From Halorussus salilacus (GTDB taxonomy: Archaea; Halobacteriota; Halobacteria; Halobacteriales; Haladaptataceae), in the NCBI RefSeq assembly GCF_024138125.1, contig NZ_CP099995.1, forward strand, positions 1-64,000: a DNA stretch of 64,000 nt, in the 5' to 3' direction. Made by a program: the position numbers and the translations under genes. Of the stretch, positions 1-64,000 are shown one piece after another (positions within the stretch are counted from its first letter, which is position 1; each line of letters begins with the position of its first letter). The notes under the pieces were generated by a model. The model searched no databases and had not been told where the DNA came from. It worked only from the letters and a program-made list of their open reading frames with translations.

Positions 1-899
1 GTGGTTCGCAACTTCTGGAGCGAACGGTCCCGCTGGCTCTCAAAGAGTGCGGTTCGACTACCCCATGTGTCGAGCATAGGGGCGAAGATAGCGGCATCGC
101 GCGGTAGCCCCGTGTCGCCGAGTCCGGTAGGGCGGAGTTTCCGTACTAAGTCGGCCACGTCCGACGACTGCGAGCCGGCGATATACCCGACGACAGGAAC
201 CTCGTTGGCGCGACTCGTAGCGAGCAGAGCCGCCATCGAATCGATATACCGCTGGCGGGTCTCGTCGTCGAACAGGTTGGCGAACGACACCGTTAACGAC
301 CCGTCGTAGATGACGACCGGCGGTGGGTCGTGCTCCGCGTACTCCTCAATCAGTCCACGCACTGTCTCGGTCTCGCGTTCATACCGGGCGTGCTGGACCT
401 GGCTCTCGTCAACGTAGGTATACGACCCGTCCTCGGGACCGACAACGACCTCCGTCGGCGGGAGCACTGCCGATTCAGTGTCGAGAGCATACTGCCCATC
501 GGTGGTATGGTGGTTCACGTAGGAAGCAACCTGCACGAGGCCAACGGGTACGTTCAGTTCGGTTGTCGGCTCGAGTTCGGACCCATCGACCGCAATAGTC
601 GGCAGGCCGTCGAGGAGATCGCTTGCCCACCGCCCGGCACTTTCGTGGGAGGTCCATTCGGTCGCGGGCGGGAATGGGGCGGTCAACTCCTCCATCCTAT
701 CGAACTCGGTGGTCGGGAGCGCATCGGCATATGTTCCCGTGACGGCATCACGGACTTCCGTGGCGGTCGACGAGGCTCGTTCTTCGAGGAGCGCGTCACG
801 ATAGACGGCGGCCAGCGAGCGGTCACTCGAAGTGAAGTCCGCGAGGTCGTCACGGAGTCGTTCCAGCTGCTCGCTCACCGCGTGGGGATCCTGGAGCAT
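1..899 (-). CDS. nurA: NurA-type 5'-3' nuclease (C-terminus beyond left edge)
   Basis: The frame is open from an ATG at 897-899 to the left edge, about 299 codons, so the C-terminus is missing. NurA works with the HerA ATPase to resect DNA ends made available by Mre11-Rad50. The sequence shows the two expected acidic motifs of the NurA fold: AVDGSEL near residue 102 and VIYDGSL near residue 199, each with the catalytic Asp. The start lies just after the rad50 stop at 901, so the two genes are almost certainly co-transcribed and translationally coupled. A herA gene would be expected just outside the window (inference). Identity is well supported by motifs plus operon context. Confidence 0.85.
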   Translation of the reverse strand, partial: MLQDPHAVSEQLERLRDDLADFTSSDRSLAAVYRDALLEERASSTATEVRDAVTGTYADALPTTEFDRMEELTAPFPPATEWTSHESAGRWASDLLDGLPTIAVDGSELEPTTELNVPVGLVQVASYVNHHTTDGQYALDTESAVLPPTEVVVGPEDGSYTYVDESQVQHARYERETETVRGLIEEYAEHDPPPVVIYDGSLTVSFANLFDDETRQRYIDSMAALLATSRANEVPVVGYIAGSQSSDVADLVRKLRPTGLGDTGLPRDAAIFAPMLDTWGSRTALFESQRDRSLQKLRT

Positions 900-900
900 C

Positions 901-3705
901 TCAGTCGTCCCCTGCCCCCGGTTTTGGTGAAGGCGATCCCCCAGCGTCCGTGTGAGTGTCGGACACGACGTGGGACTCGCGGTCGGGCTTTTCGAGGTTG
1001 ACCGTGTATTCCGTCATCGACTCGAACGTATCGTCGTGAGAGATGACGCAGAGCTGCTCGAACGCGTCGAGCCGTTCGAGCTGCCGGACGAGATTATTCT
1101 TCTTTTCGCTGTCAAGGTTGGCGGTTGGTTCATCGAGGAAGGCGATATCGAGCGGGCTCACCCGCTCCATGATCGCCAATCGCACCGCCAGCGCAGCGGC
1201 CATCTTCTCACCTCCCGAAAGGTTTCCGAACGGCTTGTGCTGACTACCGTCCTGAACGACGATTTGGTAGGTCTCGTCCCACGTTAGGCTCTCGCGACCG
1301 GTCCCCCGGAGCGTCTGGTAGATCTGGTTGGCGCGTTCGCCGATCCGACTGGCGATCAGTTCGCGCATCTTCGGGCCGGCATCCCGAACGCCATTTCGGA
1401 CCGTCTTGGCGAACTTGATATCCCGCTCCAGCTGAACGTGCGTCTCCTTCCACCGCTCCAGCTGCTCGGCAACGGTTTCGAGTCTCTGGAGTTCGCTACT
1501 CAGTTCGTCGAGAGTCTCCCGTGCCTCGTCAAGTCTCGTGTCAAGTTGTGTCTCGCGGCTATCGAGGCAGTCGACTCGGTCGTCCAGTTCGGCGTGCCGA
1601 TCGGCGTCGAACTTAGCCTTGACTCGCCTCAGTTCACTTTCGGCTGCTCTGCGTTCGCGTTCCGCGGTTTCGATGTCCTTGTATAGCTCGATAACCCGTT
1701 CGCGACGGTCGTCCACACGCTCGGCCTCCGCTTCGTTCCGGACGTAGCGGTCGTGTGCGTCCTCAGTCTCATCTTTGATCTCCCGTTGCTCGGCAATCTG
1801 TTCGTTGAGGTCCCCGAATTCCGACGCCAGTTGTCGCTCCAGCCGGGCAGCTTCCCAGGCAGTCCGGTACAGCTCTTCGCGGGCGTCCTCGATCTGATCA
1901 ATCGCCTCCCGTTTGTTCTCGTACTCGAACTGAGCCCGTTCGTAGGCCTCGTGATCGTCCTCGATTTCGTCCTGTTCAGCGCAAAGCTCGTCCAACTGGT
2001 CCGCAAGCGGTTCTAGCTCAGCCCGCTCGTCAGTAAGGGACTCGCGTTCTGCCTCGAGTTCGTCGACGGCATCCTCCAACTCGGCGAGCCGATCTCGCGC
2101 CGCATCGAGCCCAGCGACTGCCTGCTGAGCCTTCTTCGCCGCGTCGAGCCCTGCCCGGACAGCCGGCAGTCGAGCCTCGGCAGCGGCAATCTCGGCTTCC
2201 GCCTCTGTTATTTGTTCCTCAATCGTCTCGACGATTCTGTCTCGGGTGTCGGCGTCCAGCGGCCGGTCGCAGGTCGGACAGGTTTCCCCCTCCTCGTGCT
2301 CGTGGTCACCGCCGTCGCTATCCCTGTCGAAATCAACAGCAATCAGACGATCACGCTGGTCTGTCAGGTCCTCTGTTTCGGCCTGCCGTGTCTCGATGGT
2401 CGCCTCCATATCGGCGCGCATCGAGTCGAGTTCTGGTGCCTCTTCGGCGAACGACCGTTTGTCCTCGAGTTCCGAAATGTGATCACGCTGCTCGGAAACT
2501 TTCGCTTCGGCCTCGGGGAAATTCGTGTCATCGATCTCCGTGATTCGTACGTCGATTTCCTCGATCCGCTCGGCTGCATCTCGTGCCTCCTCTATTTTCT
2601 TATCAAGTTCCTCGTATCGCTCGTGGGACGCTTCAAGCTCGGCCATCCGGTCATCGGCTTCCCGCGCGGCCTCAGCTCGGTCATGAAGATCATCGTACTC
2701 ACGCTTAGCCTCGCGGTAGCTATCGACGGCCTTCTCCAGTTCGGCTTCGAGATCGTCACGCTCCGCTTCCCGCTCACGTAATTCCGAGAGTCGTTCGTCC
2801 GCCTCACGGAACCGCCGGTGGGAGTCGGCAGTCTCATCGACGACTTCGGCAGCCTTGCGGGCGTCTTGAAGATCAGTTCTAGCCGTGTCGAGTTGCCCGA
2901 GATTCCCCTCAACCCGACTCTCGGCGCTCTCGATGGTTCGGTCGAGTTCGTCCCGACGTTGTTTCAGATCGTCCAGCTCCGAGAACTCCTCCTTCGCGTC
3001 AGCAAGCTTCGACTGGACCCCTTCGAGTTCGTCGCCGAGTTTCTCGACTTCCGTCTCCTGTTCGTCGACGGCCTCCCGCTGCTCTGGGAGATCCTCAACG
3101 ACCCCCTCGAGCCTGCTAATCCGCTCCTTTGCAGTCTGCTTGCGGGACTCCAGTTCATCGACGGGCTGTTTCAAGTTGTGTGTGCTCTGGGTACTCCACG
3201 CCTGTTCGTAGACATCGATTCCAAGTAGCGGATCGAACTGCTTTTTCCGTATCCCCTTCCTTGCCCGGAAGTCCGAGAGGAACTGCGTCTGTGGCACTCC
3301 TATGCAGTTTTCCCAGAGTGTCGATAGATCGACGTCACCTTCACCGTCTAGCCCGAACGTTCTCCTGAGCCAGTTGACGACTTCTTCCTTCTTGCCGAGC
3401 TCAAGTTCCGCGTCGGCGGTCTCGTCGACTACGGAGTAGGTCCCACTCGTTCCCCTCTGGACCGTGTACGTCCGTCCGTCCATCTCGAATCTCACCCAGA
3501 CTGTCCCCGAGGATTCCCCCTCTCGGACGAACTCGTCTTGATTGTATGGTAGTGAGTCGAATAACGCCCATCCGACTGCCTCGGCAACAGTCGATTTACC
3601 GGCCCCATTCTCACCGAGGATTGCCGTCACGCCCTCGCCAAGTCCGACAGTTGTCTTGTCGTCGTAGCTCTTGATCCGTTCGAGCCGAACATCGGTCAAC
3701 CGCAT
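901..3705 (-). CDS. rad50: DNA double-strand break repair ATPase Rad50
   Basis: SMC-like ATPase of 934 residues that bridges and processes DNA ends with Mre11. Visible parts in order: Walker A GENGAGKST at residues 31-39, a long charged coiled coil, the zinc hook CPTC near residue 476, a second coiled coil, the signature LSGGE near residue 830, Walker B with LDEPTANLD, and an H-loop SHDD. All ATPase and hook residues are intact and the length is normal for archaeal Rad50. The start ATG overlaps the mre11 stop as TAATG, which implies translational coupling. This may be an additional plasmid-type copy besides a chromosomal one, but that cannot be judged from the window. Confidence 0.95.
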   Translation of the reverse strand: MRLTDVRLERIKSYDDKTTVGLGEGVTAILGENGAGKSTVAEAVGWALFDSLPYNQDEFVREGESSGTVWVRFEMDGRTYTVQRGTSGTYSVVDETADAELELGKKEEVVNWLRRTFGLDGEGDVDLSTLWENCIGVPQTQFLSDFRARKGIRKKQFDPLLGIDVYEQAWSTQSTHNLKQPVDELESRKQTAKERISRLEGVVEDLPEQREAVDEQETEVEKLGDELEGVQSKLADAKEEFSELDDLKQRRDELDRTIESAESRVEGNLGQLDTARTDLQDARKAAEVVDETADSHRRFREADERLSELREREAERDDLEAELEKAVDSYREAKREYDDLHDRAEAAREADDRMAELEASHERYEELDKKIEEARDAAERIEEIDVRITEIDDTNFPEAEAKVSEQRDHISELEDKRSFAEEAPELDSMRADMEATIETRQAETEDLTDQRDRLIAVDFDRDSDGGDHEHEEGETCPTCDRPLDADTRDRIVETIEEQITEAEAEIAAAEARLPAVRAGLDAAKKAQQAVAGLDAARDRLAELEDAVDELEAERESLTDERAELEPLADQLDELCAEQDEIEDDHEAYERAQFEYENKREAIDQIEDAREELYRTAWEAARLERQLASEFGDLNEQIAEQREIKDETEDAHDRYVRNEAEAERVDDRRERVIELYKDIETAERERRAAESELRRVKAKFDADRHAELDDRVDCLDSRETQLDTRLDEARETLDELSSELQRLETVAEQLERWKETHVQLERDIKFAKTVRNGVRDAGPKMRELIASRIGERANQIYQTLRGTGRESLTWDETYQIVVQDGSQHKPFGNLSGGEKMAAALAVRLAIMERVSPLDIAFLDEPTANLDSEKKNNLVRQLERLDAFEQLCVISHDDTFESMTEYTVNLEKPDRESHVVSDTHTDAGGSPSPKPGAGDD

Positions 3706-5330
3706 TAGTCCTCACCTCTCTCAGCCGTCATTGGAGTGTCGGCTTTCACGTCCTCACCCTCGTGGTCGGGGTCGCCGTCCGTGTCCGAAGTGGTCGCCCG
3801 CTGGGCGGCCTCAATGGGGTCGACATTCTCACCCGCCTGGACAGCCGCGAACGTTTCCGCGTCGACCCCGCCCGCATCTGCCTGGTCCGCTACGTCGTCG
3901 AACTCGGGGTCGACGGCACCGACCCCATCCGCGAATACTTCCTGACGGCGCCGCTGGAGGTAGTCAGCGACCGACTCGCCACTCGCGCCTTCCTCGATGA
4001 CCAATTCCTTCGCGCGAGCTAGCACCTCCGCAGTCGCTTCCGGGTCCTCGGCGTACGGGGTCTGCTCGGCGACAGTTGTGAACACTTCTCCTTCCAGCAC
4101 CTCCGTCCTGAGCGTCCCCGTATCGGTGAACACGGCGTCTTCGTCCAGCCCTTCGACGAGGTCAAGGATCTCGGCCGTAGTGACACTCACCTTCGTCTGG
4201 ACGTGGATCGGGTTGGTTGTGTCGAAGATTTTAGACTCTAGGGCATCCACGTCGAGGTCGCGTCGATCGAATTCCAGATGACCTTGGATGCGGAAGTCAA
4301 TCACTGGGGCACGCGGGGTTCCGTCGCTCGTCGCGTACTCCTCGGCTGAGCAGAAGTCCACCACGTCAGATTGTTCATCGGCGACCGCTTCGTCGAACGC
4401 CTCGGCGAGATTGGCCCAGGACTCATAGCCGTCCACATCCCAGTCGTACGAGTAGAACGGTCGTCGCTTGCTAGTGTGGTGGTGTGGCTCGATACTGTCC
4501 CGCTCGATGTCTGTCACGTAGTACCCGAGGTTCCAGCGTGCCTCCTGCGTGTCGTGAGCTTCGAGCGAGCCGGGATTGAAGAACCACGGTTCGTCGGCAG
4601 GCCCCTCGTACGGCTTGTGGATGTGCCCGAGCGCGAGGTAATCCACCAATCCCTCGAACTGCTGGAGCGTGGTGTATCGAACGGACGCACCGAGATCCGG
4701 GACCTCGTCGACGACACCAAAGTGCGCCATCAGCACAGTGTGTGCCGGCTCGCCGGCCCGGTTGTTCACCGCCTCAATGGCGGTGCGTGCCTGATCGAGT
4801 GCCGTATCGATGTACCCGCCCCGATACTCCAATCCGAACACCCGGACAGGGGCATCAAAGGCCGGGACATCGAGATCGACGTATCCGGGAACCGTTCCGT
4901 CGACCCCGGTCCCCACATTTTCCTCTGCAGATGCCAGGGAGGGGAAGAGGTCTTCGACGGGCCGTTCGCCGCCACTAACGCCTTCGAAGTCCGGTTGGAG
5001 GAGTGTGATCACGTCGCGCTGGTGGAGGTACTCGAGCCACGTCATCGCTCGCCGATTGAGGTTCTGGTCGTGGTTCCCGGGCGAGACCAACACGGGGATA
5101 TCGTCAGGGACGACCTCGAAGGCCTTCTCAGCGCTTTCGAGGATACTCGGGCGCAGGTCTCGCGAGTGGAATAGGTCACCCGGGATGAGGATGGCGTCGA
5201 CCTCGTGTTTATTGACGCCCTCTTGCAGTGTCTTCCGGAACGTGAGGAACATGTCGCCCTGTCGTTTTTTGACGTTGTACTGCCGGTGACCGAGGTGTAC
5301 GTCGGCCGCGTGGAGTAAACGGTAATTCAT
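3705..5330 (-). CDS. mre11: DNA double-strand break repair nuclease Mre11
   Basis: Calcineurin-like phosphoesterase of 541 residues, first gene of the mre11-rad50-nurA operon. The manganese-binding motifs are complete: ADVHLG (D10, H12), GDLFHS (51-56), GNHD (85-88), MAHFG and ALGHIHKP. The C-terminal third is acidic and Ala/Asp-rich, as usual in haloarchaeal versions, and probably holds the Rad50-binding region. The next gene starts within the stop codon. The 5' side (5331-5709) is AT-richer than the gene; a TATA-like stretch at about 5417-5424 on the minus strand may serve as promoter but would leave a leader of some 60 bases. Confidence 0.95.
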   Translation of the reverse strand: MNYRLLHAADVHLGHRQYNVKKRQGDMFLTFRKTLQEGVNKHEVDAILIPGDLFHSRDLRPSILESAEKAFEVVPDDIPVLVSPGNHDQNLNRRAMTWLEYLHQRDVITLLQPDFEGVSGGERPVEDLFPSLASAEENVGTGVDGTVPGYVDLDVPAFDAPVRVFGLEYRGGYIDTALDQARTAIEAVNNRAGEPAHTVLMAHFGVVDEVPDLGASVRYTTLQQFEGLVDYLALGHIHKPYEGPADEPWFFNPGSLEAHDTQEARWNLGYYVTDIERDSIEPHHHTSKRRPFYSYDWDVDGYESWANLAEAFDEAVADEQSDVVDFCSAEEYATSDGTPRAPVIDFRIQGHLEFDRRDLDVDALESKIFDTTNPIHVQTKVSVTTAEILDLVEGLDEDAVFTDTGTLRTEVLEGEVFTTVAEQTPYAEDPEATAEVLARAKELVIEEGASGESVADYLQRRRQEVFADGVGAVDPEFDDVADQADAGGVDAETFAAVQAGENVDPIEAAQRATTSDTDGDPDHEGEDVKADTPMTAERGED

Positions 5331-5709
5331 GATTGGATAATAGAGGCAGCGACTGAATCAGTCGGATCGTGCGAAACTATCGAACTGCAACATAGGCTAC
5401 CAGTTACAAGAGAGATACTTAATCCTCCTGTAACCAAAGTGAAAGTGAACGTTGTCAATTGGTACATAGTCTAAATTTCGAATCTTGAATTGGTGTCAGA
5501 ATAGACACTGGAGAATCAGATGTGTTTGCAGTCAACTTCGAAGCGGACTACGAGGCTGGGGACCTGATCATGACTGTTGAAAGAGCAGCCGAGTCCTGAA
5601 AATCGACTGCCGTGAGAAGAGGTTTTTCGAGCGCCGGCGATGGGTGCCAGCGCATCACGTAGTGACGCAGTGTGCAGTCGCGTGCGTCGGCAGACGACGG
5701 TGAAAACCG
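5331..5709. other. Intergenic region between mre11 and a small + strand gene
   Basis: About 380 bases without a supported gene. It is AT-richer than its flanks and must hold the divergent promoters of the mre11 operon and of the gene starting at 5710. I see no repeat, RNA gene or mobile element. An open frame on the minus strand covering 5548-6195 is antisense to the real gene and lacks haloarchaeal character. Confidence 0.5.
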
Positions 5710-6201
5710 ATGCATATGGTCATTTACACCCTGATAGAGGAATCGACGCGAGACGACGCAGTGGCCACCGGCAAAGCAGTGTTCGATCGGCTGGTTGGAG
5801 CCGATCCGCACGCTGGCGCCGTATTCGACTACTTCGTCACGTTCGATCAAGAAGGCACGACGGTGGCAGGGAAAGCCCGTTGGGGCGACCTCCCAGTTGC
5901 AGCGCGCGTAGACTCTGATCAAGGCCAGGAACTCCTGGAGCGCGGTTGGGACGCGACGAAGAGCGAGTTCCAGCGGAATCTCAATCGAGTACAGGAGGCG
6001 CTCGACGAGCTTAGCGATGATGAGATAATGCGTGATGAGAACCTCGCCCGGCATGCCTTCCATCAAGTCGGTGCCTACGACGGTCCCTCGATTTTCCTGT
6101 ACGACCAACACGGTTGCGGGATTCGCCACCGAGACCAGCTGGATCGCATCGTCGACGAGAGTGACGAGCTCTGGATCGTTCCGGCGGACGTCCACTTCTA
6201 A
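5710..6201 (+). CDS. Conserved haloarchaeal protein of unknown function
   Basis: A 163-residue acidic cytoplasmic protein with no signal or membrane segment. The composition (many Asp and Glu) and third-position GC bias are those of real haloarchaeal genes. The N-terminal half resembles a small alpha/beta domain (MVIYTLIEES...); the C-terminal half contains HGCGIRHRDQLDRIVDES and ends in DVHF. Two in-frame ATGs at 5710 and 5716 are possible starts; neither has a clear ribosome site. I do not recognise the family. It stands alone between a divergent repair operon and a decayed gene. Confidence 0.6.
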   Translation: MHMVIYTLIEESTRDDAVATGKAVFDRLVGADPHAGAVFDYFVTFDQEGTTVAGKARWGDLPVAARVDSDQGQELLERGWDATKSEFQRNLNRVQEALDELSDDEIMRDENLARHAFHQVGAYDGPSIFLYDQHGCGIRHRDQLDRIVDESDELWIVPADVHF

Positions 6202-6365
6202 GGAGCCCTAGATATGCCTTAAATCCCAAACTGGACCCGATTTTCTCGGGTCCCAAGTCTTGAGTATCAAAATATGGTGACTGGAGTCCGAGCAATCCGC
6301 CATCGCCCACCGGACTCGTACGTTCACAAGTGGCATGCGTCGATCCTCATTGACGGCTAACCTGT

Positions 6366-6754
6366 TTGGTCGCAAGGGTTCTCGACGTACTCAATAGACA
6401 TAGCGAGGCGTTGTTCGAATTTCTGTGGTGTCCTGTCTGCGACATAATGTTCAGTCACATTCCCTTCGAGGGCACATCCTGCAAGCAGTGTAACACACAG
6501 ATACAGCTCCAAGAGCCCCGAGAAAAGCGAGGCCAGAGGAGGCTATCTTTGCACTATTTACTACGGACACCACGTGGAACCTCCACGTCGACGAGAAGCA
6601 TCAACGCGATTTTCCCGGTGGATCCGCGCGGGTGTAAGTCGTCGGTGCACCCAGTACTTACGAAGCGGACTGGTGGAGTCCCAACCCTGGTGAAGACTGG
6701 GAACCAGCTGAGCGCGGCGAGTTTGACAATATAGTGTTGGGTGGTATTTGGTGA
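6366..6754 (+). pseudogene. Decayed small zinc-finger protein gene (DUF7567-like)
   Basis: The first part reads LFEFLWCPVCD...SCKQCNTQIQL, a two-CxxC zinc ribbon of a small haloarchaeal family. Near 6520-6545 the coherent reading moves to another frame, which continues AIFALFTTDTTWNLHVDEK, then meets an in-frame TAA at 6635-6637, and resumes as EADWWSPNPGEDWEPAERGEFD to a TGA at 6752-6754. Pieces in two frames that join into one plausible protein, with one frameshift and one nonsense codon, are best read as a pseudogene. The family name is from memory and less certain than the decay itself. No good ATG is seen; a TTG at 6366 opens the first frame. Confidence 0.7.
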
Positions 6755-6820
6755 GAATGATCGGTGTGAGAGTCCCCTGGAAGAGTTATTCGGCCGCTGT
6801 TAGACCATATTTCCCCTACA

Positions 6821-6830
6821 TTTATGATAA
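6821..6830 (+). promoter_or_regulatory. TATA box for the 6855 operon
   Basis: The AT-rich motif TTTATGATAA is centred about 29 bases before the ATG at 6855, the spacing expected for a leaderless haloarchaeal transcript. It supports the chosen start of the following gene. Confidence 0.55.
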
Positions 6831-6854
6831 TCGGTTTAGCATGTTGGATCAGTA

Positions 6855-8105
6855 ATGGCCGCTCGTTCCATGCGGGCTGATCTCAACGAACAGTTCTCCG
6901 ACGATGTCGAGGAGGCATTTGTTTACTACTCGCGCCGATTTTCACGGCCCCAAGTGGAGAAACTGGCCAAGCTTGAGTCAGTAGACTTGGAAAAGGAGAG
7001 TATCGAGGATGACTGCAAGAAACTGTACGAAGAAGGAGTTCTCCAAGAATTTCACGAGTACAACGCCGAGTTAGACGGGATCGGTCCCAGCACGATCGTC
7101 GAAGGAATCCGGGCGATTGACCGGGACAAGATGAAGATCCTCTCTGACACAGAGATGCACGATAAAACCGCTCTCCTCCTCCGATTCTACGAATGGGACT
7201 GGAAAGACAAGCTGGAACTGATTCAGGCTCTTAAGACATTCAAGAATAAGCGGACCTACCAACGAGAGGAGATTGATGGCGACAAGAAATACGATGATCT
7301 CACGGACAATGAGGTCGAGCAACTAGAGCGGATTCTGAAGGAGAATATCTCTGAAGCGAATGAGAGACGGAAATACAAGGCCCGACTCAACAGCGTGAAC
7401 CTGCTCGGCGAGAACGAGGTCATTGCCAAGTTGGATATCGAGTACAAGTCAGGGAATTTCCGCCAGTTCAAGTTCCGACAGAACGAGAACTTAGACTACA
7501 AAGACGATGGAGGCCGCGATGTAGAGCCCAAACAATATTGGCCTATCGCTACCCGGTATATCCACGTCGACTACGAAAACGACGAATACGATCACAACAT
7601 TAGACGGTCAGAGGAAGACTTCGTCAATCCTGTTCTCTCAGCTCTCTACGACTCCGTTGACTACGGAGACAACGTCAGATTTGTCGATCCCGTGGAACAC
7701 GCTGATAAGACTCCGAAAGAGTTCGTGGAGGACCGCGTTGACAAGCAGAAAGAGGTGGTCGAGGATTCCAGTCTTGAGGATGAAGAAAAGGACGAATACA
7801 AAGAAATCCTTGACGACTTCAGCACCGCAGAACAGACCGCAATAGTCCTTGAAAACGTCAACGTTCCCGGAGACCCCACAAGGATCGAGATCCAGACGAA
7901 CCAGCCGATACAGTCGTTTGCCGATGGGAACAATATGAAATCCCAGTTGGACAAATTCAATAAGAAGAGTCAACGCCGAGAATATACTCTTGAACTCGGA
8001 AATCGAGAAATCCAGGTTAGCGGCACTAAAATGACGATATTCGGCGACGTCAGCAAAGAGGAGGAGGAGATGATCACCTCGATCCTCCGTGAGGATTCAT
8101 CATGA
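6855..8105 (+). CDS. Unknown 416-residue protein, first gene of a putative defence pair
   Basis: I recognise no domain. The protein is soluble, highly charged (runs of Lys, Glu and Asp) and probably mixed alpha/beta, with a central part containing PKQYWPIATRYIHVDYEND and a C-terminal beta-rich part (NREIQVSGTKMTIFGDV). There is no signal, membrane segment or obvious catalytic motif. Base composition is clearly AT-richer than the rad50 region on one side and the plasmid genes on the other, suggesting separate acquisition. The last codons overlap the next gene by four bases (ATGA), so the two products are probably made together and may form a complex. A role as sensor or specificity partner of the nuclease-like neighbour is inference. 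Confidence 0.7.
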   Translation: MAARSMRADLNEQFSDDVEEAFVYYSRRFSRPQVEKLAKLESVDLEKESIEDDCKKLYEEGVLQEFHEYNAELDGIGPSTIVEGIRAIDRDKMKILSDTEMHDKTALLLRFYEWDWKDKLELIQALKTFKNKRTYQREEIDGDKKYDDLTDNEVEQLERILKENISEANERRKYKARLNSVNLLGENEVIAKLDIEYKSGNFRQFKFRQNENLDYKDDGGRDVEPKQYWPIATRYIHVDYENDEYDHNIRRSEEDFVNPVLSALYDSVDYGDNVRFVDPVEHADKTPKEFVEDRVDKQKEVVEDSSLEDEEKDEYKEILDDFSTAEQTAIVLENVNVPGDPTRIEIQTNQPIQSFADGNNMKSQLDKFNKKSQRREYTLELGNREIQVSGTKMTIFGDVSKEEEEMITSILREDSS

Positions 8106-9469
8106 GTGAGAAGGCCGTTGCGGCGTTAGAGTACGATTTCGAGGACCAATTAGCTCCAAGCGATGTTTCAGAGGAGACCAAGGAAAATCCGTATTTTACT
8201 CGAGTTGAACGGGAGAATATCAATTGCCCTGAGCCGGACTGTAACAAGAAATGCCAGGTGACAGTACTTGACGGCGAAACTGTGTTCTTCTGTCGCAAGG
8301 GCCACAAAAACCCGTACAACGAAGATTATCACATCTACTGGAAAGTAGACTCTTTGAACGCCGTTGAGGAGCTGATAACGGGGTTTGAGTTGGACACCGA
8401 GTTAGAGCAGAAGGGCCGCCTGATTGGCGCCGATTTAGCGGGAAAATCTCTCCTCATGGTACCGGGGGAATTTCGGGATGACATCTTTCAGAATATAGCA
8501 GGAGAACTCAGAGACAACAGGAACCTCTGCGTGATTGCTTTCCGGGAAGACACTAAGAACAGCATCAAGCCACTTATTGACCGATTCGGTGGGCTCTCAA
8601 TGGTCATCGCTCCTCCCTCCTTAGACCGGAAGATCTCTAACTTTGACTCCATGGTCGAGATCAGAGACAAGATTGAAGAGGAATATGCATTCACCCGAGA
8701 CGATGTCCCCGAAGACCTCGTCAAGAAGATTCACGATAACCCGCAGTATGTCATGGGAGCATTAGCAGACTTTGAGAAGATTGAGGCCAGCAAAGAGAAG
8801 CGAGAAGAACTGGAGAAGATCTGCGCTCTCACGTTCTCCCAGCTTATGGATTGTCCGTTGAATTCTCTAGGGATGGAGGACCGCGGGAATCGAATCCCAG
8901 ATGGTTTCGGCTTCATCTTCGATGATGAGAACAACAATAGCCCGTTGCTGGTCTTGGACTCTAAGAGCGTTAGCAGTAGTCGACGGGACTATCCCAAGAT
9001 CACTGAGAAGGACGGCCCTCAATACAGGAAATACTTGGAGATAATCATCGATATCTGCCATGCAAGGCAAATCGAGGGGAAAGCAATCGTCTTCATCTCC
9101 CCCGAGTTCAAAATCAGCAAAATCGAGGATTTCTTGGACGAGTTAGAGCGATCGAAGTTCGACGACTACAATGTCGTCTTCATGAACCTAGAAGCGGTCA
9201 TAACACTGGTTCTCTTCCGCAGTTCACTGGCTTCAGACCGGAAAGTCCGTCTAAACCGGGGGAGGTGGCATGGTCTTCTCTACGACCTATTCATGGATCC
9301 TGATTTTGAGCGAGAAGAGCAAGACTATGAACTGGAGCGGCAACAAGGCCTGATTATGACGCCATCCCTTATCCAACAGCACTTCTCGAATAATTTAATT
9401 GATCAACGGAACCGAGAGCGAATCCTAGAAACTGTCGAAGAAGAACTACGAGAGTTCGTCCCGGAATAA
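8102..9469 (+). CDS. Zinc-ribbon protein with PD-(D/E)XK-like nuclease core
   Basis: A 455-residue protein. The N-terminal part has a possible zinc site C42, C47, C51, C64, H68 (CPEPDC then FFCRKGH). A middle alpha/beta region (LIGADLAGKSLLMVPGEF; LCVIAFRED) precedes a segment IPDGFGFIF...LLVLDSKS: D267 followed by D286-S-K288, which fits the D...(D/E)xK core of restriction-type nucleases. A helix with GPQYRKYLEII follows, as in several such nucleases. It overlaps the upstream gene by four bases. Lower GC than its neighbours. I infer a DNA- or RNA-cleaving effector of an uncharacterised defence system; the fold assignment rests on motif spacing only. Confidence 0.65.
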   Translation: MSEKAVAALEYDFEDQLAPSDVSEETKENPYFTRVERENINCPEPDCNKKCQVTVLDGETVFFCRKGHKNPYNEDYHIYWKVDSLNAVEELITGFELDTELEQKGRLIGADLAGKSLLMVPGEFRDDIFQNIAGELRDNRNLCVIAFREDTKNSIKPLIDRFGGLSMVIAPPSLDRKISNFDSMVEIRDKIEEEYAFTRDDVPEDLVKKIHDNPQYVMGALADFEKIEASKEKREELEKICALTFSQLMDCPLNSLGMEDRGNRIPDGFGFIFDDENNNSPLLVLDSKSVSSSRRDYPKITEKDGPQYRKYLEIIIDICHARQIEGKAIVFISPEFKISKIEDFLDELERSKFDDYNVVFMNLEAVITLVLFRSSLASDRKVRLNRGRWHGLLYDLFMDPDFEREEQDYELERQQGLIMTPSLIQQHFSNNLIDQRNRERILETVEEELREFVPE

Positions 9470-9569
9470 GAACTCGGGTCGTATTACGACTGAAAAGACC
9501 AAACTTGCTAAGCGCGAAGACTATTGGTTAATAATACATCTTCATCGTCATTCTGCGACCATAGGCCAG

Positions 9570-9612
9570 TTTTTCACCCCCTGAGGGGTGCGGGGGTGCT
9601 CAAACGAGTACC
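9570..9612 (+). promoter_or_regulatory. Stem-loop element E1 upstream of the DUF6166 gene
   Basis: T5 run, then stem CACCCCC (9575-9581), loop TGAGGGGTGC, stem GGGGGTG (9592-9598), followed by a second hairpin GGTGCTC/GAGTACC (9595-9601 with 9606-9612). It ends 28 bases before the gene start, counted from the first stem. This is the first of six elements with a conserved loop and covarying stems in 9570-14957. Confidence 0.75.
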
Positions 9613-9625
9613 TTCGAACAGACCC

Positions 9626-10033
9626 ATGAGTAGAACTATCGACTCACAGTCGCTCCAACAGAGAAGCCAGAGAAGTGACCGCGACATCGTCTACGTCGGG
9701 TACCGACAGCGAGGGCGGGCCGTCGTGGAGAAGCTACCTGAACAAGAACGCCTCACTCCAGACCGAAGCCTCAAGCTGGTAAACCACAGTCCCTCGGGGT
9801 TCGAATGGGGATACAGTGGGAGTGGGCCAGCGCAGCTCGCACTCGCTCTCCTGCTCGACTACACCGAGGACGAAGAATTTGCGCTAACGCATTACACCCA
9901 GTTCAAGAACGAGGTAGTGAGTCAACTGGAGTGCGCCAGTCCCACAGAGCATTGGCGACTCACCAGTAGCGAGATTGAGTCCACCCTGGGCGTGAACGCC
10001 CCAGAGGTTCTCGCAACGTCTGCAGGACGGTGA
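9626..10033 (+). CDS. DUF6166 family plasmid protein
   Basis: The ATG at 9626 lies right after element E1; an upstream in-frame start at 9524 would place E1 inside the gene and is rejected. The 135-residue product has the family pattern YVGYRQRGRAVVEKL...HSPSGFEWGYSGSGPAQLALALL and a C-terminal YTQFKNEVVSQL helix. It is small, soluble and cytoplasmic. DUF6166 proteins are common on haloarchaeal plasmids and have no known function. It opens the array of small + strand genes that continues to 15916. Confidence 0.75.
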   Translation: MSRTIDSQSLQQRSQRSDRDIVYVGYRQRGRAVVEKLPEQERLTPDRSLKLVNHSPSGFEWGYSGSGPAQLALALLLDYTEDEEFALTHYTQFKNEVVSQLECASPTEHWRLTSSEIESTLGVNAPEVLATSAGR

Positions 10034-10089
10034 GATTGCCTGTTACAGGCTGCACGGATAACCCAAGGACGGCGTCTGATAGAATCGTG

Positions 10090-10133
10090 TTTTTACCCTC
10101 GGGAGGGGTGCGAGGACCTTCCAATAGTCCTCG
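10090..10133 (+). promoter_or_regulatory. Stem-loop element E2
   Basis: T5 run at 10090-10094, stem CCTCG (10097-10101), loop GGAGGGGTG, stem CGAGG (10111-10115), then a second perfect hairpin CGAGGAC/GTCCTCG (10111-10117 with 10127-10133). The stem sequence differs from E1 yet remains paired. The downstream ATG is at 10144. Confidence 0.75.
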
Positions 10134-10143
10134 TGGGAATAAA

Positions 10144-10425
10144 ATGTCTGACTCGAAGCAACCAGCCACCGACTCGGCAGAATCGGCAATGAACGGAGAT
10201 CAAACGGAGCGAACAGAGCACGTCAAGCGCACTGATGTTGGTGTCTCGCTGACCGTGAAACTCAAACGCGGAACCGGGACGCGAGATGAAGACCAGATCA
10301 AAGCCAAGGTGAAGGCGAAAACGCTGGAAGACGCCCGCAAGGATATGGAGACGCTTCGCGAGTACATCCACGACCTCGCCGAAGACGCTCGCCAAATCCA
10401 GCCAGTAGACCCACACGAAGAGTAA
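10144..10425 (+). CDS. Small conserved haloarchaeal plasmid protein (DUF7389-like)
   Basis: Start ATG at 10144, eleven bases after the second hairpin of E2; a longer frame from 10030 would run through the element. The 93-residue protein has a disordered acidic N-terminus, a beta-strand core VGVSLTVKLKRGTGTRDEDQ and a helix KTLEDARKDMETLREYIHDLAED. No catalytic residues stand out. The family assignment is from memory of similar haloarchaeal plasmid proteins and is tentative; the gene itself is well supported by position and acidic composition. Confidence 0.7.
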   Translation: MSDSKQPATDSAESAMNGDQTERTEHVKRTDVGVSLTVKLKRGTGTRDEDQIKAKVKAKTLEDARKDMETLREYIHDLAEDARQIQPVDPHEE

Positions 10426-10462
10426 TTCTTTTGTCTGTTGCACAGAATTGTGTAACCATAGG

Positions 10463-11128
10463 ATGTACGAAGTGTGCGGTGAGAAGGAACTCAAGGTCAT
10501 TCTCGCGCTTGACCCAGGGGATTCCATCTCCGGCGTCGCGCGGAAGATCGACGAGAACCGGGAGACGATTCGGCGCGTCGTGAATCGCCTCGAGGAGGCG
10601 GGATACGTCGTGTACGATGATGGCCTCCAGCTCGTCGACCAGACAATCCGAGACGCCGGTCTCGAGTTCCTGACGGCGGCAACAGACATCTCGCCGCCGT
10701 CGATCTCAGAGGCCTACGTCCTCCCGCAGTTCGCGGGTATGGAGTATGCATTCACTGCCATCGATGCGGTCTACGTCTGGACCCGCGGTGGCTACCAGGT
10801 CGCTCGCGACCCAGAGGACTATCCGCTGTTCATCGCCGTCCACGAATCCGAACTCGACGCCTGGACGGAGTTCTTCGATCGGTTCGGAATCCCGACTTCG
10901 GAAGAGCGCCAGCCCGCTGAAGACCTCGATGGTTCGATACAGGTGATCTTCGAGCCACGGTCACAAATCGATGCCGAGATGGTCGACGGACGGTCCGTCA
11001 TCCCACTCCAGGAAACCGTGGCGTTCGCAAATGAGTACTACGCAACCTTCGAGTCGGCACTCGACATGCTCGGACGGATGTACGACGACGTCGACACCGA
11101 CGCGAGCTACCGCATGGAGCCAGCCTGA
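10463..11128 (+). CDS. Winged-helix protein, putative antitoxin of a nucleotidyltransferase pair
   Basis: A 221-residue protein starting at the ATG 10463. The N-terminal 55 residues form a winged helix-turn-helix (ELKVILALDPGDSISGVARKI...IRRVVNRLEEAGYV), the pattern of ArsR/MarR-type regulators. The remainder is an acidic alpha/beta domain. The stop is two bases before the next ATG, so it is co-expressed with the nucleotidyltransferase at 11131. HTH plus nucleotidyltransferase pairs of this layout are annotated as type IV-like (AbiE-like) toxin-antitoxin modules; here the HTH partner is the likely antitoxin and autorepressor. It lacks the stem-loop element found before its neighbours. Confidence 0.75.
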   Translation: MYEVCGEKELKVILALDPGDSISGVARKIDENRETIRRVVNRLEEAGYVVYDDGLQLVDQTIRDAGLEFLTAATDISPPSISEAYVLPQFAGMEYAFTAIDAVYVWTRGGYQVARDPEDYPLFIAVHESELDAWTEFFDRFGIPTSEERQPAEDLDGSIQVIFEPRSQIDAEMVDGRSVIPLQETVAFANEYYATFESALDMLGRMYDDVDTDASYRMEPA

Positions 11129-11130
11129 AC

Positions 11131-11826
11131 ATGAGTCAAGAAGACCGAAGCGAGGCACTCATCGAAGTGCTCGAAGAACTGGAACAGTCAGATATTGGGT
11201 TCGTCCTCGTTGGTGGGTACGCGATCAGCCAGTTCGAGACGCGGTTCTCGACCGACCTCGACCTCGTCATCGCTCCGGACGACTACGACGAAGTCGTTGC
11301 GTTCCTTCAAGCGCACGGCTTCGAACGACAGGCCGATCTCGAAGTTCCCCCAGAAGAAACCATCTATAATCGGGAAATCGAACTCTTCGAGCGTACTGAA
11401 GGGCTTCCTCACCCGGTCGGAGTAGACATCCTTGTGAACGGCCTCGGCTGCCGACAGACCGAAGCAGAGTGGTCGTTCGACTATCTGCGCAAGCACAGTT
11501 CTCCGACGACGATTTCAGGCGGTACTCGGTCGACGACCGCACGGGCAGCTGACGGCGAAGTACTTGTTGCAGCCAAGCTTCATAGTGGTCGAAAAACGGA
11601 TCTCGCTGACGTCCTCGCTGCGGTTCCGTCGATCGACCTCGGAATGGTCGAGACGCATCTGCATCGCGGCGATACTGAAGCCCTTCGTCAACAGCTCAGT
11701 GAGGCACAAGCGTTCATCGAAGAGGGCGGACTCGATCACCGGTTCAAGAGTATGTTCGGTCAATCATCGGCCTCGGCCGAGGATATCGAGACGCTCCTCA
11801 AGTTCCTCAAGCAGCAACAGAAGTAA
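11131..11826 (+). CDS. Nucleotidyltransferase-fold protein, putative toxin (DUF6036-like)
   Basis: A 231-residue protein. The polymerase beta-type nucleotidyltransferase signature is seen as VLVGGYAISQ (about residues 26-35) followed by STDLDLVI with the metal-binding DxD pair. A later Asp in VGVDILVNGL is the likely third carboxylate. A helical C-terminal region follows (DLADVLAAV, ETLLKFLKQQQ). Such proteins act as toxins by transferring nucleotides to tRNA or protein in AbiEii/MenT-type systems; the target here is unknown. Located two bases after its presumed antitoxin. An inverted repeat CACCCAC/GTGGGTG at 11831-11869 follows the stop and may mark the transcript end. Confidence 0.75.
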   Translation: MSQEDRSEALIEVLEELEQSDIGFVLVGGYAISQFETRFSTDLDLVIAPDDYDEVVAFLQAHGFERQADLEVPPEETIYNREIELFERTEGLPHPVGVDILVNGLGCRQTEAEWSFDYLRKHSSPTTISGGTRSTTARAADGEVLVAAKLHSGRKTDLADVLAAVPSIDLGMVETHLHRGDTEALRQQLSEAQAFIEEGGLDHRFKSMFGQSSASAEDIETLLKFLKQQQK

Positions 11827-11830
11827 ACTG

Positions 11831-11869
11831 CACCCACTGCGACAGCAATAGCGACGGTATCTGTGGGTG
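11831..11869. repeat. Inverted repeat after the toxin-antitoxin genes
   Basis: CACCCAC at 11831-11837 pairs with GTGGGTG at 11863-11869 across a 25-base loop, five bases after the toxin stop. It may be a transcript end or a regulator site for the next gene; it has no T run and is not one of the six loop-conserved elements. Confidence 0.35.
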
Positions 11870-11948
11870 GCCGTCTCCGAATTTGAGCTAGAAAGGGAGT
11901 GAGCAGGTGCTGTTTGTCGTCGCCTTGAGAGCGCGGAGGCAGACACCA

Positions 11949-12170
11949 GTGAGTGACTCTTCAGGTCAATTTGTAGAATCGGGTGGCCTAACACCGGAAC
12001 AGCGTCTCGAACCACCGAACACGCGCCTCATCAACGCCGGTATCGTGACGATCAACGACATGGAGACACTACGGGCTTGTGTCGCATACGAGAATGCGAA
12101 TCAGGGACGTGTGCAGATTCTGCGGCGTCTCGAACGTCAAGCACAAGAAATCCGCTCACAAGAGGGGTGA
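11949..12170 (+). CDS. Small helical haloarchaeal protein
   Basis: A 73-residue protein from a GTG at 11949; a GTG at 11907 in the same frame would add an implausible basic, hydrophobic N-terminus. The core reads TPEQRLEPPNTRLINAG followed by ETLRACVAYENANQGRVQILRRLERQAQEIR, a short linker and two charged helices. This resembles small helical proteins common on haloarchaeal replicons, whose role is unknown. It sits between the toxin-antitoxin pair and element E3. Confidence 0.6.
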   Translation: MSDSSGQFVESGGLTPEQRLEPPNTRLINAGIVTINDMETLRACVAYENANQGRVQILRRLERQAQEIRSQEG

Positions 12171-12191
12171 GTCAGCTCGTAGTCGAAGATC

Positions 12192-12235
12192 TTTTTTCGC
12201 CCCCGAAGGGGTGCGGGGGAATCGAACATACCCCC
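12192..12235 (+). promoter_or_regulatory. Stem-loop element E3
   Basis: T6 run, stem CCCCC (12200-12204), loop GAAGGGGTGC, stem GGGGG (12215-12219); the same G run can instead pair with CCCCC at 12231-12235 to make a second hairpin. The ATG of the next gene is at 12249. The loop is the consensus form of the six elements. Confidence 0.75.
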
Positions 12236-12248
12236 AGAGGTGAACCAA

Positions 12249-12668
12249 ATGAAAGACCCCAACGAGACGACAGCGTATCGAGTAACGATTACCCTTGATA
12301 GTGCGAAACTTCCCATTGACGAGCAAGCCCGCAACGTGCTTCTCACCGAGTTCCGTTCACGAGTCGGCCATCTCGTCGAAGGGCTTCGTGGCATCGACGC
12401 TGAGCAAGATGACATCGACATCAGTACGGGCTACCGATATGCGCAAGTTCCGACGACGTGCCCACTCTGTAGCGAGCCACTCGATCTCCAAAGCGTCCAT
12501 CTCGATACAGAGAACGGAGCCCTGGCTAGTGCGATGTGTTCGAGCGAGGAGTGTGACTGGAGCGGTGATGCAGTCTATCGAATCATCGACCTCGAGGGCA
12601 GCGAAAGCGACGCCTTCGAGAGCAGCGTACTGACTGGGGATATCGCTCCGAGCTACCATCCGTACTGA
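12249..12668 (+). CDS. Zinc-ribbon plasmid protein of unknown function
   Basis: A 139-residue acidic protein. The N-terminal half has TAYRVTITLDSAKLPIDEQARN, and the centre carries two metal-binding pairs, CPLC (near residue 74) and CSSEEC (near residue 97), forming a zinc ribbon. The ATG at 12249 follows element E3; a GTG at 12240 in frame adds three residues and cannot be excluded. No known enzymatic domain. Membership in the E-element gene array suggests shared timing or control with DUF6166, DUF6610 and ArdC genes. Confidence 0.7.
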   Translation: MKDPNETTAYRVTITLDSAKLPIDEQARNVLLTEFRSRVGHLVEGLRGIDAEQDDIDISTGYRYAQVPTTCPLCSEPLDLQSVHLDTENGALASAMCSSEECDWSGDAVYRIIDLEGSESDAFESSVLTGDIAPSYHPY

Positions 12669-12733
12669 ACTGAGATCTGCGAGGTATCTCTGCTGAGCCG
12701 ACAACGTAGCAGCCCTACAGGGAACCAGCCCGA

Positions 12734-12775
12734 TTAACCAACATGACTCATCCGGTAGCAACCGGTGTTGGTTAA
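12734..12775. repeat. Inverted repeat A (TTAACCAACA ... TGTTGGTTAA)
   Basis: Ten-base arms TTAACCAACA (12734-12743) and TGTTGGTTAA (12766-12775) are perfect reverse complements around a 22-base spacer, which itself contains CCGGT/ACCGG. It lies 70 bases before the DUF6610 gene and just before element E4. The same arms recur at 15538 and 25773, so this is a dedicated site, probably an operator. Confidence 0.7.
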
Positions 12776-12795
12776 CGGCTAGCCGCCGGGAGCAG

Positions 12796-12834
12796 TTTTT
12801 CTCCCCCAGGAGGGGCGCGGGGAGAGTTCCCGCG
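12796..12834 (+). promoter_or_regulatory. Stem-loop element E4
   Basis: T5 run, stem CTCCCC (12801-12806), loop CAGGAGGGGCGC, stem GGGGAG (12819-12824), and an overlapping second hairpin CGCGGG/CCCGCG (12816-12821 with 12829-12834). The ATG follows at 12845. The CT/AG pair in the stem is compensatory relative to E1 and E6. Confidence 0.75.
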
Positions 12835-12844
12835 TTGATTCATT

Positions 12845-13846
12845 ATGGCACTCACAGCGAGGACGACCAGCAACGCAGCCAGCAAAATTGCAGCTGCTCG
12901 GCAGGCAGACCACGTGGCGTTCCTCCATCGAGTTCCGTTCGCATATGACGCGCGACGACTCGGCTTTCTTACAGGCTTTCGGGAGGACTGTACCTACCAA
13001 CAGCAGCAGTTCAAAGCGTTAGAGTTGCCAGTCGGGATGCTCGATAACGATTTTAGAAATCCAGACCTTGATCGGTACGTCGAGCGCTTTTTCGAGCACG
13101 AACCCCAGGTCGGGGTGATTGGTGATGCCTACGGAATCGACGAGGTGGACCGATACGTCGCTGCTGCTCGCGAGATCAAAGGAAGCTACCCAGAATCGAA
13201 CCTCGTCATCGTCCCCAAATGCCGTGGCGCGGTTCACGCGATCCCTGATGGCCTCGTCGTCGGGTACTCCCGGGGGTACGCCGACCGACTCGCTCACGAG
13301 TTCTCAGAGCCGAGCGATTGGCGTGGTCGTCGTGTCCACATACTTGGAGGAAGTCCGCCAAAACAACTGGACGTCATTAAGCAGCTCACCCGTCCCACGC
13401 TGACTGGAGACCCACCCGCAGATATCGTCGGTCTCGACTGGAATGGGCTTCACCGTGGCGCACAGTTCGGCGAGTTCTGGACAGCTAGTGGGTGGGACGA
13501 CAGCGGTCGCGACGCCGAGCACATGACGATCCGAAAAACCGTTCGGTGCAGTCTCGCGAAGGTTCGAGAATTCTGGCAGGCACGAGGTATATGGCCCGAA
13601 TCGACAACTCAGAAAGACAGCGTCGAGTTCGAGTATCGCGGCCCGTCACCGAGTGATATCGAGAGTGCAGCGTGTACTGAGTGCGATGTGAACATTTGGA
13701 CGACTGAACGAGGTCCCTTCGTAGCAGAGTACGATACGGGAGAGATCTGTGGATACTGTAGCTACGACTGCTACTTCACGCATCGGCAGCAGAACCAGCT
13801 CGAAGAGCTAGCCGGCGAACAAAGCGTCTACTTCCCGCCAGCCTGA
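12845..13846 (+). CDS. DUF6610 family protein with C-terminal zinc-finger
   Basis: A 333-residue protein. The middle part has VIGDAYGIDEVDRYVAAAREI, LVIVPKCRGAVHAIPDG, VVGYSRGYAD and VHILGGSPPKQLDVIKQL, then DIVGLDWNGLHRGAQFG: an alpha/beta enzyme-like core typical of the DUF6610 family, which is also found in phages. The C-terminus adds Cys pairs CTEC and CGYCSYDC followed by FTHRQQNQ, a probable zinc site. The reaction is unknown; the GGSP and DWN patterns suggest a nucleotide- or base-handling enzyme but this is a guess. Preceded by inverted repeat A and element E4. Confidence 0.7.
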   Translation: MALTARTTSNAASKIAAARQADHVAFLHRVPFAYDARRLGFLTGFREDCTYQQQQFKALELPVGMLDNDFRNPDLDRYVERFFEHEPQVGVIGDAYGIDEVDRYVAAAREIKGSYPESNLVIVPKCRGAVHAIPDGLVVGYSRGYADRLAHEFSEPSDWRGRRVHILGGSPPKQLDVIKQLTRPTLTGDPPADIVGLDWNGLHRGAQFGEFWTASGWDDSGRDAEHMTIRKTVRCSLAKVREFWQARGIWPESTTQKDSVEFEYRGPSPSDIESAACTECDVNIWTTERGPFVAEYDTGEICGYCSYDCYFTHRQQNQLEELAGEQSVYFPPA

Positions 13847-13859
13847 GCAGCGAGCTGTC

Positions 13860-13900
13860 TTTTGCGCCCCGAAGGGGTGCGGCGCGTTCTGAATCGGCGC
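13860..13900 (+). promoter_or_regulatory. Stem-loop element E5 before the ArdC gene
   Basis: T4 run, stem GCGCC (13864-13868), loop CCGAAGGGGTGC, stem GGCGC (13881-13885). Compared with E1 and E6 the stem bases change on both sides and pairing is kept. A weaker second pairing GCGC/GCGC reaches 13900. The ArdC ATG is at 13929. Confidence 0.75.
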
Positions 13901-13928
13901 AGTTGCGATAATTTAAGTCCTGAAAACC

Positions 13929-14855
13929 ATGGCTACGAGTAGTGATTCGTCGGTCTCGTTCGAGGAGACCGACACCCGACACGACGAGATGCACAGTACC
14001 ATCGAAGAGTGGATCGACGACCTCGTCGACCGCGTCGACGATGCACAAGCAAGTGAGGAGTTCCAGGAGTGGTTAGATGTCCAGAGTCGCTTCCACGACT
14101 ATTCGCACCGAAATACGCTCCTCATCAAACTCCAGTATCCAGAGGCAACGAAGGTCGCGGGCTACAACACGTGGCGAAACGACTTCGATCGGCACGTCCA
14201 GGAAGGCGAACAGGCCATCTGGATCTGGGCCCCGATCATCACCAAGCGATGTCCCGAGTGTGAGAATTCGCCCAGCTACCACGAGAAAATCGGCTGTGAG
14301 TACAACGAGACGTCGACGGATGAGTGGTCAAAAGGCCTCGTCGGGTTCAAACCAGCACCAGTCTTCGACGTGTCCCAGACCGACGGAGAACCGCTTCCCG
14401 AACTGGAGACGGCAGCGATGGGCGACGCCGACGACCTGGTGCCAGCGCTCAAAAGAGCAGCTGACGAACTCGGTGTGACGGTACGCATTGTCGATGCTGA
14501 CGACTGGGACTATGGCGACGCGAAGGGAGTCTGTAAGTACCGGAGCCTACACGACCTCCAGCCAGTCGTCGAAGCGATAGCCCGATCGAACCAAGCAGAT
14601 CTCGCTGTCACGCTGATCCATGAGTACGCCCACGCGTTGCTCCACTTCGATATCGAAGATGAACCCGAACGGGCAAAGCGCGAGGTCGAAGCAGAAGCCG
14701 TCGCGTACATTGTCGGTCGGTGTTTCGGACTTGACACGAGCGGATCTGCATTCTATCTCGCTGCGTGGCAGGGCGATGACTCAGAAGCAATTCAAGAGCG
14801 CCTCGGTCGAATCAGTTCGACTGCTCAGGAGATCATTGGGTCACTCGTGGAGTAA
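13929..14855 (+). CDS. ardC: ArdC-like anti-restriction protein (ssDNA-binding plus zincin)
   Basis: A 308-residue protein. The N-terminal part (IEEWIDDLVDRVDDAQASEEFQEWLD...YSHRNTLLI) and the segment KPAPVFDVSQTDGEPLP match the ArdC single-strand-DNA-binding domain; it also has CPEC and a further Cys. The C-terminal part is a zincin-like peptidase with HEYAH (near residue 231) and a downstream E-x-E-A-x-A-Y helix that would give the third ligand. ArdC proteins protect incoming plasmid DNA from restriction in the recipient during conjugation. Preceded by element E5. This is the strongest functional clue for the array 9626-15916. Confidence 0.85.
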   Translation: MATSSDSSVSFEETDTRHDEMHSTIEEWIDDLVDRVDDAQASEEFQEWLDVQSRFHDYSHRNTLLIKLQYPEATKVAGYNTWRNDFDRHVQEGEQAIWIWAPIITKRCPECENSPSYHEKIGCEYNETSTDEWSKGLVGFKPAPVFDVSQTDGEPLPELETAAMGDADDLVPALKRAADELGVTVRIVDADDWDYGDAKGVCKYRSLHDLQPVVEAIARSNQADLAVTLIHEYAHALLHFDIEDEPERAKREVEAEAVAYIVGRCFGLDTSGSAFYLAAWQGDDSEAIQERLGRISSTAQEIIGSLVE

Positions 14856-14927
14856 CGATTCAGACAACTTCTGGAACTCGTAACAGTCGAAACTAATCGA
14901 GTGAAGTTCCGGATGCGTTGAAAACGG

Positions 14928-14957
14928 TTTTTCACGCCATCGAAGGGCGACGGCGTG
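14928..14957 (+). promoter_or_regulatory. Stem-loop element E6
   Basis: T5 run, stem CACGCC (14933-14938), loop ATCGAAGGGCGAC, stem GGCGTG (14952-14957). This is the most diverged copy, with GGGCGAC in place of GGGGTGC, but the T run, stem and loop core GAAGGG are kept. The next ATG is at 14990. Confidence 0.65.
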
Positions 14958-14989
14958 CGCGAACTCGTCACGTCGATTCAGCCGAAATC

Positions 14990-15541
14990 ATGACCGAACG
15001 AACTGACGACGTCGAGACACGGAGCGAAGATGAAACAGAACACGAAGAGCGAGTGTACTCTCCTGATGGTGGAGTTGTAACATCGACTCCTGCAGCTTCG
15101 CCACCTACTGAAGCGATCCAACAACCCACCATTGGCGAAGACCCGTCTCAGGAGGAACTCGAGCCTCGCACAAAGCGAGCTCGAAACGAAGAGATGGACG
15201 TCTCGCTACTCCAGAAGGGAGGAATCTACGAGGTGCGATCGGCGTCAGGGAACATCTACGAGGTCGACATCGCGAGTGAGACGTGTACGTGTCCAGATTT
15301 CAAAAAGCGGAATCCAAGCGGTGGGTGTAAGCATCTACGACGAGCCGATCTCGAAATTCGGGGAGGGAACGCCCCTCGTCCAGATGGCCGTCTCCCGGAA
15401 ACGACGGACGTGGTCGAACAACTTGCAACGGAGATTCGCGAGCTGGACCAAGAGATCGAAGAACGCGAGGACCGTCGGCAGAAGCTCGAAGCCACGGTGG
15501 CGGTTATCGAGGAAGTCTCGTTGAGTAGACGAGAAAATTAA
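14990..15541 (+). CDS. SWIM zinc-finger protein with C-terminal coiled coil
   Basis: A 183-residue protein starting at the ATG 14990 downstream of element E6. An acidic, probably disordered N-terminus is followed by a SWIM finger: C99-T-C101, then CKHL about 15 residues later (CxC...CxH), embedded in IYEVDIASETCTCPDF. The last 50 residues form a heptad-rich coiled coil (VEQLATEIRELDQEIEEREDRRQKLEATVAVI). SWIM fingers mediate DNA or protein contacts, for example in recombination accessory proteins. The stop codon lies inside the left arm of inverted repeat B. Confidence 0.8.
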   Translation: MTERTDDVETRSEDETEHEERVYSPDGGVVTSTPAASPPTEAIQQPTIGEDPSQEELEPRTKRARNEEMDVSLLQKGGIYEVRSASGNIYEVDIASETCTCPDFKKRNPSGGCKHLRRADLEIRGGNAPRPDGRLPETTDVVEQLATEIRELDQEIEEREDRRQKLEATVAVIEEVSLSRREN

Positions 15542-15579
15542 CCAACAATTCTAAGATATTGCCCAACAACGTTGGTTAA
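15538..15579. repeat. Inverted repeat B (TTAACCAACA ... CGTTGGTTAA)
   Basis: Arms at 15538-15547 and 15570-15579 with a 22-base spacer, the same total length as repeat A, one mismatch in the innermost base. It overlaps the SWIM gene stop and ends 14 bases before the next ATG, so a bound protein would block the start region of the 15593 gene. Confidence 0.7.
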
Positions 15580-15592
15580 CAGAACCTGTCCA

Positions 15593-15916
15593 ATGTCCTA
15601 TTCTCCACCAGACCCACCTCGAAAAGTCCCAGCAGACATCGCTTCGAAGCTGGATGAGCAATCCCCGGAGGTACTCCGACAAGTCGCTCGATTCGCAGAG
15701 GAGCTTGCTGAGCATCGCGAGCGGGAGGCACGACTAGCTGAGAACGAGGAGGATAAGGAGGTCGAAGAGCGACCAGAGGATCTTCCTGATGACGTTCCGG
15801 CGAAGGCGACGATCACAATCAAGGAGATCAACGACAACCGCTACTACTACTGGCAGTGGCGGGAAGGAGATTCGGTGACGTCGAAGTACAAAGGGCCGGT
15901 GAATCCCGACGAGTAG
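15593..15916 (+). CDS. DUF6788-like small protein
   Basis: A 107-residue protein from the ATG at 15593; a GTG at 15572 would lie inside inverted repeat B. The N-terminal part is a helical, Glu/Arg-rich segment (SPEVLRQVARFAEELAEHREREARLAE) and the C-terminus is a small beta domain, IKEINDNRYYYWQWREGDSVTSKYKGPV, as in DUF6788-type proteins, which show the same aromatic YYY.W.REG...SKY.GP pattern. Function unknown. Last gene of the + strand array and the closest to the origin. Confidence 0.7.
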   Translation: MSYSPPDPPRKVPADIASKLDEQSPEVLRQVARFAEELAEHREREARLAENEEDKEVEERPEDLPDDVPAKATITIKEINDNRYYYWQWREGDSVTSKYKGPVNPDE

Positions 15917-15972
15917 ACGAGATTGAATGTAGCCTGAAGTTTGTTACAGCACGATTCCTAGCGTAGCAGATG

Positions 15973-16134
15973 ACACCCCCCAGAGTGTGAATGGGATCGG
16001 TTCACCCACACCCCTCGGTGTGAATGGGCTATCAACCGCCACTCTCTAACGAGACTTCACGCCGAGAGAAGGCAGAGCAACACGTGGATAGATTACGCCT
16101 CGTCTACCCCCACACCCCTCAGTGTGAATGGTCC
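15973..16134 (+). repeat. Origin iterons 1-3
   Basis: Three direct copies of ACACCCCTCGGTGTGAATGG-type iterons at 15973-15997, 16008-16030 and 16112-16134. Each holds a short palindrome (ACACC ... GGTGT) followed by the constant GTGAATGG. A related but different pair, TCACGCCG..AGAGA, occurs at 16058 and 16181. The iterons recur in the orc1 upstream region, marking this as the initiator-binding part of an origin. Confidence 0.8.
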
Positions 16135-16208
16135 ACCACCCAGGGTACCGCGATTAAGAAGTCCTTAACAACAGAAGCCCTCACGCCGTAGAGAGGGTTC
16201 TCGCCTCA

Positions 16209-16232
16209 GTGTCGAAGCTTCGGCTTCGGCAC
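16209..16232 (+). other. Ten-base-pair hairpin with C(UUCG)G tetraloop
   Basis: GTGTCGAAGC pairs with GCTTCGGCAC around TTCG, giving ten pairs (one T-G) closed by the exceptionally stable cUUCGg loop if transcribed from the + strand. A second short hairpin AAGG/CCTT follows at 16234-16246. It lies between the iteron group and orc1 and could be a structured RNA, a replication-control element or a transcript end; there is no T run. Confidence 0.5.
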
Positions 16233-16451
16233 AAGGCCTCGCCTTTCAGAATACGTCTACTCGGAGGGCTGTTTAGACTGTAGTATAATAAAGATAACTA
16301 AAACTGCGGTGCGGTGTCGTAGCGGACCAGGTCAGTTACCATGGCAGAACGTGTAAGCCGCTCTTCGTGCCGTAATAGGTTCTTCAGACGAACGAGACAG
16401 CTTCTACAGCTCGAGTCCAGCTCTGTCTCTACAACCGTCGTAGCCTATGGG

Positions 16452-16473
16452 GGACCATTCACACCGAGGGGTG
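16452..16473 (-). repeat. Origin iteron 4, inverted
   Basis: The reverse complement of the iteron (ACCATTCACACCGAGGGGTG) lies just beyond the orc1 stop, facing iterons 1-3. Sequence identity to iteron 3 extends through the GGTCC end. Confidence 0.75.
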
Positions 16474-16479
16474 GGGGTG

Positions 16480-17748
16480 TCACCATCCCATCAACGTCTG
16501 GAGTTCCGGCGTTGAGTTGATCAGTCCAGTTCGTGTACTCTCGACGTCTCCTTGGAGCGAATACGATCTGAACTTACCCTGATCTCCGCCTTCCTTCTTT
16601 TTGGATTCCAGAACGCCTGTCGTCACGTGTTTGTTCAGAAGCTCAAGCGCGCGATTGTACCCCTTGGGCTCGACTTCGACATCCCGTGCTACTGTTTGGT
16701 AGACCTCGTGAATCTCTGACGTCCGGAACCATTCTTTCTCCGGGTTATTCCGGTCAAGACGTGTGAGAGCAAACAGGAGTAATTTACCGGACAACGGAGT
16801 CCCTTTCACCATCTCCATAAAGAGCTCAACTTCAACGAGTTCGTCAGCTTCGAAAACGTGCTCCGCTGTCACGACGTCGTCGCCTTCTTCGTCAGCGATC
16901 TCGCCTGCATTCCGGAACAATCGGACTGCGCGTCGAGCGTCACCGTGTTCTTCAGCTGCGAGTTCAGCTGTTGTTGGAATCACTTCGTCATCGAGGACAC
17001 CGTCGTAAAATGCGTCTCGTCGATTTTCGAGGATTGCGATAAGCTGATCTTCTTCGTACGGTGTGAACGTTCGGTGTTCTGGCTGGAGAGTCGATTGAAC
17101 CCGTGACTCGATTTCTCCTTTGAATTCGATGTCGTTCGAAATTCCGATTGTAACGACTGGGAAGTCAACGTCGTCTTTTGACTGTGCCCGTGAAAGCGTG
17201 TAGAGTACTTCGTTGACTTCTCCATGCTTGTCGATCTCATCGATAATGACGACGAGACCGCCAGAGAACTCCCTCTGAACAACGGGCCACAACTTCTGAT
17301 CCCGATAATGTTCTGCTGAGAGGCCCTGATAGGGGACGTCGAGCGGGTTTTCTGCTTTCGCGTTCACCTGCTCTGCGATCTTTCGGAAGGTGGAGGTATA
17401 CGTGGAGATGGGATCCGGATTAATGTACGCAGTAACGATCGGGGACTCCGTCCCTTCAGTTGCTGCCTCGAGTCGCTCACAGACGTGTCTGGCAACTAGC
17501 GTCTTCCCCGTCCCGGTTTCACCCCACTCCAGGACGTTATCCGGGACGCTATTTGTCCGCATTTTCCGGAGATTCTTCGCCAAGAACGTGATGTGACCGT
17601 CCCGACCGACGATCCGATTGGCGTCAGGAACGTTATCGATCTCGAGCAACCACGGTTTCTCAAAAATGTCCGATCCGTCTTCGCTATCTCCTTCATCGAC
17701 GTTTAAGATCTCGTCGACGGTTGTTTGCGTGGAATCGTTGTTTGGCAT
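16480..17748 (-). CDS. orc1/cdc6: Orc1/Cdc6-type replication initiator
   Basis: A 422-residue AAA+ protein that binds and opens the adjacent origin. Walker A GETGTGKT at residues 76-83, Walker B VVIIDEIDK near 165, sensor 1 GISND, sensor 2 region EEHGDARRAVRL, and a C-terminal winged helix (LLFALTRLDRNN...TSEIHEVYQTVARDV). The ATG at 17748 is chosen over one at 17769 because a TATA motif at 17771-17780 is centred 27 bases before it; a leaderless start is usual here. The iterons before and after the gene are its likely binding sites, and a half iteron overlaps the promoter, so autoregulation is likely. Confidence 0.92.
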   Translation of the reverse strand: MPNNDSTQTTVDEILNVDEGDSEDGSDIFEKPWLLEIDNVPDANRIVGRDGHITFLAKNLRKMRTNSVPDNVLEWGETGTGKTLVARHVCERLEAATEGTESPIVTAYINPDPISTYTSTFRKIAEQVNAKAENPLDVPYQGLSAEHYRDQKLWPVVQREFSGGLVVIIDEIDKHGEVNEVLYTLSRAQSKDDVDFPVVTIGISNDIEFKGEIESRVQSTLQPEHRTFTPYEEDQLIAILENRRDAFYDGVLDDEVIPTTAELAAEEHGDARRAVRLFRNAGEIADEEGDDVVTAEHVFEADELVEVELFMEMVKGTPLSGKLLLFALTRLDRNNPEKEWFRTSEIHEVYQTVARDVEVEPKGYNRALELLNKHVTTGVLESKKKEGGDQGKFRSYSLQGDVESTRTGLINSTPELQTLMGW

Positions 17749-17763
17749 GGACGGACCAATTCG

Positions 17764-17872
17764 CCCCATTCACATATAGGTTATCCACCCTCGGTGTGAT
17801 TGATTCCCCCCCCCCATTCACACTCCGGGGGGTGCTCCGCTTCAGCAAGACCCCCCGGAGTGTGAATGGGAT
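17764..17872. repeat. Origin iterons on the orc1 5' side
   Basis: A half iteron CCCCATTCAC (17764-17773, inverted), a degenerate direct copy (17786-17805), and a pair of perfect inverted copies at 17813-17834 and 17850-17872 that form a large palindrome (CCCATTCACACTCCGGGGGG against its complement). A run of ten C residues (17806-17815) separates them. These mirror the iterons at 15973-16473. Confidence 0.8.
17771..17780 (-). promoter_or_regulatory. orc1 TATA box
   Basis: On the minus strand the sequence reads CCTATATGTG, centred 27 bases before the ATG at 17748. It abuts the half iteron at 17764-17773. Confidence 0.55.
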
Positions 17873-18220
17873 TGACCCTGTCGCCCACTTCTGTTTTTGC
17901 TCACCTCTGGTGATACCTGTCCTTCGGGCAAGGTACCATCGCCGACCCACTCTTGGAAACTGGAATAATTCGATAGAGGTCCGCTATCGACATCTCATGG
18001 CAAATCATCCATTCTGGGTCGCTATGAACTCTACTAGCTTTACCTCTCTTGTCTTGGCGAGTCTTCATCGAATATCTGTTCGGTTCCATCCGAGCGGTGA
18101 CAGCACACTCTCGACAGCTCTGACGAGATGGGCCTCGTAGTACGAGGCGTCGTAGGTCCCCCTTTGGATTCCATATAATCGAATGATACGGTCGAATGGG
18201 TACCAGCGACGCTTGACACC
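17873..18220. other. Intergenic region, origin to defence gene
   Basis: About 350 bases beyond the last iteron. Open frames here are short and lack haloarchaeal codon bias. I see no repeat, RNA gene or mobile-element end. It lies 3' of the large minus-strand gene that ends at 18221 and 5' of orc1. Confidence 0.4.
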
Positions 18221-21200
18221 TCAGCCTTGGAAGGCCGATGATCGGTCATCCGAACGTCGATTGATCCGGAGGACAATGCCGTCGTGTGTGAACCCCTGGA
18301 CGTCGAGCTCGTCGAGGAGTGCTGGGAGTTCGTCGAGGTGACCGTTCAGATTGATGGCCGATTCGTCCGGGAGCACCCCGACGAGTCGCCAGTCGCCCCG
18401 ATACCGCCACGCCTCTTCGGGATTGGATTGTAGGCACACACGGCGATAGACCGAGATCTGGTTCGCACTGAGATGGACATTACTCACGGGACCACCGGAG
18501 AGCGCCTTCGCCTCATATCTGACTGGTCGGAACCCGCTGTCGTCATGTGCGAGTCCAACGAGATCGAACCCAGCGCCATCCCATACACGAGAGATGTGTA
18601 ATCCCCGGGCCAGTGCTGAGTCATCGTCAGTCGCTCGCCATTTGTTCCATGCCTCACGGACCGACGACCGGGTGGCTCCTTCGGGGAACGGTGAGAGAAG
18701 GGCCTCTCTGGCCGCCTCGAAGGACTCTGGGCTATCGGCGTTTTCTAATGCGGAGAGGGTTTCGTCACGGACGCAGTCCAGCAGCGCCACTTCTGCCTCG
18801 TCACCGACTATCTTCTGAGCCTTGTGCTTCCGCGCCATCTCCTGTCGGTCGAACGTTCCGTTATCGTTCGGATGGCTATCCAGACCCTCTGGCCCATCTC
18901 GAGTCCATCCTGCATCGCTCGCGTCTTCGATCTTCGAGATTGGTTTGTAGCGTGGCGAGAAACGCCGAATTTCGTCGCTCAGGACCTCCGGATCGGGAAT
19001 CTTCGAGGCTGGAATCGAAGCGGTGTAATCCGCGTTGGATAGCCAGCGGACGACCGCCCGAGATTGGTCGAACGTGAGTCGATGGACGGCGGAGTCGATG
19101 AACTTTTCGAGGGACTGCTTGACGGTCTCTTCGTCTGCATCCTCTACCCCGTTCGACGAGACGAGATTGACCAGATACGACACCAGTCGTGGTTGTTGAT
19201 CGTCGAACCAGCGCTGCCACCGGAGGCGATGCTCGTGGGAGCATGAGAATCGGGGCCTGAATCGATCTTGTTCCTCGGTGAGGTCGAGCTCCTTGAACCG
19301 TTGGTTGATTTCTACATCGCGCACATCGTCGGAACACTCGCCCATCCCGATATCCGATGGTCCGAGCGAGGACAGCTGGGTGGGAGATTCGATAGAGGGG
19401 TCGAGTGTGAGATCGAACTCCCCCAGCACATCTCTGGTCGCATCGAACAGATTTCGTTTAGCGGCCTCGTCTAGCGGGTAGAGCAGCTGGGCGTACTGAC
19501 TCACGAGAGGTCCGGCATCTTTCCGATCGACGAATCGGTCGAGACGGTCGACACCATCATGGTCGTACTCAGTCAGGGCCCGCTCGAAGAGGATACCGAC
19601 CTGACGTTGATCTTCGAACAGGAGGTCCGCGAGGGCCTCACCGAACGGTGTCAGGTCGTGTGATGGCTCGCCCAGAGCACCATCGAACACGATGGTGGGG
19701 GCGTCTGTGTCCACGAAGAACGCATAGCTATCCTCGCCTCTGTATCGTTCCTCGGAGTCAAGCTCCCGTCTGTCCGCGGAGAGAGTGTACTCCACCCATG
19801 CGTCTTCGACCTGCTGGAACCGACCATTGTGCCATCTGTCGATGATGTCGTCGTCTATATCGAGACGTCTGACGGCCTCGCTCAGCGCCAAGAGACGTGG
19901 GAGCAATCGCTCAATCGCCTCCTGTTTCTCGGTGGCCCTATCGTCGGTATCCCCGTCGGTTTCGTCAAATCGGACGTGACGGTTGACGGTGAGGAGGCGG
20001 GATTGCAACGGCGACGAGTCGTTGACGGACTGGCTCGGTAGTACCGCGGTGACGAGGGGGACTGAGTGGAAGATCCGACGCATCTGATCGCGGTCGTCGG
20101 AGTTCGTGATGATGTAGGCGGGCTCGTCAGAAAGTTGTCGCCATTCGAGGGGACGTTCGTGCAGCCCTGTGGACGTCTCTGCGGGATTATACGTCAACAA
20201 CGGTAGGGGATCGGTCCTTGATTCAGCCGAATCGTTGGAGACGATGGCCTGGAGGACTCGCTCGTACAGCCCGATGAGTGCATCGCGAGCGGAGGAGTCG
20301 ACCTCGACACTGGTCAAGTCGAGGTTTTGGAGACGGTCGGCGAGTCTGCGTGCGGGGGCCGCATCTTGCTTCTCGAGGGTTCCCTCGGATATTCCATCGA
20401 GCGCCCCGAGCGTCGTCAGGATCTCTTTGTACTCCGACCCCTGGTCGACACTCCACAGGACGCGCTTTCGCCCGTACGAGCGCGTTGGGAGCACGACCAC
20501 GTCACGGGGAGCGACCCCGGCAGGGGCATCAGAGAGGTATCGTGGAGGTTCCGCGTGTCCGGTCGGGTCCTCCGTCGATTCGGAGCCGCTCTGGACGGGG
20601 AACCATGGTCGTTTGGCGAGCGGTGGGACCAGATTCGTCGACGCCCTCGACGAATCTTCCTCATCTCTTCGTTCGGTGATCTCCTGCTCGATGAGGTCAG
20701 ACAACCAGACGTCCCAGGCGTCTGCAATCGAGACCAACCACGCATCGGACGGGCGGTCATCGTCGAACGACCCGTCCGAGAGCTGTGGCATCGTCGGGGC
20801 GCTGGGCCGTGTCTCCGCGGGGACGATGGTCGGCGGGATGGCTCGCGCATCGACGATGGCGTCTTGTCCACCTTCGATGAGGGTCAGTGGGATGCCTCCC
20901 TCGGGAGGTTCCGGCCCACAACCTAGGAACAGCAGGAATGATTCGACATCGAGGGATGGCGGGAGGTCGCCGAGTCTGTCGATGTCGACCTGGTCGATGG
21001 TGAGTTGACGGGCGGGCGCCCATAGTGTACCCTCGACGGGTAAATGGAGTGTCGCAATCGATCGGCCCGCCCGTTGTTCGGTACCGCTTGAGTCTCCGGA
21101 TAGGAATCGCCACCCCATCCCGTATCCGTCGCTCTCTCCGAACGGGTCGGTCTGGTAGCGTTCGTAGAGGAACAGCTCCGCCGCGTATCCGATTAGTTCG

Positions 21201-23143
21201 CGCTGGAGGGTCGCTGCTCGGTCGGCATCCTCCGCCAATGGCTGGTGATTGAAACGGGCAGGGGAGTTCCGAAGCTGGCGGATCTCGGAGAGCAACTGCA
21301 CAGGATTGAACGACCGTTCTCCGAGCGACGAGCTATCGCCGCCGACGAACAACGAGGGGAACTCGAATGTCGTCACAGAACAACCTGCTTCTCGCAAACT
21401 GGTGGGGAGGGGAAGCGGACGGTCGTCTTCGTCGTCCCTGACGAACAGGACCCGATCGCTCTTCTCGGTCTCCCAGACCTCACGGCCCGATTGGGTCGTC
21501 GGGAGCGGGACCCGAACCGATTCTTCATCCTCGCTCTCGACCGGGATGATCGGTGTCTCTCGCTCGCGGAGTGCGTCGCACAGGGCATCGGCGTACTTTC
21601 CGAGCGTCACCGTCCCGCAGCCCTTTCCGCAGTGATGGTCCAACCACGCCCTGGACACCCGCCAGAATCGATCGCATTCGTCGGTCTGGACGCTGTCCTG
21701 GGTTTGGAAGTACTGGTCGGCTAGCTCCGCCCAGAGCTCGTATGACTCCTGGGCCTTCATATCGTCGCCGAAGAGGAGTGCTGCGAGGTGCTCTTCGATT
21801 CTCCGAGCAGGGATTCCGCTTGCCCCAGGGTCGAGGAGTGACCAGAAGTCGCGGCGGATGGTATCGTTATCTTGTCCCTCGACGCGGTCGACGTCTTCGG
21901 GGTCGATTCTCGTCCACTCGACGGTACTCAGTGGGGCCCCAACCTCCTCGAGGAGTTCGAGGAGATGGAGCTCGGCTCCAGCCTCGAGGAGCGCTTGGTT
22001 GTACCGACCGACGCTATCGTCCTCGACGGTCAGTCCTTTGCGATCTGGCTGCAGGAGGAAATCGCCATTGAAATCGACTCCGAACGGTGCATCCAGTTCC
22101 GTCGGGAGGTAGCCGTAGAGCTGCCCCTCGACATCTCTAGCATCTGACCCAGGCCAGCTGATTGCAGCACCGGGGTTCGAGAGGTCGTAGTCGGCTTCTG
22201 CAGCTTCCTCTGCGAGCGATGTCGACGAGTGACGCTCCGATCTCCAGTACGCCATCGACCGCCCGGAATCCTCGCTCCACGTTCCGTCGGTCGGCCAGGT
22301 TCGACGCTCGAAACAGCGGTCCGACGTCTCGGCTCTCACGGTTAGTCCGCGGCTGTGTTCGAGCAGCCCGGCGAAGTGGAGATGGCTCTCGTTGAGGTTC
22401 TCCATCATCTTCGAGACCTCGTCCATCCGCTCCGTGGGAATCGGGACTACGACGGCGGTGGTGACCTCTCCGTCGGGTATCGGTGACGGTCGTCCCTCGC
22501 TCATTAGCGGGAGCGGGAAGTGATAGCTCGGGCGTGTACCGATGTCCGAGTAGGTGGGATCAGTTGTCTCGAGGAACCTCTCGTGACCCCGCCGTACGTC
22601 GGGGTAGTCGAGGCGCTCGCTCCAAATCTCGTCGTCCAAGTGCGAGTGGAGTTCCATTCCCCACCAGCCATCCTCGTGTCGGCTCCAGACACGAACCCAG
22701 TCGTTCAACCAGAAGACCGATCGGAACCCGACTCCCTTGTTCCCGACGCTCTCGTCGGGTGATTTGTTCGACAGGTGGACCGAGCAGAGCGCATTGAAGT
22801 CTGGTCGGTGGGCCTCTTCCGGTGGGTCACGGTAATCGAACTCGGGGTCGACTGAGATAGGAAGTCCGTCGTTCGTGACGACGAGTGCATAGGAGCTGGC
22901 TGAGGTCGGCGTCTCGACGACGTTAACGGTGATTTCTGCATCCGCTCTGTCGAGCGCATTCTGGAGCAGTTCGAAGACGACACGGCCAGCGTGTGCACGA
23001 CGAACGCCCTGTTCGTCGCCATGTTGTACCCGAGCGCTCTCTCCGCGTTGGCTCTCGTAGTAACAATGATGCTTCTTGAAGATGGTCTTGAGAGCACTCG
23101 GTGCGGGGTAGGTTTCATCCCGTTCGGACACATCCATGCTCAT
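18221..23143 (-). CDS. Sacsin-like GHKL ATPase with C-terminal DUF3883 domain
   Basis: A 1640-residue soluble protein. The N-terminus is a histidine-kinase/Hsp90-type (GHKL) ATPase: N box ELLQNALDRAD (58-68), G1 region VVTNDGLPI (88-96), and G2 region GNKGVGFRSV (134-143), the sacsin/NO VEIN subtype. A very long middle part has no recognised fold. The last about 130 residues, with GAGFDLVGLA...VRYEAKALSGG...NVHLSANQ, match DUF3883, a PD-(D/E)XK-like domain (Asp then ExK). This architecture is found in prokaryotic defence islands; restriction of invading DNA after ATP-driven sensing is an inference. It lies with a GmrSD-like gene beside the origin. No TATA motif was obvious before the start. 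Confidence 0.8.
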   Translation of the reverse strand: MSMDVSERDETYPAPSALKTIFKKHHCYYESQRGESARVQHGDEQGVRRAHAGRVVFELLQNALDRADAEITVNVVETPTSASSYALVVTNDGLPISVDPEFDYRDPPEEAHRPDFNALCSVHLSNKSPDESVGNKGVGFRSVFWLNDWVRVWSRHEDGWWGMELHSHLDDEIWSERLDYPDVRRGHERFLETTDPTYSDIGTRPSYHFPLPLMSEGRPSPIPDGEVTTAVVVPIPTERMDEVSKMMENLNESHLHFAGLLEHSRGLTVRAETSDRCFERRTWPTDGTWSEDSGRSMAYWRSERHSSTSLAEEAAEADYDLSNPGAAISWPGSDARDVEGQLYGYLPTELDAPFGVDFNGDFLLQPDRKGLTVEDDSVGRYNQALLEAGAELHLLELLEEVGAPLSTVEWTRIDPEDVDRVEGQDNDTIRRDFWSLLDPGASGIPARRIEEHLAALLFGDDMKAQESYELWAELADQYFQTQDSVQTDECDRFWRVSRAWLDHHCGKGCGTVTLGKYADALCDALRERETPIIPVESEDEESVRVPLPTTQSGREVWETEKSDRVLFVRDDEDDRPLPLPTSLREAGCSVTTFEFPSLFVGGDSSSLGERSFNPVQLLSEIRQLRNSPARFNHQPLAEDADRAATLQRELIGYAAELFLYERYQTDPFGESDGYGMGWRFLSGDSSGTEQRAGRSIATLHLPVEGTLWAPARQLTIDQVDIDRLGDLPPSLDVESFLLFLGCGPEPPEGGIPLTLIEGGQDAIVDARAIPPTIVPAETRPSAPTMPQLSDGSFDDDRPSDAWLVSIADAWDVWLSDLIEQEITERRDEEDSSRASTNLVPPLAKRPWFPVQSGSESTEDPTGHAEPPRYLSDAPAGVAPRDVVVLPTRSYGRKRVLWSVDQGSEYKEILTTLGALDGISEGTLEKQDAAPARRLADRLQNLDLTSVEVDSSARDALIGLYERVLQAIVSNDSAESRTDPLPLLTYNPAETSTGLHERPLEWRQLSDEPAYIITNSDDRDQMRRIFHSVPLVTAVLPSQSVNDSSPLQSRLLTVNRHVRFDETDGDTDDRATEKQEAIERLLPRLLALSEAVRRLDIDDDIIDRWHNGRFQQVEDAWVEYTLSADRRELDSEERYRGEDSYAFFVDTDAPTIVFDGALGEPSHDLTPFGEALADLLFEDQRQVGILFERALTEYDHDGVDRLDRFVDRKDAGPLVSQYAQLLYPLDEAAKRNLFDATRDVLGEFDLTLDPSIESPTQLSSLGPSDIGMGECSDDVRDVEINQRFKELDLTEEQDRFRPRFSCSHEHRLRWQRWFDDQQPRLVSYLVNLVSSNGVEDADEETVKQSLEKFIDSAVHRLTFDQSRAVVRWLSNADYTASIPASKIPDPEVLSDEIRRFSPRYKPISKIEDASDAGWTRDGPEGLDSHPNDNGTFDRQEMARKHKAQKIVGDEAEVALLDCVRDETLSALENADSPESFEAAREALLSPFPEGATRSSVREAWNKWRATDDDSALARGLHISRVWDGAGFDLVGLAHDDSGFRPVRYEAKALSGGPVSNVHLSANQISVYRRVCLQSNPEEAWRYRGDWRLVGVLPDESAINLNGHLDELPALLDELDVQGFTHDGIVLRINRRSDDRSSAFQG

Positions 23144-23443
23144 CGGCGAAGCTGAGTGCTCAGGTCCTTCCCTAGAGTACTGAGTTTGGCGTGATCAGCG
23201 CTTGATTGCCATCCCTCGAACAATGTCATAGACTTTGTGACGGTGCACTCTCATTTCATGCTTGGCATCATGGGGCACTTGACTAGACTGACTTCGGTAC
23301 AGCCTCAAACTCGACAGAGGTAGCAGAACAGCCAGGAAGGGATATGAACCAAATCGCCGCCCTGTTGGAGCGAACCGTTGTGATGGACGACAACTCAATT
23401 GGAATCTCGTACGAATCCTCACATTTCGGGATCGAGTGATTAT
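23144..23443. other. Intergenic region between two defence-type genes
   Basis: Exactly 300 bases, AT-richer than the flanking genes; contains the promoter of the large GHKL gene and the 3' end region of the DUF262 gene. I see no gene, repeat or RNA element. Confidence 0.4.
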
Positions 23444-25357
23444 TCACTTGACGTACTTGTCAATCAGGTAGTCGGTGATCTGCTCTTCGCGAGCCTGGAT
23501 AAACACCTGTGCGTTCTCCGGCGTAGGTTCGACATCGGGGTACTGATTTACCCGTTGGATACGCTCAGCCTCGGCGTTGCCGAGATCATCCAACCAGTCG
23601 TGGGGCCACTGGTCGCTTTTGATCTCTTCGTTCATCTCGTGTGGCAACAGCTGTAGATTCCCGATTCGATCAAGATCAACAGTCTCTCCAATAGATTCAG
23701 ATACAGTCTCTTCCCTGCTTTTCGGGTAGATGTGGTCAACCGAGTAATCGCCAATACTGGCAGACATCGATTGCGTATACGATTCCTCAATGAGCCCGAG
23801 TACTGCCGTGACATCCGTGTCGGTAAATACAGGTTCTCCCGGGCTGCTCTCGTAACGAGCGTTGGCTACGACTCGACGGATGTCTTCAGCGGAGGGGCTG
23901 ATGTTCTCCGATTCAAATAGCTCCTCCCCTGGAAACACGATGGGCTCGTTGGGTTCTGGTTCCCATTCGCGAAGGTATCGCATCCAGTTGCGGCACTTGC
24001 CGTAGGTCAGAACCTGGTAGTACTTGTTCAGCAAAAGGGCTCTTGCGACGAACTGGAAAACACTCTCGCGGTTCGCGTCAGAGACCTCAGCATCCGGATT
24101 CTGGTAATAAAACACGCCAAGTAGTGCGAAGATCGGCATCGTGTTCATCACCGAGCTCCGAATCCCGCTCTCGATTACTGTCTGGAAAGCCTTCTCAAGC
24201 GATGTCCGAAACCACTCGAAGCGCCGACCGGCGACGACGGGCTCATTATACAGCCACCGCTTGCGTATTTCGTCCATTTTGTCTTCATCGATACTGCTAA
24301 GATTGCTACGGAGAAGATCTGTTCCCACCAAATATGCTGTATACCGGAGGAACAGTTTCCTATCGATTTCCTGCTCGTACTGAGGGAACTTCTGTTTAAA
24401 TTCGTCAATCCAATCTTGGATCACCTCCCTTGGATTGATTCGATCGCTCTCCTCTTCCGCGTACGGCCAATAACTCATTAGCTTTGAGAGAAGGAGCTGG
24501 TAGGGCTTCGGATCAGAACCCTCCATGTTCAGCCGAGTGAATATTTCCGGAATTTCGGCTCTGTCTTTGCTCGTGCTGTCGGTTTCGAGATCGTCCTGTA
24601 GAACGTTGCTCGTGATATCTCTCGCGACGGCCATCGAAATACTGCGTAGTTGATATCGGGTTTCGTTATCCGCCCTCAACTCGGCGGTGTCAACGTATCC
24701 ATCGACGACGTCGCTCAGCGCTCTCCCCTCCAGTACTGTGGAGTTCCCGCTTGCACCCTCATCATCTCCGTTCCATAACTCTCCGACCGGCATCCAGAGG
24801 TGCCGCGTATCGCCAGTCATAGAATAGCCGGTCTCGTCAGTTCCTCCGAACTTCCCCGTTGATTTGAACTCGAACTGGTAGTCGCCTGCCGTGTCATCGC
24901 GGTCGTACTCCGGATGACCGAATAGGTCCACACACAGCCGTCGTCCTTCCCAATACTGAAGCTGGTCGCTAGGTTGCCCCCGTCCTTCGTTGTATACTGC
25001 AATCCCACCCTCCACACCGATATAGAGTGAATTCAACCGCTGTTGACCGTCAATAATCAATATCTCTGGTTCTTTGTCCTCCACCTCTTGATTGTAGAGG
25101 TCGTATTCCGCCAAAACTGGATCCGGCGGCCGGTAGTCGTCGGCGACATACATCTGCAGAAAATTGTACGAGTTGTAGTCACTGATATTGGCCGCACGAA
25201 CTCGCCACTCAGTGACGGCCCCAATCGGATAGTCTCGAATTAGTGAATCGAACAGTTCCTCGATTTGGCCCGGGTTCCAGACAAACTCTCGCTGGAGCCC
25301 TGGGAGGAAGATGTGATCGTTTATTTCAGACAAATAATCAGAGACCTGTCTGGACAT
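23444..25357 (-). CDS. DUF262/HNH protein (GmrSD-like type IV restriction)
   Basis: A 637-residue protein. The N-terminal DUF262 domain shows LPGLQREFVWNPGQIEELFDSL and IIDGQQRLNSLY; the DGQQR motif is the nucleotide-hydrolysing ParB-like site of GmrS. The C-terminal part has the DUF1524-type HNH motif VDHIYPKS followed by IGNLQLLP, the nuclease of GmrD. The single-chain fusion is the common form of GmrSD, BrxU and SspE-type enzymes, which cut modified DNA. The ATG at 25357 is favoured over 25363 because a TATA motif lies 27 bases upstream. Base composition is slightly lower in GC than neighbours. Next to another defence-type gene. Target modification unknown. Confidence 0.85.
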   Translation of the reverse strand: MSRQVSDYLSEINDHIFLPGLQREFVWNPGQIEELFDSLIRDYPIGAVTEWRVRAANISDYNSYNFLQMYVADDYRPPDPVLAEYDLYNQEVEDKEPEILIIDGQQRLNSLYIGVEGGIAVYNEGRGQPSDQLQYWEGRRLCVDLFGHPEYDRDDTAGDYQFEFKSTGKFGGTDETGYSMTGDTRHLWMPVGELWNGDDEGASGNSTVLEGRALSDVVDGYVDTAELRADNETRYQLRSISMAVARDITSNVLQDDLETDSTSKDRAEIPEIFTRLNMEGSDPKPYQLLLSKLMSYWPYAEEESDRINPREVIQDWIDEFKQKFPQYEQEIDRKLFLRYTAYLVGTDLLRSNLSSIDEDKMDEIRKRWLYNEPVVAGRRFEWFRTSLEKAFQTVIESGIRSSVMNTMPIFALLGVFYYQNPDAEVSDANRESVFQFVARALLLNKYYQVLTYGKCRNWMRYLREWEPEPNEPIVFPGEELFESENISPSAEDIRRVVANARYESSPGEPVFTDTDVTAVLGLIEESYTQSMSASIGDYSVDHIYPKSREETVSESIGETVDLDRIGNLQLLPHEMNEEIKSDQWPHDWLDDLGNAEAERIQRVNQYPDVEPTPENAQVFIQAREEQITDYLIDKYVK

Positions 25358-25380
25358 AGTCATCAGGACGCAAGATGGGT

Positions 25381-25388
25381 ATTTATAC
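25381..25388 (-). promoter_or_regulatory. TATA box of the DUF262 gene
   Basis: GTATAAAT on the minus strand, centred 27 bases before the ATG at 25357, a classic leaderless haloarchaeal arrangement. Confidence 0.6.
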
Positions 25389-25772
25389 TCTGTCGTCGGT
25401 CCCCAAATTCCACAAAGGAGTTACTGCTCTGCATTCAATTCGAGTCCGAGACTAACCTTTCGGAGCCGGCCTCCCCGTGTGCGATATGATAAGCTGATTG
25501 TCGAGGTTTACGCCCTGGTCGAGATCTCACTTCGCACAGGCAGCAAGATATTGTAGAGATGTTTGCCGTGGTACCTACCTATCAGGACTTACTCGCCGGA
25601 CCGGAGTTGGCTAACAGGCTACTCGTCGACGCGATTGAACAGCTGCTCTTCTTGTTGGCGATACAACTGACTGCGAACTATGAGAGATTTTAGAGACCGT
25701 AAATGACTCTGACCTCTCTGAAGGCCGTCGTACTGCTGGAAAAACGGCCGACAGTTTTCCCTCCTGCCTCGA
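25389..25772. other. Gene-free stretch between divergent genes
   Basis: About 380 bases between the DUF262 promoter and inverted repeat C. A frame at about 25591-25690 reads like a short helical remnant (ELANRLLVDAIEQLLFLLAIQL) without a start and may be a gene relic; otherwise nothing recognisable. Confidence 0.35.
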
Positions 25773-25812
25773 TTAACCAACATTCGACGCTGTAGCACTT
25801 CTTGTTGGTTAA
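25773..25812. repeat. Inverted repeat C (TTAACCAACA ... TGTTGGTTAA)
   Basis: Perfect ten-base arms at 25773-25782 and 25803-25812 with a 20-base spacer unrelated to those of repeats A and B. It lies 94 bases before the start of the membrane gene at 25907, more than 10 kb from the other copies. Confidence 0.7.
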
Positions 25813-25874
25813 CTTAACGACTTTTGACTTACGCTAGTCACTCAATTCTAACTTTGGGATGTTCTTACCCGAAT

Positions 25875-25884
25875 ATTTTATTAG
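25875..25884 (+). promoter_or_regulatory. TATA box of the 25907 gene
   Basis: The AT-rich motif ATTTTATTAG is centred 27 bases before the ATG at 25907, supporting that start over an upstream in-frame ATG at 25859. Confidence 0.5.
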
Positions 25885-25906
25885 GTTTGTCTTGTATACT
25901 GAATGT

Positions 25907-26452
25907 ATGCTCGCAGTCCCCGATTGGCTCAAATGGAATCACGACCTCGCCCCACGACACGCAATCTTCGCAGTTGGTGTGCTGTTCGTGACGATCGGAT
26001 ACTGGCGACTCCTCCCTGCAATGGGATTCGATCCGCTCACCACGTCACTACTCGTGGTCGGTGCGCTCGGCACGCTCGGCGCAGCGGTTCGCTGTTCGAT
26101 TCAGGAACGCATGACGTTGCTCGCATGGAGCGTGCTGACCCTGGTAGCTGCCTTCTTTGCAGGGGTCGAACTCCTGCTCATCTACGAGAAGACGTCGATG
26201 GCGAATATGAGTGCAACACACCTTGAAGCGGCGGTAATGTACACTCTCGCCACTGCTGCCTTTGTCGTCACGATTGAGCTGTTCCTCGCCATCGTCGGTG
26301 GGATTCTTCGACAGGCACTTTCCTCTCGTTGGGGTGGAGGCGGCTCTGGTTCGACACCCGAAGAGCGAATTCTAACTGAATCCGAATTTCAAGAAGGGGG
26401 ATTCAACGATAGCTCTGACCTCAAACGAATTTTCGGTCAGTTCTTGATATAG
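25907..26452 (+). CDS. Four-helix membrane protein of unknown function
   Basis: A 181-residue protein with about four hydrophobic helices (AIFAVGVLFVTIGYW; SLLVVGALGTLGAA; LAWSVLTLVAAFFAGVELLLI; VMYTLATAAFVVTIELFLAIVG) and a soluble Gly/Ser-rich C-terminal tail. No motif of a known transporter or enzyme. The stop at 26452 is followed immediately by a small membrane gene at 26454, and then by a Tat-exported protein, so the three probably form one operon driven from the promoter near inverted repeat C. Confidence 0.65.
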   Translation: MLAVPDWLKWNHDLAPRHAIFAVGVLFVTIGYWRLLPAMGFDPLTTSLLVVGALGTLGAAVRCSIQERMTLLAWSVLTLVAAFFAGVELLLIYEKTSMANMSATHLEAAVMYTLATAAFVVTIELFLAIVGGILRQALSSRWGGGGSGSTPEERILTESEFQEGGFNDSSDLKRIFGQFLI

Positions 26453-26453
26453 A

Positions 26454-26618
26454 ATGCGTCGACGAGGCCGATCGAGGAGTTCGAAACCCGATAACTGGCG
26501 TCTAATGCTTGCTTTTCTCGCGGTATTCGTCGTTCTGATTGGGCTATCTCTTTATCTCGGAGTGGTCGCATGGTTTGGGAATTTTATCCATGATCTGTTC
26601 TCGGGTGCTGCTGTGTAG
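26454..26618 (+). CDS. 54-residue single-span membrane protein
   Basis: The ATG at 26454 is one base after the preceding stop. The product starts with a strongly basic stretch (MRRRGRSRSSKPDNWR) and continues into one membrane helix (LMLAFLAVFVVLIGLSLYLGVVAWF), ending in a short polar tail and TAG. Tight coupling to the upstream gene, a basic cytoplasmic N-terminus and a clean helix support it as a real gene although it is small. Function unknown; it may be a subunit or immunity partner of its neighbours. Confidence 0.55.
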   Translation: MRRRGRSRSSKPDNWRLMLAFLAVFVVLIGLSLYLGVVAWFGNFIHDLFSGAAV

Positions 26619-26657
26619 TTCACACCAGACCTAGCTAACCAAACAAGCTACCGACAA

Positions 26658-27686
26658 ATGAATCGAAGAACGTACCTCAAATCAGCCGCATCAATTACCG
26701 CTGCAACCGCTGGATTTCCCGCTGTCTCTGTTGCGAGCCGTCCTCACGAGTTTATTGATGAGTTTGGGGTTGCTGTCGTAGACTTCTTCAACGACGACTG
26801 GGACAGGGAAGATCTCGAGGATGAGGTCGGGGAGGCCGTCGATTTCGTTTGCTACGCATATGGAAAGCTAGCTGATCACGACGAGGAAGACGTCTCTGAA
26901 GAATCTGGATTTTTGAGCCAGCTAGAACAAATTAGCATGGCGAACCTCGAACAGAATCCGGAGGCGTACAACTGGCTTCTTGAATATCTCCATGATATCG
27001 TCTACTTCGTTAGCAAGCTTGACGTCTTTGCTGATGCCGTAGCTGACGATCTGGAGAGGTTCGTCGAAGGGGCACGGACCATCACGAAATACATCCCGCT
27101 GATTGGAAGTATCAAGAGTGTCCTTGACGCTGGTTGTTCGATTCACCAAACTATTGAGCGTGGTGAGGGGGTCGCTGAAAGCGCATATGTGAACTTCTTC
27201 AAGTGCGTCGCTCTAACAGCGGTCGAAGTCGTTCTTCTCATTACCGGCGTTGGAGCTTCGTACCGGGTCGCATTTGGCGCTACTGGCTGGGTGAATCGGC
27301 AGCTCATCAACGTTGTTGGACGCTCTATAGGCTGGGAGGCGTATGCCTGGGTATTGAGTCAGATCCACTGGGGAATCAGAGTAGCCTTCGCTGAAGGGTC
27401 AGGTTTTGCCATCGACCGCACTGTTGAGGAGGTGAGTACACTTGTCGTCTCTGACGCGCAGACGGTGGACGTCGTCTTGGATGAAGAGGAAACGAAGCAA
27501 TGGGTTCAGAATGATGTGGAGGAGATCGTTGCCCATGTTGCTAGCAGTGAGGTCGACTATATGCTCTGGGAGCTTGATCAGGAGATTGATCAGATGCAGG
27601 AAGACGCCCTCAGAAGGGCGGAGAGACAACAGGAACGATTTCTACAATCAGTGAACGACTTTGTCGAAGGCCTACCTCTAATATAG
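26658..27686 (+). CDS. Tat-exported protein of unknown function
   Basis: A 342-residue protein with a twin-arginine type signal: MNRRTYLKSAASITAATAG, then a likely cleavage region after SVASR. There is no lipobox Cys. The mature part is helical, with two hydrophobic stretches (ALTAVEVVLLITGVGASYR; EAYAWVLSQIHWGIRVAFAEG) and an acidic coiled-coil-like C-terminus (ELDQEIDQMQEDALRRAERQQERF). Few Cys residues, so it does not look like a C8-type halocin precursor. Exported protein next to two membrane proteins might mean a secreted effector and its immunity, but that is only a possibility. Confidence 0.65.
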   Translation: MNRRTYLKSAASITAATAGFPAVSVASRPHEFIDEFGVAVVDFFNDDWDREDLEDEVGEAVDFVCYAYGKLADHDEEDVSEESGFLSQLEQISMANLEQNPEAYNWLLEYLHDIVYFVSKLDVFADAVADDLERFVEGARTITKYIPLIGSIKSVLDAGCSIHQTIERGEGVAESAYVNFFKCVALTAVEVVLLITGVGASYRVAFGATGWVNRQLINVVGRSIGWEAYAWVLSQIHWGIRVAFAEGSGFAIDRTVEEVSTLVVSDAQTVDVVLDEEETKQWVQNDVEEIVAHVASSEVDYMLWELDQEIDQMQEDALRRAERQQERFLQSVNDFVEGLPLI

Positions 27687-27703
27687 GCTATCATCCGATG
27701 GGA

Positions 27704-27979
27704 TTATTCCTCACTTTCGAGTTCCTCCTCGGCAATTTCGAGTAGCTTCTGAAGTCGCTCGTTGAAGTCGTCCTCGAACTCTGTGTGGAGAGATTCGTCG
27801 TACATCCGTAGCGTACGAGAAAGGCCGATGGCAGCCAGCCAGTCGCGGAACTGGTTACTATTCATGTCTTCAACTGGCGTGTCCAACGCGGCGGAGCTGG
27901 AACCAGCTGCCCAGAGCTGAAGCAGATCTAACTCCTTCACTATCGCCAGACGGGCGAAATCTGCGAAGGCGGCACTCAC
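27704..27979 (-). CDS. Small helical protein, partner of a zinc-ribbon protein
   Basis: A 91-residue acidic, helical protein (FADFARLAIVKELDLLQLWAA ... NERLQKLLEIAEEELESEE). Its ATG overlaps the stop of the upstream zinc-ribbon gene by four bases, so the two are translated together. No family recognised. It ends 18 bases from the convergent Tat-protein gene. Confidence 0.55.
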   Translation of the reverse strand: MSAAFADFARLAIVKELDLLQLWAAGSSSAALDTPVEDMNSNQFRDWLAAIGLSRTLRMYDESLHTEFEDDFNERLQKLLEIAEEELESEE

Positions 27980-28206
27980 TTCTCGCGATAATGTGTGTAC
28001 GACACTGAGTCTCTGTCTAGCTCTTCCTCTCCGTTCAGTAGGTTGTTGACGTACGAGAGTGAGCGCAACGAGAGGAACCCCTCACGATCGACGGCCATCG
28101 GAGGATCCTTCTCTGACTCTGCAGTCTCAGAAAGCGCCTGACCACATGATCCACAGTAGTGATGAATATCTTTGACTCGGTCTCCGCAATTCGGGCAGTA
28201 GGGCAT
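27976..28206 (-). CDS. Double zinc-ribbon small protein
   Basis: A 76-residue protein beginning MPYCPNCGDRV and followed by CGSCGQAL, a classic two-CxxC zinc ribbon at residues 4-21; the rest is a short helical region with SLRSLSYVNNLL. Overlaps the next gene by ATGA. Such ribbons often serve as adaptors for nucleic acid or protein contacts; no specific role can be given. Confidence 0.65.
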   Translation of the reverse strand: MPYCPNCGDRVKDIHHYCGSCGQALSETAESEKDPPMAVDREGFLSLRSLSYVNNLLNGEEELDRDSVSYTHYREK

Positions 28207-28403
28207 ACAGACTACTGCGACTCGCGACTACACAGACTTTGCTAAGGGTATCATTCAAGTACGGACCATCGATGGGGCTCGATCTGACCTCCCTCGCCAA
28301 TGCTGGATAATATAGTGAGTGACGATATATTGTCTTCAAAAGGGGGAGGAGGGTCGATACTGGGAACCCCTTATCGCTGCCTGGACAACCTCACAACCTT
28401 TGC

Positions 28404-28434
28404 GATTCAGTGAATCAGTGATTCACTGATCGAC
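28404..28434. repeat. TGANTCA repeats at the 3' end of the ParB-like gene
   Basis: GATTCAGTGAATCAGTGATT and following bases contain TGAATCA (28411-28417) and TGATTCA (28419-28425) at 8-base spacing, matching the arrays at 29797 and 29931. The copy overlaps the stop of the small partition gene. The genes of the partition operon are thus bracketed by the same sites. Confidence 0.65.
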
Positions 28435-28875
28435 GTCTTGCTTGGCGAGCTCGCGAATCTTCTCCTTCGTTTCTTCCTGGTGCTCGCCGAACGCCACCTC
28501 GAAAACCCCGCGGTAGAAGTGCTTATTTTTCTCCAGCGTGATGTCCTCGCGTTTGAGTTGCTTTTTCAGGCGAGTGAACGTTATCTCGATGTCCTCGCTT
28601 TGCTCCGGTTCAACGTATATCGTGGCTGAATCCCAATCTTCGCGGATGTTCAGCGGTTCGTCATCTGTCTCTCCTGCTTCACTGGTAGACAAATCAGTAT
28701 CGGTCGTGGATGCGGTTCTCTGCTGAGCTGACCGATCTTCGGTTGCCGCCGCAGTATCGCTACTCTGTTCTTCTGATTCCTCCGGCGTCTCTGTGGTCTC
28801 ACCATCTGCGACCGCGTCTTCCTCTTCCACCTCGTCGGAGGGGTCCTCGAACCGCTCGTCCATTCCCCGGGGCAT
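28423..28875 (-). CDS. Small ParB-like partner of ParA
   Basis: A 150-residue protein beginning at the ATG 28875, two bases after the parA stop. The N-terminal half is a long acidic disordered region rich in Glu, Thr and Ser. The C-terminal half is a compact basic domain (SATIYVEPEQSEDIEITFTRLKKQLKREDITLEKNKHFYRG). Short DNA-binding adaptors following parA, often ribbon-helix-helix, serve as centromere-binding ParB in such operons; the RHH fold is not proven here. The 8-base-spaced TGANTCA repeats around the operon are its likely targets. Confidence 0.65.
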   Translation of the reverse strand: MPRGMDERFEDPSDEVEEEDAVADGETTETPEESEEQSSDTAAATEDRSAQQRTASTTDTDLSTSEAGETDDEPLNIREDWDSATIYVEPEQSEDIEITFTRLKKQLKREDITLEKNKHFYRGVFEVAFGEHQEETKEKIRELAKQDVDQ

Positions 28876-28877
28876 TC

Positions 28878-29789
28878 TTACGCCTCCACCTGCGTTTTGT
28901 CGAACGCTCGTTCCATCGTCTCCGCAACCTCCAGAAAGAGGTCGCGCTCTACTTGCTGGTCGTTCGCGTCTTCCCACCCGAAAATATCTCGTCCGTTGTC
29001 CCACGCACGCTGGATCGCTACTCGCATCGGGAGTTTGAAAATCGGTGCCATCGACGCGAAGGACTCGTCGAAGGAGTTGAGGAATTTCTGTGACTGACCG
29101 TCGTCCCGGTACATATTCGCCAGGAGTCCGACGATTGCAATCTCGATCTGCTGGTTGTCCTCGATGGACTCCAGCTGGTCCCATAGGTCGTCAAGTGCAT
29201 CCCGTGATGTTGCTTGGGTCTGTGCAGCCAGGAAGACGTTTTGAGCCGCGATGAAGGCCGCGTCCGTCAGGACTGAGAGGTCGGGAGGGCAATCGACTAC
29301 GATAAAATCGTAGTTGTATCCGTCGTCAACCATCTCTTCGAGGGCGAGTTTCAGTGAGAGGCGGGCATTCGCATCGTCCATCCAATCTCGAGCAAGGCCC
29401 ATGTCCTTGTGACTGGGAATCAGATCGAAGTTCAGATGGTCGTACTCGTCGGCTTCGATCACGATTTCTGAAAGACTAGTATCGTGCGTGCGCGGATTGT
29501 CGACGAGTACGTCGAGCAGGTTCTCGTCATCGGTGACTAGTGTGTTGGGGAGTTCGTTCTTCGGGCTTGATGGATCGTTGTCGTCGCCTGGACCAAGTCC
29601 AAGCCCTTTCGTCATGTCGGCTTGTGGGTCCATATCGATTGCAAGAACATCGTGGTCGCGAGTGGCCAGCGCCGCGGCACTGTTGATCGTCGCCGTTGTT
29701 TTTCCTGTCCCGCCTTTTTGGTTGCCGAAGGCGATCGTGGGGATGCCAGTCGATGGGGTGACGCCCCATCCACGAGGTGTCTCAGCCAT
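28878..29789 (-). CDS. parA: ParA/Soj-type partition ATPase
   Basis: A 303-residue deviant-Walker ATPase that moves plasmid copies apart. Motif NQKGGTGKTT at residues 23-32 with the signature Lys25, DMDPQADMTKGLG (A' box), IVVDCPPDLS (Walker B region) and a C-terminal helical domain. The ATG at 29789 is preceded by a TATA motif centred 28 bases upstream, and TGANTCA repeats lie between the TATA box and the start, which implies autorepression by the ParB-like partner. Clear assignment. Confidence 0.92.
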   Translation of the reverse strand: MAETPRGWGVTPSTGIPTIAFGNQKGGTGKTTATINSAAALATRDHDVLAIDMDPQADMTKGLGLGPGDDNDPSSPKNELPNTLVTDDENLLDVLVDNPRTHDTSLSEIVIEADEYDHLNFDLIPSHKDMGLARDWMDDANARLSLKLALEEMVDDGYNYDFIVVDCPPDLSVLTDAAFIAAQNVFLAAQTQATSRDALDDLWDQLESIEDNQQIEIAIVGLLANMYRDDGQSQKFLNSFDESFASMAPIFKLPMRVAIQRAWDNGRDIFGWEDANDQQVERDLFLEVAETMERAFDKTQVEA

Positions 29790-29796
29790 GGTTCGA

Positions 29797-29820
29797 TCAT
29801 TGAATCAATGACTCATAAAT
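29797..29820 (-). promoter_or_regulatory. parA promoter with repeat operator
   Basis: On the minus strand ATTTATGAG (29812-29820) is the TATA box and it is followed by TGAGTCA (29809-29815) and TGATTCA (29801-29807), two 8-base-spaced copies of the partition repeat, lying between the TATA box and the leaderless start. Confidence 0.65.
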
Positions 29821-29930
29821 CCATGTCAGACACTCAGTTGTATCTCTCTCAATGCGATTCTGCCGAATATCGTCGTTTGATAGGATGAGGGGCGCAATTC
29901 CCCTCTTTTTGAGTGCCATCTTGGAATCAG

Positions 29931-30176
29931 TGACTCAATGAGTCACGAAATCAGTACTTCACTGATTCAATGATTTCGTGATGCGAGTCTCGTGTTCCTG
30001 AGTCCTCAATTCAATACTTCAGGTACTCACTGATTCAGTGACTCAATGAATCTATGAGTCAGGGACTCCATGCCCTCCATGACGCTAAGCAACTCAGTGA
30101 ATCATGGACTCTTTGATCTCCTGCTCCCGGCATTCAATACTTCATGGAATCTGTGACTCAGTGATTCATTGAGTTA
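29931..30176. repeat. Centromere-like array of TGANTCA repeats
   Basis: Copies or near copies of the heptamer TGANTCA occur in groups with exact 8-base period: 29931/29939; 29963/29971; 30031/30039/30047/30055; 30154/30162/30170; singles at 29999 and 30098. The region has no gene and lies between parA and the recombinase. Contiguous short repeats of this kind are known centromeres for ribbon-helix-helix partition proteins such as omega of pSM19035. Confidence 0.75.
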
Positions 30177-30228
30177 ATTATCAACCGAAGAAAGACAATT
30201 GGGATGACTTGACAGATGGCGATTGATG

Positions 30229-31536
30229 TTACGTTCTCTCTCCGAAGGCTGCGTTAAGTTGGTCTCGCATGAACTCTCGTCGGACTCGACGAGAACGCGA
30301 GTCAGACAGGTAATTTTGCATCACCACCCGAGGATCACTACTACCCTGCTCTGCAGCGATTTCGTCGACACCTTCGAGAACGCCTTCGAGGACTGCTGTA
30401 TAGGTATCGTACCAGAATCGGCGACAGAGCTGTGGACTTGGTCGTTCACCCCCAATCCGCTTGGGGAGATCTGCTTCCAACGCAAGATTTTGGAACCAAT
30501 TCCGGATTGTATCGCGGGTCGCGTACGGTGTTTCTCCCTGTGAGGAGGGGAACAGGTATCCAGTCCACGTATCGTCTTCCGCTAGCTCGTCGATTCGGGA
30601 GTCAAGCACGTCCATTCCGTACAAAAGTGATACTTCGCCGGGCCCGTTCTTGCGGTTCTCGAACGTGATGAAGGGGACGTCGTCTTCGTGAACGTCACGC
30701 TGGAACTGCGAGATATGGAGTGCTGCGACCTCACTTGCTCGAAGTCCCCAGCCAGCTAATGCTACCACGAGCAGCTCTTCTCGCGTCGTTCCCGATGCCT
30801 GCATCAGTTTCCGAATATGATTCGCTGAAAGCGAAGGAGTCGGGGAATCTTCGACTTCCCACTTGAATTCGTCGTATAGGCCGCTGGCAGGATTCATCGA
30901 GGCGACCCGCCGCCCGACCAGATGCTGATACCACGCGTCGACGACGCGCCGCACCCGCTGGAGAGTCTGGGCACTGTATTCCCGTTCTGCTCCCTCATTC
31001 AACCAGTCAAATGCTGCATAGACCGCGTCAACGGCTTCGTAAGCTGGATTCTCTCGGTCCCGTTGAATCGGTGTGAGGAGGTCGTCCATCCCGTTCGCCT
31101 CCTGGTAGGCACGTACGTAGAGGTTCAGTCGCGTTCGCAGCGCGTCGACAGAAGACGACGCCAGACTGTACCGTGATTTTCGCCGGTTGAGGAACTGTTC
31201 GAGGGCGTCGATTGTTGCATCATTCGATGTTGCCCATGTGTAGCCTTCTTCATTGTCCCCGAGCTCGAGATCCTCGTTCCAGAACTCTCCAAACGAGCGG
31301 TCGTGATGGCGACGGAGAGCGGCGAGGAACGCCCGTGCATCGTGGTCTCGAAACCACTGGTGGGTTGGTTTCTCGCTCGTTGGATCGATACCCTCTGTTT
31401 CGAGGCAGGGGGCAATCTCGTCCCAGTACAGGTCCGTGAAGTCCTCGAGCGAATACGAGGTCCATCGGACTCCCTCGAATGATGGCACTCGCTCAGCGTC
31501 GGTCTCGCTCTCCTGTTCGGCGTCCGATTGACTCAT
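30229..31536 (-). CDS. Tyrosine recombinase / XerC-D-like integrase
   Basis: A 435-residue protein from the ATG at 31536; the frame extends upstream but that part is not protein-like. The C-terminal catalytic domain has the first Arg in GWGLRASEVAALH, a Lys in ENRKNGPGEV, and a terminal region QLCRRFWYDTY...VVMQNYLSDSRSRRVRR that gives the second Arg and the nucleophile Tyr. The usual HxLRH box is altered (PQLCRRFW), as in some haloarchaeal recombinases. The N-terminal SAM-like domain is helical. Next to the partition locus, so multimer resolution is the likely role rather than phage integration; no att site was found. Confidence 0.85.
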   Translation of the reverse strand: MSQSDAEQESETDAERVPSFEGVRWTSYSLEDFTDLYWDEIAPCLETEGIDPTSEKPTHQWFRDHDARAFLAALRRHHDRSFGEFWNEDLELGDNEEGYTWATSNDATIDALEQFLNRRKSRYSLASSSVDALRTRLNLYVRAYQEANGMDDLLTPIQRDRENPAYEAVDAVYAAFDWLNEGAEREYSAQTLQRVRRVVDAWYQHLVGRRVASMNPASGLYDEFKWEVEDSPTPSLSANHIRKLMQASGTTREELLVVALAGWGLRASEVAALHISQFQRDVHEDDVPFITFENRKNGPGEVSLLYGMDVLDSRIDELAEDDTWTGYLFPSSQGETPYATRDTIRNWFQNLALEADLPKRIGGERPSPQLCRRFWYDTYTAVLEGVLEGVDEIAAEQGSSDPRVVMQNYLSDSRSRRVRREFMRDQLNAAFGERT

Positions 31537-31905
31537 TGTAGTGGTCTCTGAGGGGCTCGACTGTCTGAAACTGGATTGGTGCAAAACCTCGATAGAAGCC
31601 TGATCGCGGCCCAGTATGGCGATTCTAAGAGTGGCATATTCGAGTTGTTCAGCGTTTTGGTCGGATTCGTTATTAGTTTGTGGGTTCGGCTGACCGAGAG
31701 AGTCTGCGTAACCCACGGAAAATCTGGCGATAAAATGCGCTATACGAATAAACCGTATACTGCGATACTCATTTTGAGGGGGCCCTGTGAGCGGGGAGTC
31801 ACGCATACGTTGATGCTTCGCCGCTACGTTATTTTTTAGACAGCGATCAGCCCCAGCCACCAGGCAGTGAACCACGATCCTGCACGAAACCCTCCGATTG
31901 TACCC
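31537..31905. other. Intergenic region upstream of the recombinase
   Basis: About 370 bases between the divergent recombinase and YHS-MaoC genes. It is AT-rich around 31735-31775 and contains a T run at 31831-31836. No gene or clear repeat is seen; promoters for both genes must be here. Confidence 0.4.
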
Positions 31906-32544
31906 ATGCCAGTTGATCCCGTATGCGGGATGGAAATTCTGATGGACGCCACAGAAGCGAACACCGACTACGAGGACGAGTCATTCTACTTCTGTTCGAC
32001 GGACTGCCTCGAACTATTCGAAGGTGCCCCCAAGAAGTACGTCGAGACCCCCCACCCGCACCTCATCGAGGCGAGTGGAACCGTTCTCCCACGACTGCCA
32101 TACGGCCGTGCAAAGGGCGAGTTCGATATCGAAATCAAAGATCCCACGTCGCTCCAGGAGGGCGACAGCGTTCGCTTCTCGAAGGAGATCACGGACGACG
32201 ACGTCCGGAAATTCGCCGAGGCGACCAGCGACACGAACGCCCTCCACCTCAACGACGCGTTCGCTGAGAAGACGAGGTTTGGCCACCGGATCGTCCACGG
32301 GACACTCGTCTCCGGACTCATCAGCGCCGCCCTCGCGTGTTTCCCCGGCCTCACGATCTACATCTCGCAGAATCTCGAGTTCCGACGCCCGGTCGACATC
32401 GGCGAATCACTGACGGCTCTATGCAAGATCGTCGACGAACTCGAAGGCGACCGGTATCGACTCACGACGCGCATCGAAAACGACGCTGACGAAATCGTCC
32501 TCGACGGGACGGCGACGGTGCTGATCGACCCTCTCCCGGAGTGA
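31906..32544 (+). CDS. YHS domain fused to MaoC/PhaJ-type enoyl-CoA hydratase
   Basis: A 212-residue protein from the ATG at 31906 (MPVDPVCGM). Residues 1-45 are a YHS metal-binding domain (DPVCGMEI ... FYFCSTDCLELFE). The rest is a hot-dog fold (R)-specific enoyl-CoA hydratase: RKFAEATSDTNALHLND contains the catalytic D-x4-H, followed by GHRIVHGTLVSGLISAAL. It would supply (R)-3-hydroxyacyl-CoA for polymer synthesis; the PhaC gene starts 26 bases after its stop. A YHS domain on a hydratase is unusual and may tie the enzyme to metal status. The stop codon overlaps an unused frame of the next gene. Confidence 0.85.
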   Translation: MPVDPVCGMEILMDATEANTDYEDESFYFCSTDCLELFEGAPKKYVETPHPHLIEASGTVLPRLPYGRAKGEFDIEIKDPTSLQEGDSVRFSKEITDDDVRKFAEATSDTNALHLNDAFAEKTRFGHRIVHGTLVSGLISAALACFPGLTIYISQNLEFRRPVDIGESLTALCKIVDELEGDRYRLTTRIENDADEIVLDGTATVLIDPLPE

Positions 32545-32570
32545 CTCGTTCGTACAGCCAGGTTAAGACC

Positions 32571-33920
32571 ATGAATCCGTTCACAGCCCCATTGAAGACT
32601 CACCGCAGATTGCTTACCCAGGGAATGGAAACCGCCGAGAAGATGTGCCTTCTTCCGAATCGGCTCGAAGATCTCGCCTCTGTCGAGGTCGGGAAGACTC
32701 CGAGTGAGGTCATCTACTCCGAGAACAAACTCAATCTCCTCCACTACGAGCCACTCACAGACGACCCGCACAACACGCCCCTCCTCGTCGTCTATGCGTT
32801 GATCAACCGTCCCTACATTCTCGACCTCCAGCCCGACAAGAGCGTAGTTCGGCGATTCCTTGAGGACGGCTTCGACGTCTATCTCATCGACTGGGGCGAA
32901 CCGTCCCAACTTGACGCATCGCTGACGCTGGGCGACTACGTGAAGCGGTATATCGATAACTGCGCCGACGTCGTCCGTGAGCGAACTGGCACTGACGCCA
33001 TCAACATCCTCGGCTACTGCATGGGCGGGACGCTGAGCACGATGTACGCGGCTCTCCATCCGGAGAAGGTCGCCAATCTCGGGCTCATGGCGACGGGCCT
33101 TTGTTTCGACGATACGGGTGGTATCCTCGAACAATGGGGAAGCGAGGAGTACTTCGATCCAGAAGCGATTACCGAGACGTACGGAAACGTCCCAGCGGAG
33201 TTTCTCGCGACGGGGTTCGCCCAGATGAACCCCGTCGATACGTACCTCGGCAAGTACACGATTCTGTTCGACAATCTCGATGACAGGACCGCCGTCGAGA
33301 ACTTCGGCCGTATGGAACGCTGGGTGCGCGATGGGGTTGACGTCGCGGGAGAAGCCTACCGCCAGTTCATTGAAGACATTTACCAGAAGAACGCACTCTA
33401 CCAGAACGAACTGGTACTGGACGGAACCCCTGTCGACATCGGAAATCTCACGATGCCGGTGTTACAGATCATTGGCTCGTTCGACCATCTCATCCCGCCT
33501 GACGCGAGCAAGCCCTTCACCGAGGTTATTCCGAGTGAGGACACCGACATCTACGAATTCCCGACCGGCCATGTCGGGATGGCCGTCTCAGGGAAGGCTC
33601 ACGCGGAGTTGTGGCCTCGTGTCGCGACGTGGTTCCGTGAGCGGTCGGTAACACAGATTGAGGAGTCGGCCACGGTCAGCCGAGGTGAGGCTGAAGCGGA
33701 GGCTGACCACGATCAGTCGCTGCAGACGCTCGACGGGATCGGTCCGACGTATGAGGAGCGTCTCCACGACGCAGGGATCACGACGGTGACGCAACTCGTA
33801 GCCGCAGACCCAGTCCAGCTTGCTGACCGACTCGGTCTCAGCGAATCACGAGTGACGTCTTGGATTGAGCAAGCGAGGCAGTTCGGGGGTTCGTCCGACG
33901 ATAGTACTGGAAGCAGTTGA
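32571..33920 (+). CDS. phaC: Class III-type poly(3-hydroxyalkanoate) synthase PhaC with C-terminal HhH domain
   Basis: A 449-residue alpha/beta-hydrolase-fold polymerase. The lipase-like box GYCMGG supplies the nucleophile C150; GSFDHLIPP gives D305 and PTGHVGM gives H334, close to the standard triad of class III synthases. The last 50 residues (LDGIGPTYEERLHDAGITTVTQLVAADPVQLADRLGLS) form a helix-hairpin-helix pair of the DUF4332 type, not part of classical PhaC. No phaE gene is adjacent, so the partner subunit must be elsewhere or absent. Start ATG 32571 follows the hydratase stop by 26 bases. Confidence 0.9.
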   Translation: MNPFTAPLKTHRRLLTQGMETAEKMCLLPNRLEDLASVEVGKTPSEVIYSENKLNLLHYEPLTDDPHNTPLLVVYALINRPYILDLQPDKSVVRRFLEDGFDVYLIDWGEPSQLDASLTLGDYVKRYIDNCADVVRERTGTDAINILGYCMGGTLSTMYAALHPEKVANLGLMATGLCFDDTGGILEQWGSEEYFDPEAITETYGNVPAEFLATGFAQMNPVDTYLGKYTILFDNLDDRTAVENFGRMERWVRDGVDVAGEAYRQFIEDIYQKNALYQNELVLDGTPVDIGNLTMPVLQIIGSFDHLIPPDASKPFTEVIPSEDTDIYEFPTGHVGMAVSGKAHAELWPRVATWFRERSVTQIEESATVSRGEAEAEADHDQSLQTLDGIGPTYEERLHDAGITTVTQLVAADPVQLADRLGLSESRVTSWIEQARQFGGSSDDSTGSS

Positions 33921-33947
33921 CCGTCGATTCGTGGCAGTGACCAGCGC

Positions 33948-34538
33948 TCACGTGACGACAATGCCGCCGTCGATCTCCATGTAGGGGTGGCCGTAACCGC
34001 AGTAGGTCAGGCAACTCAGCGTGTAATCACCACGTCGTGTCGCACCGAGTTGACGATCAACAGGTCTGGTGGCACTCTGCGGGAGCGCAACCGGGTGCAT
34101 CATCATGCCACCACCCATGTGAACCTGTCCGGATGGCATGATCGCGAGGGTGTGGTCGGGATACTGCTCGTTCGCCTCCTCCAGCAGTTCGTGAAAGTCG
34201 CCGTCGGCCGGGGGCGGGATACGTTCCTCGTTTCGTTCTTCGAGTGTCTCGTGGTCGGGAAGGGCCTCGCGGATCAACGATGGAATGGATTGCAGGGCTT
34301 GACTCGAGAGCGTGTTGAACGAAACGACGCGAAGAACATCGTTCCGTTGCAGGCTGACACGCTCCTGTTCCTCGCCGGATTCATCAACGATGATGAAGCC
34401 CCAGTGGTAGGCTCCGATGTATATCGTCCTGTCGACGCCGTCGCCACTGCCAGGGAGATTTCCGACGCAGCCAGAGAGACCTGCGATGCCAGCTCCAAGC
34501 GCGGTCAGGAACTTCCGCCGCTGTACTGTTGGAGACAT
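33948..34538 (-). CDS. Tat-exported lipoprotein with CuA (cytochrome oxidase subunit II-like) site
   Basis: A 196-residue protein starting at 34538. Signal RRKFLTALGAGIAGLSGC is a Tat signal with lipobox, so it is anchored outside the membrane. The C-terminal motif CLTYCGYGHPYM is C-x3-C-x3-H-x2-M, the binuclear CuA site of oxidase subunit II; an upstream His in GAYHWGF may be the remaining ligand. A Met-rich loop (GGGMMMHPV) precedes it. No other oxidase subunits are nearby, so a stand-alone electron carrier or copper scavenger is more likely than a respiratory subunit. Downstream of a SHOCT membrane protein (stop to start 7 bases). Confidence 0.8.
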   Translation of the reverse strand: MSPTVQRRKFLTALGAGIAGLSGCVGNLPGSGDGVDRTIYIGAYHWGFIIVDESGEEQERVSLQRNDVLRVVSFNTLSSQALQSIPSLIREALPDHETLEERNEERIPPPADGDFHELLEEANEQYPDHTLAIMPSGQVHMGGGMMMHPVALPQSATRPVDRQLGATRRGDYTLSCLTYCGYGHPYMEIDGGIVVT

Positions 34539-34545
34539 GATCGTG

Positions 34546-34914
34546 CTATTGCGACTCCTCGCGGCTGAGTTTCGCGCGGCGTTCCTCGAACTCCTCGTCG
34601 GAGAGCTCACCGCGAGCGTACGCCACTCGGAGTTCCTCGAGTGCCCTGTCGCCGGTCAGCGATGATCCGACACCGCCGACGAGGCCGCGATAGAGGAGAT
34701 AGCCGATACCGACGAGGACGACGAGCCAGACGAGCATCATCCCGATACCCCACAGCGGCGAGAGACCGCCAGCCATCCCGCCGCCCCACCACCAGCCCAT
34801 CATGCCCATCATCGGCATCGCGAACACCATCATCAACAGCGGGAAAAGGACGATTACCGCCAGGACGATCAGGACGATGCGGAGCAAGCCGTCGGACGTG
34901 CGCTCTGTGGACAT
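34546..34914 (-). CDS. Membrane protein with Met-rich segment and SHOCT domain (1)
   Basis: A 122-residue protein: first helix IVLIVLAVIVLFPLLMMVF, Met/Gly/Trp-rich loop (MPMMGMMGWWWGGGMAGG), second helix GMMLVWLVVLVGIGYLLY, then a short C-terminal SHOCT domain ALEELRVAYARGELSDEEFEERRAKL. SHOCT domains are oligomerisation modules. Its Met-rich stretch next to a CuA lipoprotein suggests Cu(I) handling. Probably in one transcript with the CuA gene. Confidence 0.8.
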   Translation of the reverse strand: MSTERTSDGLLRIVLIVLAVIVLFPLLMMVFAMPMMGMMGWWWGGGMAGGLSPLWGIGMMLVWLVVLVGIGYLLYRGLVGGVGSSLTGDRALEELRVAYARGELSDEEFEERRAKLSREESQ

Positions 34915-35044
34915 AGTGAACCACTAGGGAAGTTCGTCGACTGCGTCCATAAAGTTGGTCAGCCGCCAGTACTGCTCCAGTGATGTCTCCTGACTTAGGG
35001 GACGGCCGATACGTTGCTTCGTGTCTTCACAGATATGATTCCAC

Positions 35045-35266
35045 TCAGCAGCAGTCGTTTTCGTCGGGCGACCACCCGCACGCGTTGCCCGTCGTCAGGT
35101 CGTTTTCGTCCACATAGGTCGAGAGACAGGCATAGTTACAGAAGTACATTGGTGAGCCACAATCGTCGTTACAGTCACGTACACAGATCGGGTCGTGGTC
35201 GAAGATACGCGACCCGCAGTACGCACAGGTCTCTTCGGCGTCGGGGAGTTCGACGGTCGTAGACAT
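35045..35266 (-). CDS. Cys-rich small metal-binding protein
   Basis: A 73-residue protein from the ATG at 35266. Cys pairs: CAYCGSRIFDHDPIC, RDCNDDCG, YFCNYACLSTYV and a terminal CC. The FCNYAC part resembles TRASH/YHS metal-binding motifs. An in-frame upstream ATG would add a basic, unlikely leader. Small haloarchaeal proteins of this type are annotated only as zinc-binding; within a copper island it may act as a metal sensor or buffer. Confidence 0.65.
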   Translation of the reverse strand: MSTTVELPDAEETCAYCGSRIFDHDPICVRDCNDDCGSPMYFCNYACLSTYVDENDLTTGNACGWSPDENDCC

Positions 35267-35365
35267 ACCTGCGCTACGGGCACGAGTCAAAAACGTATTT
35301 CGCCAGTCGACCATCCATCTACTTCGATTCCGGGCTGTCCGCGGTGTAGGCGTGAGACGGAGCTA

Positions 35366-35530
35366 CTAGAACTCGATCGCTCCGATCATCGGCTCGCCGA
35401 CACACTTCGGGCAGACATCGGTGTCGTATTCCTCCATACAGTGCCGGTGGCAGGAGATCCCGCAGTGCTCGCAGACGAACACCTCGTCGTCGCTGGTACA
35501 CTGTGATTCACAGATGTAGCACTGGACCAT
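35366..35530 (-). CDS. 54-residue treble zinc-finger protein
   Basis: Reads from an ATG at 35530 to a TAG at 35366. The product has CYICESQC, VFVCEHCGISCHRHC and VCPKC: eight ligands arranged as a RING/PHD-like cross-brace (CxxC ... CxxC, CHxxC, CxxC). About 20 per cent of its residues are Cys or His. Similar tiny zinc-finger proteins are widespread in haloarchaea and some affect growth and motility. It is short but its composition makes it convincing. Confidence 0.7.
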   Translation of the reverse strand: MVQCYICESQCTSDDEVFVCEHCGISCHRHCMEEYDTDVCPKCVGEPMIGAIEF

Positions 35531-35689
35531 GGTTCGTAGAACGTACGGTGGCTATCGAGATAAATCGCTGTGCCCATGCATCTCTGCTATTGACACCTGA
35601 TTTCGGCACGGGTCGTCCCACATCGAGATTGGAGACTGGCTTGTACTCGATGAGCGTCGGGACTTCCACACGCGCAGACCCAGACAGGT

Positions 35690-36430
35690 TCAGTTCTCTT
35701 GATTCTGCACCAATCGCTCGCGGCGTCGTTGGAACTCCGCTTCGTCGATCTCGCCTCGTGCGTAACGCCGTTGGAGGGTTTCCATCGCGGAATCGTCGCT
35801 CTCGGGAGGTGCATCATCTCGACCCAGTGCCCAGTAGAGTAGTCCGGCAACCAGCCCCAGCATTCCGAGTGCCCCGCCGACGAACGGCAGCCCGCTGAAC
35901 CAGCCATCGCTTCGGCCGTTCATCATCCCTGGACCCATCATTCCGCCACCGGAGTTCCCGCCACCGCCGGTGCTGGACCCATACGCTATTGCACCCTGTT
36001 CGACGATCGCGTCGCTCTCGGGCACGTCGCCGTCCGGTATCGGACTCGATTCGGCTGGCCCGCCGGGGCTGCCGACGACGATGCGACCGACCATCCCGAC
36101 CGACTTGTGCGGGATGCAGTAGTAGTCGTACGTGCCTGGCTCTTCGAACGTGTACTCGAAGGATCCCGACGAGATGGTCCCGCTGTCGAATGCGCTGGCG
36201 TCGGATGGAATCCGATTCTCGTAGGCGGTCGCCGAGTGTGCTCCGGCCGCTAGCTCGAAGCGAACGGTCGTGCCGGGTTCGACGTGGAGTCCGATTGGGT
36301 CGAAGTAGTTGTTCCCCATCTCGACGACGGGCGTCTCCTGTGCGGCGACTGGCTGGGTGAGTCCCGCACTTGCGACTGTGCCGGCACCGAGTGCTCCTAG
36401 GAACTGGCGTCTACTGTAGTCCGTCATCAT
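35690..36430 (-). CDS. Halocyanin-like cupredoxin fused to membrane helix and SHOCT domain
   Basis: A 246-residue protein from ATG 36430. Tat signal SRRQFLGALGAGTVASAG, then a type 1 copper domain: first ligand in AGAHSATAYEN, and YYCIPHKSVGMVG giving Cys, His and Met ligands. After a Gly/Met-rich linker (SGGGMMGPGMMNG) comes one membrane helix (VGGALGMLGLVAGLLYWALG) and a SHOCT domain METLQRRYARGEIDEAEFQRRRERL. Electron carrier or copper carrier held to the membrane. The SHOCT fusion is uncommon for halocyanins and links it to the three other SHOCT proteins here. Confidence 0.85.
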   Translation of the reverse strand: MMTDYSRRQFLGALGAGTVASAGLTQPVAAQETPVVEMGNNYFDPIGLHVEPGTTVRFELAAGAHSATAYENRIPSDASAFDSGTISSGSFEYTFEEPGTYDYYCIPHKSVGMVGRIVVGSPGGPAESSPIPDGDVPESDAIVEQGAIAYGSSTGGGGNSGGGMMGPGMMNGRSDGWFSGLPFVGGALGMLGLVAGLLYWALGRDDAPPESDDSAMETLQRRYARGEIDEAEFQRRRERLVQNQEN

Positions 36431-36473
36431 TGTTGTTTTACTGCTGTTATCCGCGGATGATGCTGGCGAGCCG

Positions 36474-36755
36474 TTACGTGAGTCCGGTCGATTGCTGGTC
36501 TGCACGTTCGATAGCTGCCTCCAGTTCGCCCCGGCCGACGATGCCGATGAACTCGTCAGTCCGCTCCCCGTTCGCATACACGAGCGTCGTTGGTGTCTTT
36601 CGGACGCCGTACTCCTCGGCCGTCTCCAGATCGATCTGGATGTCGACCTCGCGAAATTCGACATCCGGATACGCATCTTCGATGCCTTCGTTTTTCTCTC
36701 GTTGCGTTGCGCACGCCCCGCACGTCTCCTGCGTGAAGAGGAGTACTTCCGTCAT
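36474..36755 (-). CDS. Thioredoxin-like thiol-disulfide protein
   Basis: A 93-residue single-domain thioredoxin fold with redox motif C-G-A-C (LLFTQETCGACATQ) near residue 12 and a cis-Pro loop KTPTTLVYANGE. Cytoplasmic, no signal. Short thioredoxins of this kind are often called glutaredoxin-like or NrdH-like. It starts 34 residues' worth of bases before the cupredoxin gene and may keep metal- or sulfur-handling proteins reduced. Confidence 0.85.
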   Translation of the reverse strand: MTEVLLFTQETCGACATQREKNEGIEDAYPDVEFREVDIQIDLETAEEYGVRKTPTTLVYANGERTDEFIGIVGRGELEAAIERADQQSTGLT

Positions 36756-36879
36756 AGTAGCTAGTATGGTCTTGTGCCTTTAGCACATTTCTGTTCACAT
36801 CCGAAAGCTGTGAGGGTCACAGATTTCAGAATCCAAGGGAAGCGGACGTGGGTAACGCGGGAGTTGGTGGTCGAGACGA

Positions 36880-37233
36880 TTACTCCGACCGTTCGAGTCT
36901 CTCACGGCGGGCTTCGAACTCTTCGTCAGTGAGGTCCCCACGAGCGTATGCCGTGCGGAGTTCCTCCATCGCGGGATTTCGAGATGTCTGCGTTTCGTTC
37001 ATGCGCCGGAAGATGAGGTAGCCCCCGCCGAGGAGGATGAGGAGGAAGATGAGCGGGACGAGCATCCCGACGAGCGGCCACCATCCACCAGTACCGCCAT
37101 ACTGACCCATCATCCCACCGTACCCCATCATCCCGCCGAATCCCATCCCCATTGTGAGCAACGGAAGCAAGATGATCGCTCCGAGGATCAGGAGGACGAT
37201 GGTCGTGGTGTCGAGCTGGTTCGATGAAGACAT
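36880..37233 (-). CDS. Membrane protein with Met-rich segment and SHOCT domain (2)
   Basis: A 117-residue protein with two hydrophobic segments (TTIVLLILGAIILLPLLTM; LVGMLVPLIFLLILLGGGYLIF) around a Gly/Met-rich loop (GFGGMMGYGGMMGQYGG), ending in SHOCT: AMEELRTAYARGDLTDEEFEARRERLE. Same plan as the proteins at 34546 and 37751. It begins five bases after the DUF302 gene stop, so they share a transcript. Confidence 0.8.
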   Translation of the reverse strand: MSSSNQLDTTTIVLLILGAIILLPLLTMGMGFGGMMGYGGMMGQYGGTGGWWPLVGMLVPLIFLLILLGGGYLIFRRMNETQTSRNPAMEELRTAYARGDLTDEEFEARRERLERSE

Positions 37234-37238
37234 CGAGA

Positions 37239-37655
37239 TCAGGCCTCCGACTTGGAGCCTAGTTCGTCGGTGACTGCAGAGAGAACACGCTCGAAACGCT
37301 CGTTGACCTCGGTCGCGATGGAATCGAGTGCATCGTTGTCCGCGATACCGACTAATTGTTGCGGATCGACGGCACTCACCATGACCTCGCCGTCGTCGGT
37401 TCCGTAGACGATGACGTTACACGGGAGGAGTGCGCCGAGTTCGATTTCTTCGGTCAGTCCTTCGTATGCCAGCGGGGGATTGCATGCACCGAGAATGCGG
37501 TACTGACGGAACTCTTCGCCGAGTTTCTCCTTGAGCGTCGCCTGGATATCGATGTCACAGAGGACGCCGAATCCTTCGTCTTCGAGCGCAGCAATCGTCG
37601 TGTCGACGACGTCGTCGAACTCACCGGTGACTGAAGTCTGTATTGTGTATTCCAT
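37239..37655 (-). CDS. DUF302 domain protein
   Basis: A 138-residue soluble protein covering one DUF302 domain: VLCDIDIQATLKEKLGEEFRQYRILGACNPPLAYEGL, then LLPCNVIVYGTDDGEVMVSAVDP. The family pattern (Y.IlgaCnP..A, lpCnv.vy) is clear, with two conserved Cys. The biochemical role is unknown; the family is often found next to sulfur-oxidation and metal genes, as here. Transcribed ahead of the second SHOCT gene. Confidence 0.9.
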   Translation of the reverse strand: MEYTIQTSVTGEFDDVVDTTIAALEDEGFGVLCDIDIQATLKEKLGEEFRQYRILGACNPPLAYEGLTEEIELGALLPCNVIVYGTDDGEVMVSAVDPQQLVGIADNDALDSIATEVNERFERVLSAVTDELGSKSEA

Positions 37656-37750
37656 GGAATATCATACCCCGTCCACGGGGTTAACGGTTGGGTGCCACAA
37701 CGACGGGCGTTGGGAGTGTAATGTGTTGGCTGGAACAGCACTGGATCCGA

Positions 37751-38104
37751 TCATCCGGTACGTTCGAGCTGTTTTCGCCGTCGATCGAATTCATCGTCCG
37801 AGAGCTCACCACGGGCGTAGCGCTCACGGAGAACCGACAGCGACTGCGCATCGTTCCCGTCGGATCCTCGGTTGAGGAGCGCATAGCCGATGTAGATGGA
37901 CAGACCGATGATGAGGGCCATCCAGAGGAGTCCCCAGAGCCCCATCGCTCCGCCGAAGAGACCCCAGCCGCCGCCCATCATGCCGCCGCCGTAGCTCCCA
38001 CCACCATGGGCAGCAGCCGTTCCAGTCGCCGCGACCAGCAGCGGGACCGCGATGATCGCGAGTCGACGAGCAGTGCGTCCGATGTGAGTGGTGAATTGCG
38101 TCAT
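37751..38104 (-). CDS. Membrane protein with Gly/Met-rich segment and SHOCT domain (3)
   Basis: A 117-residue protein with a first hydrophobic segment after two Arg (RRLAIIAVPLLVAATGTAAAHGGG), a GGGMMGGGWGLFGG loop, a second helix (LLWMALIIGLSIYIGYALL), and SHOCT SLSVLRERYARGELSDDEFDRRRKQLE. The first helix looks like a cleavable Sec signal, leaving a His/Gly-rich outside N-terminus. Member of the SHOCT set in this island. Confidence 0.8.
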   Translation of the reverse strand: MTQFTTHIGRTARRLAIIAVPLLVAATGTAAAHGGGSYGGGMMGGGWGLFGGAMGLWGLLWMALIIGLSIYIGYALLNRGSDGNDAQSLSVLRERYARGELSDDEFDRRRKQLERTG

Positions 38105-38162
38105 TATCTTGAGTTGGTGAATCGTGGTGTTCGGTCGAAGCGATCGAAACGGTCAGGGCCTA

Positions 38163-38483
38163 TCAGCAGTGGCCCTGCCCGTACATCCCGCCGTTGTAGT
38201 CATCGTTAGCCCCATTGTGGTATTCCTCGTCAGCCATGTCCTGGGCCATCTCGTCGACGGTCACACCCATGTGCGATTCCATCCACTCGACGCTACCAGG
38301 GCCCATGTGCTCGGTCATCTGCGCCTCCATCCAGGCCGCCCAGTCATCAGCGGTAGCGTTGTCAGTGGGCGCGTCGTCAGCAGCCGTGTCGGTGCCGTGT
38401 GCGCTGACCACGGGAGCGGCGAACGCGAGTCCAACGATCGCGAGCGCCACGAGCAGCCAGCGGCCGAGTTTGAAGTTGGTCAT
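38163..38483 (-). CDS. Secreted His/Met-rich small protein
   Basis: A 106-residue protein with a Sec-type signal (LGRWLLVALAIVGLAFAAPVVSAHG). The mature part is acidic and rich in Met and His (WMEAQMTEHMGPGSVEWMESHMGVTVDEMAQDMADEEYHNG) and ends in GMYGQGHC. Met and His spacing of this sort binds copper in periplasmic proteins. No family recognised. Together with the neighbouring SHOCT protein it probably belongs to extracytoplasmic copper handling. Confidence 0.65.
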   Translation of the reverse strand: MTNFKLGRWLLVALAIVGLAFAAPVVSAHGTDTAADDAPTDNATADDWAAWMEAQMTEHMGPGSVEWMESHMGVTVDEMAQDMADEEYHNGANDDYNGGMYGQGHC

Positions 38484-38712
38484 TGTCTTTCTCCTCGGTT
38501 ACTCGTAGGACTGCTCGGGAGTTATCGACGTGGGTGTGAATCCACTCAGGAGAACGTTCGAGAACGTGTATAAGACGATCTAACCGTTTTTCATAACAAG
38601 AAACGTTCCTCCGGCTCGAATTCGCCGGGTTGGCACTCAACCCTTCTCCCAGACAGGACCAAGGCCACAGGAACGATAGCCTGAACGATCGGAAACCAGG
38701 GCTTCAACCGAG

Positions 38713-40152
38713 TTACTCGACGTATCTCACGACACGCGCCATTCCTGCATCGAGATGGTAGAGGTTGTGGCAGTGGAATAACCACCGGCCGGGATTGTCC
38801 GCGTGGAAGTCGATCGTCACCTGCCCTCTATGTCCGGGGACGATGACGGTGTCTTTGACTGCGTTACCGACCTGAAAGAAGTGGCCGTGAAGGTGCATCG
38901 GGTGAACGACCGGGCTCTGATTGGTCATCCGAATCCGGACGTGTTCCCCGGGTCGAATATTTAGTGGATCGGCATCCGGATAGGTCTGTCCGTCAATCGT
39001 CCACACGTACTCACCCCTGCCGCGAGACAGCGTCAAGTCGAACGTCCGGTCGGGATCGTCGCTCACACCGTCGAGCGAGGAGAGTGCTCGAAGGTCGCCG
39101 TACTGCAATCGGTTACTCGAGGACGATGGGGTCTGGGGGGTGCCCGAACCACCTGTGGATTCGTACTCGACGACGGCTCTAGCTGGTGGTTCGTTCCCGT
39201 CAAGTGCGTCCGCCTGAACGAACCACCTTCCCGGATTCGTCGCTTCGACCACGACGTCGTACCGCTCGCCGGCTCCGAAGACGAACGAGTCTGCGTCGAC
39301 GGGTTCGACGGGCTGGCCATCGGCATGGGTCACCGTCATCTCGTGGCCGGCGATCCGCACCCCGAAGACCGTCGCGCTGGAAGCATTCACGAACCGGAAG
39401 CGAATCCGATCGCCCTCAGCTACGTCGAACGTCTGGGGGTCCTCGGGCAGTCGACCGTTGATCAGAAGTCCCTCGTATGGCGGCCGAATGTCGCCCATCA
39501 TCCCGCCTCCCCCACCCATTCCACCACCGCCACCCATCCCACCATTGCTGTCGGACGGAAGACGGGGCTCTCCGGAGAGGTAATCATCGACGATGACGAC
39601 GTACTCGCGGTCGTACTCGACGTGTGGGTCGGATTCTTCGACGATCAGTGGCCCCAGCAATCCCCGGTCGAGTTGGAGTCCGACGTGGCTGTGATAGAAG
39701 TACGTCCCGGCGGGTTCGGCACGGAAGGTGTACGTGAACGTGTCGCCGGAAGCGATCGGCTCTTGCGTCACGTTCGGCACGCCATCGACCGGATTCGGAA
39801 CCGGGACCCCGTGCCAGTGAATCGTCGTCTCCTCCTGGAGGTCGTTGGTCAGTTCGACGCTGAGCACGTCGCCCTCCTGAACGCGTAGCTCCGGCCCCGG
39901 AAATTGACCCTCGTACATCCAGTTAGCCGTCGATGTATCGGGCGCTGGTCGAATCGTCCCGGACGCTGCAGTGAGGCTGACGGATGTATCTGGCTCGGCC
40001 GTCACTGTCGAGCGTGGCGTCACCTCACGACCTTCACCATCGTCGGTGTCCGGGAACTGGCCGGCACAACCCGCGAGCGCTCCCAGGGTGGTTGCCCCTG
40101 TCAGTTGGAGGAGCCTGCGGCGCGAGAGCGACCGTTGTTCTCTATGCGGCAC
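38713..40152 (-). CDS. Multicopper oxidase (CopA/laccase type), Tat lipoprotein
   Basis: A 479-residue exported oxidase. A GTG at 40152 is the best start: it overlaps the upstream stop by 11 bases and gives MPHREQRSLSRRRLLQLTGATTLGALAGC, a Tat signal with lipobox, while the frame further upstream runs through the preceding gene. Copper ligands are complete: TIHWHG, FYHSHVG, VHPMHLHGHFF and FHCHNLYHLDAGM (type 1 Cys, with axial Met). A GMGGGGGMGGGGGMM loop lies mid-protein. Oxidises Cu(I) or organic substrates with O2. Follows the persulfide dioxygenase in the same transcript. Confidence 0.92.
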   Translation of the reverse strand: MPHREQRSLSRRRLLQLTGATTLGALAGCAGQFPDTDDGEGREVTPRSTVTAEPDTSVSLTAASGTIRPAPDTSTANWMYEGQFPGPELRVQEGDVLSVELTNDLQEETTIHWHGVPVPNPVDGVPNVTQEPIASGDTFTYTFRAEPAGTYFYHSHVGLQLDRGLLGPLIVEESDPHVEYDREYVVIVDDYLSGEPRLPSDSNGGMGGGGGMGGGGGMMGDIRPPYEGLLINGRLPEDPQTFDVAEGDRIRFRFVNASSATVFGVRIAGHEMTVTHADGQPVEPVDADSFVFGAGERYDVVVEATNPGRWFVQADALDGNEPPARAVVEYESTGGSGTPQTPSSSSNRLQYGDLRALSSLDGVSDDPDRTFDLTLSRGRGEYVWTIDGQTYPDADPLNIRPGEHVRIRMTNQSPVVHPMHLHGHFFQVGNAVKDTVIVPGHRGQVTIDFHADNPGRWLFHCHNLYHLDAGMARVVRYVE

Positions 40153-41290
40153 AGTTGTTCGGACCCAGTTCAAGTTCTGTCGCCTCGCCCTCGTCGTCGA
40201 CGGTCTCTTTGCCGGTGTTGATGGCGATAACTGTCTCGTAGTTCGGGGGCTTCTCCGGGGCATCCTCGGTTAATCGCTCGATGAACGCTTCGCGGTCGAG
40301 CCCGAGGAAGTCGAGTTTCTCGCGTAGATTGCCGAGTCGGGCATCGAGGGGTTCGCCGGGCGAGCCGTTCTCGTAGCGCCCGTCGCTCGTGACGGTGAGG
40401 TGGCCCGGCAGAATCGTCGTGTCGTCCGGGAGGTCGAGGATCGTCTCGTGGAGCGAGTCGTGCAGCAGTTCCGCTCCACGCGAGGCATCGTCCTCCCCGA
40501 ATTGGAGTTCCGTCCGTCCGACGGAGTCGACGAACAGCGTGTCGCCCGTCAGCAGGAGTTCCCCGTCGAGGAGGTAGTTCATCATCTCCGAGGTGTGGCC
40601 GGGGGTGTGGAGCGCCTCGATCTCGACGTCGCCGACTTCGATGACTTCTCTATCCGATAGCGGTTCGTACTCGTACTCGACATCGCGCTCTCTGGCTGCT
40701 TCGCCGAGGTGGTAGGGCACGCCGATCTCGTCGGCGAGGGCCGGACTGCCTGAGATATGGTCGGCGTGGACGTGCGTATCGAGCACGCGTGTGATCGAGA
40801 ACCCGGCGTCCTGGGCGGCGACTTTGAACTGGTTGGTCTGTCTGGTTGCGTCGACCACGACGGCTTCTCCCGCCTCCTTCGAGCCGACGACGTAGCCGAG
40901 ACAGCCCTTCGCCCGCCGCTGGACCTGCCGAACGACGAGGTCGTCGCTGGCTGTCTCGATGGGGACGGCCTCGTAGAGTTTGCTCCACTCCTCCATGCTG
41001 CCTGTGACGACGGAGACGTCGTCGTACCCGCGCTCGTCGAGGTCGAACGCGAACGGCGTCGACGTCAAACCCTTCCCGCAGATAGCGACGACCGGCTGGC
41101 CGTCGACCAGTGCGTTCACCTCATCGAGTTGGTCCTCGCTCAACCCCTCGTCAGGGTCATACGGAACGTTAGTTGCGTCGCGTACGTGCCAGGCCTCGAA
41201 GCTGTCTTCGGGACGCACATCGATGAGCGTGAACTGTTCGTCGGCGTCGATCTTGTCCGCGAGTTGTTCCGCGGTAATGTTCTTGACCAT
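40142..41290 (-). CDS. Rhodanese-persulfide dioxygenase fusion (ETHE1-like)
   Basis: A 382-residue fusion. Residues 1-110 are a rhodanese domain with active loop CGKGLTS; the remainder is a metallo-beta-lactamase domain with THVHADHISG, HTPGHTSE, TGDTLFVD and PGHLTV, the ETHE1 persulfide dioxygenase pattern that uses one iron. It oxidises glutathione-like persulfide to sulfite while the rhodanese half moves sulfane sulfur. Haloarchaea lack glutathione, so the natural persulfide carrier is probably gamma-glutamylcysteine or a protein thiol (inference). Unlike known bacterial fusions, the rhodanese is N-terminal. Neighbours SoxB-like and TauE fit sulfur oxidation. Confidence 0.9.
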   Translation of the reverse strand: MVKNITAEQLADKIDADEQFTLIDVRPEDSFEAWHVRDATNVPYDPDEGLSEDQLDEVNALVDGQPVVAICGKGLTSTPFAFDLDERGYDDVSVVTGSMEEWSKLYEAVPIETASDDLVVRQVQRRAKGCLGYVVGSKEAGEAVVVDATRQTNQFKVAAQDAGFSITRVLDTHVHADHISGSPALADEIGVPYHLGEAARERDVEYEYEPLSDREVIEVGDVEIEALHTPGHTSEMMNYLLDGELLLTGDTLFVDSVGRTELQFGEDDASRGAELLHDSLHETILDLPDDTTILPGHLTVTSDGRYENGSPGEPLDARLGNLREKLDFLGLDREAFIERLTEDAPEKPPNYETVIAINTGKETVDDEGEATELELGPNNCAA

Positions 41291-41353
41291 CGTATCTCAC
41301 CTGTATAGTGTCCGTTCGCCGTTCGTTGGATCCGTCGCGAGTACCGTCGCTAT

Positions 41354-43138
41354 CTAGCGCGTTCGATTACGCCCTTCTTCGGGGAAAGCGTTCCCACGGG
41401 GAATCATGGATGTCTCGCAGTAGGCCTCTCCGTCCCGGTAGTCGACGCCCGGTTGGATGAACGGATACGGCCCGTCGGCGGGCGTGTTCTGTGCCCGACC
41501 GCCGTCGTCTGCAGTCTCGACCAGCCCCATCACCTCATAGTCGACTGGTGAGTGCTCTTCGAGGTACTCGACGATGACGTCGACAGGTATCGTCCCGTCG
41601 TCGACCTCGACGTCCTGGAACGGGAACCCGCAGTTGCCGAGGTCACGTTCTGGGTCGCCAGGACGGCGGAACGTCGCCACCGAGTACGTCTCCTCCGGGT
41701 CGACCAGCTCGCCGTCGATTCGCATCTCGACGAGGCGACGGCCCCCCTTGGCGGTCGGGTCGACGGTCACCTCGACATTCGAGGAGAAATTTCGGACGCG
41801 GCCGTCCTCCTGGTCGTAGGGGTACGGCGTGAAGTTGTCCTCGAGGAACTCCTCCATGTGGCTCGTGAGTTGCTGGCCGTAGGCGACGCCGCAGGCGACG
41901 GGCGTCGTCATCGGGAAGAACGTGTACAGTTCGCCGAGCGTGATCTCGCCGGGTGGGATAGCGGTCCCGTACCGGAACCCGTGTGAGACGGCGAGGTCGG
42001 TGTCGAAGTGTGCCTGAAGTGCGTCATTGAACAGCGTGTTCCAGGCGCTTTCGAGGAACGACTGCCGGTAGAGCGGCGTGTCCGTCTGCCCGACGGTCGT
42101 ATCCAGGGGGCGTTCGAGCGTGCCGGCTCCACGCTCGAATTCTGGATTTTCTTCGAAGAACGGTGCACGCACCGACTCGACGGTTTCCTGTACATCGGCG
42201 TCCGGGTCCGGCGTGTACTCGCCGTCCTCGGTGAGGCAGTAGAGGTGGTGTCTGAACTGTATCTCCCCGTCTCGAATTCGGAGGTCGACACGGCCGAGCG
42301 CTTCGCCCATGCCGGACTCGACGACCACGGTTTCGGTCTCCTCGACGACGATAGGTTCGTACGTATACTCGTGGGTGTGCGCGCTGAACATCACGTCCAC
42401 GCTCGCACAGTCTTTCGCAGCCTGGACCATCCACGGCAGGCCGATTTCGGTGACTGCGACTACGACATCCGCGCCGTCATCGCGGGCGGCCTGTGCGGAC
42501 TCTTCGAGGAGCGCGGGATGCTTCCCGAAGCGGTACTTCCCTTCCCAGAACGAAGGAGCCATCCGGTCGACGTAGACGTTCGTCATGCCGACGACGCCTA
42601 CAGAGAGTCCACCGACCTCGAGGATGCTGTACGCGTCGTACAGCCGCTTGTCAGTCTCCCAGTCGTAGAGGTTGTTCGCGAGGACCATGGCGTCGAGTTC
42701 GTCCATCAGTTCCACGAAGTTGCCGTCCTCGGCGGCCTCGTTCGAGTAATCCCAGTTCCCGGGGACATAGACGTCGGGCGCGACGTGCTCGTTGATGGGC
42801 TCAAGCATTGCCCGCCCGTCGGTGTAAGTGGTTACGGCGGAGCCATGGAACGTATCACCACTCATCAGGGTACAGACCTCGTCGTCCTCGCGGAGTTCGT
42901 CCAGTTTGGCCGCGAGCAGGGGAACCCCGCCACCGCGCTTGATGATGCGGTCGTCGTTTCTGAACTCGAAGTTCGGTTTCGACGTTGGGTTGTCGTAGTA
43001 GACCTGGTGGCGTGGCGTGAGCTGTCCGTGGAGGTCGCTGACGTGCGCGAAGACGACGTCTGGGTCGCCTGCGCTGTCACGCGCAGGGTCACCGTCTAGG
43101 GATTGCCACTCGCCGACGGATGTCTCGTCCTGGTTCAT
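41354..43138 (-). CDS. soxB: SoxB-like / 5'-nucleotidase family metallophosphoesterase
   Basis: A 594-residue two-domain protein. The N-terminal metallophosphoesterase has SDLHGQL, GDTFHGS, GNWDYS and SAHTHEY; the W in GNWD replaces the usual His of GNHD, as in the SoxB branch rather than in 5'-nucleotidases. The C-terminal domain has SHGFRYGTAIPPGEITLGELYTFFP, close to the SoxB substrate-binding region. SoxB releases sulfate from cysteine-S-thiosulfonate. No signal peptide or Tat motif is seen, so it would be cytoplasmic, in contrast to bacterial SoxB. The SoxB reading depends on neighbours as well as motif; a UshA-type nucleotidase remains possible. Confidence 0.75.
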   Translation of the reverse strand: MNQDETSVGEWQSLDGDPARDSAGDPDVVFAHVSDLHGQLTPRHQVYYDNPTSKPNFEFRNDDRIIKRGGGVPLLAAKLDELREDDEVCTLMSGDTFHGSAVTTYTDGRAMLEPINEHVAPDVYVPGNWDYSNEAAEDGNFVELMDELDAMVLANNLYDWETDKRLYDAYSILEVGGLSVGVVGMTNVYVDRMAPSFWEGKYRFGKHPALLEESAQAARDDGADVVVAVTEIGLPWMVQAAKDCASVDVMFSAHTHEYTYEPIVVEETETVVVESGMGEALGRVDLRIRDGEIQFRHHLYCLTEDGEYTPDPDADVQETVESVRAPFFEENPEFERGAGTLERPLDTTVGQTDTPLYRQSFLESAWNTLFNDALQAHFDTDLAVSHGFRYGTAIPPGEITLGELYTFFPMTTPVACGVAYGQQLTSHMEEFLEDNFTPYPYDQEDGRVRNFSSNVEVTVDPTAKGGRRLVEMRIDGELVDPEETYSVATFRRPGDPERDLGNCGFPFQDVEVDDGTIPVDVIVEYLEEHSPVDYEVMGLVETADDGGRAQNTPADGPYPFIQPGVDYRDGEAYCETSMIPRGNAFPEEGRNRTR

Positions 43139-43427
43139 CGTGACGCGACTGTAGATACGACCGTTGGCTGTTCATAAGTTGTGGTTGAAATTCGAAAGAC
43201 CGCACAAAACTACGTATAGGTTCGCTATCGGCTACATAGTCGATTGAAAGCCTAGACCGGTCGAGTTCGGTTTGCAAAACAATCTCGTAGTGCGTTCTAG
43301 TGGCAGGTGCGAAGGATGAGTGAGACACTGGCCTTACACTTATTAGGGAGAACTTGCCTAAGGGAGAAGGCCGTAGTATTGGCCGAGCAGAGATGTACGC
43401 GCTTGTTCGAACGTCGAGGTGGTCTCG

Positions 43428-44213
43428 ATGACAGCTAACTGGGTAACGACGGGGATGTCTGCAGTCGTCATCCTCTTCGCGGCCGCCGTTCACGGTATTG
43501 CTGGGTTCGGCTTCGCACAGGTGTCGATGGGTATAATGCCGCTGTTTCGGTCGCCCTCGAGCGCGTCGATCATCTTCACGGCGACGGCGGTGGTGGCCAA
43601 CGCCCGCGTCTGGTGGAGCGTCCGGGACGCGTTCGACTGGGAGAAGTGGATTGTCCCTGTCGCTGGGCTCGTCGTCGGGATGCCGCTCGGTATCTACGTG
43701 TTCAGTGGGTTCGACGCGGCACAGATGCGCGTCGCCATCGGGGCAGTTCTCGTGCTGGCTGTCATCGTCGTCGGTGCGACCCAGCAACTCGATGTCGTTA
43801 CGGACTGGATCGAGGAGAAGGACTACCGACCGGGGAAGATAATTGGCGCGACGGCCGGGCTGCTCGCCGGAGTCTTCGGCGGCGCCGTCGCCGTTCCCGG
43901 CCCGCCGATGATCGTCTACGGGGCCTTCATGTCGGCGAGCGGGTTCTGGAGCGACGAGGAGATGAAGGCCACGTTCACCGCCTTCTTCGGGACGCTCATG
44001 CTGTATCGCCTCGGGAGTCTAACCTACACGGGAGACGTGACGATGCCGCTGATGATCGAGGCTGCCGTCGCCATTCCGATGGTGTTCGTCGGCTCTTGGA
44101 TCGGCGTGTACATCTTCGACAACATCCCCGAACGCATCTTCCAGTGGGTCGTACTGGGGCTATTGACCGTGAACGCGGTCGTCCTGCTGTTCACGTCGGT
44201 TCCGGAACTCTAA
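43428..44213 (+). CDS. TauE/SafE family anion exporter
   Basis: A 261-residue integral membrane protein with about eight helices, beginning at the ATG 43428. The repeated TauE/SafE signatures are visible: VHGIAGFGFAQVSMGIMPLF in the first repeat and GLLAGVFGGAVAVPGPPMIVYGAF in the second. The family exports sulfite, sulfoacetate or related anions. It is divergent from the SoxB-like gene and shares its 290-base promoter region, so sulfite made by the persulfide dioxygenase is a plausible substrate (inference). Confidence 0.9.
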   Translation: MTANWVTTGMSAVVILFAAAVHGIAGFGFAQVSMGIMPLFRSPSSASIIFTATAVVANARVWWSVRDAFDWEKWIVPVAGLVVGMPLGIYVFSGFDAAQMRVAIGAVLVLAVIVVGATQQLDVVTDWIEEKDYRPGKIIGATAGLLAGVFGGAVAVPGPPMIVYGAFMSASGFWSDEEMKATFTAFFGTLMLYRLGSLTYTGDVTMPLMIEAAVAIPMVFVGSWIGVYIFDNIPERIFQWVVLGLLTVNAVVLLFTSVPEL

Positions 44214-44322
44214 CCGCGTTCGGCTGTCCTCTGTGCGAGGATTTCGGGTCCCCTCGATACAGCGGTTGTAGCCAAAAAACAGCGTCGCAACGGTGCTAAT
44301 TCGTGCGCTATTCGGGCGTCGG

Positions 44323-44679
44323 TTAGGCACTCATCATGTTCCGACAGCTCTCGGCGCATTCCGTGAGGACCTCGGCACAGACCTGGCAGTGATCGGCATC
44401 ATGACGCTCACATTCTTCGGCACACTCCTCACAGGCACCGGCGCAGGCTTCGGCCAATTGCGTACTGTAGTTGGAGTTGCGAGCCATGAATCTGGCGTGC
44501 AGCGACGCGATGTCCGCGACGTCGCGACAGAGCCGAGCACACTCTTCCATCTCCTCGTCGCCGAGGCACTCGTCGGCACACCACTCACAGACCTCAGTGG
44601 CTTCGTTACAGATCTCGATGCACTCGCGCTCTTCCTCGCTCAGATGATCGATCTTGGAGACTGTTTCTGCAAGTGACAT
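44323..44679 (-). CDS. Four-helix-bundle copper-binding protein (DUF326/Csp-like)
   Basis: A 118-residue Cys-rich helical protein with 14 or so Cys arranged in C-x3-C and C-x2-C pairs along helices (ECIEICNEATEVCEWCADECLG, CAGACEECAEECERH, CQVCAEVLTECAESC). This is the pattern of cytosolic copper storage proteins that fill the bundle core with Cu(I). No signal peptide, so a cytosolic store. Agrees with the CopA/CopB cassette further on. Confidence 0.9.
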   Translation of the reverse strand: MSLAETVSKIDHLSEEERECIEICNEATEVCEWCADECLGDEEMEECARLCRDVADIASLHARFMARNSNYSTQLAEACAGACEECAEECERHDADHCQVCAEVLTECAESCRNMMSA

Positions 44680-44734
44680 TGGACGTCACCGTACGAGGCC
44701 CTTCTAGTTCATCGGCCTGCTTGCCCTTGCGGGG

Positions 44735-44893
44735 TCATCCCATGTCTGGTCGCCAGAAGGCGTCGAAGAGTGCGGGCACATCGTGCGGGAACGCGAGGTT
44801 CTGATGGCCTGGGCTCAGACAGCCTGAGAAGCCAACGGCCGCGATGGAACTCGATCCAATTATACGGCGACGGGAGAGCGTTGTAGGGGTCAT
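44735..44893 (-). pseudogene. Truncated Tat lipoprotein (signal plus short tail)
   Basis: From the ATG at 44893 the frame gives MTPTTLSRRRIIGSSSIAAV and then GFSGCLSP, a good Tat signal with lipobox, but only about 28 residues follow before the stop. The tail has no domain. Either a tiny lipoprotein or the left-over 5' end of a longer exported protein, perhaps a former halocyanin. A relic is more likely. Confidence 0.45.
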
Positions 44894-45021
44894 AGCCTTC
44901 CTTTTCTGGGAGTCGAGGATTGGCCTCCTGGTGTGGACGGTGATACACGAATGTCGCTCATCTCCAGTGCAAGCACCCACGACCACGGTTCCAAACAGTT
45001 CTGGATCTGCAGTAGCGATTG

Positions 45022-45615
45022 CTAGTTCGCCTGTCTCTGTTGTAAGTCGTCGCTCGGGTAGATGCGATACGTCCGCCCTTGGCGCTCGCGGTACAGGAGG
45101 CCGCGTTTCTCGAGAGCGCTCACCGTCTGGCTCACCTTGCTCTTCGAAAAGTCAGAGCGATCCCGTACTTCGATCTGTGTGATGCCGGGCGAGGAGATGA
45201 CTGGTTCGAGGATACGGCGTTCATCATCCGGCAAGAGGTCTAACACACGAGCCTGTGGCTGAGACTCTGGATTGATAGCCCCGTCTGGTTGGGTGGTTCC
45301 CTCCGGCGATTCGTCACCCTCCGGATCGGTCGGATTCGCCATTTCATTCTGTGAGCGGTCGGTTACGTCTATGCTGGTGATCTCATCCCGAATCACGAGA
45401 TACCCCCCACCGATGACAGCCGAGACGAGGAAGGTTCCGAGGACGTACCAGAGTGGATTCGTTCCGTGAACGGACCCCATCGACGTGCCCATCATCGATC
45501 CCATCTGGTCGAAGGCCTGCTGTTGCTGATATGCTTGCCAGCTGAGCACACCGCCGACGACGAGGACGGCGGCGACCAAGCCACCGACTACTGTATCTGC
45601 TCGCCGTCGATTCAT
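45022..45615 (-). CDS. Membrane-anchored MarR-type winged-helix regulator
   Basis: A 197-residue protein from the ATG at 45615. Two N-terminal membrane helices (TVVGGLVAAVLVVGGVLSW; WYVLGTFLVSAVIGGGYLV) flank a Met/Ser/Gly-rich outside loop (FDQMGSMMGTSMGSVHG); an acidic linker leads to a cytoplasmic winged helix (RRILEPVISSPGITQIEVRDRSDFSKSKVSQTVSALEKRGLLYRERQGRTYRIY). The Met-rich loop between the helices may sense copper outside and signal to DNA through the wHTH; this is inference. It lies between copper-binding protein and permease genes. Confidence 0.8.
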   Translation of the reverse strand: MNRRRADTVVGGLVAAVLVVGGVLSWQAYQQQQAFDQMGSMMGTSMGSVHGTNPLWYVLGTFLVSAVIGGGYLVIRDEITSIDVTDRSQNEMANPTDPEGDESPEGTTQPDGAINPESQPQARVLDLLPDDERRILEPVISSPGITQIEVRDRSDFSKSKVSQTVSALEKRGLLYRERQGRTYRIYPSDDLQQRQAN

Positions 45616-45747
45616 TTCTCCCACCTCGATCCACCGAAATACCTGCTCATGGATGAGAGTTCGCGAGACATCAGTGTACCAGTTTTGATTGTCCAACGCA
45701 ATACCCGGGGCTGCCTAGCCGCGATACTTGTTATCGAGACATAGCGG

Positions 45748-47151
45748 TCAGTGATGTTCATGGTTCTGGGAACCTCCCAATCCTGAAACCTGTGGGTGTT
45801 GCTGTGCAAATTTGGAGGGGTGCTTCTCGAACGATCGCTTACATTGATCCGAACAGAAGTAGTACGTCTCGCCGTCGTGGGTGAGACTCGGCCCGCTATC
45901 GTCGGTTCGCATCCCACAGACGGGGTCGCGGTACTGGCCGGGTGAACCGAGTCCACGTCGGTAGACGTAGAGGAGAAAGCCAGAGAGCGCGAACGCGACG
46001 ATGTTGAGGTAAAACGTGTAGTTAAGTTTGAAGTACGTCTGTTCGGAGGCTGTCTCCCCGCCAGCGAGATTCGGGACGATACCGAGAGCGCTGAACAGTT
46101 CCTCCATGAGAAAGCCTGTGAACGCCATCGTCACGAAGAAGATACCGAGGATGTACAGCATCACCTTCCAGCCGTAGTACTTCCGGTAGACGTTCAGGAC
46201 GGGGATGGTGATGAGATCGGCGTAGACGAACGCGATGACGCCGGCGAAGCTGATGCCGCCGCCCCAGAGCGCAACCGCAAAGGGAACGTTCCCCATGCTC
46301 CCGACGAAGCTGATGACGGCGATCGCGACACCCATGATGGCGTTCTCTGCGCTCACCAACAATCCATCGCCCTGGAGGAAGAGCGTGTTCCAGACCCACT
46401 GCGGAACGAAGACGATGACAAACCCCGAAATGAGAAAGCCCGCGATGATGTCCGTCCAGATCATCGACCACTCCTTGCGATACTGATTCCCGACTTTGTA
46501 CCACCCGCCCCACGAGCGGAGTTCGTCGCGCCACCCGCCGCTACTTGCGGCTTCCTGCTGGTAGGTTTCCATGCAACCTTCTGAACAGAACTCCAGAGTC
46601 TCGCCCCCGTCAGTCACCAGCGAGTACTCGTCTTTGCCTTCCATCCCGCAGGTCGGGTCCTCAGTAATCCCTTGATCGTGGTCGCGTTGATTCAGTTCCT
46701 CCCGCACTTGCTCGAAGAGGTTCTCTGGGAGCGTCAGATGAACGAGGACCGCCATCACGGCGATGAGAATGACGCCGCCAAGGAGTTCTGCAACCAGAAA
46801 CTCCCAGCCGAGGAGGATGAGGATCATCAGCCCGAGTTCGACGATGAGGTTCGTCGAGGCGAACATGAACGCGAAGAAGTTCACCGTGTGCGCTCCCTTC
46901 TTGAACAGCCCCTTCCCAATGGCGACCGCGCCGAAGCTACACCCACTACTTGCCGCGCCGAATACGGTTGCTTTCGTGAGGCCACTCAGATTCCCCTCTC
47001 CGAGTACGTTGGCCATCCGCTCTTTCGAGACGTAAACCTGAACGAGGCTCGTGATGACGAGCCCCATGATGATCGCCCAGGCCGCCGTCCAGAGGAAGCC
47101 GACGCCGATCCGCAACGACTCGAGGATTCCGTCAACGAGGGCGGCTTGCAT
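45748..47151 (-). CDS. Permease (DUF318/SO_0444 type) carrying two YHS domains
   Basis: A 467-residue membrane protein of the DUF318 permease family: about eight helices with the paired motifs GAASSGCSFGAVAIGKGLFKKG and SFVGSMGNVPFAVALWGGG. YHS metal-binding domains sit in the central loop (DPTCGMEGKDE...LEFCSEGCMETY) and at the C-terminus (DPVCGMRTDD...YYFCSDQCKRSF), and the protein ends in a His-rich tail (NHEHH). Probably a cation efflux permease (copper or zinc). The start ATG is at 47151. Confidence 0.85.
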   Translation of the reverse strand: MQAALVDGILESLRIGVGFLWTAAWAIIMGLVITSLVQVYVSKERMANVLGEGNLSGLTKATVFGAASSGCSFGAVAIGKGLFKKGAHTVNFFAFMFASTNLIVELGLMILILLGWEFLVAELLGGVILIAVMAVLVHLTLPENLFEQVREELNQRDHDQGITEDPTCGMEGKDEYSLVTDGGETLEFCSEGCMETYQQEAASSGGWRDELRSWGGWYKVGNQYRKEWSMIWTDIIAGFLISGFVIVFVPQWVWNTLFLQGDGLLVSAENAIMGVAIAVISFVGSMGNVPFAVALWGGGISFAGVIAFVYADLITIPVLNVYRKYYGWKVMLYILGIFFVTMAFTGFLMEELFSALGIVPNLAGGETASEQTYFKLNYTFYLNIVAFALSGFLLYVYRRGLGSPGQYRDPVCGMRTDDSGPSLTHDGETYYFCSDQCKRSFEKHPSKFAQQHPQVSGLGGSQNHEHH

Positions 47152-47472
47152 ATCTAGACTATCGCAGCCATCTGTTTTGTTATTTGTTCTTAAGAAACCG
47201 GGGGAGTGGGCGGAGTAAATCTTGCTTTCAAAGGTGACTCCTGCTATTAGATGTGGTCAACCGTTCGAGGGCGGCGTTCGTGCTCATCAATTTTTGCGTG
47301 TCACTGATTCCAGTCGGTGGTTGCTCCTTGGTCTTCCGACGGACCGGCCACACAGATATGGGGGTTATACCGCTGTTTCCCACACGATATTCTTGCTCCG
47401 TGTTACCAAGGGATCGCTCCCTTTCGAATTGTAAGAGAAACCCGATTGAAGGAGTAGAGCGTATCTCTAGTT
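47152..47472. other. Intergenic region of about 320 bases
   Basis: Separates the divergent permease and DUF5676 genes. T-rich segments near 47175-47195 may belong to promoters. A 70-codon frame at 47222 lacks haloarchaeal composition. No repeat was seen. Confidence 0.4.
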
Positions 47473-47772
47473 ATGAGCACTGCTACCACAAACCAAGACG
47501 GGTACGAAATGGACTCCACGACCAACGTGATGCACCTCGATTCGTTGGCACTGGCGGGCGCAGCAGCAGTCGTCTCTGCCGTCGCGATGCTCCTCCTTGG
47601 TGTGTTCGGAGCGATCGGCGTCTACGAGGGCGCAGTCGAAGCGATGGAGCAGTGGCACCTGTTCTTCGAACCGACCGTCGTCGGGACAGTGGCGGGCATG
47701 GTCGAGGCAGCGGTGATCAGCTTCGTCTTGATGTACGCCTTCGCGTGGCTCTACAACGGCTTCGCATCATAA
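47473..47772 (+). CDS. DUF5676-like two-helix membrane protein
   Basis: A 99-residue protein with two long helices (LALAGAAAVVSAVAMLLLGVFGAIGVY; VVGTVAGMVEAAVISFVLMYAFAWLYNGF). The pattern GMVEA...AWLYN fits the DUF5676 family of small membrane proteins found near heavy-metal genes. Function unknown. The next gene starts 16 bases after its stop, so they form an operon. Confidence 0.75.
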   Translation: MSTATTNQDGYEMDSTTNVMHLDSLALAGAAAVVSAVAMLLLGVFGAIGVYEGAVEAMEQWHLFFEPTVVGTVAGMVEAAVISFVLMYAFAWLYNGFAS

Positions 47773-47788
47773 ATCAGGGAGTCAATCC

Positions 47789-48322
47789 ATGTACGTCACC
47801 GACAAAGCCGAAATCGTCATCGACGCATCGTCCGAGGAGATCTGGGAGTACGTAACCGACCCAGTCCATTGGACGGCGTCGAACCCCGAGGAACACTATG
47901 GGCTCGAATACGACACGCCCGATAACCGTCCCCGAGAGGGCGCAACGTTCCACCAGGCCGAAGAGGTCGCCGGGATGTACGCCGACCTGCATGGCCGATT
48001 CCAGTATATCGACCATCCCAACGTGGCGGTCTGGACGGGGACTGCGTACTACCCGCTCCTTCGAGGACTCGTCACCGTTCGGATTCCCGAAGGAGGGACC
48101 ATCCGACTCGAAGAGACTGAAGACGGGACTCGGATGTCACATGCCGTCTGGATGGACTTCCCGAACAATCGACGGGGACGGGCGCTGAAATGGGTGTTCA
48201 CGACCGCTCTCGATGGGAAGGCGAAACTCTACGATCACACGAACAAGGAACTCGTCTTCTTCAAGGACCGCATCGAATCAGCGGCACCTGAGAAATCGAA
48301 GCCGCCGGGGACGAGTTCGTAG
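47789..48322 (+). CDS. SRPBCC-superfamily protein
   Basis: A 177-residue protein with an N-terminal IVIDASSEEIWEYVTDPVHWTASNPEE, the usual first strand and helix of START/SRPBCC ligand-binding proteins, and a C-terminal long helix (RGRALKWVFTTALDGKAKLYDHTNKEL). It would form a hydrophobic pocket for lipids or other small molecules; the ligand is unknown. Cytoplasmic. Cotranscribed with the preceding membrane gene. Confidence 0.8.
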   Translation: MYVTDKAEIVIDASSEEIWEYVTDPVHWTASNPEEHYGLEYDTPDNRPREGATFHQAEEVAGMYADLHGRFQYIDHPNVAVWTGTAYYPLLRGLVTVRIPEGGTIRLEETEDGTRMSHAVWMDFPNNRRGRALKWVFTTALDGKAKLYDHTNKELVFFKDRIESAAPEKSKPPGTSS

Positions 48323-48449
48323 TAGAATCAGTTGTCAACCGACTTATGTACACCGACATTCACATTTCAACCGATAGATGTGACCGTCCACATCGTCACC
48401 CCGTCCATGGGGGAGACGATTCAAGAGCCACGTCACCGTAGGACAAGGT

Positions 48450-51230
48450 ATGAACGAACCATCTCCATTCGACGCAATTCGCGAATTCGAGTTCGACGGC
48501 ACCTCCTACAAGATGGCCGACCTCACAGTCCTCGAAGAGGAGGGGCTCTGCGAACTCGATCAGGTCCCCGTCAGTATCCGCGTTCTCCTCGAGTCCGTTC
48601 TCCGCAACGTCGACGGGGAGACGATAACCGCCGAGGACGTTCGCAACGCCGCGTCGTGGGAACCCGACGTCCCAGACGTCGAACTCCCGTTCACGCCCTC
48701 CCGCGTCGTCCTGCAGGACCTCACCGGCGTCCCTGCCGTGGTCGACCTCGCAGCACTCCGATCAGCGGTCGATCGCAAGGGCAAGGATCCAACCATCATC
48801 GAGCCGGACGTCCCGTGCGACCTCGTGATCGACCACAGCGTGCAGGTCGACTACTTCGGCTCCGAGGACGCCTACGAGCGCAACGTCGAATTGGAGTACG
48901 AGCGCAACGGCGAGCGGTACCGTTCCCTCAAGTGGGCCCAACAGGCGTTCGACGACTTCCGCGTCGTCCCGCCGGGGACTGGAATCGTCCACCAGGTGAA
49001 CCTCGAGTACCTCGGGCGGGTTGTCCACGCCCGCGAGCAGAATGGGGAAGAGTGGCTCCTGCCGGACACGCTCGTGGGGACGGACAGCCACACGCCGATG
49101 ATCGGCGGCATCGGGGTCGTCGGCTGGGGTGTCGGCGGCATCGAAGCTGAAGCCGCGATGCTCGGCCAGCCGATCACGATGAAGCTCCCCGAAGTGGTCG
49201 GGGTCCGGCTCACCGGCGAACTTCCCGAGGGAGCGACCGCAACCGACCTCGTCCTTCATGTTACTGAGCAGCTTCGGGAGGTCGGCGTCGTCGACCGGTT
49301 CGTCGAATTCTTCGGCCCTGGTGTATCGAATCTCACCGTTCCAGACAGGGCGACTATCGCGAACATGGCGCCCGAACAGGGCTCGACCATCAGTATGTTC
49401 CCCGTCGACGAAGCAACGCTCGAGTACCTCGAACTCACGGGCCGCGACGAGCAGCACATCGAACTCGTTCGCGAATATCTCGACGCACAGGGGCTGTTCG
49501 GTGAACAGAACCCCGAGTACACCGCGACGGTCGAACTCGACCTCTCGACGATCACTCCCAGCCTCGCCGGGCCGAAACGCCCCCAGGATCGCGTCCCGAT
49601 GGGCGACATGAAGACGCACTTCCGGGGACTGGTCCACGGCGAATTCGAGGACGAACTCGACGATATCGACGAAGATGCGATCACACGATGGATCAGCGAG
49701 AGCAGCGGTTCCGACGACGACCGACCCGACCCCGATCTTCCGGAACCGGACGTCGGCGATCTCACTGAACGAGTCGAAGTCGACGTGAACGGCGAGTCGA
49801 CCGAGATCGGGCACGGTAGTGTCGTCGTCAGCGCCATCACCAGCTGTACGAACACGTCGAACCCGTCCGTGATGCTCGCGGCAGGGCTGCTCGCCCGCAA
49901 CGCTGTCGAACGAGGGCTCGAAGTCCCGGCGTACGTCAAAACGAGTCTTGCACCGGGCAGTCGGGTCGTCACCGAATACCTCGAAGCCTCGGGACTACTC
50001 CCCTATCTGGAAGACCTCGGCTACAACGTCGTCGGCTACGGCTGTACGACCTGCATCGGAAATGCTGGGCCGCTTCCCGAGCCGATCGAACGCGCGATCG
50101 ACGCCGAGGACCTCTGGACGACGAGCGTCCTCTCCGGCAACCGGAACTTCGAGGCACGAATCCACCCGAAAATTCGGGCGAACTACCTCGCCAGTCCGCC
50201 GCTCGTGGTCGCCTACGGACTCGCCGGGCGCATGGATATCGATCTCGAACACGATCCGCTCGGCACCGACGACGACGGCAATCCGGTCTACCTCTCAGAC
50301 ATCTGGCCCGGCGCCGACGAGATCCACGCGGCGGTCCACGACAGCGTCGATTCCTCGATGTTCGAAGAGAAGTACGCCGAAGTGTTCGAAGGTGACGAGC
50401 GCTGGGCGGCGCTCGACGCACCGACCGGTGACGTCTACGAGTGGGACGACTCCTCGACGTACATCCGCGAACCGCCGTTCTTCAGGGATTTCCCGCTGGA
50501 GAAGCCCGGCGTCGCAGACGTCGAAGACGCCCGCACGCTGATGCTGCTCGGTGATACGGTCACGACCGACCACATCAGCCCAGCGGGACCGTTCTCTCGC
50601 GATCAACCGGCCGGGGAGTGGCTCGTTGAACAGGGCGTCGAACCCCACGATTTCAACACGTACGGCGCTCGCCGGGGCAACCACGAGGTGATGATGCGTG
50701 GCACCTTCGCCAACGTTCGCATCGAGAACGAGATGCTCGACGATGTCGAGGGTGGTTACACGATTCACCAGTCGACGGGGGAACAGACGACCGTCTTCGA
50801 AGCGAGCCGCCGCTATCGCGAGGACGACACGCCGCTGGTCGTGTTCGCCGGCGAGGAACTCGGCACCGGGTCGAGCCGCGATTGGGCCGCGAAGGGGACT
50901 GATCTCTTGGGTGTTCGCGCAACCATCGCGGAGAGCTACGAGCGCATCTTCCGTGACAACCTCGTCGGCATGGGTGTCCTCCCGCTTCAGTTCGCCGACG
51001 GCGACTCCTGGGAGTCGCTCGGCATCGACGGCTCTGAACGGGTCGCGATTCACGGACTCGACGACGGCCTCGACGTGAACGACGATCTCACCGTCGTCGC
51101 AGAACGTGCCGATGGCTCGACCGTCGAATTCCCGGTTACGCCACAGGTTGGGACGCCTGCAGCCGTTCGATACGTCGAAAATGGCGGAATCCTTCATCTG
51201 GTGCTCCGTCGGTTACTCACTGAGGAATAG
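48450..51230 (+). CDS. acnA: Aconitate hydratase, AcnA/IRP1 type
   Basis: A 926-residue enzyme converting citrate to isocitrate with a [4Fe-4S] cluster. Cluster ligands are TSCTNTSNP and YGCTTCIGN; other motifs are GTDSHTPM, VEFFGPGV, LLGDTVTTDHISPAG and GTGSSRDWAAKG. The size and order match the long bacterial/cytosolic AcnA branch. An extra Asp/Glu-rich insert occurs near residue 420. Its place among copper genes is unusual: iron-sulfur dehydratases are well-known targets of copper, so a second copy could compensate for damage, or the island just carries it along. Function in the citrate cycle is otherwise expected. Confidence 0.93.
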   Translation: MNEPSPFDAIREFEFDGTSYKMADLTVLEEEGLCELDQVPVSIRVLLESVLRNVDGETITAEDVRNAASWEPDVPDVELPFTPSRVVLQDLTGVPAVVDLAALRSAVDRKGKDPTIIEPDVPCDLVIDHSVQVDYFGSEDAYERNVELEYERNGERYRSLKWAQQAFDDFRVVPPGTGIVHQVNLEYLGRVVHAREQNGEEWLLPDTLVGTDSHTPMIGGIGVVGWGVGGIEAEAAMLGQPITMKLPEVVGVRLTGELPEGATATDLVLHVTEQLREVGVVDRFVEFFGPGVSNLTVPDRATIANMAPEQGSTISMFPVDEATLEYLELTGRDEQHIELVREYLDAQGLFGEQNPEYTATVELDLSTITPSLAGPKRPQDRVPMGDMKTHFRGLVHGEFEDELDDIDEDAITRWISESSGSDDDRPDPDLPEPDVGDLTERVEVDVNGESTEIGHGSVVVSAITSCTNTSNPSVMLAAGLLARNAVERGLEVPAYVKTSLAPGSRVVTEYLEASGLLPYLEDLGYNVVGYGCTTCIGNAGPLPEPIERAIDAEDLWTTSVLSGNRNFEARIHPKIRANYLASPPLVVAYGLAGRMDIDLEHDPLGTDDDGNPVYLSDIWPGADEIHAAVHDSVDSSMFEEKYAEVFEGDERWAALDAPTGDVYEWDDSSTYIREPPFFRDFPLEKPGVADVEDARTLMLLGDTVTTDHISPAGPFSRDQPAGEWLVEQGVEPHDFNTYGARRGNHEVMMRGTFANVRIENEMLDDVEGGYTIHQSTGEQTTVFEASRRYREDDTPLVVFAGEELGTGSSRDWAAKGTDLLGVRATIAESYERIFRDNLVGMGVLPLQFADGDSWESLGIDGSERVAIHGLDDGLDVNDDLTVVAERADGSTVEFPVTPQVGTPAAVRYVENGGILHLVLRRLLTEE

Positions 51231-51419
51231 CCTCCCCTCTCCAGAGAGCCGTCTTCTCCGGACACTACGAAGAACCCCGCTGATGAAACAATACGCGATT
51301 GGTGGCGTTCCGCTGATCGAACGGTATCCCTGGGCAGGATATCTTCTCGGCTGACAGCGTGTGAGTCAGATTTGTAACAAATCGAGGTACCACACCTCAT
51401 TCGAACGCTGACCGCATAT

Positions 51420-51860
51420 TCACATTCCGGCTTCGGTATCGCGTCGACTCGTCATTATGACACCACTGATTAACATCAGGACGGCGAGCGCGACCATGCC
51501 GAGATCCCAGCCCATCCCAGCAGTCATGCCAGATCCCATCCCGCTGTCCATACCGGAACCCATGCCTCCGCCCATCCCCCAGTTCATGCTTCCAGTCGTA
51601 CCGACGAGGCCCTGATTGAGCAACATCACCAGCGAGTACCCGATCATCAGCGGCCCGCTCGCGTTTCCGAGCCTGCTGGCGTAGGGCGTCAGCAAGACCA
51701 CACCGTGAATCACAACGATGATACCGAGAACGGTCATGAGGAGGCCGCTGTTCGACCCCATCATATCAGTGCCACCCGTCGCGGAGATCAGCGAGTATAG
51801 GCCGGAGACGAGCGCGATCGCTGCACCGTACTGACGCGTTATCGTGTTGGTCGCATTCAT
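51420..51860 (-). CDS. Membrane protein with long Met/Gly repeat
   Basis: A 146-residue protein with three or four helices (YGAAIALVSGLYSLI; LLMTVLGIIVVIHGVVLL; LMIGYSLVMLLNQGLVG; GMVALAVLMLISGVIM) and, before the last one, a repeat-rich loop with GM every few residues (NWGMGGGMGSGMDSGMGSGM). Such Met arrays bind Cu(I). No family recognised. The ATG overlaps the stop of the preceding small gene by four bases (ATGA), and CopA lies just upstream, so a copper role is likely. Confidence 0.75.
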   Translation of the reverse strand: MNATNTITRQYGAAIALVSGLYSLISATGGTDMMGSNSGLLMTVLGIIVVIHGVVLLTPYASRLGNASGPLMIGYSLVMLLNQGLVGTTGSMNWGMGGGMGSGMDSGMGSGMTAGMGWDLGMVALAVLMLISGVIMTSRRDTEAGM

Positions 51861-52081
51861 GAGTCAATCGCCTCGATATGCCGCGTGGCGTTCTTCGACC
51901 GGCCCCAGTGTTCGAGGGACACGCCGATGATGTCCTCTTGGAGTCGACCCAGCTGCTGTGCGACGGCCGTGAGTGGGCCGTCGAGATTGCTGGTGAGTTC
52001 ACCAGCCCGGAGAGAAGTAGGCTCGGCACTGACTGCCTTGACGAGATACGTCCGAACCATTTGGCGGGATGCGGTGGACAT
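51857..52081 (-). CDS. Small winged-helix protein
   Basis: A 74-residue protein that reads as a single wHTH: VRTYLVKAVSAEPTSLRAGELTSNLDGPLTAVAQQLGRLQEDIIGVSLEHWGRSKNATRHIE. The pattern resembles small haloarchaeal DNA-binding proteins (DUF7123 type). Placed between CopA (stop 52102) and the Met-rich membrane gene with ATGA coupling, it could regulate or just accompany them. Confidence 0.65.
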   Translation of the reverse strand: MSTASRQMVRTYLVKAVSAEPTSLRAGELTSNLDGPLTAVAQQLGRLQEDIIGVSLEHWGRSKNATRHIEAIDS

Positions 52082-52101
52082 GATGGCTCTGAGTTGGTTG
52101 A

Positions 52102-54705
52102 TTAGCGGAGTCGGCCGAGCAGCTCGTAATCGTGATCCGGCGTGTACCGCCGGAATAGCAGGCTGTTCGACAGCACCGACACCGACGAGAACGCCATCGC
52201 GCCCGCCGCGAGCACGGGCTGGAGCAGCCCGAGCGACGCGAGCGGTATCATCGCGGTGTTGTAGCCGAGCGCCCAGACGAGGTTCTGCTTGATCTTCGCG
52301 AGCGTCGCGTCCGAGATACGGATGGCTTTCACCACGTCGAGCGGGTCGTCACGCATCAGCGTCACGTCCGCCGCCTCGATGGCGACATCCGTCCCGCTCC
52401 CGATGGCGGTCCCGACGTAGGCGACAGCCAGTGCGGGGGCGTCGTTGACGCCGTCGCCTACCATCATCGCTTTGCGCCCCTCGTCCTGAATGGCCTCGAC
52501 GGCGTCGGATTTGTCCTCCGGGAGGACCTCCGCACGGACGTTCTCGGGAGCGATGCCGACCTGCTCTGCGACGGCGCGGGCGGTGCGCTCGTTGTCGCCC
52601 GTGATCATCATCACGTCGACACCGCGCTCCTGTAGTTGGCTCACGGCGTTCTTCGCGCTCTCTTTGATCGTGTCGGCATCAGCGACCACTCCAACCAGTT
52701 CGTCCTCGTAGGCGACGAGCATGGCTGTTTTCCCCTCGTTCTCGAGGCGCTCCATCGTTTCCTGCGCGGGCGAGGGGTCGATTCCATTGTCACGGAGGAG
52801 TTTCCGATTGCCGACCAGCACCTCGCTGTCACCGACGGTCGCTTTGATGCCGTGACCGGGGACGTTCTCGAAGCTATCGGGGTCGGTCACGTCGATACCG
52901 CGATCTTTGGCACCGTCGACGATGGCACGGGCGAGCGGGTGTTCGCTTCCGCTTTCGGCGGTGGCCGCGAGCCGCAGCACGTCGTCCTCGCTGAGGCGCT
53001 CCTGTGCGGTTAGCTGGCCCCCATCGGTAGCGGGATCCCCGCCGTCTGTGACGGGCTGTCCATCGCTGTCGAAGACGACGACGTCGGTCAGCTCCATCTC
53101 GCCTTTCGTGAGAGTCCCGGTCTTGTCGAAGACGACCGTGTCGACGTCCTTCGCTCGCTCAAGGATGTCACCGCCCTTGAACAGGACCCCGTTCTGTGCG
53201 CCGATGGTCGTCCCAACCATCGTTGCGGCTGGGGTCGCCAATCCCAGTGCGCAGGGACAGGCGATCAACACGGCCGACGCGAATACGATGACAGCGAATT
53301 CGAAGACCGACACGCCGCCGGCCGCGACGGGGCCGCCTGCAACGAGCCCCCACAGTGGGAGCCACTCGACGACCCCGGCGAGGACTTCGGGGAACAGATA
53401 CCAGACGAGGCCCCAGAGGACGGCGTTCGCGATGACTGCGGGCACGAAGTAGGCCGAGATGCGGTCGGCGAGGTTCTGAATGTCGGGCTGGCGCGACTGC
53501 GCTTCCTTGACCGTCTGAACGATCTGCTGGAGGGCGGTGTCCTTTCCGACCTTCGTCGCTTCCACGACGAGGACACCGTTCTCGTTGATGGTCGACCCGA
53601 CCACTTCATCGCCCTCGCTCTTCTCGACGGGGACCGACTCGCCGGTGACCATCGACTCGTCGACCGCCGACTGGCCGTCGACGACGACGCCGTCGGTCGG
53701 AATCTGCTCGCCGGGACGAACCTTCATCCGGTCGCCGACGTCGACGTCTTCGAGGGGGATTTCTTCCTCGTTCCCCTCCTCGTCAACCACGGTGGCCGTC
53801 TCGGCCTCCATCTCCAAGAGCTTCCGGAGCGCCTCACCAGCCTGCCCCTTCGAGCGGGCTTCGAGGTAGTTCCCGAGCGTGATGAACACGAGGATGAACG
53901 CGGCCGTGTCGAAGTACAGCCCGCCGGCGACTACCGCGAGCAGAACCGCCACGGAGTAGACGTACGCGGTGGTCGAGCCCAACGCGATCAGGACGTCCAT
54001 GTTGGCGCGGCCGTTCGTAACGAGCGCCTTGTAGGAGTTCTTGTAAAACGGCCAGCCCAGCACCAGTTGGATGGGCGTCGCCAGCGCGAACATGATCCAT
54101 CCGGACGGAAGGCCGAGGAGTTCGTCCCCGACGAGTCCGAGCGCCAGCAGGTGGTCGACCATGAACACCAGCAGTGGCAGGGACAATACGGCGCCGAACA
54201 GCGTCAGACGGAGTTGCCGACGGACCTCCTCCTGTCGGGCGGCCTCTCGCACGTCACCTCCTGACCCGTCTCCCGGTTCAGCGTCCTCGCGGACGGGCGA
54301 GTAGCTGGCGTCCTCGATGGCGTCGTAGAAGTCCGTGAGACCCGCTTCAGCTGGGTTGTACGTGACCTGTGCCTCGTCGGTCGCGAAGTTCACGTCGGCG
54401 CTGACGACGCCCGGCGTCCGCTTGAGTGCGTCCTGCACTGTCTCCGAGCAGTTCGCACACGTCATGTCCGTGATGCCGATGCTCACCGAATCTGTGACCG
54501 GCGAGTAGCCAGCGTCCTCGATGGCATCGAAGATTCGGCCGAGTGAGATTTCGTCCGGATCGTATTCGACGCTTCCCTCGTCGGTCGCGAAATTGATGTT
54601 CGCGTCCGAGACGCCATCGAGGGACCTGACGGCGTCGGCGATGGTCTGCGAACAGTTCGCGCAACTCATCCCTTGGATGTTGATTTGGCTTCGGCGCTGA
54701 CTCAT
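52102..54705 (-). CDS. copA: Cu(I)-exporting P1B-1 ATPase CopA
   Basis: An 867-residue heavy-metal P-type ATPase. Two N-terminal HMA domains with GMSCANC and DMTCANC, about eight membrane helices, the ion motif CPC ([14 protein letters not shown]), [14 protein letters not shown] with the phosphorylated Asp, SEHPLARAI (HP motif), and [10 protein letters not shown]. All catalytic residues intact. CPC plus two HMA domains define the Cu+/Ag+ export subgroup. Its promoter region (54706-54810) separates it from the Lrp-TRASH regulator gene. Confidence 0.95.
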
Positions 54706-54810
54706 TACATACTCATACGGTCCCCTTGTTCAATCGGTTTGCCCTTTCATATGTTCGGGAAATGGGCATGTGAAATTTCGAATCCAAACCAGACTAGCAG
54801 ACTTCCTTCA

Positions 54811-55410
54811 TCAATCAGCTCCTTGCTGAAGCTGTTCGTATTTCTCCTCGAATCGGGATTCACACGATGGACAACAGAATTGATACAACTCCCCGTCGAT
54901 ACGAGCAGCTGTCCCCTCGGTATCGACCGTATTCCCACATTGGGCACAGGTGAGGGCGAACTCCGTCCCGCCCAGATCCGGCGACCAGTCAGCGCCTGCT
55001 AGGAGCGTCACTCCGAAATCTGCGACCGCTCCATCTTCGAGTGTATCGTCGAGCCAGCTCGCAACGTCATTGTCCGGGACTCGCGCATAGACGACCAGAT
55101 CGGCTTCAGCGGTGGTAAATACGTGTTCGACCGCTCCCTCGTTGAGCAGGACATCTTTGAGTGATGCGATATCTGTACCGTCAGAGGAGATGTCCAGTGT
55201 CAGCAACACAGGAATGCCCTTCCGGAGGTGTGAGTGATCGACGTCAAGCGTGAATCGGTTGATGATGCCCATCTCCTGCAGTCTCGCCACCCGATCCGAT
55301 ACCGCCGGTGCCGAGAGACCGACGGCATCAGCGATGTCACTGTACGGGCGACGAGCGTTCGACATCAATAGCTGGAGAATCTCGAGGTCGGTTTCGTCGA
55401 GGTCGCGCAT
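54811..55410 (-). CDS. Lrp/AsnC-type regulator with TRASH metal-sensing domain
   Basis: A 199-residue regulator: N-terminal Lrp HTH (DETDLEILQLLMSNARRPYSDIADAVGLSAPAVSDRVARLQEMGII), a ligand-type alpha/beta region, and a C-terminal TRASH domain (CAQCGNTVDTE ... YQFCCPSCESRFEEKY). TRASH-containing Lrp proteins are the archaeal copper sensors (CopR/CopT type). It lies between copA and the divergent copZ-copB genes, so it probably controls both. Confidence 0.9.
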   Translation of the reverse strand: MRDLDETDLEILQLLMSNARRPYSDIADAVGLSAPAVSDRVARLQEMGIINRFTLDVDHSHLRKGIPVLLTLDISSDGTDIASLKDVLLNEGAVEHVFTTAEADLVVYARVPDNDVASWLDDTLEDGAVADFGVTLLAGADWSPDLGGTEFALTCAQCGNTVDTEGTAARIDGELYQFCCPSCESRFEEKYEQLQQGAD

Positions 55411-55510
55411 AGTGGTACAAACGGCGACGAATGACTAAAGCATCTCGGCGGGATACGCTTAGTTTCCAAGTTTTGGGGCGCCCACGACCCACTAGTTCAA
55501 AGGGAAAATC

Positions 55511-55520
55511 CGCATAAGAC
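55511..55520 (+). promoter_or_regulatory. TATA box of copZ
   Basis: CGCATAAGAC is centred 27 bases before the ATG at 55543, supporting that start over a frame beginning at 55531. The regulator binding site probably lies in 55411-55510. Confidence 0.5.
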
Positions 55521-55542
55521 TGGGGAGCGTATGTATTCGTGT

Positions 55543-55740
55543 ATGTCATCGACCATCACCGTCGAGGGAATGACCTGTGGCCACTGTGAGCAGACAGTCG
55601 AAGAAGCGCTCCGAGAGGTGAGCGGCGTGACCGACGCGACTGCCGATCGAGAGGCCGAACAGGCGAGCGTCGATGGTGACGCTGACACCACAGCACTCGT
55701 TCAAGCCGTCGAAGACGCTGGATACACGGCACACGCCTGA
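55543..55740 (+). CDS. copZ: Copper chaperone CopZ (HMA domain)
   Basis: A 65-residue HMA domain with GMTCGHCEQTVEEAL: the CxxC that binds Cu(I) and delivers it to CopA or CopB. Leaderless start, TATA box 27 bases upstream. It precedes copB by 86 bases and is divergent from the Lrp-TRASH regulator. Confidence 0.93.
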   Translation: MSSTITVEGMTCGHCEQTVEEALREVSGVTDATADREAEQASVDGDADTTALVQAVEDAGYTAHA

Positions 55741-55826
55741 AGCACTGTCGTCACACGTCACACCTGACTCCCTGTCCCCTACATCCATCACTATCCGGCG
55801 CGTACTCTCAGAGACACCGATGAGCT

Positions 55827-58085
55827 ATGGACGACCACGAACACTCAGACAACGGCGACCACACCCATCACGATCACTCCGACCCCGGCGTGAGTGACGA
55901 ACCGAATGAGATAGCCGACGACCGGGAGGTCGACCGGGTCGAACAGGGAATACTCGAGGAGGAAGGTGAAGACGCCGAAAAAGTCGAAGAGGAGATCCAC
56001 GAACGAACCGAGCACGAGATGGGGAACGGAGCGGACGGTCACGGAGACGGTCACGACGGCCACGGCGGAATGCACGAGGGGCACGAGCAGATGTTCCGTC
56101 GGCGTTTCTTCGTCTCGACGCTTCTCTCAATCCCGGTCCTTCTGTACAGCGAAACCCTTCAGGGGTGGCTCGGATTTACGGTGCCGGCGTTCCCGGGCAG
56201 CGAGTGGATCAACCCCGTCTTCGCGGTAATCGTCTTCGCCTATGGTGGCGTCCCGTTCCTCCGGATGGCCGCTCCGGAACTAGAGGATCGCTCGCCCGGG
56301 ATGATGACACTCATCTCGATGGCGATCACCGTTGCGTTCATCTACAGCCTCGCGAGCGTCGTCTTCCCCACGCAGTCGGCATTCTTCTGGGAGTTGGTGA
56401 CGCTGATCGACATCATGCTGTTGGGTCACTGGATCGAGATGCGCTCCGTACGCCGAGCGTCGAGCGCCCTCGACGAGCTGGCGAAGCTCATGCCCGACAC
56501 GGCAGAGCGGATCACTGAAAGTGGGGATATCGAGGAGGTGCCGGTGAGCGAGCTGTCGGAGGGCGACCTTGTCCTCGTGCGGCCCGGCGCAAGTGTCCCG
56601 TCCGACGGCGTCGTCGAGGACGGTGACTCCGACGTGAACGAGTCGATGATCACCGGCGAGTCTAGACCCGTCTCGAAAGAACCTGGCGACGAGGTCATCG
56701 GCGGCACGGTCAACGGCGATGGGAGTCTCCGCGTTCGGATCGGCGCCACGGGCGACGAGACGACGCTGGCAGGCATCATGCGCCTGGTTGAAGAGGCCCA
56801 GGAGAGTAAGTCGAAGACGCAGGTCCTCGCCGATCGCGCCGCGGGCTGGCTGTTCTACGTCGCCGTTGCGGCGGCAGTCGTGACCGCGATTGCGTGGACG
56901 GTCGCGATCTCGTTCGATGCGACGGTGATCGAGCGTGTCGTGACCGTTCTGGTCATCGCGTGCCCACACGCACTCGGGCTCGCTATCCCGCTCGTCGTCG
57001 CGATCAACACGTCGCTTGCAGCCCGGAACGGTATGCTCGTCCGAGACCGGATTGCCATGGAAGAAGCCCGGAACCTCGACGCAATCATCTTCGACAAGAC
57101 CGGGACACTCACCGAAGGCGAACACGGCGTGGTCGGGATGGAGACCATCGACGGCGTCGACGAGGACGACGCTCTAGCCCTAGCAGCAGCCGTCGAAAGC
57201 GACTCGGAACACATGATTGCGCGGGCTATCCGTCAGGCAGCCGACGAGCGGGGGATCGACGCGCCCGATGCTGATGACTTCGAGGCGATGAAAGGGCGGG
57301 GCGTCCGGGCGATGGTAGACGATGACGAGATATACGTCGGCGGCCCGAACCTCCTGAATCACCTCGACAGTGACGTTCCGGGTACGCTCCAGACCTTTGC
57401 CAAAGAGGCCGGTGAGAACGCACAGACGGTCGTGTACCTGGTTCGTGAGGGTGAACTGATCGCCGCGTTCGCTATGGCGGACGTGATCCGCGAGGAGAGT
57501 TACCGGGTCGTCGACGCGCTCCACGAACTCGGCATCGAAGTGGCGATGCTGACTGGCGATTCCCAAGACGTGGCCGACGCGGTGGCCGATGAGCTGGGCA
57601 TCGACACGGTGTTCGCTGAGGTGCTGCCCGAGGATAAGGACGAGAAGGTTCAGGAACTCCAGGACCAGGGAAAACTCGTCGCGATGGTTGGCGACGGCGT
57701 CAACGACGCGCCGGCGCTGACGCGGGCCGACGTCGGCATCGCCATCGGCAGCGGGACCGACGTCGCCGTCCAGTCCGCGGACGTCATTCTCGTCCAAAAT
57801 AACCCGATGGACGTCGTCCGCCTCGTGAAACTGAGCAAGGCGAGTTACCGGAAGATGCAGGAGAACATTGTCTGGGCCGCTGGCTACAACGTCTTCGCCA
57901 TCCCGCTGGCCGCGGGCGTCCTCGCGCCCATCGGCATCCTCCTCTCGCCGGCCGTCGGTGCACTCCTGATGTCGCTAAGCACCGTCATCGTCGCGATCAA
58001 CGCGCAGTTACTCCGCCGGACCGACCTCTCGGTTCCAGGTCTCCCGGGTGTATCTCCGCCGGGTCAGGCGCGGCCGGCAGACTAG
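55827..58085 (+). CDS. copB: Copper-translocating P1B-3 ATPase CopB
   Basis: A 752-residue P-type ATPase. The His/Asp-rich N-terminus ([26 protein letters not shown]) replaces HMA domains, and the ion motif is CPH ([12 protein letters not shown]), the mark of CopB-type Cu2+/Ag+ pumps. [23 protein letters not shown] and [16 protein letters not shown] are intact. An out-of-frame ATG lies seven bases before the chosen start. A T run at 58139-58144 follows the gene and may end the transcript. Confidence 0.95.
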
Positions 58086-58169
58086 CGATCGCAGAATCTC
58101 CTTCATCGGATACAGCGCCACGTACGCGGTGTGCTACCATTTTTCGTTCTAGCGGTCGAACGTTGTGCC

Positions 58170-58664
58170 ATGGGATCGAAACGCTCCGACCTCCCGATGC
58201 GGATAGAGAAGTTGGCTAGAGAGGATGTGGTCACTGCAAGTCAGGCCACGACTGTTAGAGAACTCGCGGAAACCATGTTCGATCGCTCCGTCGGGAGCGT
58301 CGTCATCGTCGAGAGCGATGAACCGGTCGGTATTGTCACTGACCGGGATCTCACCGTCAAGTTGCTCGCCGGAGAGGGAGACGTCAACCTCTTCGAGACG
58401 GAGAGAGACCTCACAGAGATCACCGCCGCAGACGTGATGACCGCCGACCCGCTCGTCGTGAACGCCGACGATGAACTGCCGCGCGTACTCCACCACATGG
58501 ACCAGGCCCACGCCAGACGAATTCCCGTTGTTGATGACGGTGCACTCGTCGGAATCCTCGCTCTGGATGACGTGGTGATCCACTTGGCTGGCGAGAGTGC
58601 TCACGTTTCGGCGCAACTCGACAACGTTGCCAGTGTCATTCGCTCCGAGTCCCCGGAGCAGTAA
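58170..58664 (+). CDS. CBS-pair domain protein
   Basis: A 164-residue protein consisting of two CBS domains: VVTASQATTVRELAETMFDRSVGSVVIVESDEPVGIVTDRDL and VMTADPLVVNADDELPRVLHHMDQAHARRIPVVDDGALVGILALDDV. Such stand-alone pairs bind adenine nucleotides or other small ligands and control partner enzymes. The start may be the ATG at 58170 or the later one at 58197. Follows copB, same strand. Confidence 0.9.
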   Translation: MGSKRSDLPMRIEKLAREDVVTASQATTVRELAETMFDRSVGSVVIVESDEPVGIVTDRDLTVKLLAGEGDVNLFETERDLTEITAADVMTADPLVVNADDELPRVLHHMDQAHARRIPVVDDGALVGILALDDVVIHLAGESAHVSAQLDNVASVIRSESPEQ

Positions 58665-58700
58665 CCAGCAATGGCTGTAACAGAACGCACGTGACCGACT

Positions 58701-59327
58701 ATGACCGCGACGACCGGTGTAAAGACATTGTTCTTCGGCGTGGGGCTGGTAGCCGGTGCTACCCTCGTCGTTGGACTCCTCATCAGTATTCGTAGCCCGA
58801 CGTGGCGCTTCTGGCCGCACGGCGAGCGCGACTGGACGTTACTGATCGGTTGGGCGGCCTGGTTACTCTACTTCGGGGGTCTCCTCGGCGTGGTCTATCT
58901 CGACTGGTGGAATTGGTACCGACCGCCGACGCTCGTCCAGGGGATCAGCCTCCTGTTAATGCTCGCTGGAGCTGTGTTGGCCACTTGGGCTGTGTGGCGA
59001 CTCGGGGTTTGGGAAAGTAGCGGTCTCGAAGGGCGCCTGAACACCGAGGGACCGTACCGGTATTCACGTAATCCGCAGTACGTCGGATACGTCGCCATGC
59101 TCGGAGGTGGCGCTGTCCTCGCCGGATCGTGGATGGCAACTGTCATCGCTCTCGTCGGCATCGTCTGGTTTCTGCTCGCCCCGCTTGCAGAAGAACCGTG
59201 GCTCCGCGAGCAGTACGGAGACGCCTACGAGGAGTATCGCAGATCGGTTCCGCGGTTCCTCGGCCGAAGACACCTCGAACCGTCACAGCAGGACCAGACC
59301 GACCGATCGAAGGGAGGCAATCTGTGA
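58701..59327 (+). CDS. ICMT/PEMT-like membrane methyltransferase
   Basis: A 208-residue membrane protein with about five helices and a C-terminal isoprenylcysteine-methyltransferase-like motif: GPYRYSRNPQYVGYVAMLGGG followed by EEPWLREQYGDAYEEYRRSVPRFL. The RNPxY and EExxL..xYGxxYxxY patterns bind SAM in this family. The natural substrate could be a lipid, prenyl-cysteine or a thiol; unknown. The following SAM methyltransferase suggests a common pathway. Confidence 0.85.
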   Translation: MTATTGVKTLFFGVGLVAGATLVVGLLISIRSPTWRFWPHGERDWTLLIGWAAWLLYFGGLLGVVYLDWWNWYRPPTLVQGISLLLMLAGAVLATWAVWRLGVWESSGLEGRLNTEGPYRYSRNPQYVGYVAMLGGGAVLAGSWMATVIALVGIVWFLLAPLAEEPWLREQYGDAYEEYRRSVPRFLGRRHLEPSQQDQTDRSKGGNL

Positions 59328-59412
59328 CCAGTAATTCCCCACAACTAATCGGAAGAAGCAGGTGGACTGCTCCACCTGGTAAGAACACCCGGATTTTGAA
59401 GAAAGAACACCA

Positions 59413-60075
59413 ATGACTGGCCCATCACACCCGATATTTGCCCGACTGTACGACCCGGTGATGAAGCCGGCAGAGCGAACTGTGCTCGCTGACCACCGCC
59501 GCTATCTTGTGGATAAGATCTCCGGGGCGGTTCTGGATCTCGGAGCGGGGACGGGTGCGATGTTTCCGTACTTCAGTGAAGCCACTGCTGATGGTGGCAA
59601 TCTCACTCTATTCGCGATCGAGCCAGACCCACACATGCGCCGGCAAGCGGTCAAACGAGCACGTAAGCTTGGGCTCGACATAGAGATCGAAAGCGCCGGT
59701 GCTGAAGCACTCCCGTTTGCAGACGATTCGTTTGACGTTGTCGTTGCGTCACTCGTGTTCTGCACCATCCCCAATTTCGACACCGCGCTCTCCGAAGTGG
59801 CTCGCGTACTGAAGCCAGGAGGCGAGTTCCGGTTCCTCGAACACGTCCGCGGAGAGGGTGCCGTGGGTGTCGCCCACGACGCACTCGCCCCAGCGTGGCA
59901 TACTGTCGCCGGCGGCTGTCACCTGAATCGCGAAACGGACGAGATGTTTCGAGACGACGATCGATTCGAGCTCGTCGATTACACGCGGGTGGAGGGTGTC
60001 CCGCAGGTCGCTCCAGTCGTCCGTGGGACGCTCAGACGCCGACGTAATGGCTCGATTCTATCGCGGTTTGTGTGA
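59413..60075 (+). CDS. Class I SAM-dependent methyltransferase
   Basis: A 220-residue Rossmann-fold methyltransferase: motif I VLDLGAGTGAMF, FAIEPDPHM (motif II), DDSFDVVVASLVFCTI (motif IV), LKPGGEFRFLEHV (motif VI). The EHV and CTIPN patterns resemble METTL7-type thiol or lipid methyltransferases. Substrate unknown. It is convergent with the next methyltransferase gene. Confidence 0.85.
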   Translation: MTGPSHPIFARLYDPVMKPAERTVLADHRRYLVDKISGAVLDLGAGTGAMFPYFSEATADGGNLTLFAIEPDPHMRRQAVKRARKLGLDIEIESAGAEALPFADDSFDVVVASLVFCTIPNFDTALSEVARVLKPGGEFRFLEHVRGEGAVGVAHDALAPAWHTVAGGCHLNRETDEMFRDDDRFELVDYTRVEGVPQVAPVVRGTLRRRRNGSILSRFV

Positions 60076-60090
60076 ATAAGGAAGCCAGGT

Positions 60091-60963
60091 TCACCTCTTC
60101 GCAATGAATATGACGTGCTGTAGGAACGGTAACGCGTAGTGTGCATTTCTCACCTGCTCGGTAATCACCGACGGATCGAGGTCATACGCTCGTAACTGTC
60201 GTTTAACGATAGACCGGATCGGACTCCTGAGCAGCTGGAGGTACAACGTCGTCCACTTGCGGAATTGCCCGACGCTGTGTCCTGTGATGTCTTCGACCGC
60301 ATTGAGAGTAAATCTCGTATCGTCGAGAGCGGCTTTGTACTGTTCGACAGTACCTAATGACGGCATATCCCACGCGCCTGCAAACGAGTCGACGAATGCT
60401 CGTTCCGTCGCGCTCACGTCGGACTGCATCAGGAGATCGGAGAGGACGAAGACCCCTTCAGGTTCAAGGATGTCTGCGACTGTGGCGAAGACGCTGTTCC
60501 GGTTAGGGAGATAGACGAGCGCATCGATGGCTGTACACGCGGTAAATGAGTCCGTCCTGAACGGGAGTTGCGTCGCGTCACCGACAACGAACTCAGTCTC
60601 GACACGCTTCCTGCGTGCGTTCTCAATTGCCCGCTCGATGTTGTACGGGACGAGGTCCAGGCCGGTAACACGGAAGCCGAACCGGTCGGCGAGGTGAATC
60701 GCCGGGCCGCCTCGTCCACAGCCGACATCGAGGAGACGCACTCCGCCCGTGGCGGGCAGGTGCGTCGCGATTCTTGATCCGACTTCCGTAACGAGGTGGC
60801 GCTGACTCGATCCACAGACGTGTGGCTGGTACCACTCCGAGTAGCCGAGATTGAGGAATGCGTCGGTGTCCAAAAGAAGGTCGAAGGCTCGCCAGATGTC
60901 GGCTCGCTCGCCGCGGTAAGAGAACTGGTCGGTGATTCGCTCGCGGAGAGGGGACTGGTCCAT
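60091..60963 (-). CDS. Class I SAM-dependent methyltransferase
   Basis: A 290-residue protein with motif I RLLDVGCGRGGPAIHLAD, then VTGLDLVPYNIERAIENARRKRVETEFVVGDATQLPF and DSFTACTAIDALVYL. The type is that of sterol, sarcosine or UbiE-like small-molecule methyltransferases; the long helical C-terminus (FRKWTTLYLQLLRSPIRSIVKRQL) would be the substrate lid. It starts six bases after the stop of the 60970 gene, so they form an operon. Confidence 0.85.
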   Translation of the reverse strand: MDQSPLRERITDQFSYRGERADIWRAFDLLLDTDAFLNLGYSEWYQPHVCGSSQRHLVTEVGSRIATHLPATGGVRLLDVGCGRGGPAIHLADRFGFRVTGLDLVPYNIERAIENARRKRVETEFVVGDATQLPFRTDSFTACTAIDALVYLPNRNSVFATVADILEPEGVFVLSDLLMQSDVSATERAFVDSFAGAWDMPSLGTVEQYKAALDDTRFTLNAVEDITGHSVGQFRKWTTLYLQLLRSPIRSIVKRQLRAYDLDPSVITEQVRNAHYALPFLQHVIFIAKR

Positions 60964-60969
60964 CGGTCA

Positions 60970-61341
60970 CTACTCGAGTTCGGAAACCTCCGAGTAACAG
61001 TACTCGGATTCGTCACAGTATGCGAGGTCGGTACACCCGCGGGGGCGCTGGTAGTCGATTCCTTTGTGCCGTCGGAGGTACGTCACGTAGCCGTCGTCGA
61101 CACGATCCAGGATGTCGTGACAGATCCACTTCCCCCCGAACCAGGTGGCACCTAGATTCCGGTATGGGCACAGGAAGATTGTCCGTTCGACCGAATCGAC
61201 CTGTGGCGTCTCGACGATCCGGACGCCGACGAGGCGGTACGCGACACGAAGTCGCTTAACAACCGATTCCGATGTGTTCGAGCCAAGGAAGAGAACATGC
61301 GCGATAGCATACCCGAGGTCGTGGAGGAGTCGTCTAATCAT
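60970..61341 (-). CDS. Cys-rich conserved protein, operon partner of a methyltransferase
   Basis: A 123-residue protein. Its centre reads FLCPYRNLGATWFGGKWICHDILDRVDDGYVTYLRRHKGIDYQRPRGC, then CDESEYCYSEV: five conserved-looking Cys suggest a metal or Fe-S site. The N-terminal part is amphipathic. I do not recognise the family. Close coupling to the downstream methyltransferase suggests a common reaction. Confidence 0.55.
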   Translation of the reverse strand: MIRRLLHDLGYAIAHVLFLGSNTSESVVKRLRVAYRLVGVRIVETPQVDSVERTIFLCPYRNLGATWFGGKWICHDILDRVDDGYVTYLRRHKGIDYQRPRGCTDLAYCDESEYCYSEVSELE

Positions 61342-61417
61342 CGTTCAGATCGTCGTCTGCCGCCCCAAAGTATCTTGACCAATTGCTCACTCGATCTGGC
61401 TCCTATATTCCGACGTA

Positions 61418-61780
61418 CTACTCCTTCAGGCGATCCTCGATGGTAACGAGGTCGGCAAGGAACCGATGGGTCACGTCGGCATGGCTACCGGAGTCACCGT
61501 CGTACATGCGCAGTACGACCTCGCGGACGGTGGCTGGGTCTCGGTCGATACCCTCAGCCACACTAACCCACGCTCGATCAAGACGACTCTCGTTGTTGCT
61601 CCTGTAGCGGCGGCCGTCTTTCCGCTTACGAGGCGTGCCAGAGCGCTCGAGAAACTGCTTGAGGACGAGCTGGCGGTACTCCCAGCCGTTGTCACCCCGG
61701 TAAGGGTTCGGCCATACGTCGGTGGCGACCTGTGCGCGTTCGTCGTCGAGGTGGTTGGTAAGGAAATCTCGAAGTCCCAT
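61418..61780 (-). CDS. Hypothetical protein
   Basis: A 120-residue charged protein, helical, with a conserved-looking segment WPNPYRGDNGWEYRQLVLKQFLERSGTPRKRKDGRRYRSNNESRLDRAWVSVAEGI. No membrane segment. No family recognised; gene-like composition and a clear ATG at 61780. Confidence 0.5.
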   Translation of the reverse strand: MGLRDFLTNHLDDERAQVATDVWPNPYRGDNGWEYRQLVLKQFLERSGTPRKRKDGRRYRSNNESRLDRAWVSVAEGIDRDPATVREVVLRMYDGDSGSHADVTHRFLADLVTIEDRLKE

Positions 61781-61941
61781 TCATCCCTTCCTACAGGGCG
61801 AGTCGGCTTATGATATTACGCCGAGTTGGCGATTTGCTAGCGCTAGAGCTAAACGATGACTAGTGATAACTGAGTTGCAGTCGGAGATCACAGCTAGCGA
61901 AGCTCGATTAGGATTTTGCTCCTCGATGATCGAGGGATCGG

Positions 61942-62670
61942 TCAGCGGTCTCGATTGAGCTCGTTTCGCACCGCAGAGTAGAGAAAGTCCTCGACGTCCC
62001 GGTAAGTCGGATCGCTCACAACTTTCTCTCTGATTCTCTCCCACAGTTCTTCAGGCACATCGAGCTGCTTGCCGCTTGTCTGCACCTCCCGTAGGTCTTC
62101 CAGGTCGATATCGTAGGCTTCCTCGTCGTAGTCGGCGTTGAACGCGGCATCGGCTGCCTCGAGATCGGTCGCATCATCGGGAACATCGGGTGCCGACTCG
62201 GACTCGTTGATTACTGCCCGAAGATCATACTCCTCGTACGCCTCCAGCACATCATCGACGAAGTCCCAGTATTCCTCAATAGAAGCCGTCTGCCTGTTGG
62301 GTACGTCATAGCCGAGGGCCTCCATTCCCGCGACTGCACGCTTGTTGAGAATCGCGTACGTGTCTGGGGCGAGGACATGAAGTAATTCGGTCGCTGTGGC
62401 CCAGCCGAACCCATCGAGTTCCAGTACATCTTCCAGTGCGTCCGAATCCTCGAGAGCTCGTTCAACAGTGCTGGCGACTTCCTCGGGTGACTGCTTGTCG
62501 AATACGATGTCGTCGACATAGTAGTCGATACTGCGCCGGGGCTCGGTTGCCCAGAAGCCGTCGTGGGCCACCAGTTCCGCAAATGCGTCACGCGTTGGAT
62601 TATCGAGGAAGTTCTTGGCTAGCTTGCGCTTCTCTGCGATGTCGTCATTCCGGTCGGGATAGTATGCCAT
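61942..62670 (-). CDS. HhH-containing protein of unknown function
   Basis: A 242-residue acidic protein from the ATG at 62670. The N-terminal half is helical, with DVLELDGFGWATATELLHVLAPDTYAILNKRAVAGMEALGYD, a helix-hairpin-helix-like segment of the kind found in DNA glycosylases and other DNA-binding enzymes. The C-terminus (QLDVPEELWERIREKVVSDPTYRDVEDFLYSAVRNELNRDR) could bind a partner. No catalytic site is seen. A role in DNA metabolism or defence is possible but unproven. Confidence 0.6.
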   Translation of the reverse strand: MAYYPDRNDDIAEKRKLAKNFLDNPTRDAFAELVAHDGFWATEPRRSIDYYVDDIVFDKQSPEEVASTVERALEDSDALEDVLELDGFGWATATELLHVLAPDTYAILNKRAVAGMEALGYDVPNRQTASIEEYWDFVDDVLEAYEEYDLRAVINESESAPDVPDDATDLEAADAAFNADYDEEAYDIDLEDLREVQTSGKQLDVPEELWERIREKVVSDPTYRDVEDFLYSAVRNELNRDR

Positions 62671-62941
62671 CGTTGAATCCTCCACTCTGTTTTGAGTAGT
62701 AGCCATTTTCTCTCAAGACTAATACTCAACACAACATCGTGGATGTAGATGTATATAGTTTTCTCTAGTTAGAGAAACTAGAACCTCTAATCAGAAAAAT
62801 CGCAGAGAAATACAGGCTCTCTCCGGGAAATTCGCGGTGGGTTTGCTCTGAATCTCTGACTCCAGTAGAGAAGCAGATTTCCTGCGGTCCAGACGGCAAC
62901 TTAATATCCAATATTCTTGACCAGGGCACGGGCTCAAAGGA

Positions 62942-63535
62942 TTAGAGCTCACTTGGAGGAAGGAGCTCACAGAGAACGGGTGCTTGGTCAAGAAGCGAGT
63001 CAAAGAGCCGCTCAGTAGGTCGATATAACGCGTGGTGCTCATCGACGATGTAGGAAGATTCCTCACCACCTGGTTGGGAAAGGAAACCGCTCTGAAGAAG
63101 TGGAGTGAGCGTGGTATCCAACGCAGCATCGGCACGCCCAGACTCTATTTCCAGTGTACGACGCGTGAACTGTGAGCGGAAATTACGTGTGCAGCAGCCT
63201 AGCACATGGGCACGTCGATCAGCAAATAATTCATTGAGTGCCGTTCGGTGCGTGCGAGTCCAATAGTCGTCAAGGCTGACGTAGGTTCGGACGATCGGAG
63301 AGAGGTCATTGAGTGATCCGTCGGCGTGAACGATGCCAAGATCGTTGAGGGCGTGACGGTCGTGAGTGTTGAGTGACTCACCGAGCGGATGAAGGACTGT
63401 TTGGAGGGCATCGTGGTACCGCGACGTTAGAAACTCTCCAGCAACGACGTGGGAATTGCCGATATTACGGGTGGGGTGGATTGCCTCGTGGTGATCCGGA
63501 TTTCGGTGTTCGACGTGGGTTCGTGGATAGGTCAT
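62942..63535 (-). CDS. Hypothetical protein
   Basis: A 197-residue soluble protein from the ATG at 63535. It is richer in His and less acidic than neighbours (HVEHRNPDHHEAIHPTRNIGNSHVVAGEF). The C-terminal part (LTPLLQSGFLSQPGGEESSYIVDEHHALYRPTERLFDSLLDQ) looks like a winged helix, so it may be a transcriptional regulator. No family recognised. Confidence 0.5.
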   Translation of the reverse strand: MTYPRTHVEHRNPDHHEAIHPTRNIGNSHVVAGEFLTSRYHDALQTVLHPLGESLNTHDRHALNDLGIVHADGSLNDLSPIVRTYVSLDDYWTRTHRTALNELFADRRAHVLGCCTRNFRSQFTRRTLEIESGRADAALDTTLTPLLQSGFLSQPGGEESSYIVDEHHALYRPTERLFDSLLDQAPVLCELLPPSEL

Positions 63536-63622
63536 CTGCGACCTCACACAACGTGCTGGCAAACATTAGCATACCGGGCCTGCAAGAACTGAGGCTACAG
63601 TATCGACCCCGCTTACTCGGGA

Positions 63623-64000
63623 TTATGAGATCGAGGCAGGCGGTCGCTGTTCTTCAACAGGGGTCACTTCGCTATCTGTCTCTGGGAGGTGTTCGTTGAG
63701 GTCATCCTCCTCCTGATCACCGAGCAGATGCTCGAGGACGTCCGCAGCTGCAGGAGAGTACAGCGGGCGGTTGTCGTTTCCGCAGCGGTCGTCCATCGTA
63801 CAGGCGGGACACCCTTCGTCACGGCCACACGAACAATCAACGATGAGGTCGTGGGCACGCCGGGCGACGTCTTCGAAGTGCTCGTAAATCGAACGTGAGA
63901 ACCCGAGACCGCCCTCGATACCGTCGTAGATGAACCAACCACTTTTCTCGGGATTTCCAGGAAGCCGATTCGTTGCGAGGCCACCGATGTCACCGCCATC
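63623..64000 (-). CDS. C-terminus of a DEAD/DEAH helicase with DUF1998 (MrfA/Hrq1-like), cut by right edge
   Basis: The last 125 residues of a minus-strand gene that continues beyond the window. The sequence GWFIYDGIEGGLGFSRSIYEHFEDVA...IVDCSCGRDEGCPACTMDDRCGNDNRPLY is the four-Cys zinc site at the end of DUF1998, found in MrfA/YprA and Hrq1 helicases and in DrmB of DISARM. The remaining tail is acidic. The helicase core is not visible, so MrfA-type repair helicase is favoured and a DISARM protein is the alternative. Confidence 0.75.
   Translation of the reverse strand, partial: DGGDIGGLATNRLPGNPEKSGWFIYDGIEGGLGFSRSIYEHFEDVARRAHDLIVDCSCGRDEGCPACTMDDRCGNDNRPLYSPAAADVLEHLLGDQEEDDLNEHLPETDSEVTPVEEQRPPASIS

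Follow-up and report, generated by a model that had tools for sequence, protein, structure and literature searches.

The window analysed here is a stretch of 64,000 nucleotides from a 158.5-kb plasmid of Halorussus salilacus. All three inverted repeats (IRs) of the preliminary description are present in it, with spacers of 22, 22 and 20 bp. Site 1 (12734-12775; TTAACCAACA-N22-TGTTGGTTAA) has perfect arms and lies 69 bp 5' of the start of a DUF6610 gene (12845-13846, + strand), and DUF6610 homologues elsewhere likewise have a site 72-81 bp 5'. Site 2 (15538-15579; TTAACCAACA-N22-CGTTGGTTAA) is located 13 bp 5' of a gene for a 107-aa protein (15593-15916, + strand), which we propose as the IR-binding protein; the left arm of this site takes in the stop codon of the preceding gene (14990-15541, + strand), which encodes a SWIM-like protein. 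Site 3 (25773-25812; TTAACCAACA-N20-TGTTGGTTAA), again with perfect arms, precedes a membrane-protein gene. It does lie less than 100 bases from the gene start, as described before, at a distance of ~94 bp rather than 46 bp; as a TATA-like element precedes the in-frame ATG at 25907 by ~30 bp and follows the alternative ATG at 25859, we assign 25907 as the likely start.

Eight half-sites with at most one mismatch are observed in the window, compared with 0.99 expected, and none of 100 shuffles reached this number. The right arm of site 2 carries A>G at its inner base. Across all sites no tolerated variant is more frequent than this exchange at arm position 10, which accounts for 31 of 41 one-sided deviations next to 314 perfect sites, and site 2 is hence regarded as a normal site; arm deviations are confined almost entirely to positions 1 and 10. 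At 9498-9531, where a degenerate relative had been suspected, there is a near-perfect half-site (9522-9531) that lacks a partner arm, and a scan allowing three mismatches returned no site there. Beyond the window, four further copies with one mismatch are present on this plasmid, and one is present on the 58.8-kb plasmid.

The gene of the proposed binder and an orc1/cdc6 replication initiator gene (16480-17769, - strand) face each other tail-to-tail across the replicon origin. Three ORB-like origin repeats (CACMCCCCNNNGTGTGAATGG) lie between them at 15975-16134, with further copies at 16455, 17788, 17814 and 17850. Four annotated plasmids have the same layout with a conserved distance, the neighbours of the binder gene including orc1, polB and others. 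Origin recognition boxes of Orc1/Cdc6 are known as short repeats near haloarchaeal orc1 genes (PMC3528665); those resembling them at the present origin are, however, unrelated to the IR arms, and the IRs are instead scattered over the replicon.

A search for the arms in related replicons, as had been suggested, found the exact pair TTAACCAACA-N20..23-TGTTGGTTAA in 260 of 392 Halobacteria genomes and 67 of 86 genera, with up to 30 copies per genome, while the reversed-pattern control gave zero matches in any of the 392. The spacer measures 20-23 bp in nearly all copies, and spacer sequences are unrelated and not conserved. Plasmids, integrated elements and haloviruses carry the sites, almost always in intergenic positions. 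Scattering within coding sequences or a location at the ends of an insertion element would have spoken against an operator; only 6 of 116 sites fall within genes, the sites are not insertion-sequence ends, and the arms do not flank a transposable unit of the insertion-sequence or MITE type. Among 80 named loci with the IR, 79 are haloarchaeal and one belongs to a bacterial metagenome-assembled genome (MAG). A literature search for the arm sequences gave only unrelated papers among the matches listed, and the arms go unmentioned in the papers on halovirus ChaoS9 and on haloarchaeal origins. The IRs are real and extremely conserved, and we predict that they are protein-binding sites, dispersed over haloarchaeal plasmids and viruses.

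The location in promoter regions seen for the window does not extend to a general rule. The genes flanking 110 unique intergenic sites are oriented as in the background (convergent, 15.5% vs 15.5%; divergent, 24.5% vs 25.6%), and a promoter-only reading was rejected on this ground. There are also sites at the 3' ends of genes, for instance that of orc1 in ChaoS9. Apart from those at binder genes, sites avoid the 40 bp ahead of a start codon and are concentrated at distances of 41-99 bp; the dispersed sites gather just 5' of core promoters or directly after stop codons. Backbone genes beside them are orc1/cdc6, polB, TFIIB and DUF6610, with an enrichment of Cdc6 genes (14 vs 5.3 expected, p=2e-4), and viral sites are often found 58-68 bp 5' of the viral orc1 gene. 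About 15% of sites lie away from promoters between convergent genes, a position that the preferred reading does not account for.

The 107-aa protein consists of an N-terminal coiled-coil helix, an acidic disordered linker and a C-terminal three-stranded beta domain (KATITIKEINDNRYYYWQWREGDSVTSKYKGPV). Its structure model is of moderate confidence (pLDDT 74, pTM 0.35), and comparison of the beta domain and of the AF2 model with PDB structures gave nothing significant. The protein has zero family matches in Pfam and NCBIfam. Of the earlier label "DUF6788-like" the resemblance is therefore kept and the family membership is not; the C-terminal YYxWxxREGxKVxSKYxG motif is what we take to resemble DUF6788 proteins, a family not named in any paper of the literature searched. 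A profile search finds a haloarchaeal relative of the C..C..HGPY type. Halobacterium salinarum NRC-1, with IRs on pNRC100 and pNRC200, has the homologue VNG_RS11815.

Several observations connect this protein to the sites. At its gene the IR covers the core-promoter region, from about -15 to -55, with a typical distance of 14 bp between arm and gene start (23 site-adjacent loci). In separately fetched named haloarchaeal loci, which were picked for holding a site, a perfect IR lies 9-20 bp 5' of the gene in 16 of 16 family members. The arm sequence, moreover, tracks the protein subtype with zero crossing: type I proteins go with TTAACCAACA arms (32 of 34, the exceptions being a pNRC200 site split by an insertion sequence and a site with a 1-nt deletion), type II with TTACCCCACR (10 of 10) and type III with CTAACCAACA (2 of 2). 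Type II arms are dispersed as well, with up to 12 copies in 48 of 392 genomes and none for the reversed control. A strong homologue is present in 50 of 60 site-bearing and 1 of 60 site-free genomes (p=4e-22), and in all 37 genomes with at least four sites; the 10 site-bearing genomes that lack one have 1-3 sites each. For comparison, the neighbouring DUF6610 gene occurs in 14 of 30 site-bearing and 3 of 30 site-free genomes. Points against the link are the 10 genomes without a strong homologue, the few recognisable homologues in site-bearing viral records (2 of 42), replicons that can bear several sites in the absence of the gene, such as the four on contig G385:C4, and the lack of such an IR at chromosomal relatives.

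An additional case comes from bacteria, on a single MAG contig. Its only two IRs, each with a spacer of 20, precede by 11 and 89 bp a gene encoding the same domain, which shares 33% identity over 36 residues with the haloarchaeal one (hhalign E=1.3e-5); the predicted strands comprise 7, 10 and 6 residues in both proteins. The beta domain and the IR are the elements seen in common. A weak match on a bacterial plasmid (Subdoligranulum) yielded neither a readable homologue nor an IR, and no bacterial homologues were found in viral contigs.

Because of the IR at its own promoter, the co-variation of the arms, the co-occurrence and the bacterial case, the IR binder is most likely this small, previously undescribed plasmid protein of the 15593-15916 family. 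On the sequence evidence, the IRs are probably its specific DNA-binding sites, through which it would act as an autorepressor and as a replicon-wide regulator or organiser. The idea of an operator of a replicon-encoded regulator is well supported for site 2 and the gene behind it; the HTH gene at 10463, named earlier as an example of a gene whose presence might correlate with the sites, has no link to them that we could find. The SWIM-type protein was also considered as binder and dropped, as its gene does not adjoin the binder gene in three of the annotated plasmids.

In the proposed mechanism, one half-site, (T/c)TAACCAAC(A/g), would be read by the C-terminal beta domain, two subunits being paired through the coiled-coil region. 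About three helical turns separate the half-sites, and spacers of 20-23 bp would be tolerated owing to the disordered linker. Binding at its own core promoter would shut the gene off, a negative feedback that we infer from the position of the site, while via the dispersed sites the protein would regulate or organise backbone genes of the whole replicon in the fashion of KorB or StbA.

Alternatively, the IRs may be centromere-like partition sites and the protein a ParB-type adaptor, the scattered sites holding plasmid copies for segregation. The binder gene within the origin module, the Cdc6 genes beside sites and a site just 5' of a ParA gene in 2 of 16 viruses are in agreement with such a role. 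Co-resident plasmids of one cell, however, have identical sites and near-identical proteins, for which incompatibility would be expected, ParA is absent beside the binder gene in the four annotated plasmids, and the sites are scattered rather than clustered; we consider partition unlikely. Slightly less probable still is that another factor, host-encoded or common to plasmids and viruses, reads the IRs and that the small protein is just one of its targets. Most site-bearing viral records lack the protein, and the 10 genomes with few sites lack a strong homologue; proteins of the SWIM type are, in addition, repeatedly found near sites, and 9 of 16 viruses have one. Against this stand the subtype-specific arms, the close tracking of sites and protein, and the domain and IR shared with the bacterial case.

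A function as site-specific recombination or cassette-boundary sites is highly improbable. Homology between plasmids often stops at an IR, but most of these breakpoints were traced to one gene family that has the IR as its promoter, the spacer as the expected crossover location is not conserved, and the sites hold register with particular downstream genes; this reading was rejected. RNA hairpins (terminators or leaders) are the least plausible reading, for although some IRs directly follow stop codons, the loop would measure 20-23 nt, sites are found on both sides of genes, and one-sided deviations (41), confined to particular positions, far exceed symmetric ones (7).

For the preferred reading, a small plasmid protein with dispersed sites, two bacterial systems offer a comparison. 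KorB of RK2 (IncP-1) regulates replication and transfer genes from dispersed OB operators, which lie 4-10 bp 5' of some promoters and 45 to >1000 bp 5' of others (PMC11790492). The archaeal protein, judged here by positions, resembles it as a plasmid-encoded predicted DNA-binding protein with dispersed sites plus one at its own gene. It differs in that KorB is a CTP clamp of the ParB family with a 16-bp site, while the present protein has ~107 aa and a small beta domain, and its site consists of two 10-bp arms separated by 20-23 bp; its comparison with Pfam and NCBIfam gave no ParB or KorB family (CTP-binding, HTH). StbA of R388 (IncW) is a small stability protein that acts in trans on stbDR repeats at its own operon and at other plasmid promoters (PMC3098194), and resembles the archaeal protein in being small and in having sites at its own gene and elsewhere. 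It binds tandem direct 9-bp repeats (TTGCATCAT), whereas the archaeal IR is a single, widely spaced inverted pair, and the zero Pfam and NCBIfam matches give no indication of homology to StbA.

An unannotated protein found class-wide on haloarchaeal plasmids hence gains a predicted role as a sequence-specific DNA binder with a defined target, and its likely sites are marked across hundreds of genomes. Should this hold, archaea have plasmid-wide control of the KorB/StbA type via an unrelated protein, viruses with the site but not the protein suggest regulatory signals common to plasmids and viruses, and the protein-site pairs would supply orthogonal operators for haloarchaeal genetics. It is conceivable from the sequences, though rather doubtful, that the protein and its site form a signalling layer common to mobile elements, in which the protein of one plasmid would act in trans not only on other plasmids but also on haloviruses bearing the site without the protein, the viruses thereby sensing or depending on resident plasmids, and in which the beta domain would be an unrecognised sequence-specific DNA-binding domain of archaea and bacteria.

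The three widely spaced inverted repeats noted in the preliminary description, each consisting of two 10-base arms, are all present. At 12734-12775 and 25773-25812 both arms are perfect, and the repeat at 15538-15579 has one changed base, at the inner end of the right arm. The presumed degenerate fourth copy at 9498-9531 turned out to be a lone half-site, the partner arm being absent. With at most one mismatch, eight half-sites are found in the window, against 0.99 expected; none of the shuffled sequences reached this number. Within the 3.6 Mb host genome, the 10-base arm occurs on contigs C3, the 158.5 kb plasmid containing the window, and C4, and is absent from the other two.

The exact pair (16-26 spacer bases) is present in 260 of 392 genomes of the class, representing 67 of 86 genera, with up to 30 copies per genome; the reversed control pattern gave no match in the same 392 genomes. 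In a scan of one genome per species (84,980 species), the matches listed include at least 79 haloarchaeal loci and at least one bacterial locus, and in IMG/VR the pair was seen in 50 stretches, among them halovirus ChaoS9 (NC_054953, 33055-33096 and 45387-45427). As proposed, the spacers are unrelated in sequence and nearly constant in length (20-23 bp, mostly 21-22 bp, with rare outliers of 17, 19, and 24 bp). All fetched DNA together contains 314 unique perfect sites, next to 41 one-sided arm deviations, 31 of which replace A by G at arm position 10, and seven symmetric ones, four of them T>C at position 1. As A>G at position 10 dominates the one-sided deviations, the site at 15538-15579 is a normal variant. 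One-sided changes greatly outnumber symmetric ones, a pattern better matched by a protein reading the DNA than by a paired RNA.

In the surroundings of 163 unique sites, the first gene downstream is most consistently one for a protein of ~107 residues, represented in the window by 15593-15916 (+), and the arm typically lies 14 bp from its start codon, as judged from a home-made codon-usage gene caller that leaves starts and some small genes uncertain. The protein matched no Pfam or NCBIfam model. Its AlphaFold2 model, of moderate confidence, shows three strands (73-79, 82-91, and 94-99) preceded by an extended helix (25-53) and a disordered acidic segment, and gave nothing significant in a comparison with solved structures.

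On sequence evidence, this protein is probably the factor binding the repeats. A strong homologue (E<1e-40) is encoded in 50/60 genomes with sites and 1/60 without, and in all 37 genomes carrying at least four sites, while the comparison gene DUF6610 gave 14/30 and 3/30, respectively. Since the gene itself carries a site, the co-occurrence is partly automatic and hence supportive, short of decisive. Arm sequence also follows protein type: TTAACCAACA arms accompany 32 of 34 type I proteins, TTACCCCACR arms all ten type II proteins and CTAACCAACA arms both type III proteins, without any crossing, in a set of loci mostly picked for holding sites and partly (L150-L189) by protein match, with types assigned by short motifs selected once the sequences had been seen. 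Type II arms are likewise dispersed, occurring in 48 genomes with as many as 12 copies, against no match for the control. One type I exception has a one-base deletion; in the other, pNRC200 of Halobacterium salinarum NRC-1, a ~1.5 kb insertion sequence with inverted ends CAGTCGATCACATCG (L149, 14382-15910) splits the repeat upstream of the homologue VNG_RS11815, a natural disruption of the putative operator in a strain kept in laboratories.

A further homologue subtype (EPQDGYEYAYWQWRS; L177, L178, L179) has CCCACA/TGTGGG arms ~8 bp apart just before the start codon, the half-site resembling that of type II and the spacer being shorter. Upstream of chromosomal relatives from several genera (EIGGTEYYYYQWREGDEIRS; L157, L170-L176, L181, L182) no spaced inverted repeat was found.

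The sole non-archaeal locus among the matches listed lies on one contig of a 'Candidatus Tritonobacter lacicola' MAG, whose only two exact pairs are located 11 and 89 bp upstream of one gene. Its product contains the domain of the ~107-residue protein (33% identity over 36 residues, hhalign E=1.3e-5), with predicted strands of equal lengths and turns (7/10/6 residues). This pairing supports the ~107-residue protein as the predicted binder and, coming from a single MAG contig, needs confirmation. The cluster (L314, 3940-5987), with the two repeats at its front, the domain protein, a neighbouring NTP_transf_8 nucleotidyltransferase (PF12281) and an HTH gene, may be a toxin-antitoxin-like cassette under control of the domain protein.

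Other elements of the window include TTTTYNCCCCNNGAGGGGYGCGGGG (+ strand; 9570-9595, 10090-10115, 12193-12218, and 12797-12822, plus less exact copies near 13860 and 14925), with four matches against 0.01 expected. It is a potential GC-rich hairpin a short distance upstream of start codons on the window's plasmid, and in other plasmids is often placed between repeat and gene. A nucleotidyltransferase gene (11131-11826, +; NTP_transf_5, weak AbiEii match) directly follows a winged-HTH-like gene (10463-11128, +), a possible toxin-antitoxin-like pair by sequence. The product of 13929-14855 (+) weakly matches the N-terminal domain of the anti-restriction factor ArdC, and homologues in the same plasmid cluster carry ArdC-like annotation.

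In four annotated plasmids from four genera, the putative binder gene and orc1/cdc6 are arranged tail-to-tail, at an identical distance in three, which also adjoin polB. The intervening segment in the window carries ORB-like origin repeats. This layout places the putative binder gene in the replicon's origin module. A gene for the protein is present in only two of 42 viral records that have sites, and plasmids without the gene may hold several sites, the same genomes having it elsewhere; the binder is therefore suggested to act in trans. In 16 viruses examined, frequent site positions are 58-68 bp in front of orc1, the 3' end of this gene, and the region upstream of parA. A simple centromere role is difficult to reconcile with co-resident plasmids having sites in common.

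The proposed operator of a replicon-encoded regulator is well supported for the putative binder's own site, which spans about -15 to -55 including the core promoter, and whose arms co-vary with protein type; from this position the protein would shut off its own gene. Elsewhere, flanking-gene orientation equals that at random intergenic positions, so the promoter-region location does not extend to a general rule. Among 113 such sites with a downstream start codon, six lie 0-40 bp and 40 lie 41-99 bp from it, and sites are also enriched directly past stop codons. Hence, they avoid the core promoters of other genes, fitting into the gap that separates a promoter from the gene before it. Adjoining genes are orc1/cdc6 in 14 cases (5.3 expected, p=2e-4, background genes from the same loci) and recurrently TFIIB, polB, and DUF6610. 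Although the protein belongs to neither family, its behaviour would resemble the replicon-wide control by KorB, whose operators are separated from promoters by 4-10 bp or by 45 to >1000 bp (PMC11790492), and the plasmid-wide behaviour of StbA (PMC3098194). The ~107-residue protein is best read as a predicted regulator or organiser acting across the replicon under negative feedback.
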